Source: a virus. Taken from it: a DNA stretch of 34,199 nucleotides. Under the pieces are notes generated by a model. That model had not been told where the DNA came from and did no database searches. It saw only the letters and a list, made by a program, of their open reading frames with translations. Both the position numbers and the translations under genes were made by a program. Below are positions 1 to 34,199 of this stretch, piece by piece. The DNA lies in IMG/VR virus record IMGVR_UViG_3300027758_000019, positions 1 to 34,199 of that record. One strand, given 5' to 3'. Position 1 is the first letter of the stretch, and each line of letters begins with the position of its first letter.

Positions 1-730
1 AATACTGATCGTGGATATTTGGCATTTTTGCAGAAAGATACCACTCTACGTGCCAAATGGTGTTGATTTCGTCAACCTGTAAATTAAAATTTGGATAGCT
101 TGATTTGTCAGGATTATCACTCATTAGAGTAACAAAACCGCGAGTAACACGATTCTTTACTCTCTTTAAATATGATCTTCCCTCTTTATCGGACACCACA
201 TATACATGTTCGTTTCGCATGTGCTCCCATTCATCGGGACTGAGTAAACGAATAACAACAAAGCCGCTATCTTGTAGAGTTGGCGACATGCTTTCTCCTT
301 TAACTCGTACACAAATATGGCGACCTTTACTTAGTAGGTTTTCCGGTAATCGTATGGTGTCCTCTGCTGTAATGTAATCAGGATTATCGTATCCACCGTT
401 ACCCGCAGCCACATTGATATCGGTTACGGGAATTGACGATGGGTGCAAATTCATTTCAGGTTCTTCAATCAGCATAATTTCTCCCTCTTGCTGATTATAG
501 CCATTACTAAAAGGCTCACCCTTTCCAGTTATTAGCCAATTCAAATTAAGATTATCGCATTTTGCGAACACTAGATCGTAATTAATGGTGTTTCTAGACC
601 TCCATGATGAGATAGTATTGCGTTTTACGTCGAAAAACTCCGCAAGGGCGCTATCTGTATCTAGCTTATACACAGACTTTAATCTATCAATTATTTCGGA
701 TGTCGCAATTTGAGACTCTTTTTCTTGCAT
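1..730 (-). CDS. LexA/CI-like phage repressor (partial, runs off left edge)
   Basis: I read 243 codons from ATG at 730 leftward with no stop, so the C-terminus lies outside the window. Residues about 10-70 form a CI-type helix-turn-helix (SALAEFFDVKRNTISSW, then NLNWLITGKGEPF). Residues about 100-240 form an S24 peptidase domain with the nucleophile Ser147 in GESMSPTL and general base Lys189 in SYLKRV. An Ala-Gly pair (VAAG, 109-110) is a plausible self-cleavage site. The family represses early phage genes and is inactivated by RecA-stimulated autocleavage. It is divergent from the early operon and shares an operator with it, as Mu c does with ner. Only about 20-40 residues are probably missing, judged from family length. 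Confidence 0.93.
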   Translation of the reverse strand, partial: MQEKESQIATSEIIDRLKSVYKLDTDSALAEFFDVKRNTISSWRSRNTINYDLVFAKCDNLNLNWLITGKGEPFSNGYNQQEGEIMLIEEPEMNLHPSSIPVTDINVAAGNGGYDNPDYITAEDTIRLPENLLSKGRHICVRVKGESMSPTLQDSGFVVIRLLSPDEWEHMRNEHVYVVSDKEGRSYLKRVKNRVTRGFVTLMSDNPDKSSYPNFNLQVDEINTIWHVEWYLSAKMPNIHDQY

Positions 731-744
731 GTTCGCAATTTGTG
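704..744. promoter_or_regulatory. Two CGCAATTTG motifs 30 bp apart
   Basis: CGCAATTTG occurs at 704-712 and 734-742. The first lies in the repressor's 5' coding region and the second just upstream of its ATG. In the form CGCA-N3-TGnG they resemble the fully symmetric CGCA-N3-TGCG sites in the late control region at 18517 and 18636. I infer a shared regulator. No factor is identified. Confidence 0.4.
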
Positions 745-755
745 ATCTATATTTG
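725..755 (+). promoter_or_regulatory. Rightward early promoter (Bacteroidota type)
   Basis: A TTG at 725-727 and TATATTTG at 748-755, spaced 20 nt, match the Bacteroidota sigma-A consensus (TTG at -33, TAnnTTTG at -7). Transcription should start near 760-762, about 26 nt before the ATG at 788. The -7 box overlaps the left arm of the inverted repeat at 752-773, so a bound repressor would block it. Confidence 0.7.
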
Positions 756-773
756 TACCATTAACGGTACAAA
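752..773. promoter_or_regulatory. Repressor operator (perfect inverted repeat)
   Basis: TTTGTACC and GGTACAAA are perfect 8-bp arms around a 6-bp spacer (ATTAAC). The repeat lies between the repressor and the Cro/Ner-like gene and overlaps the -7 boxes of promoters on both strands. It is the best candidate binding site for the repressor, the Cro-like protein, or both. Confidence 0.7.
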
Positions 774-777
774 CATA
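770..777 (-). promoter_or_regulatory. -7 box of leftward repressor promoter
   Basis: On the minus strand this reads TATGTTTG, a TAnnTTTG match. It faces the rightward -7 box at 748-755 across the operator centre, so both promoters would start transcripts near 760-765 in opposite directions. The -33 element is weak (no clear TTG about 20 nt upstream), consistent with a regulated or autoregulated promoter. Confidence 0.5.
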
Positions 778-787
778 CAACAGAAAA

Positions 788-1006
788 ATGGAATTAGACG
801 AATTATTAGAAAAAAAACGACGGGGAGATGTCGCGTTAGTAGCTGAAATTATTGGGGAAAGCCTGAATAATACTGGCAAAATTCTTCGCGACGAAAAAAA
901 GAAGAAACACAAAGACGCTGTTGCCGCCCTCGAAAAGATTGTCACAAATCGCGACAACCTTATGAAGGATACCAAAAACTCTGAGGAAGAAAGTACCGAA
1001 AAGTAA
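788..1006 (+). CDS. Cro/Ner-like small DNA-binding protein
   Basis: 72 residues. The pattern GDVALVAEIIGESLNNTGKIL, followed by basic residues and an AALEKIV-R-NLM tail, fits the small helix-turn-helix proteins that precede transposase in Bacteroidota phages. The recognition helix is less canonical than usual. Position, just right of the operator and first in the early operon, equals that of Mu ner, which represses both early and repressor promoters. Assignment rests on position plus weak motif similarity. A long minus-strand frame over it (691-1020) is a shadow. Confidence 0.6.
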   Translation: MELDELLEKKRRGDVALVAEIIGESLNNTGKILRDEKKKKHKDAVAALEKIVTNRDNLMKDTKNSEEESTEK

Positions 1007-1029
1007 ATTTTAAATATCACAACTCACTC

Positions 1030-3042
1030 GTGGAATACTATAACAACATACTTTGTATAGAAGGTGGCTGGCTTTACGGCGAGGGTGGCATAATGACGAA
1101 AAGTAATTATGACCGCTTAAAGCGTGACGGCTGGGTAAAGGTTGAGCGACGTGCTTGTAAAGGCACACCTGCCCTTATATCCTTCGATAGTATTCCCGAG
1201 CGTTTTAAAAAGCAAATAATTGATAAGGTTGGCGATCCTCACAAGACTACCAAGCACACGCAATTTAAGGCATACATTAAGCCGGATGCCGAGGCAATGG
1301 AGTTTTACAGCTCGTACCGATTGGAAGATGGTCGCAGCTTACCTGAAAAAGCAATACAAGAGTACTGCACAAATGCAAGTTTATTAAATGCACTGATTAG
1401 GTTTGATAGTGATAAAGTAGCTAAGCGCAGAGCGCTAGGTGGAAGTGCAAGGGGTATTTGGGATAAAATGGCGGTAGTGGTTGACCGCCTTAAAGACGAA
1501 TACCCCCACACTTTACCCGCGAATAGTCGCCGCTTACAAGATCGCTTGAAAAAATATAAAGACGAGGGTTATATGGCACTCGTTCATAAGAATTACTGCA
1601 ACGATAACAGCCGTAAGGTTTCTGCCGATTTGGAGCGCCTTATCTTATCTCTTTACGTTTTACCAACCAAACCATATTCGAAAAGTGTACACGATATGTA
1701 CTTGCAATTTTTAGGCGGTGCCATTGATGTTGCCGACGTTGCAAGTGGTGAAATTTTTGATCGTGACTCGTTTGTAGATAAGAATGGTGTGCCTCTTATG
1801 GTATCTGATTCAACCATTTGGAATTATATAAGAAACCCGAAAAACCGTGCAATTGTTGACATGGCAAGAAACGATAGCCATTCATATACAAACATGCATC
1901 GTCCGCACCATCACCGTAGTGCTCCTGTTTATTCCTTGAGTAAAATATCAATGGATGACCGTGATATACCTCACAAGATGTCGGATGGTAATCGTGTGAA
2001 AGCTTACTATGCTTATGATGTTGCCAGTGGTTGTGTAGTTGGTGCAAGTTACAGCAAGCTAAAAGACAAGAGTCTTTTTATTGACTGTATGCGCGACATG
2101 TTCCGCAATATTTACCGATGGGGATTTGGTATGCCGATGGAGGTTGAAGTTGAGCACCACTTGGTAAATCAGTATAAGGATGATTTTATGAAAGCCGGAG
2201 TATTATTCCCATTTGTTAGATGGTGTAATCCTGGTAACTCTCAAGAAAAAAGAGCGGAGCACTTTAACCGTGCGAAAAAATACGGATACGAAAAGAAATA
2301 TCAGCCGGGCATTGGTCGCTTTTACGCCAAACTTGAAGCTAACCGACCACCTCAGGAAAAGGTTTTTGATGAGCACAATAACAACTACAAGACAAAGTAT
2401 AAATCGTTCGACGAGATTGTGGCGGATGACCTATTTACAATAGAAAAGTACAACAACGATTTACACCCAAAACAAAAGCTTTATCCTGGTAAAACACGCA
2501 TGGATGTAATGCGCGAAACCTTGAATCCTGATTTAGCCAATATCGACAAGCCAGTATTAGCGAAAGCAATTGGCGAAAAGGTTAAGACAAGCATTCGTCG
2601 CAACCAATATGTACAGGTGCAATATGAGTTTTATCAATTACCATCTATCCAAACGCTTGAGTTGCTTGAGCCAAACAATTACAATGTAGTAGCCTACTAT
2701 ATCCCTGAAAAGGATCAGACCATTGGCGATGTGTACATCTACCAAGATGGTGAATTTATTGCTCAGTGCGAGAAAATTAAGCGATACAACGAAGCAACAG
2801 CCGAGCAAACCGATAAAGACATTGACGCTTACAACGAGCAAACAAAATATGTATCAGAATTTAACAAGGTGGTTAAAGCTGGTAAAAAATCACTTGCAAA
2901 AGTTGAGATAATTGAAAACGATGAGCAGCACATTGACGAGGTTGAAACGGTTGTCATTACTCCTGAGCTTGACAATTCGGATGATTTTGAAAGTGGTTTT
3001 GAGAATGATTTTTATACACGAGACGCCATTGGCGATTTATAA
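1030..3042 (+). CDS. Mu A-like DDE transposase
   Basis: 670 residues, close to MuA length. It catalyses strand transfer for integration and replicative transposition. Residues 1-65 contain the MuA N-terminal DNA-binding type start (ILCIEGGWLYG, then SNYDRLKRDGWVKVERRACKGTPAL). The RNase H-like core spans about 300-430: SMDDRD (D309/D310) and YAYD (D330) are candidates for the first acid, EVEHHLVNQY (E375) occupies the second position, and NSQEK (E406) is the final Glu. A C-terminal acidic tail follows (about 600-670). I keep the GTG start at 1030 because the residues before Met22 match the expected N-terminus. The next gene, ATPase B, follows after 19 nt. Confidence 0.92.
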   Translation: MEYYNNILCIEGGWLYGEGGIMTKSNYDRLKRDGWVKVERRACKGTPALISFDSIPERFKKQIIDKVGDPHKTTKHTQFKAYIKPDAEAMEFYSSYRLEDGRSLPEKAIQEYCTNASLLNALIRFDSDKVAKRRALGGSARGIWDKMAVVVDRLKDEYPHTLPANSRRLQDRLKKYKDEGYMALVHKNYCNDNSRKVSADLERLILSLYVLPTKPYSKSVHDMYLQFLGGAIDVADVASGEIFDRDSFVDKNGVPLMVSDSTIWNYIRNPKNRAIVDMARNDSHSYTNMHRPHHHRSAPVYSLSKISMDDRDIPHKMSDGNRVKAYYAYDVASGCVVGASYSKLKDKSLFIDCMRDMFRNIYRWGFGMPMEVEVEHHLVNQYKDDFMKAGVLFPFVRWCNPGNSQEKRAEHFNRAKKYGYEKKYQPGIGRFYAKLEANRPPQEKVFDEHNNNYKTKYKSFDEIVADDLFTIEKYNNDLHPKQKLYPGKTRMDVMRETLNPDLANIDKPVLAKAIGEKVKTSIRRNQYVQVQYEFYQLPSIQTLELLEPNNYNVVAYYIPEKDQTIGDVYIYQDGEFIAQCEKIKRYNEATAEQTDKDIDAYNEQTKYVSEFNKVVKAGKKSLAKVEIIENDEQHIDEVETVVITPELDNSDDFESGFENDFYTRDAIGDL

Positions 3043-3061
3043 CCAATAATACCTATATATC

Positions 3062-3964
3062 ATGATTACTACAGAAGTAAAAAACAGAATTATTGAGGCG
3101 ATGCACGCCTCCCGTAAGAATTACTCATCTAATGCGAAGTTCGCCACTTCAATAGGCATTAACGCTGCTCAGCTTACAAGAGTGTTTAAAGGCGAATTAA
3201 ATGGTGTTTTATCCGATCCTAAGTGGTTAACCATTGCCCGCCGTTTAGATGTACACATTGGCAATACTGCCGAAATGGTAACCGCTGCCACTCCTGTATA
3301 TAAATACATTAACGGACAGTTGGCAACATGCCAGCAATTTTCGTTAAGTGGAATGCTTTGCGACGATGCCGACATAGGAAAAACATACGCAGCCAAGTGT
3401 TTTGTTAAGACTGCAAAAAATGCCGTGTATGTTGATTGCTCTCAGGTAAAAACCAAACAAAAGTTAGTTCGACACATTGCCAAGGAATTGGGTTTAACTC
3501 ATTCGGGCAGATACCAGGACATATACGAAGATGTTGTTTACTATCTGTGCTCAATTTCTTACCCGCTTATTATTTTGGACGAGGCTGGCGATTTAGATTA
3601 TGGTGCATGGTTGGAGCTTAAAGCACTTTGGAATGCTACGGAACGCCTTTGCGGATGGTACATGATGGGAGCCGACGGTTTAAAGGACAAAATTGAGCGC
3701 AACATGGGTCGCAAAAAGGTGGGTTATGTAGAGATTTTTAGCCGCTACGGTGGAAAGTACGAAAAAGACGGTCGAATTAAATTGCAAAAGGTGACTCCCG
3801 ACGGTGGCGAGGAAAAGAAAAAATTCATTCGCCAGCAAGTATCGATGATTGCCAAAGCTAACGGACTTGATAATGTACAGCAAATTTACGCTCAAACAGG
3901 CGGTTCTCTTCGCCGAATTTACACCGAAATACAGAAACGTAAAGCACAGGAGGCAAAGGCATGA
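3062..3964 (+). CDS. Mu B-like transposition ATPase (AAA+)
   Basis: 300 residues. The N-terminal helix-turn-helix (KFATSIGINAAQLTRVFKGEL, about 26-46) matches the MuB pattern. It is followed by a P-loop at 101-108 (DDADIGKT, lacking the usual first glycines) and Walker B at 169-174 (LIILDE). MuB binds target DNA, stimulates MuA and gives target immunity. The C-terminal helical part (about 250-300, QTGGSLRRIYTEI) fits the family. It follows transposase A directly and overlaps the next gene by ATGA, so translation is probably coupled. Confidence 0.9.
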   Translation: MITTEVKNRIIEAMHASRKNYSSNAKFATSIGINAAQLTRVFKGELNGVLSDPKWLTIARRLDVHIGNTAEMVTAATPVYKYINGQLATCQQFSLSGMLCDDADIGKTYAAKCFVKTAKNAVYVDCSQVKTKQKLVRHIAKELGLTHSGRYQDIYEDVVYYLCSISYPLIILDEAGDLDYGAWLELKALWNATERLCGWYMMGADGLKDKIERNMGRKKVGYVEIFSRYGGKYEKDGRIKLQKVTPDGGEEKKKFIRQQVSMIAKANGLDNVQQIYAQTGGSLRRIYTEIQKRKAQEAKA

Positions 3965-4467
3965 TACTACCATTTATGACAAAGTTTCCGTGTGGAACAA
4001 AAACCTATTTTATTGAGAAAATTCTAGCCTCTACTGGTTGCGAGAATTTACCTGATTCAACTTTAGAAAAGTTGGCACAAACAATTGCTCCCAATGTTGA
4101 AAACGGCGATTGGATGATACCCGAAATGGTTGATCATTTCACTCCAAAAAAACACACCATTCGTGAGGATGCAAAGAACCGTTGGAAGCCTGGCAATAAA
4201 ATCCATTTTGCAATCAACAACAGGTCTAAGAATTACCTACAGTTTGCCCCGGTAAAGACTTGTGTATCGATTCAGGAAATTGAGATTATACATCCAACAG
4301 AGTATCTGAATGATACTGTAATGAAGATTGACGGTAAAAGTTTGAGCATAGACGAAATGCAGCAACTAGCTTGGAACGACGGATTTGATTGTTTAGCCTC
4401 ATTTCAATTGTATTTCAACACTGATTTCAAAGGCAAAATTATTCACTGGACTGATTTAAAATACTAA
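3961..4467 (+). CDS. ASCH-like conserved phage protein
   Basis: 168 residues. Visible pattern: KFPCGTKTYFIEKIL near the start, KHTIREDAKNRWKPGNKIHF at about 61-80, a FAPVKTCVSIQEIEI strand, and a C-terminal DGFDCLASFQLYF followed by GKIIHWTDLKY. The HTIR...RWK.G..I...Q.I layout resembles ASCH/PUA-like RNA-binding domains that recur in Bacteroidota phages. The function is unknown. It overlaps the ATPase B gene by 4 nt (ATGA) and its stop abuts the next ATG (TAAATG). Confidence 0.6.
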   Translation: MILPFMTKFPCGTKTYFIEKILASTGCENLPDSTLEKLAQTIAPNVENGDWMIPEMVDHFTPKKHTIREDAKNRWKPGNKIHFAINNRSKNYLQFAPVKTCVSIQEIEIIHPTEYLNDTVMKIDGKSLSIDEMQQLAWNDGFDCLASFQLYFNTDFKGKIIHWTDLKY

Positions 4468-5103
4468 ATGACTACTACAACCCTAAAAAGAAACAGAGCG
4501 GTATCGGTTACCGAGATATACGGCAAAAAATTCAATGTTTTGCCTTTCGAAGATGAGTGGTTACGCTCATTTGGCAAGCCCGAGTTAACCGGAACGTGGA
4601 TTATTTGGGGACCATCGGGCAATGGTAAAACCCGCTTCGCCTTAAAGTTGTGCAAATACTTTGCAACTCTTGGCAAAAAAGTGGCTTACGATTCGCTTGA
4701 AGAAGGTGCCTCGCTAAGTATGCGAAACGCGTTTATGGATGTTGGAATGGAGGAAGTAAAGCGCCGCGTTTGGTTACTCGATGCCGAGCCAATTGATCAA
4801 CTTATTGAGCGTTTGAAGAAACGTAAAAGCCCCGATGTTGTTGCAATTGACTCTATACAATACACAGGAATGAATTACAAGGATTACAAAGCCTTAAGGG
4901 ATATGTTCCCCAAAAAGATATTCATTCTAATCTCTCATGCCGACGGCAAGAACCCAGCTGGAAGAGTTGCCGGATCGATAAAGTTTGATGCCTTCGTGAA
5001 AATACGAGTTGAAGGTTATAAGGCATACCCTGTTAGCCGTTACGGCGGTGGCGAGCCTTACACCATTTGGGCAGAAGGTGCAGAAAGTTATTACATGCAA
5101 TAA
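4468..5103 (+). CDS. RecA/RadA-like P-loop ATPase
   Basis: 211 residues. Walker A GPSGNGKT (48-55) and Walker B DVVAIDS (123-129) lie in a compact RecA-fold core, and a Ser-His pair (LISHADGK) fits the Sensor/Q-loop region. Such proteins act in DNA recombination or helicase loading, but nothing here fixes the exact role. It begins directly after the previous stop. Its place in the early operon after A and B suggests a replication or recombination accessory. Confidence 0.75.
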   Translation: MTTTTLKRNRAVSVTEIYGKKFNVLPFEDEWLRSFGKPELTGTWIIWGPSGNGKTRFALKLCKYFATLGKKVAYDSLEEGASLSMRNAFMDVGMEEVKRRVWLLDAEPIDQLIERLKKRKSPDVVAIDSIQYTGMNYKDYKALRDMFPKKIFILISHADGKNPAGRVAGSIKFDAFVKIRVEGYKAYPVSRYGGGEPYTIWAEGAESYYMQ

Positions 5104-5112
5104 TACTGAGCC

Positions 5113-5535
5113 ATGATAGAACAAAAGAAACTATTAAAAAGATTTCATGCCACATGCGCAAAAGCAGGCATGACAACCGATGAAAAAAAAGAACTGATAC
5201 TAAGCTTTGATGTTGAAAGCTCAGCCGATTTAAGCGAAGGACAATTAAAGTACATCCTTCGAATACTCCAAAAGCAAGCGAACCCTGCGGGCGATAAGGA
5301 ACGAAAGCGAGTAATTGCATCAATAGGTGGTTGGTTAAGAAAATGCTCAGTTGAGCACGATATCAACACCATTAAAGCAATTGCCTGCCGAGCTGGTGGA
5401 AATGAAAATTTCAACAAAATACCGCTATCAAAATTGCGAGCTATTTACTACGAATTCCGCAGCAAGCAAAAAGTTTCTCTAAAGGCAAAAGCCACTAAGG
5501 ATGATATTTTAAGCACTCTAACACTCTGTAACTAA
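5113..5535 (+). CDS. GemA-like (Mu gp16, DUF1018-like) early protein
   Basis: 140 residues. The layout LLKRFHATCAKAGMTTDEKKE, then SFDVESSADLSEGQLKYILRIL, then a C-terminal IKAIACRAGGNENFNKIPLSKLRAIYYEF resembles the GemA/DUF1018 family. In Mu, GemA belongs to the semi-essential early genes and affects host gene expression. Position fits Mu gene order. The match is by remembered pattern, so moderate. The stop overlaps the next ATG by 1 nt. Confidence 0.6.
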   Translation: MIEQKKLLKRFHATCAKAGMTTDEKKELILSFDVESSADLSEGQLKYILRILQKQANPAGDKERKRVIASIGGWLRKCSVEHDINTIKAIACRAGGNENFNKIPLSKLRAIYYEFRSKQKVSLKAKATKDDILSTLTLCN

Positions 5536-5996
5536 TGGAAGCAACCGAACACAAAATACGCAAGGCACTTGGTATCAGTTCAGATACTTATAGCGAAATG
5601 ATGTACGAGTATGGCTGTGCCTATTTAGCCGACCGAAAACGCAACTTAATTAAGGATAGCGGATGCAAGGAAGATCAGGCAGAAAAGCACATGAATATCT
5701 TTTTGTACAGCCGTATTTGGTGGAACTGGTGGCACCGAGAGTGGCGAGTTGTAGACCGCCTGTTTCTTCGTTTGCAAAATCACACTCTAAAAGATTACAA
5801 AACAATGCAGTCGGAAAGGTTTAAGGCTCCAAGCGAAAAGGAAATGAACCTAATGCTCGACAATTATTTTATAACAAAAGATTTGAGCAAAGTAGCTCTA
5901 GTACTAACCGATAAACAAATGCCCTATAATGATGATACTAAAAATATTCTTCACACCGGACGAAATAAAAAAATTCTTCCTATCCAATGGCTTTAA
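5535..5996 (+). CDS. Hypothetical early phage protein, Trp-rich
   Basis: 153 residues, no family recognised. It has an unusual aromatic stretch (YSRIWWNWWHREWRVVDRLFL, about 58-78) that could form an amphipathic helix but is too charged for a membrane segment. The C-terminus overlaps the next gene by 68 nt, longer than usual, so the last about 20 residues may be constrained by the overlapping frame. Operon context is the only functional clue. Confidence 0.75.
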   Translation: MEATEHKIRKALGISSDTYSEMMYEYGCAYLADRKRNLIKDSGCKEDQAEKHMNIFLYSRIWWNWWHREWRVVDRLFLRLQNHTLKDYKTMQSERFKAPSEKEMNLMLDNYFITKDLSKVALVLTDKQMPYNDDTKNILHTGRNKKILPIQWL

Positions 5997-6231
5997 AGTG
6001 GTTACCCGCCCATTCGGAAAGTTTGAAAATCGATATCACAACCGCGAAGAATGGGTACAAACCGACGAGGATGCGGTTGAAATTGACGGCAAATATGTAA
6101 AAGCTGCCGATTTGTTTGAAAAAGTAGCCGAGGGAAAAATTAAGAAAATGATTGCTCCCGAAAGTCTCGAAACAAAACGAATTATTGAGAGAACATTTAA
6201 ACACATTAAAAACAAACACCTATGCAACTAA
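5929..6231 (+). CDS. Hypothetical early phage protein
   Basis: 100 residues. It starts at tandem ATGs (5929 and 5932) inside the end of the previous gene. The N-terminus (FFTPDEIKKFFLSNGFKV) is a helix-turn-strand that recurs in small Bacteroidota phage proteins. The middle reads VEIDGKYVKAADLFEKV, and the C-terminus is lysine-rich. No motif assigns a function. It overlaps the next gene by 10 nt, indicating one translationally linked cluster. Confidence 0.75.
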   Translation: MMILKIFFTPDEIKKFFLSNGFKVVTRPFGKFENRYHNREEWVQTDEDAVEIDGKYVKAADLFEKVAEGKIKKMIAPESLETKRIIERTFKHIKNKHLCN

Positions 6232-6449
6232 CTATTAGTAAAACAACCGCCAAAGCAGTACGGAATGTTATTGGAATAATTGGAGGTGTTGCCACCACAA
6301 CTAAGAATAAAGATGGCACTGTAAACATGGAGCAATGCAAAGCAGATTTAAAGAAAATGGGCATTACTCCAAAACAGTTCCATGGGCTTGCAAAGTTAGC
6401 CGATCAAATAGAAACTAAAATGAATACCAAATCAAATAAAAAAAAGTAA
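6222..6449 (+). CDS. Hypothetical small early protein
   Basis: 75 residues, basic at the C-terminus (KMNTKSNKKK). A glycine-rich hydrophobic stretch (VRNVIGIIGGVATTT, about 14-28) precedes two helices. No known family is recognised. It lies in the tightly packed early cluster, 3 nt before the DUF3164 gene. Confidence 0.7.
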   Translation: MQLTISKTTAKAVRNVIGIIGGVATTTKNKDGTVNMEQCKADLKKMGITPKQFHGLAKLADQIETKMNTKSNKKK

Positions 6450-6452
6450 AAA

Positions 6453-7142
6453 ATGGATGTATCAAATTTAACAGAGGAACAATTGGTTGAAGCTCTTGAG
6501 AAGAAAAAAGAAGAGAAAAGAAAGCAAGCTCAAAAGGAGCAAAAAAACTATGAAAAAACTCGCGACGAGTTGGTGAAAAAGATGTGCTGTAGCGCCTTGT
6601 ATCTTCATCAAATGATGCGAGAGTTTAAAACTGAGAGCATTCATAAGCTCGATGAGTTTTACGAGCAGGCAAAAGCTTATGGCGATGTTCGTTCGAGTAG
6701 CAAAGGCGGTTTCTCCTTACGCAGTAGCGATGGCGAATACAAAGTAAGCTACGACCGCAACACCATGGTTGAGTACGATGAGCGTGCCGATCTTGCCGAG
6801 GAGCAATTGCGCGATTTTCTTAAGCACATGGTAAAGAAAAAGGACTCTAAGGCTTACGAAATTATTACCGCACTTTTAGAGCGTGGAAAATCGGGGCAAT
6901 TCAATCCTATTGCCATTAACTCACTATTGAAAATGGAAGATCGCTTTAACGATCCTCGCTGGGTAAAGGCAATGCAATTGTTCAAAGAGTCGCACGAAGT
7001 TCGCCTGATTTCTTACAGTGTGAGCCTTTACACAAAAGATTCTGAAACAGGCAAAGACGAGATTATCCGCCTGAGCCTTCCAAGTATTCCAATAATAAGC
7101 GAAAACGACGATGGAAAAAGCGACACAGACACAAAAGATTAA
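6453..7142 (+). CDS. DUF3164 family protein
   Basis: 229 residues. A Lys/Glu-rich coiled-coil N-terminus (about 8-45) is followed by the DUF3164 core: KGGFSLRSSDGEYKVSYDRN, then the MVEYDERADLAEEQLRDFLKH helix and the DPRWVKAMQLFKES motif near 170. The family is typical of transposable phages and sits beside transposase genes, but its biochemical role is not established. The start overlaps nothing, while the end overlaps the next gene by 32 nt. Confidence 0.8.
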   Translation: MDVSNLTEEQLVEALEKKKEEKRKQAQKEQKNYEKTRDELVKKMCCSALYLHQMMREFKTESIHKLDEFYEQAKAYGDVRSSSKGGFSLRSSDGEYKVSYDRNTMVEYDERADLAEEQLRDFLKHMVKKKDSKAYEIITALLERGKSGQFNPIAINSLLKMEDRFNDPRWVKAMQLFKESHEVRLISYSVSLYTKDSETGKDEIIRLSLPSIPIISENDDGKSDTDTKD

Positions 7143-7329
7143 GCAGCATTTGGAGAGTGGCGGCACAATTACCGCCCTCTCAGCTTTAGAAAAATTCGGG
7201 TGTATGCGATTAGCCGCCCGAATTTCGGAACTCCGAAAGGATAAACTACCCATTGCCTCTCGCACCATTACAAAAGGTGAAAAACGATTTTCAGAATACT
7301 ACTTAAACAAGAATTTAAACAGCAATTAA
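7111..7329 (+). CDS. Small helix-turn-helix protein (HTH_39-like)
   Basis: 72 residues. TQKIKQHLESGGTITALSAL followed by KFGCMRLAARISELRKDKLPI matches the short winged-helix proteins of the HTH_39 type, where residues FG..RLAARI.ELR form the recognition helix. It probably binds DNA, though no target is evident. It starts within the end of the DUF3164 gene and its stop abuts the next ATG. Confidence 0.75.
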   Translation: MEKATQTQKIKQHLESGGTITALSALEKFGCMRLAARISELRKDKLPIASRTITKGEKRFSEYYLNKNLNSN

Positions 7330-7746
7330 ATGAAAGCAAAATGTTATTTAAGCGGTCCTGTAAGCAACCTACCTGCCGATAAGGTAACCGCACAGTTTCA
7401 AGCCGCCGAAATTATGGCACAAGATGCATTTGAGGTTGTAAACCCAACTGCAAACATATCGCCCGACGAGGATTGGGCAACCGCAATGATTAAATGTTTG
7501 CAAGATCTTATCGGATGCCAGGCCATTCTTTTATTGCCTGGTTGGATAGATAGCCCAGGAGCAAGAATTGAGCGCGATTTTGCTGAACGTACTGGCATGC
7601 GAATTCTTAAGTACGAAGATTTAAATCCTTATTTAAACGATTGCGAATGCGACGAGGCACTTGCATACGCTGGAAAATATGTAGGCTGTGCCATGTGTGG
7701 TAAAGTTCGAGAGGCAAGCGTTGAGGAAAGGAAGGTGATAGCATGA
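7330..7746 (+). CDS. DUF4406 protein, deoxyribosyltransferase-like fold
   Basis: 138 residues. The N-terminal YLSGPVSNLP and central AILLLPGWIDSPGARIERDFAE match DUF4406, which is related to nucleoside 2-deoxyribosyltransferases (YLSGP nucleotide loop, S.GA..E catalytic segment). An unusual C-terminal extension (about 100-138) carries CDCDE-like cysteines and CAMCGKV, perhaps a metal site. It might act in nucleotide salvage or modification, which is inference from fold only. It overlaps the next gene by ATGA. Confidence 0.75.
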   Translation: MKAKCYLSGPVSNLPADKVTAQFQAAEIMAQDAFEVVNPTANISPDEDWATAMIKCLQDLIGCQAILLLPGWIDSPGARIERDFAERTGMRILKYEDLNPYLNDCECDEALAYAGKYVGCAMCGKVREASVEERKVIA

Positions 7747-8231
7747 GACGAAAGTTTCCAACAAAAATAGAAGTGCCAACAAATGTACCTGTAATGGCAA
7801 TTATTCGCGCGGTTACCAAGGTATACGAAATCCCTTTAGCAGCGATTTACAAAAGACGAATAAGAATGTGTGTTGATGCTCGCCACACCGCTATAGTCAT
7901 TCTTCGCAATTCTGAAAAATCTACAGAAGAGGTTGCTGAGTTATTTGACATTTTACGCTCTTCTGTCGTGCATGCTCAATCTGTTGTTCCTAACAAATAC
8001 GAATCGGATAAATTTTTTGCTGCCAAATTCGATAAGGTAATGGCTCACATCACGGCTAAATATGGAAAAAAAGAATTGACTCTTAGTGATGCTAAAAAAC
8101 TTGCACTCGAGACCGATTACGCAAAAGAAATGAGCAAACATTCTTATGTTGATTGTTGCAGAATTGGCGACGCTGGCAATTTTTTCCTTGAAGGATATAA
8201 ACATGCACTTAATGAATTTAAATCTATTTAA
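7743..8231 (+). CDS. Small protein with DnaA C-terminal-like DNA-binding domain
   Basis: 162 residues. Residues about 20-100 follow the DnaA domain IV layout: VTKVYEIPLAAIYKRRIRMCVDAR, AIVILRNSEKSTEEVAELF, then RSSVVHAQSVV, the equivalent of the GRDHTTVLHA signature. No ATPase domain is present. DnaA domain IV binds DnaA boxes, and this stand-alone version may bind phage or host sites. The C-terminal 60 residues are unassigned. It overlaps the DUF4406 gene by 4 nt. Confidence 0.7.
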   Translation: MRRKFPTKIEVPTNVPVMAIIRAVTKVYEIPLAAIYKRRIRMCVDARHTAIVILRNSEKSTEEVAELFDILRSSVVHAQSVVPNKYESDKFFAAKFDKVMAHITAKYGKKELTLSDAKKLALETDYAKEMSKHSYVDCCRIGDAGNFFLEGYKHALNEFKSI

Positions 8232-8621
8232 ATGGAAAAATTTACAGAACCAATGCTTTTAAAAGCCGGAGATAGCAGACTGTTATTGGGGCACGGATTA
8301 AAACCTCCTAAGGTTGATTGTAGGGTGATAGAAGAATCCAATTATCAGTTGTTGAAATCAGCATACAATAGGGAGCAGTTGTTAAAACCAAGCGAAAAGC
8401 CTTATGATATAATGGATAAGCTTGAAGATTTACAAGACGAATGTTATAAACGTAACAAAGGCAGTAATGAGGCTGAGCTTGAATTTAGAGAGGAAGTTGC
8501 CAACTGGATTCAAAGGCTTGAACAAGGCAAAGAAAATTGCCCAAAATGTGGCAAGCTTATGACAAAACTAATTCCTCACCCTTATTGTTGCCCTGATATT
8601 AATTGCGGAACTAGAAAATAA
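8232..8621 (+). CDS. Hypothetical protein with C-terminal zinc ribbon
   Basis: 129 residues. The first about 95 are helical and charged. The end contains CPKCGKLM, then PYCCPDINCGT, an apparent four-cysteine zinc ribbon. No larger family recognised. Its start directly follows the previous stop. It is the first of a group of Cys-rich products that continues through the radical SAM gene. Confidence 0.7.
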   Translation: MEKFTEPMLLKAGDSRLLLGHGLKPPKVDCRVIEESNYQLLKSAYNREQLLKPSEKPYDIMDKLEDLQDECYKRNKGSNEAELEFREEVANWIQRLEQGKENCPKCGKLMTKLIPHPYCCPDINCGTRK

Positions 8622-8648
8622 TTTACTCACAACTCTAAAAGGAAAACA

Positions 8649-8870
8649 ATGGCTAAAAAGAAACAAACCTGCAAGAGCTGTAAGTTTTGGGTTACCGAGG
8701 CAGATTATCCACTGCTGCAGCATGTAATTGGAGACGGTTCTCATAAACGGCATTGTGCAAAAAAGCGATTGGTTAAGTGTTCAGGTGGGATGGTAGAAAT
8801 ATGGTATACCACACACTTTCATGAGGCTTGCGAGTTATGGGAAGAAAAATTACAATTGACAATGTTTTAA
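8649..8870 (+). CDS. Hypothetical Cys-rich small protein
   Basis: 73 residues. CKSCKFW near the N-terminus, an HCAKK segment, KCSGG and a final HFHEACELWE provide six Cys and several His. The CxxCxFW...C..W pattern is common in short metal-binding phage proteins. It sits 11 nt before the radical SAM gene, so a helper role is possible but unproven. Confidence 0.7.
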   Translation: MAKKKQTCKSCKFWVTEADYPLLQHVIGDGSHKRHCAKKRLVKCSGGMVEIWYTTHFHEACELWEEKLQLTMF

Positions 8871-8881
8871 ACTAACAACAA

Positions 8882-9688
8882 ATGTTCAAAGGAAAAGCAA
8901 TATATAACCCGAGTGGTAAAGCTGGCGAGTACAGCTATTGGGCATGTAACTTTTACACAGGTTGCTCCAATGGTTGTACTTACTGTTACCTTAAAAAAGG
9001 TCGTGGGGCTAAAGTGCTGGGTGGCGATACTCCACAACTAAAAAAATGCTTTAAAAACGAGGCACATGCCATAAAAGTTTTTGAAAAAGAGCTTTTAAGA
9101 AATCTTGATGATATAAGAGAACACGGCTTGTTTTTCAGTTTTACTACTGACCCAATGTTATCGGAAACTGTTGACTTAACGCTTAACGCTGTTGATTTGT
9201 GCCAGGATCACACAGTACCTGTTAAAATCCTCACTAAAAAAGTTGATTATCTGTATAATTTATTGAAGTATTATCAGGAAGGATGTAGTTGGACTCCTGG
9301 TTTAATCGCAATAGGATTTACATTAACAGGACGCGATAAACTTGAGCCTAATGCCAGTACCAACAATGAGCGTATTTCCGCAATGCAGAAATTGAAAAAA
9401 GATGGTTATAAAACCTTTGCCTCCATCGAGCCAATTATTGATTTCAGAAGCTCTAAAAAAATGATTGAACAGTGCATGGACTTTTGTGATCTCTTTAAAA
9501 TTGGTTTGCAAAGTGGAAAAAAGTATAACATTCTCGATGCTCAAAATTTTGTTGAATGGCTGGATGAATTACAAGGCCCTAAAATCTACCTTAAGGATAG
9601 CTTGCAAAAGCTGAGTAACTACACTAATAATGAACTTGACGAGTATTTTGTTGAGCGAGATTATAACCTTTTTAAAGATTTGGCATGA
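8882..9688 (+). CDS. Radical SAM protein (SplB-like)
   Basis: 268 residues. The [4Fe-4S] motif is CSNGCTYCY (C28, C32, C35), preceded by the SplB-type GKAGEYSYWACNFYTG and followed by VLGGDTPQL. A later strand (FFSFTTDPML) and IGFTLTGRDKLEPNA fit the radical SAM TIM barrel. Spore photoproduct lyase-like members cleave S-adenosylmethionine to a radical; the substrate cannot be told here. It is flanked by Cys-rich small genes and is probably phage cargo or nucleic-acid related. Its stop overlaps the next ATG. Confidence 0.85.
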   Translation: MFKGKAIYNPSGKAGEYSYWACNFYTGCSNGCTYCYLKKGRGAKVLGGDTPQLKKCFKNEAHAIKVFEKELLRNLDDIREHGLFFSFTTDPMLSETVDLTLNAVDLCQDHTVPVKILTKKVDYLYNLLKYYQEGCSWTPGLIAIGFTLTGRDKLEPNASTNNERISAMQKLKKDGYKTFASIEPIIDFRSSKKMIEQCMDFCDLFKIGLQSGKKYNILDAQNFVEWLDELQGPKIYLKDSLQKLSNYTNNELDEYFVERDYNLFKDLA

Positions 9689-9861
9689 AAAAGAAAAGTA
9701 AGCCGAGCACATGGCACATTATCAGGTTTATAATTGTTACGGCTACAATAACAGCCATTGTATGCAAACTAATGCCTGAACAGCTTAAAATAAGCGCAGC
9801 TTATTGCCTCGGCAGCTTTCAAATGATAATCTATTTTGAACGATTTATAATTAAGAAATGA
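9685..9861 (+). CDS. Small two-helix membrane protein
   Basis: 58 residues, starting at ATG 9685 (ATGA overlap with the radical SAM gene) and ending in an ATGA overlap with the next gene at 9858. It has a basic N-terminus (MKKKSKPSTWH) and two hydrophobic stretches: IIRFIIVTATITAIVC and ISAAYCLGSFQMIIYF. It is supported by perfect start-stop coupling on both sides. No function recognised. Confidence 0.65.
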   Translation: MKKKSKPSTWHIIRFIIVTATITAIVCKLMPEQLKISAAYCLGSFQMIIYFERFIIKK

Positions 9862-10061
9862 AAAAAGCGAAAAAGTTAATTAAGGTATGCAAGTCTAAAA
9901 ACTTGAATTGTTCAATTACATACCAAAGAATTAATGATTGTTCTGTTGAAATTTACACTGGCTATGGTGAAAATTACAAAGGATTGTTTTACACCGATGG
10001 GCACAGTAAGCCGAAAGAAGCAATTAAGGAAGCATTATTATTTCTCACAAACGACCAATAA
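9858..10061 (+). CDS. Hypothetical small early protein
   Basis: 67 residues, basic N-terminus, with three Cys and a mixed alpha-beta look (SVEIYTGYGENYKGLFYTDG). It is coupled to the upstream membrane protein gene by ATGA. No family recognised. Confidence 0.65.
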   Translation: MKKAKKLIKVCKSKNLNCSITYQRINDCSVEIYTGYGENYKGLFYTDGHSKPKEAIKEALLFLTNDQ

Positions 10062-10071
10062 AACTACTGTT

Positions 10072-10257
10072 ATGGCAACAAAAGGAAAAATTGAAGTTTA
10101 CAAGCTATCCAATAAAGACGATGCGTTTATTTCACACGATTTGGATGGCATAGTACATGAATTAGAGAATATGTCGGCAGGCGAAAAGTTCACAATTTCG
10201 TTCGAAGAAATGGACGAAAAAGAGTATGTCGAGCTTCCCGAATTTGAAGGATTTTAA
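10072..10257 (+). CDS. Hypothetical small acidic protein
   Basis: 61 residues from ATG 10072. A longer reading from 9934 would overlap the previous gene by 128 nt, so I prefer the internal start, which lies 10 nt after the previous stop. The sequence is strongly acidic (EEMDEKEYVELPEFEGF at the end). No family recognised. Confidence 0.65.
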   Translation: MATKGKIEVYKLSNKDDAFISHDLDGIVHELENMSAGEKFTISFEEMDEKEYVELPEFEGF

Positions 10258-10322
10258 TAAAAACTTGAGGGGAAGGCGAAAACCTATAAAAGAGTAGCCG
10301 ATATACATAAATTTATACATAC

Positions 10323-10628
10323 ATGTTTGTTTTAAGAAGAATTACCCCAGAATCGTTGGAAATAAACACATGCTTAGATATTGAGTATGTGCTTGTTTTA
10401 AAAGAAAGAAACAAAGAGGAATTTGATAAAATCTCTAAGTTAATGGAGTGGCACACCGAAGAGGCGACAAAAGATGTTTACGGCTATGTTACATTTAATG
10501 ATGGTGCTGATATTATGCCTCTTTATGAAAACTCACATTATTTTGTAATGGGTAGCGATGGTAAAACTTTTTCGAATATCTCTCATGAAAAAATGCGAAG
10601 ATACGAGGAGGTAAACCCAACTGTTTAA
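10323..10628 (+). CDS. Hypothetical early protein
   Basis: 101 residues, acidic, with a helical first half and DIMPLYENSHYFVMGSDGKTF in the middle. No family recognised. It lies after a 65-nt gap that contains no clear promoter, and is followed by the GTAG palindrome at 10646. Confidence 0.6.
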   Translation: MFVLRRITPESLEINTCLDIEYVLVLKERNKEEFDKISKLMEWHTEEATKDVYGYVTFNDGADIMPLYENSHYFVMGSDGKTFSNISHEKMRRYEEVNPTV

Positions 10629-10645
10629 ATGGGATTGTTTAGCAA

Positions 10646-10672
10646 TAGAGACGCATAACAATGCGTCTCTAC
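10646..10672 (-). repeat. GTAG-ended palindrome (REP-like), copy 1
   Basis: TAGAGACGCAT (10646-10656) and ATGCGTCTCTA (10661-10671) are perfect 11-bp arms around AACA. On the minus strand it begins with GTAG. Three further GTAG palindromes occur at 13088, 13552 and 14068. GTAG plus an imperfect palindrome is the hallmark of REP elements mobilised by TnpA-REP (RAYT) proteins. Confidence 0.65.
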
Positions 10673-10690
10673 AAAAATTGAATTTTAGAT

Positions 10691-10879
10691 ATGAAAACAT
10701 TTTTACTATCGATAATAGTCGTAATTGTGGGAATAGTGGTAATTGCAGGAATAGTCAGTTTGTTTATTCGCTCGAATCCCTACACAAACGAAGAATGGGA
10801 GGAACAAATGGCAAAGGATTTTGAAAAATACGGACCGCTCCCGGATGATATCGATTCGGATATCGAAAACAACTCTTAA
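10691..10879 (+). CDS. Small single-pass membrane protein
   Basis: 62 residues: one membrane helix at about 4-27 (very Ile/Val-rich), then a short acidic cytoplasmic or periplasmic tail (DDIDSDIENNS). No family recognised. It comes just after the GTAG palindrome. Confidence 0.6.
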   Translation: MKTFLLSIIVVIVGIVVIAGIVSLFIRSNPYTNEEWEEQMAKDFEKYGPLPDDIDSDIENNS

Positions 10880-10917
10880 ATAACAATAAATTATTACTTT
10901 TACAAAAAGGGCACAGT

Positions 10918-11133
10918 ATGGCGTACAACAGAAGAAATTTTTTAATGACTGTTTTGGAAGTTCAAAAGGTAGTTTTGGAAGCTCAAAAAACCGGAGCAAC
11001 CCAAAAATGGATTTACGAAAATCTCATTTATCCAAACTGGCGTATTTCCAAGCGTACCCTTACTAATTATTTGGGAACAAATGCCCGCAAAGAACTTAAG
11101 GAACTCGATGCGCAATTAGTAGAGAAAGTTTAA
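10918..11133 (+). CDS. Small phage protein, possible helix-turn-helix
   Basis: 71 residues. The segment RISKRTLTNYLGTNARKEL (about 43-61) looks like a recognition helix plus following helix, preceded by VQKVVLEAQKTGATQKWIYENLI. The layout recurs in Bacteroidota transposable phages and may bind DNA, but I cannot name a family. Confidence 0.6.
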   Translation: MAYNRRNFLMTVLEVQKVVLEAQKTGATQKWIYENLIYPNWRISKRTLTNYLGTNARKELKELDAQLVEKV

Positions 11134-11153
11134 AACATTTAATATCACAACTC

Positions 11154-11720
11154 ATGAAACGACTTTTACTTATTACATTGTTTGTTGGCTTACTATGTAG
11201 CGCCAACGCCCAACAAAAGGCTTTTGGCGACCTTTGCTTTGGAATGACAAAAAAAGAGGCTAAAACAGCCTATAAAGCCAATAAGGAAAATCATAAAATT
11301 GAAATTGGCGGTTTTTATTTTCATGCTAGTCCGCATAATTGCAAATATGATGAGAATGGCTTATTTCGAGTATCATTATATGCTTTATGTGTACCTTTTA
11401 AAAAGTATCTGGATGAAAATAATACGGAAAATTTAATGAAAGCTATTAAAAAAGTTTTCACCGAAGCTGGTTATGATGTAATTGATCAACATGTATTCTG
11501 GCCAAAACCAATACTTATGGTCCGTGAGGATTATTGCTTAGCTATGAATAATAAGGAAACTCAAAAAATAATGATAATCCGTATTCCTAGTAGAGGAGCA
11601 ACTAAAGACTCCTATAGTGTTTTTATCGATCTTTTCCCTCAAAGCTATGCAGATGATTTGGTAAAGATGGAGAATCAAAATATCAAAAATAAGGCGGCAG
11701 AATTAAACAGTAAACTTTAG
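11154..11720 (+). CDS. Secreted protein with signal peptide, probable lysogenic cargo
   Basis: 188 residues. A type I signal peptide is clear (MKRLLLITLFVGLLCSANAQ, cleavage after A19 or Q20). The mature part has the start AFGDLCFGMTKKEAKTAY, a shape seen in short Bacteroidota periplasmic proteins, and several Cys. No function recognised. A signal peptide is unusual among early phage genes and suggests a host-derived moron. The preceding 14 bases (AATATCACAACTCA) are identical to those upstream of transposase A. Confidence 0.75.
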   Translation: MKRLLLITLFVGLLCSANAQQKAFGDLCFGMTKKEAKTAYKANKENHKIEIGGFYFHASPHNCKYDENGLFRVSLYALCVPFKKYLDENNTENLMKAIKKVFTEAGYDVIDQHVFWPKPILMVREDYCLAMNNKETQKIMIIRIPSRGATKDSYSVFIDLFPQSYADDLVKMENQNIKNKAAELNSKL

Positions 11721-11723
11721 ATT

Positions 11724-11754
11724 TTGCCAAATTAAATTAATTCCCTTATATTTG
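11724..11754 (+). promoter_or_regulatory. Promoter of the structured leader and regulator gene
   Basis: TTG at 11724-11726 (within TTTTG) and TATATTTG at 11747-11754 are spaced exactly 20 nt and match the Bacteroidota sigma-A consensus. The expected start, about 5-7 nt after the -7 box, coincides with the first strand of the closing stem of the leader RNA at 11758. The promoter begins right after the stop of the secreted-protein gene. Confidence 0.75.
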
Positions 11755-11757
11755 TCC

Positions 11758-11910
11758 TGACTTGTAATTCTAACAGTCTGGGGCAATCCACAGACAAATA
11801 TTTTTTTAAGATACGAAGAGGTATCTATGGTGGTACGAGAGGAAACGACCGTACTGATTCTGCGCCCCGCGTTTGAATTGCAAGTCACACCTAAGGATGC
11901 CTCTTCCTTT
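11758..11910 (+). ncRNA. Structured leader RNA with two pseudoknots (unassigned class)
   Basis: Closing stem P1: TGACTTGTAATTC (11758-11770) pairs with GAATTGCAAGTCA (11875-11887), 13 bp with one G-U. Inside are P2, GTCTG/CAGAC (11776-11780, 11791-11795), P3, AGATAC/GTATCT (11809-11814, 11821-11826), and P4, GTACG/CGTAC (11833-11837, 11850-11854). The P2 loop GGGC (11781-11784) can pair with GCCC (11864-11867). The P3 loop GAAGAG (11815-11820) is fully complementary to CTCTTC (11901-11906). It has its own promoter and no terminator, so it is probably a 5' leader of the gene at 11933. I cannot place it in a known RNA family. Confidence 0.7.
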
Positions 11911-11932
11911 GTATAATTAAAATTCTTTTTAT

Positions 11933-12622
11933 ATGACTTGCAAAAAGAATGAAAAGCAAACTATGAGTTTGCAGGTTACGGAAGGTTTGACTGTAACAAT
12001 TCTGCCTAGTTCAGATCATGAGTTTTTAATGCCAACCAAACAGGTAGCCATAGGTTATGGTGTAAGCCATAGCACTGTAAATCGGCACAGACTTGACCAC
12101 AAAGACGAACTTATTGAAGGAAAGCATTTTTTGAGCGCTGTGAGTATTCCTCATAGTGCTGGTAAAGGATCTACCCGAAATACAGTTTGGACAAAACGGG
12201 GTATTGTTAGACTTGGTTTCTTCATTAAAAGCGAAAATGCAAAACTATTTCGTGATTGGGCAGAGGATCTTGTGATTAATCAAGGTGAAAAAAAGCTCAT
12301 TCCTAAAAAGAACTACCTAGCCATTGCGGAAAATGCAGACACTGAGCTTAGCGATTTAATTGAAAGTGCAGCAATTGCTTGCGGAAGTGCTACTAAGCTA
12401 GGCAAGCGCCTTGGTATTTCACCCTCTATTTTTAGCCATTTAGCTCGCCGCCCATGGCTGGTAAGCGATGAGCGAATTAAAGCCATTAAAATTGGCTGTA
12501 AAAACATTATATCTCGCGGCAGCGGTATTGATACTGCCACACTCGACGCACTAATGAAAGTTGAGGATAACGAAGCCCGTGTTTATTTGTACACTCAATT
12601 AAAGAAAGGAGGTTTGTTATGA
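11933..12622 (+). CDS. Phage DNA-binding regulator (antirepressor-like)
   Basis: 229 residues. The N-terminal domain (EFLMPTKQVAIGYGVSHSTV, then ELIEGKHFL, then TVWTKRGIVRLGFFIKSENA and FRDWAEDLVI) matches a regulator type common in Bacteroidota phages and related to Rha/antirepressor N-terminal domains. A second DNA-binding part (about 140-190) reads ATKLGKRLGISPSIFSHLARRPW. Starts at 11933 and 11963 are both possible. The first lies in a segment complementary to the leader RNA's closing stem. It is a candidate late activator or lysis-lysogeny switch. It overlaps the next gene by ATGA. Confidence 0.75.
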   Translation: MTCKKNEKQTMSLQVTEGLTVTILPSSDHEFLMPTKQVAIGYGVSHSTVNRHRLDHKDELIEGKHFLSAVSIPHSAGKGSTRNTVWTKRGIVRLGFFIKSENAKLFRDWAEDLVINQGEKKLIPKKNYLAIAENADTELSDLIESAAIACGSATKLGKRLGISPSIFSHLARRPWLVSDERIKAIKIGCKNIISRGSGIDTATLDALMKVEDNEARVYLYTQLKKGGLL

Positions 12623-12828
12623 TTTCTGAAAAATTGTTTTTTGCTAAGAAAAGCGAAATGACTGAGTTTGCTGTAAACAGTGGTTTGGAAATGATACGCT
12701 GCAAACAGCCTTGCGAACATGTTCCTGTTGGACGACCTGCAATATTGCTGGTTAATGGAGCTAATGTAATCGAAAAAAGATTGATTCGTTGTAAAGTGTG
12801 TAACAATAAACAAGGAGGTGCGTTATGA
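12619..12828 (+). CDS. Hypothetical small Cys protein
   Basis: 69 residues. Four Cys in CKQPCEH and CKVCN may bind zinc. It is coupled by ATGA to the regulator before it and by ATGA to the gene after it. No family recognised. Confidence 0.65.
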   Translation: MISEKLFFAKKSEMTEFAVNSGLEMIRCKQPCEHVPVGRPAILLVNGANVIEKRLIRCKVCNNKQGGAL

Positions 12829-13028
12829 TTGGGTGTAAAGAAGAAGTAGCTGTAAAGGAATTATTAAAATTTGATTCTGTAGAAAACTATAATGAAACCT
12901 TAGACCAATTTTTCGAAGGTTGGTTAACCAATGACAATACCGATTCGGCAAAAGCAAATGAACGTGCCACACGCTTGGAGCATCTAAAAGTATTTAAAAG
13001 ATTTCTCAAGCTTATTGGAGAGGAGTAA
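12825..13028 (+). CDS. Hypothetical small helical protein, last early gene
   Basis: 67 residues, acidic and probably all-helical (NETLDQFFEGWL, RLEHLKVFKRFLKLIGEE). Coupled by ATGA to the previous gene. It ends the rightward early operon 24 nt before a strong terminator. No function recognised. Confidence 0.6.
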   Translation: MIGCKEEVAVKELLKFDSVENYNETLDQFFEGWLTNDNTDSAKANERATRLEHLKVFKRFLKLIGEE

Positions 13029-13052
13029 ACTTCTCATACTTACAACCAAATT

Positions 13053-13083
13053 AAAAGGCTACCAAAACGGTAGCCTTTTTTTA
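13053..13083. terminator. Bidirectional terminator between convergent operons
   Basis: AAAAGGCTACC and GGTAGCCTTTT are perfect 11-bp arms around a 5-nt loop, with a T-run after the right arm and an A-run before the left arm. It separates the rightward early operon from the leftward head operon and can work in both directions. Confidence 0.9.
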
Positions 13084-13087
13084 TGCA

Positions 13088-13110
13088 GTCACGCCATGGC
13101 ATGTGCCTAC
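13088..13110 (-). repeat. GTAG-ended palindrome (REP-like), copy 2
   Basis: On the minus strand it reads GTAG followed by an imperfect palindrome centred on GCCATGGC. The stop codon (TAG) of the gene at 13107-13535 lies inside the element's GTAG, so the repeat supplies the stop. Confidence 0.65.
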
Positions 13111-13535
13111 AACATCTTTTTACAATCAAACTCAAGCATTGTAATCATCCAGCCCTGGTAACGGTGCCAATGTTGCCAACCTCTAAAAATGAGTTTCGTG
13201 GTTAAATTTTCATCGTTGCTTTTCGGAATGTGCTGATCTAAAATATCAAGAGCTTGCAGTGCAAATGCTTCGTGTTCCTCGACCTCGGCATCGGTTATGC
13301 CTTCGCCTGTTGTTACAATGTTTTGGGTGTAGGCATGCACACGAATTTTAAGATTACTCCGACGCTTCATTTTACTAATATCGTCGAATTGTAAAGGCTC
13401 GGGAAATTCTACGAAAAAACCCATTCGAAATGCCCAACCCGTTTGTTCGTATTGTACGTTGTACCATTGGCAATCTTCACTTGCTGAAATGACATTTAAT
13501 TGCCCTTTAATGTCCTTATAAATTTCGTTTAACAT
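13107..13535 (-). CDS. Hypothetical head-tail connector or tail-terminator-like protein
   Basis: 142 residues from ATG 13535 (MLNEIYKDI). A reading from 13571 starts inside the palindrome at 13552 and is rejected. The sequence contains WYNVQYEQTGWAFRMGFFVEFPEPLQF and IRVHAYTQNIV, a beta-rich layout. Being last after gpF and gpG, it sits where Mu-like phages place head completion or tail terminator proteins; the role is inferred from position only. Confidence 0.65.
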   Translation of the reverse strand: MLNEIYKDIKGQLNVISASEDCQWYNVQYEQTGWAFRMGFFVEFPEPLQFDDISKMKRRSNLKIRVHAYTQNIVTTGEGITDAEVEEHEAFALQALDILDQHIPKSNDENLTTKLIFRGWQHWHRYQGWMITMLEFDCKKML

Positions 13536-13551
13536 GATAATGCAAATTATT

Positions 13552-13579
13552 GTAAGGACATGCCATGGCATGTCCCTAC
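13552..13579 (-). repeat. GTAG-ended palindrome (REP-like), copy 3
   Basis: The core GGACATGCCATGGCATGTCC (13556-13575) is a perfect 20-bp palindrome. Flanks extend it to 28 bp with one mismatched pair. On the minus strand it starts with GTAG. It lies between the gpG stop and the next ATG. Confidence 0.75.
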
Positions 13580-13582
13580 GGG

Positions 13583-14047
13583 TTATTTAAAAATGTCGTC
13601 AGCTAGTTTGTCTAGCTTGTTTTCTATTCGTTGGTCGAGAGCCTTGCTGGGTCCTATCATTTGGCGTTGTGGCATTTTAAAGCCCGGAGGTCGCCCGGCT
13701 TTTAATCCCTCGTTATGAACAGCCGCATAAGGCAATGAACTTGTAAACGCTACCTGAGTGTTTGAGCTTGTGGTTTCGTTATCCCACGAGCGGCGAAGTT
13801 TACCCGACTTTATCAGCAGCGCGTTTTGTTTGCCCCTGTTTTTGCCTTTGGTGTATTTACCCAGTGTGGATCTCTTTCGGCTTTTCCATTTTTTGCGCCT
13901 CCCTGGTGCCGACTCAAAACCTTTGTTTTTAAAATTATCATGAATAAAATCAAGTCCCTCAACTTTGGCAATGCCGGGAAGTCTGCGCACCATTTGCGGC
14001 AGTCGGCTTTGTATTTGTCTTAGTTTTCGTTGGAAAGCATTATTCAT
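13583..14047 (-). CDS. Mu gpG-like virion morphogenesis protein
   Basis: 154 residues, basic. The family layout is visible: an N-terminal helix, a central WKSRKRSTLGKYTKGK, LLIKSGKLRRSW, VAFTSSLPYAAVHNEG, then MPQRQMIGPSKALDQRI. The SG.L...YA..HN.G...MP.R pattern marks the phage virion morphogenesis (gpG / tail completion) family. It follows gpF as in Mu and is separated from it by a GTAG palindrome. Confidence 0.88.
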   Translation of the reverse strand: MNNAFQRKLRQIQSRLPQMVRRLPGIAKVEGLDFIHDNFKNKGFESAPGRRKKWKSRKRSTLGKYTKGKNRGKQNALLIKSGKLRRSWDNETTSSNTQVAFTSSLPYAAVHNEGLKAGRPPGFKMPQRQMIGPSKALDQRIENKLDKLADDIFK

Positions 14048-14067
14048 GATTAATTGGTTTTGATAAA

Positions 14068-14090
14068 GTCACACCATGGCGTGACCCTAC
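14068..14090 (-). repeat. GTAG-ended palindrome (REP-like), copy 4
   Basis: GTCAC and GTGAC flank a CCATGG core with one mismatched pair; on the minus strand the element begins with GTAG. It starts at the stop codon of gpF and ends 20 nt before the gpG ATG at 14047. Confidence 0.65.
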
Positions 14091-14821
14091 TATTTTAAAT
14101 ATTTATCCAAATACTCGTTAGCTTGCTTCTCAATTTTTTTCGACTCTTTTTTATTCACTTTATCCTGGTAGCCATTGTCGTCGGCGAAGAGCTTTTTGTC
14201 TTTACCAGGATTAAAGTCGAAACCTTTGTCGGGTTTATCTGCCTCTGGTTCCTTGGTTGGTTCCTTATCGGTTTGCGTAACTGAGCAACGGCAGCCCCAA
14301 CCGTTTGGTGGGTAATACTTGTTCCAAAACTTGTCGCTAATTGGCAGAATTGTGCCGTCTAGTTTTGCATGCTCCGGGCGTGTTTTGCTATCGCCAACCG
14401 CTCGGTATTCCAAGTTTGGATAAATGTCGGCATTTGCGGCAAAGCCTTCCCATTTTACAGCCATTTGCGAACTAGCCACCGCCTGATCGTATTCGGTTTT
14501 TAACCAAGTCTTGTTATACTTTTCGGTAATTGGTTGTGCTGCCTTTTTAAACTCGTTCCAACTTCGAGGCTTTCCATCGTCATCTGTTAATAAATTGCGT
14601 AAAGCTTCCTGTTCATCGTGGTTTTTAAAGGCTGCAAAACTCGCTGCATTTGCTCTTAATTCGTCGGCAAGGGCTGCGTATTGGTAATCGGTTGTAAACT
14701 CAAGCCCTGCCTCTTCAATCGATTTTACCAAGCTTTCGAAATTTAGCAACCACATGTCGTAGTCTACGGTCACAAGATCTTGTGACCCAACAAAGAATCT
14801 TTTTAACCAAGCTTCTAGCAA
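14090..14821 (-). CDS. Mu gpF-like minor head protein
   Basis: 243 residues from a TTG at 14821. The head-morphogenesis signature is strong: YRAVGDSKTRPEHAKLDG (about 139-156), then KFWNKYYPPNGWGCRCSV (about 164-181). The protein is shorter than typical gpF (about 400), lacks an ATG near its start, and its frame stays open upstream to the A11 run at 14867-14877. It lies in the -1 frame relative to the portal gene, so part or all may be made as a portal-gpF fusion. Role: minor capsid protein needed for head assembly. Confidence 0.88.
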   Translation of the reverse strand: MLEAWLKRFFVGSQDLVTVDYDMWLLNFESLVKSIEEAGLEFTTDYQYAALADELRANAASFAAFKNHDEQEALRNLLTDDDGKPRSWNEFKKAAQPITEKYNKTWLKTEYDQAVASSQMAVKWEGFAANADIYPNLEYRAVGDSKTRPEHAKLDGTILPISDKFWNKYYPPNGWGCRCSVTQTDKEPTKEPEADKPDKGFDFNPGKDKKLFADDNGYQDKVNKKESKKIEKQANEYLDKYLK

Positions 14822-14835
14822 ATTACTTTCTGCTT

Positions 14836-15981
14836 TTATCCTTGCCAGGGAAACCGACTCACCGAGTTTTTTTTTTTACCATCCTCGTCCGGATCATCAA
14901 CAACAGCATCCTCTTTTTCCTTTGCTGTTTTTGGGTCAAGTTCCGGGAATCGGAATTTTGCATTATCAGGAATTTGATAACCGTGATAACGTAGGAATGG
15001 AAACAATCTAAAATTGATAATGTTACAAATACGACGCAATCTGCTAGCATGGAAATCATCCAGTATGTTCTCGTGAACCTCGGCAGATCCTACATAGGCT
15101 TTTTCGTCGGCAGTACCTGTTTGCCCGTTAATCAACTTAGATATTTCCTTATTGCACAGTTCAACATTATCCTTGTAAATAAGGTGCCCACTGCCTGCGC
15201 TTGAATCTTCCAAGGTGTCAACTTCGTCATCCTTATCAACAATCATGTAACCATTTCGTGCAAAATTAGCTGCTGCCTTTTCTTTTTTATCCAATTCGAT
15301 ATCATCGTCAGAATCGGTTTTGCAAATCACTCGTGGCATTCCCCATTTTTCAGAATGTTCAGCCCAATCGCCACGCGCAAAGGCTTTAAAAATGACTTCA
15401 CGACTAATTGACTCCAACAAGCCCAAATCATCGGTTTCACCTATTTCAAAAAGGAAAAGAGCGGCAGGATTATCACCAATTGGAATACCTGAGGTGTCGG
15501 TACTTTCAACAATAATATTGCGATTGAACGGGTAAATATTGGTGCGTGGAAATACTTTGCAGCTAAGAAAATCGCCATGCTCATCTTGTTGCCCAAATTC
15601 AACAACGGTATACCCCCACATATCGGCATCAAAACAAATTTTAATCCACTCGGCAAACCATGGCTTCAAAAATAGGTTGGTAAGATCCTCGTTTTCCTTT
15701 TTGTCTACTTCAACAACAAAAGGCGCAGCCTGTAATTTATTAACTGCAGTTTGCGATTGTGCAATCACCTGGGAATCGGTAACCGAATTCTTGTATATTA
15801 AATACAATTTTTCCCACGATGGATTACTGGTATCCTCAGCCTCGTCTAAAGCTTCGCGAAGCGTTCCCATTTGCATAATAACACGATCGGGTTGCGGCTT
15901 GTTTACATCCGCACTCATTCGTTTGCTTTTTTTTGCAGGCTTATCTGCCGACTTGTTTAATAATCTATTTAATAATCCCAT
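14836..15981 (-). CDS. Mu gp29-like portal protein (DUF935)
   Basis: 381 residues. Family marks: ARGDWAEHSEKWGMPRVICKTD, then GYMIVDKDDEVDTLED, KDNVELCNKEISKLINGQTGT and FHASRLRRICNIINFRLFPFL. The portal forms the dodecameric DNA-entry ring at one capsid vertex. The 3' end holds an A11 run (plus-strand 14867-14877) within GKKKN, 9 residues before the stop. Shorter than Mu gp29 (512). The gene order TerS-TerL-DUF1320-portal-gpF-gpG is close to that of Mu. Confidence 0.9.
   Translation of the reverse strand: MGLLNRLLNKSADKPAKKSKRMSADVNKPQPDRVIMQMGTLREALDEAEDTSNPSWEKLYLIYKNSVTDSQVIAQSQTAVNKLQAAPFVVEVDKKENEDLTNLFLKPWFAEWIKICFDADMWGYTVVEFGQQDEHGDFLSCKVFPRTNIYPFNRNIIVESTDTSGIPIGDNPAALFLFEIGETDDLGLLESISREVIFKAFARGDWAEHSEKWGMPRVICKTDSDDDIELDKKEKAAANFARNGYMIVDKDDEVDTLEDSSAGSGHLIYKDNVELCNKEISKLINGQTGTADEKAYVGSAEVHENILDDFHASRLRRICNIINFRLFPFLRYHGYQIPDNAKFRFPELDPKTAKEKEDAVVDDPDEDGKKKNSVSRFPWQG
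14867..14877 (-). other. A11 slippery run at portal-gpF junction
   Basis: Eleven T residues on the plus strand give A11 in the mRNA, read as AAA AAA AAA AA in the portal frame. A -1 ribosomal shift, or polymerase slippage adding one A, leads into an open frame that continues through 15 residues (LGESVSLARIKAESN) into the gpF frame. The unshifted frame ends after nine codons. Confidence 0.5.
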
Positions 15982-15993
15982 GCTTAACCAATT

Positions 15994-16413
15994 TTAAAAT
16001 ATCTTATTATCGCGTGGAGCATCGCCACCCCATCTGAATTTACTTTTACTCGCACCATCACTTCCGGTTAAAAGCGTAAGTGTTGAGAACGTTTTACCTG
16101 CAGCTATGCTGCGAATGTCTTTTATCTCTTTTTTATAATTGGAATCGACACGCTCTGGTATTTCATCGTCGATAACCGTATTGTACAGGTAATAAATGGT
16201 GATTGAAACCATCATACGAACCATTTCTGTGCTGCGCTGAGTTCCGACTTTCTTCAACTCACCATCGATATCAAAACGACCTCGCAAACTGGCAAGCTCA
16301 CTAATAGCTAATTGTTCCGATTCATTTAAATTTTCGTCATCAACGCCTCGCAATTTGGCAAGTACTGCGTTTGCTATTCCACCTTTAAAATCTGTATCTG
16401 TTAAAAAAATCAT
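15994..16413 (-). CDS. DUF1320 (Mu gp36-like) head-tail connector protein
   Basis: 139 residues. FLTDTDFKGGIANAVLAKL at the start, ESEQLAISELASLRGRFD, then ITIYYLYNTVIDDEIPERVDSNYKKEIKDIRSIAAGK follow the DUF1320 pattern (helical bundle, RYD-like turn, P..v...Y). Members are connector proteins in Mu-like phages. Here the gene lies between TerL and portal rather than after the capsid genes. Confidence 0.8.
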   Translation of the reverse strand: MIFLTDTDFKGGIANAVLAKLRGVDDENLNESEQLAISELASLRGRFDIDGELKKVGTQRSTEMVRMMVSITIYYLYNTVIDDEIPERVDSNYKKEIKDIRSIAAGKTFSTLTLLTGSDGASKSKFRWGGDAPRDNKIF

Positions 16414-16439
16414 ACTATTGAATTATGAGTTTGTATAAA

Positions 16440-18017
16440 TTACCATGCTGATCGGGAGGCATTCCTAACGGCTTTACCCGTTCGGGTTGTTTTTCCGCTA
16501 CTCTTGCCTTTGCCCTTAAACCTGTCCATCTTAAAAATGCCACCTTCAACACTATCGGGACCATCGTCGTGTTCAGCATCGGGAAATCCTAAAAATTGAT
16601 TTCTCAATTCTTGCATATCAATGCTTTGCTTCAAAGCCTGATTAAATCTAATGTAACCCTGTTCGGTTAAGGCTGTAAGGTCTTCGATTCGTGCCGTTTT
16701 TTCGGGCTTTTTTCGCCTGTCCGGTCTAATCCTTAAAGTAATGCCTCGTTCCTCGCCCAATCGCCAGTACTCTTCCAGCATTAGGTCTTGAATAAAATTG
16801 GCTTCCATATAGTGGCGACATACACGATTGGCGGGAATTTTATCACCAATATTGTAATGACCTCTTGCCATTTCGGGCGTTGAACATTGGCGGCAAAACA
16901 CATCAATAATATCGTAGTATCGACCAATTTTACCGAGCAACACAATGCTCTTAAAATCGGATTTTTTAGAGCCTTTGTAAGATGGATCGTTATAAGTAAC
17001 CAACTTTTCGTAAGCTGAAATTGGTTGAACTTTAACCCATGGCAAATGCTCCTCGCGAAAGATTTTACCAACCACAATGTGCTCATGAAAGAATTCACGC
17101 AATCCAATTCGGTAACCCTGGCGATTCATCTTTTTAATAATCTGCTCACGGCTGTATCTTTCCTTCCAAGCTGGCACACCCTTTTCAGATAAATCCTTTT
17201 TGCGTGTTTTTGGGTTTTCGAGCGCAAATACTTTAGAATGATACAAGTCTTTTCGCTTAGGATCGTCGGGCTCGATATCGCCTACCACTTTAGCCACCAC
17301 ACTCTTTTTATTGATACGGTTACCCAAACCAATTAATCGGGAGCCTGTATTTGGCATGGCTCCATAAAAGTCACCTAAAATCCAATCGAGAGTTTCGTCA
17401 ACACGCACCTCGTTTTTAACCAAGCCAGCATCGTCGATATCATCGAATACTCCATAGTTAGGTCGCTTTTCTGCATTCCTGGTACCACGTGGCGATTGAC
17501 CGCGACCAAATGCCCAAAAACCAACTCCATCGGCAGTAATGAAATAACCATCTTGCCAATTTCCAAGGGAGAACTGCTCGCCAAAATCGTTAATGTATCG
17601 TTTGTTGTACACCAATTCGGCTTGAACATCTCCCAATAAGATTTTTGCTTTCTTTTCGTTAGCACTGGCAAGCATCATTCCCAATAGCTCACCATTTGCC
17701 TTTAAAAACAATGGTAAAATAACGTCATAAATTACCGACTTTGCGTGTTCACGCGGATACTCCAACATTGCAAAAATGTCGGGATTATCGATAATTTTTT
17801 TGGTGTCACGTTTGTGGAAATAAGCAAAATCGGAGTCGATAAAATGACCAAAATAGTATTGAGCAAATTTCACAAAGTTGCTTTGTAATTTTGCAACACG
17901 CTTTTTCTTTTGGCTCTCAGTTTCCTTATCTAAAGGAGTGGCACGCTGAATGCTTTCTTTCTCCCTCTGCCATGCCTCAAATTCTTTGCGGGCTTTCACG
18001 TTCCAGTCTGCTGCCAT
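16440..18017 (-). CDS. Terminase large subunit (Mu gp28-like)
   Basis: 525 residues. The ATPase half has a degenerate Walker A (PREHAKS, 88-94) and Walker B GVFDDIDD (about 189-196). The RNase H-like nuclease half has TYNDPSYKGSKKSDF (Asp344 as first acid) and a C-terminal DDGPDSVEGG Asp. It packages DNA into proheads and, in Mu-like phages, cuts host flank DNA during headful packaging. A basic Gly/Ser-rich tail ends the protein. It starts 2 nt after the TerS stop. Confidence 0.93.
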   Translation of the reverse strand: MAADWNVKARKEFEAWQREKESIQRATPLDKETESQKKKRVAKLQSNFVKFAQYYFGHFIDSDFAYFHKRDTKKIIDNPDIFAMLEYPREHAKSVIYDVILPLFLKANGELLGMMLASANEKKAKILLGDVQAELVYNKRYINDFGEQFSLGNWQDGYFITADGVGFWAFGRGQSPRGTRNAEKRPNYGVFDDIDDAGLVKNEVRVDETLDWILGDFYGAMPNTGSRLIGLGNRINKKSVVAKVVGDIEPDDPKRKDLYHSKVFALENPKTRKKDLSEKGVPAWKERYSREQIIKKMNRQGYRIGLREFFHEHIVVGKIFREEHLPWVKVQPISAYEKLVTYNDPSYKGSKKSDFKSIVLLGKIGRYYDIIDVFCRQCSTPEMARGHYNIGDKIPANRVCRHYMEANFIQDLMLEEYWRLGEERGITLRIRPDRRKKPEKTARIEDLTALTEQGYIRFNQALKQSIDMQELRNQFLGFPDAEHDDGPDSVEGGIFKMDRFKGKGKSSGKTTRTGKAVRNASRSAW

Positions 18018-18019
18018 AG

Positions 18020-18496
18020 TTAAAGAGATTTGCGTTTTTCATTCAAATACTTATCGATAGGTTCAATAATATTTTGAGCCAACACAAGGTTCTCCTCTTT
18101 CAACCATACCGAAAACTCACGAAGAATTCGAACAATTGCCGACCAATCGAGCTCCTTTCCTTTTACAGTTGTAAATAGTTTTTGAACGGCGTCGATTTCG
18201 CCTTTTGGAATCAATAGCTTTCCAAGCTCCTCGGTGCTTAATTCAGGGCTTAGTTGTTCGGTAAGTTTTTCCGATATCATTCGGATAACAGTAGTTTGGT
18301 GAGCCAATGCTGAGAGTGCATTTTCTTCGGAAGTTTGGCGTTTTATAGAATGATCTAAGCGTTTTTTACGCAGACCGCCTTGAGTAACATATTTAGAAAT
18401 TGTCGCCTCGCTAAGCTTTAAAATCTTTGCTATATCCTTTTGCTCATATCCCTCCTTAAATAAGAGTTCAGCAGCTGCCTTTTTGTTTAGTTCCAT
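18020..18496 (-). CDS. Terminase small subunit-like protein (HTH)
   Basis: 158 residues. An N-terminal helix-turn-helix (KEGYEQKDIAKILKLSEATISKYV, about 14-37) is followed by a helical region with KKLFTTVKGK-like packing. Small terminases bind the pac site and regulate TerL. Position immediately before TerL and the HTH support the call. It is the first gene of the leftward late operon. Confidence 0.8.
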   Translation of the reverse strand: MELNKKAAAELLFKEGYEQKDIAKILKLSEATISKYVTQGGLRKKRLDHSIKRQTSEENALSALAHQTTVIRMISEKLTEQLSPELSTEELGKLLIPKGEIDAVQKLFTTVKGKELDWSAIVRILREFSVWLKEENLVLAQNIIEPIDKYLNEKRKSL

Positions 18497-18672
18497 TCTC
18501 TTTTTGCCTTAAAATTCGCATTCTGCGATCTTATTTGCTAAAATCTTGGAAACCCTTTCTGCAATTGGCGCAAGGCATGCGCAATTAATTGAAAAAGCCA
18601 GTAAAACTAATGAATTTTAGAGTCTCAAAGCAGTACGCAATTTGCGACAAGAACAAAATTTAAACACATGTA
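18497..18672. promoter_or_regulatory. Divergent late control region
   Basis: 176 nt between the two late operons. It carries three CGCA...TGCG inverted motifs: 18517-18527 (spacer TTC), 18569-18581 (spacer AGGCA) and 18636-18646 (spacer ATT). No good TAnnTTTG box is visible on either strand, so both late promoters may need an activator, as Mu late promoters need C. No reading frame here looks coding. Confidence 0.55.
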
Positions 18673-19752
18673 ATGGAGCTGAAATTTTCGAAAATAGTAA
18701 ACAAAGAACAGAAACGAGCTGAGATTTTACTTTCAGGAATCCTGGGCGATGGTGAAAAGCAAACCAATGGTCATTGGTGGGCTCAGGAATTTCGTTGGCT
18801 CGACAAGAACTACGACGAGATTGATGTATTAATTAATTCCGATGGTGGTAGTATTGTGCATGGTTTAAGCGTTGTTTCTGCTATTCTGGGTGCAACAGCA
18901 AAAGTCACTACTCGCACGGTAGGTATTGCCGCAAGTATGGCTGCGGTTGTAGCAATTCAGGGCGATAGGGTTGAAATTAATGACTATGCAAAGTTGATGT
19001 TTCACTCTCCATATTACGAAGATGAAAATGGCGATAAGGTTAAGCAATTATCGGCGAAAGCTAAAAAAGGTCTTCAAATGCTTAAAGATACCCTTACCAA
19101 ATTGTTGATGAAACGCGGAAAATCGGAGGAAGATATCAACAAAATTCTACGATCTGATACATGGTATACTGCTGAGGAAGCAAAAGCCGACGACTTTGTT
19201 GATGAAGTTATCCAAACAGGAAGAAAAGAGTTAGCAGCATTGGAGCCAATGGCACTAGTGGCAAAACTCAACGATGAATATAAACCAAAAAAAGCACGCA
19301 AAATGAAATTAGTTATTGCAGCGTTGGGCTTGCCGGAAGAAAGCGAAGAGCAAGTCGTACTTGAGGCGGTTAACAAGTTGAAAAATGATGGTGGTCAAGC
19401 TCCTGATTTGAGTAAGGTTGTTGATCGTGTAATTGTTGTGGCAAAAGCTCACGGCAAAGTGACGGACAAAAACGAGAAGATCGTGAGAGAATTGGCTAAG
19501 AACAATTTCTCTTTATTTATGGACTTCTTGAACCTTGAAGAAAACACTGGCGCGCCAGCTGGTGGCGACACTACTCGTATTTCGGAAGTAATTGCCGAAT
19601 TGAACAAAGGCAAAGGTGGCGGTGGAAAAGGTGAGGAAAAGACTTTCGCCTGGTACGAAAAAAACGATCCTGATGCTTTGGCAACAATGGAGGTTAGCGA
19701 TCCTGAAAAGTTTAAAAAGCTTGAGGATGCAGATAACGCTCTGTATAAGTAA
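18673..19752 (+). CDS. Mu I-like prohead protease with C-terminal scaffold
   Basis: 359 residues. Residues 1-190 form a ClpP/S49-like domain: INSDGGSIVHGL, nucleophile Ser88 in GIAASMAAV, His111 in LMFHSPYY, and DTWYTAEEAKADDFVDEV. The rest (about 210-359) is scaffold-like: MKLVIAALGLPEESEEQVVL, then Gly-rich and acidic. An in-frame ATG at 19303 (Met211) begins this part, so a separate scaffold could be made internally, as Mu Z is within I. First gene of the rightward late operon. Protease and scaffold shape the prohead and are then removed. Confidence 0.88.
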   Translation: MELKFSKIVNKEQKRAEILLSGILGDGEKQTNGHWWAQEFRWLDKNYDEIDVLINSDGGSIVHGLSVVSAILGATAKVTTRTVGIAASMAAVVAIQGDRVEINDYAKLMFHSPYYEDENGDKVKQLSAKAKKGLQMLKDTLTKLLMKRGKSEEDINKILRSDTWYTAEEAKADDFVDEVIQTGRKELAALEPMALVAKLNDEYKPKKARKMKLVIAALGLPEESEEQVVLEAVNKLKNDGGQAPDLSKVVDRVIVVAKAHGKVTDKNEKIVRELAKNNFSLFMDFLNLEENTGAPAGGDTTRISEVIAELNKGKGGGGKGEEKTFAWYEKNDPDALATMEVSDPEKFKKLEDADNALYK

Positions 19753-19788
19753 TCCCTATTCTGTTAATTCTTAAAAAATCCCATAGTA

Positions 19789-20133
19789 ATGGAAGAACAA
19801 ATTGTAAGATATCCGTTTGGCGATGCATCGCAGCTTAGCCTAACAGCATCCGGCTCGCAAGAGTTGGAGATTGTTAACTCGGTTACTGTTGTTGACGGTG
19901 CATCAGTAGAAGCAAGCGCAAGCCGTACCATCAATTTAGCCATTGATGAGAGTGTGAAACTTGGTGATCGAATTCTCTTTAAGTTGAAAACTGCAGGAAC
20001 TCAGGAAACTGATTTCGGGACAGGTATTCAGGCTGCAAGCATTGTAGGTGTTGCAGGTAAAACCAAAACTATCGAGTTCGTTTTTGACGGCAACGTGTTT
20101 GTTCCAACAGGCGCTCCTGCTCAGATTGACTAA
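19789..20133 (+). CDS. Probable capsid decoration protein
   Basis: 114 residues, beta-rich with many Thr/Ser/Val (SVTVVDGASVEASASRTINLAID, KTIEFVFDGNVFVPTG). Size, composition and location between protease/scaffold and major capsid protein fit a decoration protein. No specific family is recognised; call by context. Confidence 0.6.
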   Translation: MEEQIVRYPFGDASQLSLTASGSQELEIVNSVTVVDGASVEASASRTINLAIDESVKLGDRILFKLKTAGTQETDFGTGIQAASIVGVAGKTKTIEFVFDGNVFVPTGAPAQID

Positions 20134-20159
20134 CCCTAACCCTTTAAAATTTGTAGAAA

Positions 20160-21101
20160 ATGCCACAAATAAATCCTATTAAGTACTCGAAAGAGTTACA
20201 AAAAGTAATTTTCCCTGATAATTCTTTTTACAAGAGATCGATCGCGGAAACAGGTGTAGCAGATAATGTTACATCGGTAGAGAGACCTATTCAAGGCTCT
20301 ATTGGAAAAGCAAAGAAAGGCGCTCCAAAAACGCTGCCTTTGCCAGTTAAAACCGCATTGGATAGCTCCGATAGCTATGCTGTTGATTTGGTTTATGCTG
20401 ACCCATTGGTGATTAACAATCCAACTGATTTTGCATTGAATTACAACAAGCGAGCTACCAAGCAAGCACAGCAAGCTTCGGTTATTGAAACCAAGTGTGC
20501 TGATATTGCTGCTGTGGGTTGGGCACCAAGTGTAGAGGCTCAAATCATCAAGTCAACAGGTGAACCTCGTGCAACTAATGTTATAGGTTTGGCAGGGGAT
20601 CGTAAAGCGCTAACACTGAAAGATATGCTTAAGGTAAAAAACGCCTTAATGCGAATGAATGTAGATGGCTTAGGTGGTAAATTGTGTATGTTGGCAACAC
20701 CTGATGCTTACACTGATTTGTTGGGAATCGACAAATTTGTTGATTACAACTTAACGGGTAATACTTCTAAGTTGGAGAAAGGTATTATTGGTCACCTTTT
20801 AGGTATCGATATCTACTACCGAAGCACCGATGAAGGTCATATTGGTCTGTTATACACCAATGACGCTACTCCTGTTAAAAAGGATACCGAAGCAAAAATA
20901 GCTTCAACAGATCGTCCTGGTAACTTGTTCTGGAATGACAAAATGGTTGGACGTGCAGAAGGAAAATTAAAAGCGATTGTGAACGAAAATGCACCTGGTT
21001 ATATGGGTGGTACCATTTTGGAAGCACAAGTTCGTTTTGGAGCTTCACATGGTCGCGAAGATCAAAAAGGTGTTATTGCCTTAGTTGAAGATAACGCATA
21101 A
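20160..21101 (+). CDS. Major capsid protein (Mu gpT-like position)
   Basis: 313 residues. NSFYKRSIAETGVADNVTSVERPIQGS at the start, a DYNLTGNTSKLEKGIIGHLLGIDIYYRS segment and a C-terminal GTILEAQVRFGASHGREDQKGVI strand fit an HK97-fold capsid protein. It is flanked by protease, decoration protein and a terminator, as is usual. No N-terminal delta domain is obvious, which agrees with a separate scaffold in the protease gene. Confidence 0.85.
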   Translation: MPQINPIKYSKELQKVIFPDNSFYKRSIAETGVADNVTSVERPIQGSIGKAKKGAPKTLPLPVKTALDSSDSYAVDLVYADPLVINNPTDFALNYNKRATKQAQQASVIETKCADIAAVGWAPSVEAQIIKSTGEPRATNVIGLAGDRKALTLKDMLKVKNALMRMNVDGLGGKLCMLATPDAYTDLLGIDKFVDYNLTGNTSKLEKGIIGHLLGIDIYYRSTDEGHIGLLYTNDATPVKKDTEAKIASTDRPGNLFWNDKMVGRAEGKLKAIVNENAPGYMGGTILEAQVRFGASHGREDQKGVIALVEDNA

Positions 21102-21127
21102 AACGCAAAACCTTTAGAGTTGTGATA

Positions 21128-21170
21128 GGCTGCCCCGTATTTCTCCCTTAGAAAGCGAGGCAGCCATTTT
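21128..21170 (+). terminator. Terminator after major capsid gene
   Basis: GGCTGCC (21128-21134) pairs with GGCAGCC (21159-21165), with two more CG pairs past one mismatch. A short TTTT follows at 21167-21170. The loop is large and the T-run short, so it may be a partial terminator that sets the high capsid expression apart from lysis and tail genes. Confidence 0.55.
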
Positions 21171-21199
21171 CCAAAACCATCCCCAAAAATAGCTTGCAA

Positions 21200-21730
21200 A
21201 TGTCAAGAGACCTTAACCAATTGCACCCGGTAACAATGCAAAAAGCCTTACAGGTTATTAACCAATGTAAAGCCAATGGCGTTGATATTTTAGTTTACAA
21301 CACCCTTAGAACTTTGGAAGAGCAAGCCAAGTTTTACCGTCAAGGTAGATCGTGGAGTGTGATAAAAGTGAAGTGTATTAACCTTAGAAATGCTGGTTAC
21401 GGATACTTGGCTGATGTTATTGAGAGAGTTGGTCCACAAAAAGGCACAAAAAAATTAACCAATGCGGCACCAGGAGAAAGCTGGCACAATTTGGCTTATG
21501 CATTCGATGCGGTTCCGCTAATAGGAAAAGACCCGGCTTGGAGTTACAAAGGTAACGAGAGGCTATGGGATGTTTATGGGAATGCTTGCAAATGGTTCGG
21601 CTTAACCTGGGGCGGCGATTGGAATTTTAAAGATTACCCACACGCTCAGGAGCACAGCGAAACCAATCCTTTAAATGTGTATGGTCCCGAAGCTTTGCAC
21701 AAGCTTTTAGAAGAAAGGGGACTATTATGA
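21200..21730 (+). CDS. Peptidoglycan endopeptidase, M15 family (endolysin)
   Basis: 176 residues from ATG 21200; an upstream TTG at 21194 is less likely. VYNTLRTLEEQAKFYRQG, SWHNLAYAFDAVP and DYPHAQEH carry the M15 zinc ligands (His, Asp, His) in the order typical of L-Ala-D-Glu endopeptidases. It cleaves host peptidoglycan at lysis. No signal peptide, so it needs a holin. It overlaps the next gene by ATGA and leads a lysis cassette. Confidence 0.88.
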   Translation: MSRDLNQLHPVTMQKALQVINQCKANGVDILVYNTLRTLEEQAKFYRQGRSWSVIKVKCINLRNAGYGYLADVIERVGPQKGTKKLTNAAPGESWHNLAYAFDAVPLIGKDPAWSYKGNERLWDVYGNACKWFGLTWGGDWNFKDYPHAQEHSETNPLNVYGPEALHKLLEERGLL

Positions 21731-21972
21731 AACCCGATATTGATTGGTGGACGATAGCTTACATTTCGGGTGCTGGTGTTATTATTTGGTGGGGCTTTCG
21801 CCGATTAATTAAAAGGTTCGATTCATTAATTGAAGCTGTAAAGAAAATGGATAAAACAATGGTTTTATCGAACTACAGAATTAAGAGCCTTGAAGACAAT
21901 CAAAGAATACACAACCGCCGAATTAACAAGCTAACCGACAGAGTTACCAAATTGGAATTAAATAAGAAATAA
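21727..21972 (+). CDS. Small membrane protein with coiled coil (lysis cassette)
   Basis: 81 residues: one membrane helix at about 7-25 (WTIAYISGAGVIIWWGF), then a basic coiled coil (about 28-80) with regular hydrophobic spacing (RIKSLEDNQRIHNRRINKLTDRV). The form resembles phage accessory lysis proteins or i-spanin-like proteins. It is coupled by ATGA to the endopeptidase. Confidence 0.65.
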   Translation: MKPDIDWWTIAYISGAGVIIWWGFRRLIKRFDSLIEAVKKMDKTMVLSNYRIKSLEDNQRIHNRRINKLTDRVTKLELNKK

Positions 21973-21986
21973 ATACCCTTTAAAGC

Positions 21987-22373
21987 ATGTTTAAATTTCT
22001 GAAAAAGATAGACCCACAAAAGGCATTCGATACTGTTGCAAGCGGAATCGATAAGGCTTTTTATACTAAAGAAGAGCAATCGGACGATGCAAAAGCAGCT
22101 TGGGCTGGTTGGTTCGAATGGTATAAAAACACCTTGGACGAGTCGAGTATCAGAAGTATTACCAGGCGAATTCTTGCCGTGATGTTTTCAAGTGTATTTC
22201 TAGTGCTTTTTATTGCCGCAGCTGTGTTCTATAAGTTCGATAAAGAATACGCTTTATTCTTGTTTGAATTGGCTAAGGAACTCGGGGTTTATGTAGGGGG
22301 AATCATGCTCTTTTATTTTGGATACTACGGAATTAAAAACATAGTACAAACCAGTAAAAAACAAAAAAAATGA
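21987..22373 (+). CDS. Holin-like protein
   Basis: 128 residues. A cytoplasmic N-terminal part (DDAKAAWAGWFEWYKNTLDESSIRSITRR) precedes two or three membrane helices (about 63-82 and 93-115). The S.RS.TRR segment before the helices and length match the 3TM phage holin type. Location beside the endopeptidase supports it. It overlaps the next gene by 4 nt (ATGA). Confidence 0.7.
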   Translation: MFKFLKKIDPQKAFDTVASGIDKAFYTKEEQSDDAKAAWAGWFEWYKNTLDESSIRSITRRILAVMFSSVFLVLFIAAAVFYKFDKEYALFLFELAKELGVYVGGIMLFYFGYYGIKNIVQTSKKQKK

Positions 22374-22774
22374 AAAAATTCATCTGCTTTTTAATGCTTT
22401 TCATGGTGGCATTTATAACACCCATGATGACCATGGCTGAGACTGTGGCAAATGCAGCTGTTGAAACTTCAACGAGTATCGACATTGGCTCTTATTTTAC
22501 AAGCTTAACCGGGCTCGTTTCTTTGGTAATTTTGGTTACCCAATTTTTAAAGAAATTGATAAAAACCGAGGGCTTAAAAACTCAAATTTTATCGTGGATA
22601 GTTTCTGTTGTGCTAGCGGTGGTCGGGTATTTCCTACAGCTTGGAATTTTTATCGACTTAGCCTGGTACTGGATTTTAATTTATGCGGTGTCAGCCGGAC
22701 TTATTGCAAATGGTATAGCCACCAAGCAAGTAGTCGAGGCTATACTCAGTTTGTTTAAACCTAAACTTCAATAA
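22370..22774 (+). CDS. Membrane protein of the lysis cassette
   Basis: 134 residues. A signal-like N-terminus (MKKFICFLMLFMVAFITPMMTMAE) is followed by three hydrophobic segments (about 44-61, 73-91, 97-115). It could be a second holin or an antiholin. It ends 2 nt before the tail tube gene. Confidence 0.65.
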   Translation: MKKFICFLMLFMVAFITPMMTMAETVANAAVETSTSIDIGSYFTSLTGLVSLVILVTQFLKKLIKTEGLKTQILSWIVSVVLAVVGYFLQLGIFIDLAWYWILIYAVSAGLIANGIATKQVVEAILSLFKPKLQ

Positions 22775-22776
22775 GT

Positions 22777-23208
22777 ATGGCAAATACTGGAATTATTGAT
22801 GGTGGGGATATCATTCTATCTGTTGAGCAATCAACACCGGGAACTTTTTTAGCAATTGGTCATTCAACCAGTTGCAAGATATCCACCTCCACTTCGTTTA
22901 GAGAACGGAGAACGAAAGATACCAACGGCAAGGAGCGTGCCCCCGATGAGACGGATACGCAAATTTCTGTTGAATCTCTAACCTTATACGACGGTTATTC
23001 TTATTTCGACCTGAAAGAGAAGCAACTTGCAAAGGAGCAAGTGAATTTGAAGTATTCACCAAAAGCTGAAGAGGCTGGCGATAAGTATGAAGAAGGAATT
23101 TTCTTTATTGAATCGTTGGAAAGAAATGATGCTGTTGCTGAAGACTCTTCAATGAGTGTCACTTTCTCACAAAAAGAAACGCCGGAAATTAAAACAGTTT
23201 CTGCTTAA
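22777..23208 (+). CDS. Major tail (tube) protein
   Basis: 143 residues. GDIILSVEQSTPGTFLAIGHSTSCKIS followed by ERRTKDTNGKERAPDETDTQISVESL and FFIESLERNDAVAEDSSMSVTFSQK is the usual layout of siphovirus tube proteins (TP901-1 type). It precedes the chaperone pair and tape measure, and is separated from them by a strong terminator, fitting high expression. Confidence 0.82.
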   Translation: MANTGIIDGGDIILSVEQSTPGTFLAIGHSTSCKISTSTSFRERRTKDTNGKERAPDETDTQISVESLTLYDGYSYFDLKEKQLAKEQVNLKYSPKAEEAGDKYEEGIFFIESLERNDAVAEDSSMSVTFSQKETPEIKTVSA

Positions 23209-23225
23209 AATCTAATAAATAATCG

Positions 23226-23256
23226 AAAAGGCAGGCTGCACTGCCTGCCTTTTTTT
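23226..23256 (+). terminator. Terminator after tail tube gene
   Basis: AAAAGGCAGGC and GCCTGCCTTTT form perfect 11-bp arms around a 6-nt loop, with seven T residues at 23250-23256. It should lower transcription of the chaperone and tape measure relative to the tube protein. Confidence 0.9.
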
Positions 23257-23272
23257 AAACAACTTGAATATT

Positions 23273-23587
23273 ATGGAATCACAACCTAAAACAACAATAG
23301 AATACAATGGTGAAACTTATCCGTTTTACCGAACCAATCGCGGAATGTTCAATTTTGAAAATTCCGGATACTCAATTGAAGATATCACAAAGGGGAAACA
23401 GTCGGCTATGCTGGCTCAAATTTATCACCAACTAAAGGACTGTGCAAAACGTGCAGATATGGAATTTAAAGCATCGTTCGCTCAATTTATTGACAATTCT
23501 GAACCCGATGTTTTTGAGGTGTTTTCAAGACTCAAGCAAGAGGCAGATAAGCTAAAAAAGGCAAAGGGGAACCCGGCAGAGAACTAA
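23273..23587 (+). CDS. Tail assembly chaperone, G-like
   Basis: 104 residues from ATG 23273; the upstream TTG at 23264 is less likely. TTIEYNGETYPFYRTNRGMFNFENSGYSIEDITKG resembles siphophage tail chaperones. Near the end lies the A AAA AAG heptamer (23554-23560) in the correct phase for a -1 shift. The short form ends at 23587; the shifted form continues into the next gene. Confidence 0.82.
   Translation: MESQPKTTIEYNGETYPFYRTNRGMFNFENSGYSIEDITKGKQSAMLAQIYHQLKDCAKRADMEFKASFAQFIDNSEPDVFEVFSRLKQEADKLKKAKGNPAEN
23554..23560 (+). other. -1 ribosomal frameshift site A AAA AAG
   Basis: The zero frame reads CTA AAA AAG, matching the canonical X XXY YYZ heptamer used in E. coli dnaX. After a -1 slip the next codon starts at 23560 (GGC), and the frame stays open through 23602 to 23934. 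The fused product would be about 220 residues (96 + 124). Confidence 0.85.
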
Positions 23588-23934
23588 GCCTAACCGAAAC
23601 AATGGGCATTGCAATTGGGCAAATGGGGTTAGACTTGGAGACATACCTAAGCCTAACCCCATTTGAGTTTCAAGAGGTTTATAAATCCTTTACCGAAAAA
23701 ACGGTATCGGACAGAGAGTGGGAAGAAATAAAAGATATGCGGGTAGCAAGGTGGCAGGTGTTCAGAACGCTTTGTCCGCCCCAACAAAAAAAAGTAAGTG
23801 TTTATGATCTTGTTGAATTGCCAGGCGACAAGGAAATAAAAGAAAGAATTAAAGCTAAAGAGCAAGCACAAACACAAGGGAGTACTCCTGAGCGATATGA
23901 GGAATTAAAAGAAAAGTGGAACGATGAGCGATAA
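23560..23934 (+). CDS. Tail assembly chaperone T-like extension (via -1 frameshift)
   Basis: The frame enters from the slippery site at 23554-23560 and encodes GKGEPGRELSLTETMGIAIG, then a domain with LETYLSLTPFEFQEVYKSF and a charged C-terminal helix. An internal ATG at 23602 could serve as an independent start but has no clear ribosome site. This is the G/GT arrangement of lambda-like tails: both forms assist tape-measure folding and tail tube assembly. It overlaps the tape measure gene by 11 nt. Confidence 0.82.
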   Translation, partial: GKGEPGRELSLTETMGIAIGQMGLDLETYLSLTPFEFQEVYKSFTEKTVSDREWEEIKDMRVARWQVFRTLCPPQQKKVSVYDLVELPGDKEIKERIKAKEQAQTQGSTPERYEELKEKWNDER

Positions 23935-26095
23935 GGTTTACAAGTACGTACTCGATTTTAAAGCTAAAACCGACAAGTTTTCTAAAGACGTTGGAGGTAT
24001 AAAGGGAATGCTAAAAGGCGCGGCTGTTGCAGCTGCCGCCATGTTTGCTGTGGATAAAATAATGGATGCAGCTGCTGCTGTTGCCGACTATGCAAAAGAG
24101 ATATCGGGTGTTCGTTCCGAAATTCAAAAGTTAAGCGGCTTACAAGATGCAGCTTTAGATCAGGCTACGGGTCAAGCTCAAGCACTTGCAAAGGGTTATC
24201 AAGTTGATATTACCGAAGCTATTCAAGCCAGCAATGCGATGATGAATACTTTCGGTGCTACTTCGGGTGATGCTTTTGATGTTTTGAACAAAGGTTTTGC
24301 TACAACTGCCAATAGTAACGGCGATTTTTTAAAGCAGGTAAAAGAATATTCAACCCATTTCGATGAAGCTGGACTTAGCGCTTCAGAAATGGTTGCCATA
24401 ATTGCCGAGGGCAATAAAATGGGGGTTTTCGATGATAAAACAGCCGATTCGATTAAAGAGGGTTCGATCCGCCTAAGGGAAATGACTAAAAGTACTAAGG
24501 ATGCTCTCGCTGGTATTGGTTTAAGTTCTACTCAAATTCAAAAAGATATTTCAACGGGTGCAAAAAGCATGTTCGATGTAATGCAAGATGTTAGTAAGCA
24601 GCTCAAAACATTACCGGAACAAAGCCCGGCTGTGGGTGCTGCTCTTGCTGATATTTTTGGTGGTCCTGGTGAAGATGGTATACAATTCATTCGAACTCTT
24701 GGCGACATCAATACCAATTTAGATACTGTTGTTTCGAAAGCTGGTGAAGCCTCGGCAGCACAAATTGCTTGGACTGAAGAAATGGCAGAATTTCATACCG
24801 TAGGTGCTCAGGTGTTTGGTGGTACTGGTGAAATGATTACCAAGGTGAAAACGGTTTTCATGAGTTGGATAAATGATGGCATTAAGGGGCTCGTTGATAT
24901 TACCAATTACTTTATCGATTTGTATAACGAATCAATGGTGTTTCGTGGTGCAGTTGAATACATAAAACTAGCATTTAATCAACTTTGGGAAGGCATAAAA
25001 GTGCCATTTAAATTGATATGGAATAATTTGAAAGCCATTGGAGGTGCAATTAAGGGCATTTTTACGTTTGATGTTGGAGCAATTAAAGAAGCATTTAGTA
25101 AAGGTCTTGACGGTGCGGTTGATATCGTTAAGGATTATGGAAAAAACAGCGCAGAAAACTTCATGGAGGCGTATAAGAATACGTTAACTCCTACAGAAAA
25201 AATAAAATTAATATCGCTAAGCGATGATGCAGCCGAGGCTGCCGGGGTGCAAACAGGTAAGAAATTTGCTAAGGGGATTGCTAAAGGTGTTGATGCAGGT
25301 AAAACTCCTGAGAAAATGAGTTTTAATCCGTACTTAGGAGGCGATGAAGAAATAGACGATGATTTATTTGATACTTCGACCGCAGAAGGTAGAGCAAATA
25401 CATATAGTGCGGCATTGGGTAATTTAGACAAGCAATTGCAAAAATCATCAGAGTGGAATAAGGTTTTTGGGAATAGTTTTCAGGCTACTAATGATGAAAT
25501 AGAACTTACCAAGCAGGCAATTGAATCTCTTATTGAAGATGGTTTTAAAGTTTCTGATCCTGCAATTCAAAAATTAAAGGAAGATTTAGAAGAGCTTAAT
25601 TCTGTTCAATACAAATTAACGGGAGGAGTTTTAGCATTTGCAAATAGTTTAGAAGCAATGTCAGAACAGGGGGCTGAATCATTTCAGGAAATGGGGGTGG
25701 CTATAGCTAATACTGTTAGAGATATTATCAAAGCTTTAATTGCGCAAGGTGTTGCTGGTGCTGTTTCAAACGCATTAAAAGATGCTCCATGGCCTATAGG
25801 TTTAATTGCTGCTCCATTAGCAGCAACAGCAGCCACTACTCTTTTTAATAGTGTTATTCCAGCCTTCGCCACTGGGGGAGTGATTTCAGGTCCTACTGTC
25901 GGTTTAGTTGGTGAGTATCCAAATGCGGTGAATAATCCTGAGTGGATAGGTAAGCGCTCCGACATGTTGGGCGATATGAAAACTGCAGTTTCCGAAACTG
26001 GAGGCGGCGGTGGTAACTTCTCATTCAGATTTGAAGATGGTGCCCTGGTTGCTTATCTGGAACACCAAAACAGAAAAGTGGGAGGATTTGCATAA
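23924..26095 (+). CDS. Tail tape measure protein
   Basis: 723 residues. An Ala-rich hydrophobic stretch near the start (GAAVAAAAMFAVDKIMDAAAAVADY, split by charged residues), the TMP/TP901 core (YQVDITEAIQASNAMMNTFGATSG... IAEGNKMGVFDDKTADSIKEG), membrane-like helices in the middle (about 330-385), and a C-terminal hydrophobic Ala/Pro-rich part with GGVISGPTVGLVGEYPNAVN. It sets tail length; 723 residues predicts a fairly short tail (about 100 nm by the usual 1.5 Angstrom per residue rule). Confidence 0.9.
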   Translation: MSDKVYKYVLDFKAKTDKFSKDVGGIKGMLKGAAVAAAAMFAVDKIMDAAAAVADYAKEISGVRSEIQKLSGLQDAALDQATGQAQALAKGYQVDITEAIQASNAMMNTFGATSGDAFDVLNKGFATTANSNGDFLKQVKEYSTHFDEAGLSASEMVAIIAEGNKMGVFDDKTADSIKEGSIRLREMTKSTKDALAGIGLSSTQIQKDISTGAKSMFDVMQDVSKQLKTLPEQSPAVGAALADIFGGPGEDGIQFIRTLGDINTNLDTVVSKAGEASAAQIAWTEEMAEFHTVGAQVFGGTGEMITKVKTVFMSWINDGIKGLVDITNYFIDLYNESMVFRGAVEYIKLAFNQLWEGIKVPFKLIWNNLKAIGGAIKGIFTFDVGAIKEAFSKGLDGAVDIVKDYGKNSAENFMEAYKNTLTPTEKIKLISLSDDAAEAAGVQTGKKFAKGIAKGVDAGKTPEKMSFNPYLGGDEEIDDDLFDTSTAEGRANTYSAALGNLDKQLQKSSEWNKVFGNSFQATNDEIELTKQAIESLIEDGFKVSDPAIQKLKEDLEELNSVQYKLTGGVLAFANSLEAMSEQGAESFQEMGVAIANTVRDIIKALIAQGVAGAVSNALKDAPWPIGLIAAPLAATAATTLFNSVIPAFATGGVISGPTVGLVGEYPNAVNNPEWIGKRSDMLGDMKTAVSETGGGGGNFSFRFEDGALVAYLEHQNRKVGGFA

Positions 26096-28134
26096 TGGCT
26101 ACACACAGATTGCGCTTTAATGGTGAATGGCAAGATAAAAATGGTGGCATGTCGCGTTTCGAAATTTACGAGCGCGATTTTGTTGGTGCCCACGAGGAAA
26201 TGGAAATGAGAGAAGATCCTCTTACTTTGGAACGTGCTACTCTTAGCAACAAGTTTCAACCCTCAATTGGTTCGGGTGTTGAGCTACGAGTAACCGCAGC
26301 CTACGACGGACAATACGCACATTTATACACCAAGGATAAGCAAAAGTTTAAAGCACTATTTTATAAAAATGATCAGTTGATTTGGTCGGGCTATTTAAAT
26401 AGTGAAGTATACAGCGAGCAATTTGACAGGAATAAAGATTACCCGGTAACCCTTCAATTTAACGATGGCTTTGCAGTTATGGAACGCATCCCTTTTAAGG
26501 ATGAAAATGGCAATGCTTACACCGACTTGAAAACAGCATGGGAAATTATATGGATTATCCTGGATAAACTTGATATCAATTTTCAATATGTGTATTTGGG
26601 ATTGGATACTTTCGAGGATAGCATGAACACGCTTACAAGTCCTTTTCATCAAATGAAATTGGATTGCAACAACTACTACGACGAGCAAGGCGAAGCTCTT
26701 AATTGTCGTGAAGTTCTTGACGCGATAGTTCGCACCCAGCGAGCTATTTGTTTTCAGAATGAAAGCTGCTTTAATATCGTTAGTGTGCCACTGCTTACTG
26801 ACAGTTATGAGCGTAGAAGATACACGAGCGAGGCATCGGCACAGGTGTTGCAAACGGTTAATCCTGTTCTTACCATTCCTACACAAGCCGATTGGTACGC
26901 AAGCGATCAGAATATCGATACCGTTGGAGGATACAGCCGTGCTACTTTAAAGTATTCGCCTTATGCCCCGGAGCAAGTTATTGAAAGTTCTGATTTTGAT
27001 GATGCAGATACTTGGGAAGGTGAGCACGAATGGGATGATGTTGGTGACTTTTTTGAACTGAAAGGTGTAACCGGAGTTAAAGGCTGGAAGTTTTTAAACG
27101 GTGCATCCTTTTCGGGCACAAAAGAAGAGGAAGTGGAGGAAAACGAAGTGTATTTTAAATTGCCATTTGAGAATGTATCGGGCGAAGTTGTGCTAATTGA
27201 AAATGACGAAACAGGACCATTGGTGACAGGAGTTGCCCAGCAAGGTTTTAAAGTGAGTTTTGATATTTATGCAGCTACAAAAAACAATGAATTCGACACC
27301 GACGAGGAGTCGAAAAAGGTTTTTGATATCCGTGGGTATTTTAATATCGAAATTGATGGCAAACGCCCCGATGGTTTTTCGGCTGATCCGTGGACTTGGT
27401 CGGTTAATTCGAGTCTTGAATATTTTAAGACCTCCAAAACTTCGAACATTGCCGATAGTTGGCAAACGGTTGAAGTGATGATACCAGGGAATTGCCCTCA
27501 TGGTAGAATAAAGCTACAGATACTAAAACAATTTGTTGCTTATAAGGATAACAACCGAACACCTGTTGATAGTGGTGCTATTGATAATATTCGAATTCGA
27601 AACATAGAAATTGAAGCGGTTGATATTACTCGCTATGTATCGCAAAGTGGTCGTAAATCGTTCAATTTTGTTGCTGCTGATTATTCTGACATTGAAATAG
27701 TGGCAGAAATTGATGACGATTGGATAAACGAGGCAGAAACTGTTGAAATGATACATGGCGACAGTAAGGAAAACAATTGTACCGATAAAGGAGGAATTCA
27801 TCTGCTTGATAACAGCTTTACAAGTTCGTGGCGAGTTTTGGGTGATACCGAAAGCCACGAAATTACAACACTTATACTTCGGGCTTTTGAAAGTAATTAT
27901 CGCGACAGCCTTAAAAAACTAATGGGCACACTCGAATCCCCGAATTTCTTTAATGGCAATGGTCAAAACATCGATGGAATATTAAGCTTTCATTCGGTGC
28001 TGATTTACCCGAGTACTTCGCTTGGTAGTAAAAAACTAATGTGCATGGGCGGCACTTATAATGATAAAAGACAAACATTAAACGGCACTTGGTTAGAGGT
28101 TTTAGAGGATGACTTAACGATTAACAGCTTGTAA
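26095..28134 (+). CDS. Distal tail / tail-tip structural protein
   Basis: 679 residues, stop-start overlap of 1 nt with the tape measure gene. The N-terminus (ATHRLRFNGEWQDKNGGMSRFEIYERDF) and the early beta-rich part with AVMERIPFKDENG fit distal tail or baseplate-hub proteins. A beta-sandwich-like middle (WKFLNGASFSGTKEE to GRIKLQILKQFV, about 325-485) may be a carbohydrate-binding type domain. It probably joins the tube to the receptor-binding protein encoded next. Confidence 0.7.
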   Translation: MATHRLRFNGEWQDKNGGMSRFEIYERDFVGAHEEMEMREDPLTLERATLSNKFQPSIGSGVELRVTAAYDGQYAHLYTKDKQKFKALFYKNDQLIWSGYLNSEVYSEQFDRNKDYPVTLQFNDGFAVMERIPFKDENGNAYTDLKTAWEIIWIILDKLDINFQYVYLGLDTFEDSMNTLTSPFHQMKLDCNNYYDEQGEALNCREVLDAIVRTQRAICFQNESCFNIVSVPLLTDSYERRRYTSEASAQVLQTVNPVLTIPTQADWYASDQNIDTVGGYSRATLKYSPYAPEQVIESSDFDDADTWEGEHEWDDVGDFFELKGVTGVKGWKFLNGASFSGTKEEEVEENEVYFKLPFENVSGEVVLIENDETGPLVTGVAQQGFKVSFDIYAATKNNEFDTDEESKKVFDIRGYFNIEIDGKRPDGFSADPWTWSVNSSLEYFKTSKTSNIADSWQTVEVMIPGNCPHGRIKLQILKQFVAYKDNNRTPVDSGAIDNIRIRNIEIEAVDITRYVSQSGRKSFNFVAADYSDIEIVAEIDDDWINEAETVEMIHGDSKENNCTDKGGIHLLDNSFTSSWRVLGDTESHEITTLILRAFESNYRDSLKKLMGTLESPNFFNGNGQNIDGILSFHSVLIYPSTSLGSKKLMCMGGTYNDKRQTLNGTWLEVLEDDLTINSL

Positions 28135-28135
28135 T

Positions 28136-31100
28136 ATGACTACTCTCAACATACAGAAAAGAAAGATTTTTAAGCGTAGGCGCGACGGACAGGTGGCGCA
28201 GGGAGACTCTCTTGCTGTGTCGGTTAGTTCGAGCAGTTCGAGTTCGGGAACTGGTGAATTTAACCCGGCTGTTTTGCAAGATTACGCTAAAAAGGTTGAT
28301 GTTCCGGTGGCAAGTCAAAAGCCACTTCTCGACGCTCTTTCTGTTGAAGCTGGTTACATTAAATATCAAGCTGCCGCCCTTTCCATTAACAATGCCGATA
28401 AATTGGGTGGTGTTGTTGCATCGGCTTATTGGAAAAAAGCAGAGCTTGTAAACGATTCCCTTTACCTTAAAGTTGGTAACGATAAAATTAAAGCTGGTTA
28501 TGCTGATTTAGCTAACAATTCGGACAGACTTGGAAATGTTTTAGCTGCAAATTATGCTCGAAAAGATACTGCTAATATCTATCAGTATGCCCAAACTATT
28601 AACGCCGACCTCTACATTAATGGAAACATTATACAAAACGGCTCAGCATACGAAACACACGCCGAGCATTTAAATGTAGAAAGCAATTTAATGCAATTAA
28701 ATGTAGGCGAACCGGGCAGCCAAATTACAGGCGTTATTCCTGGTACCTCAATTGCTTTTTCAGGAATTGAAATTAACCGTGGCTCTGCTGATCCTTATTA
28801 CATGGGTGTGGTTGAAGGTGCAAAGCCATTATTAAAGCTTGGTAAAAAAGATAGCTTGGAGGCTATTGCTACTCGTGAAGATAGTCCTGTTGATGGTGGC
28901 GTAATGATTTGGAACAATACCAATAAGTTGTTGCAGGCAACCAAGGATTTAAATGTTACAAGTATTACAACCTCTTTGTATGGGAATACAGCCAATTGGA
29001 AAGAGGCGTATAATTGGGGAAATCATAAAGCTTACAATAATCAACAATATTTAGGCGCTGGATATAACAGTGGCGGACCAGAAAAACCCAATTGGTTCGG
29101 ATCTGGAAAACTACAACTCCAAATGCTTAGGGGTAATAATGGGGATAATCTAAATGCCCCTGACCTTTGGTATGATGTGCTGTGGATGAGTTCGTATACT
29201 GGCGGTGATGTAAAAAAATCTAACGCTTTAGTTTTTTCAAAATACACACATAAAGTTGGTTTTTCGCAACAAAATTATGACGCTGATAATTGGGGTACAT
29301 TTTATGAATTCTACCATACAGGTAACGCTGATAAAGATACTATTGATTGGCAAGGGCGTGATTTAAAAGCACATAGAAATTTATTTGCTTTAGGGAATTC
29401 TGATTTACAAGGCAATGTAGATATACATGGATATGTCGGCTCACCCGATTACGCCTCAGGCTTAACAGGTTCAGATTGGCGAATAACTAAATCAGGTTCT
29501 GCAGAGTTAGATGAACTTGAAATCAGAAAAGGCTTAACAGTTCATGAGTTAATTGTAGCTCGTGAGCGTTCTGTTAATGGAGGTATAATTACCAGCGTAG
29601 CAAACGGAACGGTTAAGAGTGTTGATGAGAATATTATCACTTTAAAAGGGCAATACAATTCTTTCGTTGTTGGTGATCGTGTAAGATTACAGCAGTGGGA
29701 ATCGGGAACCCGATATATGGAAGCCGAGGTTACTGCCGTTAATGGCATGACAATTACGCTTGGTAATTATATCAATTCAACTCGACCACTACCAAATGAA
29801 GATCTTGTGCAATGGGGTCACGTTTCTGATGTTTCTCGCCAAAACTTCCTTTATCAAACTGCAAGAGGCACCAATGCAGGTTATTTTGCTGTTATGGCTG
29901 GGGTAAATAGTTCAAGCCTTACAGATAAGCAAGTGTTGAGAATGGGTAATCTAGGCGGTTACTCAAATGATGGATATGGTATTGCTTCGAAATATGGTGG
30001 AAAAACTTATTTCGAATTGAGCAATACTCACAAGTCAATTGCAGGTATTCTTTTTGATCATGAAAAATTAACAGCTGGAAATATTCAAATCAAGAAAACG
30101 GGCGATGTCATTAACACTGCAACTGGCACACCTTACGCATTTTATAACTCAGGAGATTTTACTTTAGGTAAAGGTCAGCTGGTTTACGATGTTGCTACAA
30201 ATCAATTAACCTTTGGTTCAGGTGTTACCTTAACATGGGATCAAATAACGGATACGAACTCAATAACAACTGGCATTTCTAACGCCCAAAATTCAGCGGA
30301 TAACGCTTATGACTTAGCGGATGAAGCAAACGACTTAGCCGCTACAAAAATAACTAGCGAACAGGCTACGACTATTACACAAAATACGGTTACAGCTCCG
30401 TTTATCTCAACCTTAAATCTTAAAGTAGGTAGTGAGATTGCCATGGGTGAGAATGCTACAATTTCTTGGAATAAAGTAACCGATACTGAGAATGTTGAAA
30501 ATAAGAATGATGCAATATTAAGATCAAGAATTGGAACAGGTTTACTCTTATCTGCTGATCCTGAATTTAAAAAAGGTTATAATTCTACATCTAGTTATGA
30601 TTGGAATGGAAATATAACATATACTAGAGGGATTAGGAGCTCTGACAATCCAACTACCAGTAATTACGAAATGACAATTAGCAGTGACGGGAGTAGTGCC
30701 CCTGGTGGTGGTGGATTTACATTTGAAACACAATCGCGTCCAAACGCTGAGTTCATCACAAAAATAATTGCAAAAATACCAATTGGAAAAACAATTTATT
30801 GGACAACTAATAATATAGGGGAAGGTGGATATTATGAATGGTTGTCACCACAAGAAGGGACGGGAAAATTTGAAGAGTATGTGTGCTATGTAAAATGTGG
30901 AGTTGGTGGCAGTTTTAGTGTAACGAACTACTTCTATATAGTAGAGAGTGGTGCTGTTACTTGGAGAGTATCTTACGGTGGGGTATACGATGTCACATCG
31001 AGTAATAATATTACAGAAATTACCAACACCACCTTATCAACAACCGATATCTTAGCACAAAACCTCCAAGTTGGTGCTGCGAATGTGTCAGGGCAATTAA

Positions 31101-32182
31101 CGGCTGCATATATTGATGCTGGTAAAATCAATTCGGGTTACATAAACACAAACAGATTAGAAGCCTTAAGCATAACAGGCGATAAAATTGCAGCCGGAAC
31201 AATTACAACCACCAAGTTGGCAGCTAATACCATTACCGCCGAGAAAATTGCAACAGGAACCATAACCGCTGACAAATTAGCAGCTAATGTACTAACCGCT
31301 CAATACATTAATTTTGACGGGGCGACAGGTACAAATATGAATATATCCGGGAAAATAACCGCTACAATTTCCGGGCTTGTTACTACTGTGCTAGATGGTG
31401 CTAACATATATGAGAGTGCTCAAGATAATCAAGGCATTCCTTTAGGAATTAATATGATAGGTTATCAGGCAGGGCAATCAGTTTATAGAGTAACGCAAAT
31501 AGGCAATGGTAGAGGTAAAGCTTTACTAACCTGTGTTGGTGATGCCGATGAAGTTAGAGTAGATGCCAATATTTTTAATGTGGAGCACGCGATAAATGTA
31601 GCTGGCGTTGCAACTTTAAGTAATGGGCTAATTCTTGCGGGCGGTGCTGTAGTTACCGGAGCTGTATCTGCATCTACCAATTTTGTTGAGAATGGGGAGC
31701 TGTTATCGAATAAATATGCGGCGAAATATTCTCTTAATGATTACCTACTAAAAACAGGCGGTACAATTACCGAAAACTTAACGGTGAACAAACAATTGTA
31801 TGGGCGAATATTAGTAGGCGGTGGTTATACTGTTCTGTCATCGACACATTGGGCAGGTAGCGAGTTGGGGGCTACTCAATTGTCAATGTCAGCTACCTCG
31901 GGCAATACAGTTGTTTACAGTTCGTATTATATCGATTTTACAGCCTCGGGAACGTTTTATATAAAGTTGCCTACTACATCGTCGGTAACTACAGGTACTG
32001 AAATAAGCTTTGGTACGGCTGGCAAGAATTTGGCATTTGTGGCAAATGTTAATAGTAAACTTAGGTGGGATAGTGATACAAAAAGAAGCACCGGAACTTT
32101 AACTATTGCCGACGAAAATGAGTGGATAACATGGGTGATGCATGGCGGTTGTTGGAATAGAAAATATCAAGCAAACGAATAA
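28136..32182 (+). CDS. Large tail fibre / host-recognition protein
   Basis: 1348 residues, longest gene here. A basic N-terminus and a Ser-rich linker (SVSSSSSSSG) are followed by many beta-structured repeats. Near 1000-1080 the phage-fibre motif recurs: YIDAGKINSGYINTN, then GDKIAAGTITTTKL, AANTITAEKIATGTIT and ADKLAANVLTAQYI. The C-terminal part (about 1200-1348) has a beta-rich receptor-binding look. It is the likely receptor-binding protein. I see no chaperone or endosialidase cleavage motif. Confidence 0.85.
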   Translation: MTTLNIQKRKIFKRRRDGQVAQGDSLAVSVSSSSSSSGTGEFNPAVLQDYAKKVDVPVASQKPLLDALSVEAGYIKYQAAALSINNADKLGGVVASAYWKKAELVNDSLYLKVGNDKIKAGYADLANNSDRLGNVLAANYARKDTANIYQYAQTINADLYINGNIIQNGSAYETHAEHLNVESNLMQLNVGEPGSQITGVIPGTSIAFSGIEINRGSADPYYMGVVEGAKPLLKLGKKDSLEAIATREDSPVDGGVMIWNNTNKLLQATKDLNVTSITTSLYGNTANWKEAYNWGNHKAYNNQQYLGAGYNSGGPEKPNWFGSGKLQLQMLRGNNGDNLNAPDLWYDVLWMSSYTGGDVKKSNALVFSKYTHKVGFSQQNYDADNWGTFYEFYHTGNADKDTIDWQGRDLKAHRNLFALGNSDLQGNVDIHGYVGSPDYASGLTGSDWRITKSGSAELDELEIRKGLTVHELIVARERSVNGGIITSVANGTVKSVDENIITLKGQYNSFVVGDRVRLQQWESGTRYMEAEVTAVNGMTITLGNYINSTRPLPNEDLVQWGHVSDVSRQNFLYQTARGTNAGYFAVMAGVNSSSLTDKQVLRMGNLGGYSNDGYGIASKYGGKTYFELSNTHKSIAGILFDHEKLTAGNIQIKKTGDVINTATGTPYAFYNSGDFTLGKGQLVYDVATNQLTFGSGVTLTWDQITDTNSITTGISNAQNSADNAYDLADEANDLAATKITSEQATTITQNTVTAPFISTLNLKVGSEIAMGENATISWNKVTDTENVENKNDAILRSRIGTGLLLSADPEFKKGYNSTSSYDWNGNITYTRGIRSSDNPTTSNYEMTISSDGSSAPGGGGFTFETQSRPNAEFITKIIAKIPIGKTIYWTTNNIGEGGYYEWLSPQEGTGKFEEYVCYVKCGVGGSFSVTNYFYIVESGAVTWRVSYGGVYDVTSSNNITEITNTTLSTTDILAQNLQVGAANVSGQLTAAYIDAGKINSGYINTNRLEALSITGDKIAAGTITTTKLAANTITAEKIATGTITADKLAANVLTAQYINFDGATGTNMNISGKITATISGLVTTVLDGANIYESAQDNQGIPLGINMIGYQAGQSVYRVTQIGNGRGKALLTCVGDADEVRVDANIFNVEHAINVAGVATLSNGLILAGGAVVTGAVSASTNFVENGELLSNKYAAKYSLNDYLLKTGGTITENLTVNKQLYGRILVGGGYTVLSSTHWAGSELGATQLSMSATSGNTVVYSSYYIDFTASGTFYIKLPTTSSVTTGTEISFGTAGKNLAFVANVNSKLRWDSDTKRSTGTLTIADENEWITWVMHGGCWNRKYQANE

Positions 32183-32213
32183 TCAATTATAAATTTTTTA
32201 AAAAATCAGACAC

Positions 32214-32687
32214 ATGAAAACGACTAAAGGTAAATTATTTGAATTACAAGAGGGCTTTGACCAAGTAAGCAATTTAAGAGGGGCGAAATTTGTTTATGCC
32301 GCCGCTAAGAATAAGCGCAAAGTTGATGCTGAATGTGAAGATATCAGCAAGGCAATAGCTCCTACTGAGGAGTATGTCCCGGTACAGGAAAAAGAGCGTG
32401 AGTTGGTAATGACTCATTGCTTGAAAGATGCGGAAGGAAATCCGGTACCAAATAACCAGGGAAATCTATTTGTGCCTGCAAAAAACGACAAGGCATATAA
32501 AGCGGATCGTGAGAAATTAAAGGCTGAGCACAAAGAGATTTTTGAAAAGCGCGATAAGCAAACAAAGGACTACGAGGAGCTTTTAAAGGGCGAGATTGAA
32601 ATTGAATTGCACATGATAAAAGAGGAGGATTTACCGGAAGATATTACAGCCGGGCAATTAGCTGGTATCATGGATATGGTTGAGTAG
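32214..32687 (+). CDS. Hypothetical late protein, Lys/Glu-rich
   Basis: 157 residues, highly charged with helical segments (NDKAYKADREKLKAEHKEIFEKRDKQ, about 90-115) and a hydrophobic end (AGQLAGIMDMVE). No family recognised. Position just after the tail fibre suggests a fibre assembly or structural protein. Last gene of the late operon before the structured intergenic region. Confidence 0.65.
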   Translation: MKTTKGKLFELQEGFDQVSNLRGAKFVYAAAKNKRKVDAECEDISKAIAPTEEYVPVQEKERELVMTHCLKDAEGNPVPNNQGNLFVPAKNDKAYKADREKLKAEHKEIFEKRDKQTKDYEELLKGEIEIELHMIKEEDLPEDITAGQLAGIMDMVE

Positions 32688-32694
32688 TATTATT

Positions 32695-32713
32695 GGGGGC
32701 AATAAAAGCCCCC
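32695..32713 (+). repeat. GC-rich hairpin
   Basis: GGGGGC and GCCCCC form perfect 6-bp arms around AATAAAA, immediately after the late operon stop. It lacks a T-run, so it is more likely an mRNA 3' protector than a classical terminator. Confidence 0.5.
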
Positions 32714-32722
32714 GACTCTTAT

Positions 32723-32827
32723 CTACAGAAGTTCTCACGCAAGCTGTAGAAAAGTAAAGGTGCCAAAACACCACGACGAGGGCAAGTTCCTTCGACGGTG
32801 TTTTGGCACCTTTATTTTTGCGTGAGA
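32723..32827. repeat. Nested inverted repeats around a 17-bp hairpin
   Basis: The outer pair TCTCACGCAA (32733-32742) and TTGCGTGAGA (32818-32827) encloses the 17-bp perfect hairpin at 32756-32813. A separate small hairpin CTACAG/CTGTAG (32723-32728, 32744-32749) holds the left outer arm in its loop. The pairings could form a pseudoknotted RNA or mark a small mobile or structured element. Confidence 0.5.
32756..32820 (+). terminator. Late operon terminator hairpin
   Basis: AAAGGTGCCAAAACACC (32756-32772) and GGTGTTTTGGCACCTTT (32797-32813) are perfect 17-bp arms with a 24-nt loop, followed by ATTTTT. It should terminate the late operon. TATTTTTG at 32813-32820 also matches the -7 box and could serve the methylase gene. 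Confidence 0.65.
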
Positions 32828-32841
32828 GTGACAAAAATAGG

Positions 32842-33699
32842 ATGAATAAGAATAAAAACAAAGCAATGAAGAGAAATTACACACAAGCCCCGTTGCCTTT
32901 TCAGGGGCAAAAAAGACGGTTTATAAAGCTGTTTAAACAGTATTTAAATGAATTTGAAAATGATACAGTTTTTGTTGATTTATTTGGAGGTAGTGGTCTG
33001 TTGAGCCATACCGCCAAACAGGTACATCCAAAGGCAAAGGTGATATATAATGATTTTGACAACTACCGGGAGCGATTGGCGGCAGTTGATATCACCAATG
33101 CAATATTAAGCATGCTCCGGGAGGTGCTAAAAGATTGTCCGGCTGATAAGCGTATTGTTGGAGCACCCAAAGAGCGAGTGCTTGAAATATTACGACAAGC
33201 TGACAAGGAAGGATATGTGGATTGGATAACCTTATCATCGTCGCTTATGTTCTCGATGAATTACGGCACGTGCTTACAAGATTTTGAAAGCTCAAGTCTT
33301 TACAACTCGGTGAGGCAAAGCAATTATGTAACCGATGGTTATTTGGACGGTGTTGAGGTCGTAAGCCTCGATTACAAGCAGTTATTTAATTTGTGTAAGG
33401 ATATGTCGAAGGTGGTGTTTTTCGTCGATCCTCCTTACCTAAGCACCGATAGCAGCACATACAATAGCGACGGTTACTGGAAGTTAAAAGACTATTTAGA
33501 TGTATTGCAAGTGGTGCATGGTCAGGATTATTTCTACTTCACATCAAACAAGTCGCAAATTGTGGAGCTGTGTGAGTGGATTAGTACGGTATCAGCACAG
33601 GCAAATCCGTTTGCTAATGCAGAGCGTGTGGCGGTTAATACTTCAACCAATCACAATGCAAAGTATGTTGATATCATGTATTTTTATAAAGGGAAGTAA
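32842..33699 (+). CDS. DNA adenine (N6) methyltransferase, Dam-like
   Basis: 285 residues from ATG 32842; ATG 32866 is also possible, and the farther start at 32803 lies inside the terminator hairpin and is rejected. It contains the SAM-binding DLFGGSG (46-52) and catalytic DPPY (196-199), in the order of D12-class Dam enzymes, plus a NYGTCL segment. It has no adjacent nuclease gene and so may protect or mark phage DNA. Standing alone near the right end, it is likely cargo or the functional counterpart of Mu's end-located modification gene mom. Confidence 0.88.
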   Translation: MNKNKNKAMKRNYTQAPLPFQGQKRRFIKLFKQYLNEFENDTVFVDLFGGSGLLSHTAKQVHPKAKVIYNDFDNYRERLAAVDITNAILSMLREVLKDCPADKRIVGAPKERVLEILRQADKEGYVDWITLSSSLMFSMNYGTCLQDFESSSLYNSVRQSNYVTDGYLDGVEVVSLDYKQLFNLCKDMSKVVFFVDPPYLSTDSSTYNSDGYWKLKDYLDVLQVVHGQDYFYFTSNKSQIVELCEWISTVSAQANPFANAERVAVNTSTNHNAKYVDIMYFYKGK

Positions 33700-33725
33700 A
33701 GGGGCTTAGTGCCCCTTTTGTTTTT
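33698..33725 (+). terminator. Terminator after methylase
   Basis: AAAGGGGC (33698-33705) and GCCCCTTT (33711-33718) with loop TTAGT, followed by TGTTTTT. It overlaps the methylase stop codon. Confidence 0.88.
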
Positions 33726-33774
33726 ATGTGTGCGTGTGTTTTTCAATGCACAATTTGATTTATATTTGTGTACA
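33720..33774. mobile_element. Probable right end of the prophage
   Basis: AT-rich, non-coding. Three loosely similar segments (about 33720-33734, 33738-33752, 33759-33774) end in TGTGTGC, AATGCAC and TGTGTAC. The distances between their ends, 22 and 18 nt, resemble the subsites bound by MuA at Mu ends. The outermost ends in CA at 33774, as required for 5'-TG...CA-3' Mu-type termini. The exact boundary is not proven. Confidence 0.45.
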
Positions 33775-33788
33775 TTTTGTTTTGGCGG

Positions 33789-34199
33789 TTATATAAAATG
33801 CTCTCTTGAAATATGACCATATTCATGTGATATAAGAAATAACTCAGCTCCCTCCAAGAGTAGCTGCCCAAATCTTGCTCCAGTACCTTTAGGAATCTCG
33901 GGGACTTGTCTATCAATAAAACTACAATAAATCCCTTCAATTTCTTGAGATTCACCTTTGAAAATTTGCACTGTATCTATGAATCTAAGAAAAATATCAG
34001 AAAAAGTATTTTGAATATCTTCATCAAGGATTTTTTCCAATATTAAATCGTAATTAGTAGATACAGAGTCATTCTTATATGTTAATAAGCCCGCAATTAA
34101 ATTACTTAAATGAGCCAGAAGCCTTAGAAGTCCTCTATCCAGAGCTATTAGATAATCATCCTTAGAAGCTTCAATTACAGTTGCATTAAGAACATAGCC
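33789..34199 (-). CDS. Host protein with HExxH motif, C-terminal part (open at right edge)
   Basis: 136 residues of an open frame enter from the right edge and end at TAA 33789-33791. The sequence is helical, with LLLEGAELFLISHEYGHISREHFI at the end, shown here split: HEYGH is a zinc-metallopeptidase motif. The protein stops eight residues after it, so the third metal ligand usual downstream is missing. This fits truncation by the prophage or a natural short C-terminus. It probably belongs to the host flank; family not identified. Confidence 0.6.
   Translation of the reverse strand, partial: GYVLNATVIEASKDDYLIALDRGLLRLLAHLSNLIAGLLTYKNDSVSTNYDLILEKILDEDIQNTFSDIFLRFIDTVQIFKGESQEIEGIYCSFIDRQVPEIPKGTGARFGQLLLEGAELFLISHEYGHISREHFI

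Follow-up and report, generated by a model that had tools for sequence, protein, structure and literature searches.

A probable C4-type antisense RNA, divergent from c4-2, upstream of an antirepressor-like gene in a Mu-like phage of Bacteroidota

What kind of RNA is encoded by a promoter-led segment, rich in complementary words, that lies in front of a regulator gene in a phage genome? The window, by which we mean the whole stretch of DNA analysed, comprises 34,199 nucleotides (positions 1 to 34,199 of IMG/VR record IMGVR_UViG_3300027758_000019). The first-pass annotation described, at 11724-11910, a promoter and a single closed domain with a 13-bp closing stem, three hairpins (P2, P3 and P4) and two loop pseudoknots, could match it to no RNA family and considered that it could be a riboswitch or a class of phage regulatory RNA. 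We find that the element diverges from a kind already known and is most probably neither a riboswitch nor a new class. With a probability of about 0.86, judged from sequence comparisons, it belongs to the C4-type antisense RNAs, as a divergent relative of c4-2, and would control the antirepressor of the phage.

The phage is Mu-like and its host belongs to Bacteroidota. A PHROG search identified transposition genes resembling MuA and MuB, and head genes of Mu type are present. The gene for a CI-type repressor is truncated by the left end of the window, and between it and the early operon there is a palindrome, TTTGTACCATTAACGGTACAAA (754-776), likely an operator. A human-gut phage contig, L008 (MT836083.1), encodes MuA and MuB proteins 45% and 52% identical to those of the window and many of its early and head genes match also, yet c4-2 RNA is undetectable there; with no c4-2 match and no core it was rejected as a C4 homologue. 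The features that concern us are as follows.

2..730, minus strand: CI-type repressor (Phage_CI_repr and Peptidase_S24; Pfam PF07022, 2.8e-11, and PF00717, 5.6e-13)
11724..11754, plus strand: Bacteroidota-type promoter, read from sequence (TTG at 11724-11726, 20-nucleotide spacer, TATATTTG at 11747-11754)
11758..11774, plus strand: a1 box, TGACTTGTAATTCTAAC, complementary to C4 loop a'; expected 5' end of the transcript
11776..11795, plus strand: leader hairpin GTCTG...CAGAC, carrying the b1 box TGGGGC (11779-11784)
11810..11825, plus strand: hairpin GATAC-GAAGAG-GTATC (P3), competing with part of the C4 closing stem
11815..11906, plus strand: C4-type (c4-2-like) antisense RNA domain, assigned by RF02944 match, fold and closing-stem covariation
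11831..11856, plus strand: predicted C4 core hairpin (P4), GGUACG...CGUACU around GGAAACG
11864..11869, plus strand: C4 loop b' (GCCCCG), pairing with b1
11875..11887, plus strand: C4 loop a' (GAATTGCAAGTCA), antisense address word complementary to a1 and a2
11933..12622, plus strand: antirepressor-like gene, 229 amino acids (PHROG 373, 2127, 463, 63 and 2011, anti-repressor)
11934..11943, plus strand: a2 target box, TGACTTGCAA, overlapping the antirepressor ATG at 11933-11935

The promoter had been proposed earlier and its elements are confirmed at these positions. A TAnnTTTG-like box lies directly upstream of a1 in 24 of 30 c4-2-type loci (not all independent, many being from related genomes), the strict form of the box having a background rate of 0.9% in shuffles, and a1 therefore lies where the 5' end of the RNA is expected. 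The 189 nt leader folds with a z score of -2.96. An intrinsic terminator following the b1 hairpin was considered and rejected, the T-run being missing in two homologous leaders, L010 and L066.

The three longest uninterrupted complementarities in 11741-12030 are 11758-11770 with 11875-11887, 11815-11826 with 11895-11906, and 11878-11887 with 11934-11943. When 11757-11950 was shuffled 400 times with dinucleotides preserved, the score of the best was reached once and those of the second and third never, which bears out the earlier view that so many pairings exceed chance. Stems P2, P3 and P4 are all present in the sequence, but the pairings have to be re-assembled. The supposed 13-bp closing stem is real as a complementarity, with 13 uninterrupted pairs that include one G-U, although it does not close a stable domain and represents a1 bound to a'. 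The P3-loop pairing of GAAGAG with CTCTTC also exists, as the outer half of the true closing stem rather than a pseudoknot, and the P2-loop pairing of GGGC with GCCC is re-read as b1 with its complement in loop b'. The stable domain is 11815-11906, closed by 12 pairs (GAAGAGGUAUCU/GGAUGCCUCUUC). The P3 strand 11821-11825 also belongs to this closing stem and each excludes the other there. P3, which leaves the rest of the closing-stem strand exposed in its loop, may be a folding intermediate; it is unchanged in homologue L026, reads GATAT/ATATC in L063 (one double change) and is replaced by an analogous 8-bp hairpin in L010, but is not obvious in L066 or in canonical c4-2.

Folding 11813-11910 alone returns the C4 architecture, with a minimum free energy of -34.7 kcal/mol and a z score of -4.10, a value reached by none of 200 shuffles. 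In this fold the core UAUGG...GGAAACG...CCUAA is present, loop a' is partly single-stranded and the closing stem is shared with the c4-2 model. The core hairpin is nearly invariant in the homologues and its support is therefore conservation, not covariation.

The claim that no RNA family matches does not hold. At gathering thresholds the window leader has zero matches in Rfam, but with an E-value threshold c4-2 (RF02944) matches 11818-11905 from end to end (model positions 1-79 of 79) at 26.3 bits, under the family gathering threshold of 41 bits. The E-value is 0.003 when 501 nt are compared with 4227 Rfam families, and a search of the whole record with this single family gives one match only, at 4.9e-5. 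Two relatives also fall below 41 bits, L026 with 32.0 and L010 with 35.8. As the score lies under the curated threshold we do not file the element as a member of RF02944 and refer to it as a divergent c4-2-like variant.

Core-pattern scans recovered four close-variant leaders beyond the window (L010, L026, L063 and L066; L063 and L066 were recognised by core sequence), so that the close variant is known from five leaders in all. A further leader, L013, is a c4-2 homologue at 63 bits. L026 is JAESQY010000121.1, labelled as an Aliivibrio metagenome-assembled genome; its promoter is of Bacteroidota type and the assignment of the contig to Aliivibrio is probably wrong. Other routes to homologues gave little. 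The antirepressor protein as query identified one near-identical contig, IMGVR_UViG_3300006467_000064, with no useful variation, together with proteins of L003-L006, where no C4 leader occurs, and had no match in the genome contig set. MuA as query again found only IMGVR_UViG_3300006467_000064, BLASTN against phages gave zero matches, and the variant-core pattern is absent from 395 Bacteroidota genomes. Pattern matches in L009/L011, L014, L015, L017, L021, L064 and L065 were judged to be chance or coding and were excluded.

Compensatory changes occur in these homologues, the reverse of the outcome that the first-pass annotation had named as its refutation. With the elements aligned by hand, 79 of 84 cells of a1:a' are paired over five homologues and six pairs carry double changes; when the partner is slid by 1-3 positions only 17-29 cells pair, with 0-1 double changes. 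For a2:a' the counts are 45 of 50 with three double changes, against 7-15 with 0-2 in the slid control, and for b1:b' they are 30 of 35 with three. The closing stem, counted in the window, L026, L063 and L066, is paired in 42 of 44 cells with eight double-change pairs. That of L010 is fully re-coded (AATCCCCC/GGGGGATT) and was left out of the count, its register being off by one. The address word of L026 offers the clearest example. There, GACTTG has become GCATTG in both a1 and a2 with CAAGTC becoming CAATGC in a', and the a2 change alters the start of the encoded protein from MTC to MHC. In L063, the change of CTTG to CTTC is matched in a1, a' (CAAG to GAAG) and a2. Three positions have thus changed in all three copies at once. 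The a2 word of L066 is weak, at 6 bp.

The a2 word over the start codon was, with the weak Rfam match, overlooked in the earlier description. It forms a perfect 10-bp duplex with 11878-11887 of a', without G-U pairs and with a predicted energy of -20.9 kcal/mol. In a crude test, the loops of the window, L026 and L063 are each the best binder of their own target; those of L010, L066 and L016 are less specific. The C4 RNA is encoded upstream of, and co-oriented with, the antirepressor-like gene, the product of which matches five PHROG anti-repressor families (E-values from 4e-8 to 6e-3) and has no match in Pfam. The suggestion of a phage regulatory RNA with its own promoter in front of a regulator gene is in this respect supported.

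Could these pairings serve a different purpose? The same 10-nt strand is contested by a1 and a2 on one transcript, and a leader switch acting purely in cis, riboswitch- or attenuator-like and with no C4 acting in trans, might let a' pair with a1, leaving the start codon free, or with a2, hiding it. The competing P3 hairpin with its complementary loop, kept in L026 and L063 and with an analogue in L010, would suit such a device. However, the C4 domain folds stably on its own, its P1/P7 relatives are trans-acting after processing by RNase P (PMC5320573), and nothing conserved besides the C4 core resembles a ligand pocket, so we consider a cis-only switch unlikely. The riboswitch interpretation offered initially is not supported, as what varies and co-evolves here is a set of address words for the element's own leader and the downstream start codon, not a ligand pocket, and no riboswitch family of Rfam matches the window leader.

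Two further explanations are highly improbable. Three near-identical 10-nt words (TGACTTGYAA), one of them inverted, are arranged around a promoter, as DNA operators for a phage repressor might be, but the word varies between loci while the complementarity persists, its 10 matches in the window with one mismatch allowed are no more than chance (6.7 expected), no copy occurs at the CI region and the surrounding C4 fold would be left unexplained. It is just as hard to credit that the pairings are by-products of a small protein starting at ATG 11827 (MVVREETTVLILRPAFELQVTPKDASSFV). That reading frame (11827-11916, MVVREETTVLI...) is open, and all five relatives share almost the same first 11 codons, but the conserved portion coincides exactly with the C4 core RNA, beyond which indels break the frame in relatives and the stop is not conserved, and the stems vary through compensatory changes; the frame was rejected as a gene. 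A C4-type RNA accounts for the element better: it behaves as one by all of the sequence tests applied, and we strongly infer an antisense function for the domain.

The layout is not confined to this phage. Core-pattern scans and a family search revealed canonical c4-2 loci in the phylum Bacteroidota, most of them scoring 55-78 bits; for loci that share the three-word layout the range is 43-78 bits. Of 395 genomes drawn evenly from the phylum, 10 carry c4-2 above the cut-off, with up to six copies each. A word of at least 6 nt common to a1, the loop (as reverse complement) and a2 occurs in 27 of the same 30 partly related loci, compared to 45 of 832 mismatched loop and flank combinations; for words of at least 7 nt the values are 22 of 30 and 8 of 832. 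The antirepressors behind the module differ in type, being AntA/AntB in L010, KilAC ANT in L067 and identified by PHROG in the window. Elsewhere the gene encodes a 77-residue or other small protein with no Pfam match, and in L063 and many canonical loci the next gene encodes a small protein of unassigned function, not an antirepressor. Canonical c4-2 is present in two to six copies per genome in L033-L061 (G029, G174, G178, G210, G226, G249, G289, G320 and G328), the copies within one genome differing in address word and many preceding a conserved 77-residue protein (MSTNTLSKETE...FYWLNELAEILDPYL) that has no Pfam or NCBIfam match. In L028 a c4-2 RNA of 78 bits (3725-3781) precedes an ECF-type sigma factor gene, with the a2 word just 5' of the start codon; the phage module may have been captured there for another regulator. 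It is tempting, though slightly short of an even chance in our estimation, to regard c4-2-type RNAs across Bacteroidota as a portable module with an address word in three simultaneously rewritable copies, at the transcript 5' end, in the antisense loop and at the start codon of the gene that follows, the cargo genes being unrelated and each copy silencing its own independently.

How does the element compare with known systems? C4 RNA has been described chiefly in P1/P7 and Proteobacteria and belongs to a small number of antisense regulators of lysogeny that are encoded on the same strand as their target. The c4-2 family (clan CL00128), reportedly described by Weinberg in 2017, shares with the window the full 79-position match, the UAUGG/GGAAACG/CCUAA core and the closing stem, and its canonical copies have the same order of promoter, a1, C4 and a2. 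The loop from GGAAAC to CACC is, however, about 43 nt in the window variant, with an extra b' hairpin, compared to about 29 nt in c4-2, and the a1:a' word extends to 13-17 bp rather than 7-8. In P1/P7, C4 controls antirepressor synthesis, its variable loops a' and b' binding the target mRNA, and RNase P cuts it from a longer transcript at the 5' end of the closing stem (PMC5320573; PMC8201110) to give an RNA of about 77 nt (PMC5320573). Similarities with this RNA (RF01695) are a small RNA upstream of a co-oriented antirepressor, a'/b' address loops in a closed domain, target words by the translation start and a specificity derived from the short, variable a' (PMC5320573). The AntA/AntB type of the L010 gene is a further likeness. 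There are differences. The phage and promoter of the window are of Bacteroidota type. P1/P7 C4 has a b target near the ribosome-binding site, whereas here b' pairs with b1 in the leader and no b2 word was found beside a2 in the window; L066 has a possible one. In the window it is the start codon of the antirepressor itself that a2 covers, the C4 target in P1/P7 being at the icd gene upstream of the antirepressor. A candidate RNA from gamma-Proteobacteria and phages, c4-a1b1, has been grouped with c4 antisense RNA (PMC2864571). Our comparison with it is by name and description. Judging by that name, its motif would consist of a1 and b1 words upstream of c4, and in the window the 13-bp stem and P2-loop pairings of the first-pass annotation are pairings of such words.

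In the mechanism that we infer, the promoter would give one transcript that contains the a1/b1 leader, the C4 domain and the antirepressor. The domain would expose a' (UUGCAAGUCA) for pairing with a2 (UGACUUGCAA), and so C4 RNA very probably pairs across the translation start of the gene that follows, preventing antirepressor synthesis. With translation blocked, the CI-type repressor, the presumed target of the antirepressor, would stay active and lysogeny would hold. An antirepressor-like gene at 11933 and a CI/S24 repressor in the same window are as predicted by the P1/P7 model. C4 would probably be freed from the precursor by a cut 5' of the closing stem, as by RNase P in P1/P7, and then act on other copies of the transcript. 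Pairing of a1/b1 with a'/b' may keep uncleaved or fresh C4 inactive, or buffer C4; on an uncut transcript C4 might stay inactive until it is cut or a1 is displaced. The a1/b1 words pair more strongly with the same loops, a1:a' being at least as strong as a2:a', and the net effect in cis is consequently not obvious.

The finding places the C4 logic of P1/P7 in a Mu-like phage of Bacteroidota and defines a divergent C4 variant that is missed by the Rfam threshold. The simultaneous changes in three copies of a word put antisense targeting of a start codon to an evolutionary test of unusual directness. The finding also leads to the prediction that the system would serve in Bacteroidota as a translational off-switch that is orthogonal and easy to reprogramme.

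Follow-up and report, generated by a model that had tools for sequence, protein, structure and literature searches.

The stretch analysed here, a viral record referred to as the window, is 34,199 bases long, and the site of interest is read on its minus strand, where the gene set comprises terminase-like, gp36-like, portal, gpF and tail-completion genes. The portal gene (14836..15981, minus strand) has a zero-frame product of 381 aa and is of the Mu type, matching PF06074 (Portal_Mu) over residues 62-359 with an E-value of 1.1e-52 and 179.9 bits as compared to a gathering score of 23.9. The gpF frame (14090..14875, minus strand) lies at -1 relative to the portal and belongs to the MuF, or SPP1 gp7-like, family, as seen from PF04233 (E 3.1e-16; 60.6 bits against 29.6) and TIGR01641 (SPP1_gp7; 52.8 bits against a cut-off of 39.65). 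Terminase, portal, gpF and neck genes occupy 13107-18496 on the minus strand, and a ClpP-like prohead protease and the tail genes 18673-32687 on the plus strand. A 21-nt repeat with a CCATGG palindrome is present in three copies (13090-13110, 13559-13579 and 14070-14090), at or beside the gaps between the minus-strand late genes, and a D12-class/Dam-like adenine methyltransferase is encoded at the phage end (32803-33699, plus strand).

Near the end of the portal gene there is a T11 on the plus strand at 14867-14877, that is, an A11 on the coding strand, and it is the only A/T run of at least nine in the entire window. The portal frame around this candidate slippage run reads GGT AAA AAA AAA AAC TCG GTG AGT CGG TTT CCC TGG CAA GGA TAA, and its C-terminal translation over the run to the stop is KKKNSVSRFPWQG. 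Two heptamers of the form X XXY YYZ, A AAA AAA and A AAA AAC, lie within the run in the -1 register, and the run also has the length, at least nine A/T, of transcriptional slippage sites of the Thermus thermophilus dnaX type. As the original prediction held, the gpF frame is open upstream just to the run, opening at 14875 inside it, and is closed by a TAA that takes its T from GGT and its two As from the start of the run. A -1 shift would give a portal-gpF fusion of 630 aa by computed translation, in agreement with the roughly 630 residues proposed, and the predicted peptide across the junction is KKKKLGESVSLAR. The bases 14836..14866 (minus strand) would then be coding in two frames, as the portal tail NSVSRFPWQG before its stop and as the fusion linker LGESVSLARIK. 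The gpF frame was also said to begin at a TTG (14819..14821, minus strand) and to have no ATG near its start, and neither statement held: the TTG is CTG or CTC in the relatives, and an in-frame ATG (14753..14755, minus strand; ..DYDMWLLNF), a possible internal start, is conserved in the closest of them.

These closest relatives, in Labilibaculum manganireducens (L003/L007) and in an IMG/VR contig and a genome of the same bacterial family (L005/L060), are about 80% identical to the window. They have A10 followed by GC at the aligned position, the same -1 offset and the same position of the portal stop, and the alignment runs without a gap across the run, with the eleventh A of the window in place of a G. 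The run and the frame geometry are thus held although the sequence of the run has changed. It had been cautioned that a miscount in the homopolymer would give the same picture; the locus would then in truth hold a single unbroken portal-gpF frame or else a normal pair of genes. Errors are common in long A runs, and relatives with a continuous gene exist, but the gapless alignment to the A10-G relatives strongly disfavours an error of length, an identical A11 is found in a second IMG/VR contig, and the equal -1 offset recurs in more than 60 junctions, most of them without a long homopolymer. We regard a sequencing or assembly error as highly improbable.

Between the portal stop and an indel before the ATG, the differences among the close relatives fall on third positions of the gpF frame in 8/12, 7/12 and 8/12 cases, in three pairs that are not independent of one another. 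Since they are mostly third positions, this bias fits a translated sequence that begins upstream of the ATG.

To place the junction among its relatives, portal homologues were gathered by portal similarity (a few by portal-F fusion), so that the choice of loci was not guided by the junction itself. The sources were phage records, 393 genomes of the order of Labilibaculum, 56 of its family and 395 of its phylum, and further stretches. Scans of the collections with the window proteins gave few loci, and the whole-genome searches were the productive ones; a plasmid collection held distant portals only and was left out of the survey. Profiles of portal and F were built and then iterated, and exact duplicates were dropped, with a few near copies left. 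We counted T TTT TTY, A AAT TTY and any A run of at least nine (A9-A11 were seen) with a heptamer in the -1 register as strict sites. The start of the F core used in counting start codons was taken from the trimmed profile. All E-values, z-scores and counts come from related sequences and should not be read as independent events.

The survey comprised 102 junctions: 64 split with gpF at -1, 17 continuous, 9 with other layouts (four in the same frame and five at +1) and 12 whose locus lacks F. Chance alone would put about a third of the split junctions at -1. A strict in-register site was present in 60 of the 64 -1 junctions and in all 17 continuous genes, but in none of the 9 others, and the portal bodies, used as a control, had only 9 strict sites in a total of 79,734 nt. 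Runs of at least nine As were absent from the portal bodies of the surveyed junctions; 16 junctions carry one. The T sites are typically T TTT TTC GAn TAA followed by GCCCC...GGGGC, and the gap from heptamer to stem is mostly 5-6 nt. Three of the four -1 junctions without a strict site (L092, L101 and L106) belong to a distant clade and have an ATG near the portal stop. The fourth, L088, has G GGA AAG in a candidate site, G GGA AAG GGT TAA, unlike the three common kinds. A slippage-made fusion had been thought unusual for a Mu-like phage; in the Bacteroidota it is the site that is usual, being carried by 77 of 81 -1-split or continuous junctions.

It is conceivable that portal and gpF are separate proteins, with translation of gpF started by the TTG or by the 14755 ATG, perhaps coupled to the termination of the portal, and that the A-run is incidental. 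The gpF-frame ATG is conserved in the close relatives, Bacteroidota often lack a Shine-Dalgarno sequence, and in some relatives, the Flavobacterium phages FPSV-S1 (L019) and lotta8 (L020), gpF has a free-standing ATG start of its own directly after the portal stop. Against this, the TTG is not conserved, and the coding conservation of the gpF frame reaches upstream past the ATG to the run. Furthermore, of the 60 site-bearing -1 junctions, 15 lack any ATG upstream of the F core, and in just two (L018 and L109) does one fall between -20 and +30 relative to the portal stop; the sites kept in the 17 continuous genes would also be left unexplained. Separate initiation therefore seems unlikely to us, and a -1 fusion through the A-run, as originally predicted, is strongly supported by the comparison. 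Separate genes with a good gpF start and no A-run, named beforehand as the case that would speak against a fusion, do exist in FPSV-S1, in lotta8 and in proteobacterial Mu-like phages, but not in the clade of the window itself. In four such proteobacterial phages portal and F are separate, the ATG or GTG lies at most 8 nt from the portal stop, and the strict site is absent.

In Bacteroides hankyphage (L018, BK010646; 2811-2859), T TTT TTC with a GCCCC/GGGGC hairpin is found 49 bases ahead of the point where the portal stop ends. The annotated MuF start of this phage is an ATG at -7, at the portal stop. We considered it as the true gpF start and judged it to be incidental, as L026 and L086 have CTG there and keep both T TTT TTC and the hairpin. 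On this comparison, the annotated MuF start of hankyphage is probably wrong.

The proposed comparison of homologous junctions for fused genes or a conserved A-run turned up both, the run being kept as A10-G or A11 in the close relatives and the 17 continuous genes being fused. All of these continuous genes keep the site, and a -1 shift there runs into a stop after at most about 30 codons. The four with A AAT TTT all read AAATTTTAA, and their shifted frame stops at once. Those with T6 retain the hairpin, which codes for A-P and G-A, and the codon preceding TTT TTC ends in T whichever residue it specifies (CGT, GAT or GCT). Since the shift ends translation soon, the continuous genes would produce the portal alone by slipping, a mirror layout of the split ones. 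The presence of sites in both layouts suggests that two products are made either way, portal and portal-F. One relative of the continuous type, L123 (G312:C17), has its portal-F frame broken by one TAA and no strict slip site, and may be a broken gene or a case of another recoding.

In a fold test, the 50 nt 3' of each site were compared with shuffles, with windows shifted to six offsets as controls. The T6 and A3T3 sites had a mean fold z of about -2, and the shifted controls about 0. No significant downstream hairpin was found in the 50 nt after the A11 of the window (z -0.15), nor at any of the split A-run sites (mean z 0.46); the difference between A-run and hairpin types has p=8e-7, which is not a true probability since the sequences are related. 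A scan of the window from 14000 to 16000 against Rfam gave no match near the gathering score. In the relatives, T TTT TTC and A AAT TTT have the look of ordinary signals for ribosomal -1 frameshifting. The runs of the 16 A-run junctions are all 9-11 As long, with none of 7-8, and a run of nine A/T is long enough for efficient slippage of bacterial RNA polymerase in vivo (PMC5009743). Together with the lack of a significant hairpin at the split ones, this makes us lean towards RNA-polymerase slippage, which for the A-run type of site appears slightly likelier than a hairpin-free ribosomal -1 slippage.

At the site of the window, a ribosomal -1 frameshift on A AAA AAC or A AAA AAA, and not slippage of the RNA polymerase, is still quite possible, at somewhat less than an even chance. 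Canonical X XXY YYZ heptamers are in register there, the relatives with T6 or A3T3 and a hairpin are plainly of the ribosomal kind, and in the tail gene pair of the window an A AAA AAG lies in the -1 register at 23554. What weighs against it is the polymerase slip length of every run and the missing hairpins at the split A-run sites. The tail genes concerned lie at 23264-23700: the G frame ends in LKKAKGNPAEN before its stop, and a -1 frame opens at A AAA AAG and continues before the tape-measure gene. It is likely that they form a G/GT tail chaperone pair, and the register of the heptamer implies that the phage of the window probably uses ordinary ribosomal frameshifting as well.

In a portal tree of 90 rows, a quick tree with some long branches, the window groups with L003, L005 and L029, all of the A-run type, with a support of 99-100. 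Layouts and site types interchange many times over the tree, the continuous layout with 11 changes and the A-run with 6, and A-run loci adjoin continuous ones (L021/L044 and L121/L042). This repeated interchange implies that the two frames act as a single gene switching from one layout to another.

The A11 is very probably a programmed recoding site, from which the portal and a minority 630-aa portal-MuF fusion would be made by -1 slippage. The frames, sites, conservation, hairpins and mirror layout are read directly from the sequences; the slippage itself, its rate, the entry of the fusion into the virion and its role are inferred. The bulk of the portal would be made in the zero frame, stopping about 10 codons past the run, and slippage on the run would lead into the -1 frame and give the fusion as a minority product. 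As the portal domain is complete ahead of the run, either product should be taken into the dodecameric portal ring. The rate of slippage would then set the number of portal-borne MuF domains, presumably located in the interior of the head, the destination of SPP1 gp7, and the fusion perhaps places a few copies of MuF inside the capsid. More broadly, we find it likely that the portal of Bacteroidota Mu-like phages is a two-product recoding gene, setting the ratio of bare portal to portal-MuF in one dodecameric ring. Slip chemistry (hairpin-driven ribosomal or A-run transcriptional) and layout (extension or truncation by the shift) would have switched again and again, with the product pair preserved throughout.

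If this is true, widespread Bacteroidota phages of gut, oral and marine origin, among them hankyphage and Winogradskyella phage Peternella_1, share a conserved recoding in a core head gene, and it offers a 12-fold ring a simple route to gain a sub-stoichiometric internal protein. With two slip mechanisms and two layouts exchanged repeatedly, the system would amount to a natural experiment on recoding. Current annotations have the genes split, MuF started at arbitrary internal codons, or one long portal, which implies that both portal and MuF are probably annotated wrongly in these phages.

No report of portal/MuF recoding was found in the literature searched; subscription papers and recoding databases lay outside its scope, and a prior listing is possible. 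The portal is not mentioned in the part of a 2016 recoding review available to us, and the PRFect paper names MuF only beside VIP2 toxins, as fusion genes. The PHROG family 35074, in which portal and F form one family of 890 positions, resembles the continuous portal-F proteins of related phages; its library entry notes no recoding, whereas the continuous genes described here keep the slip site.

The major capsid frameshifts of T7/T3, Lactobacillus A2 and Listeria PSA are similar in that a phage head protein occurs in two forms, but here it is the portal, not the capsid, and the extension is a whole MuF protein. The G-GT tail chaperone of lambda and most tailed phages likewise carries its slippery heptamer late in a structural gene and yields a minority, C-terminally extended product, and in SPP1 its frameshift uses T TTT TTC (PMC6316719). 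The genes here are portal and MuF, and A-run sites and the mirror layout occur too. In dnaX, tau and gamma are made by ribosomal slippage in E. coli and by transcriptional slippage on a run of 9 in Thermus thermophilus; both mechanisms give the same product pair, and both layouts are known, the reversed one in some bacteria (PMC5009743). That is a cellular polymerase gene, and here a phage portal/MuF pair has both layouts likewise. A parallel in function is SPP1, where gp7 (MuF) binds the portal gp6 and few copies enter the procapsid (PMC6316719), and where only about 25% of the virions are infectious when gp7 is lacking (PMC6316719; PMC5576092). The likeness is that the portal recruits a few copies of a MuF-family protein to the procapsid interior, but in SPP1 the genes are separate and the binding is non-covalent. 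A portal-MuF fusion mixed at a low rate into the 12-mer would match the role of SPP1 gp7 covalently.
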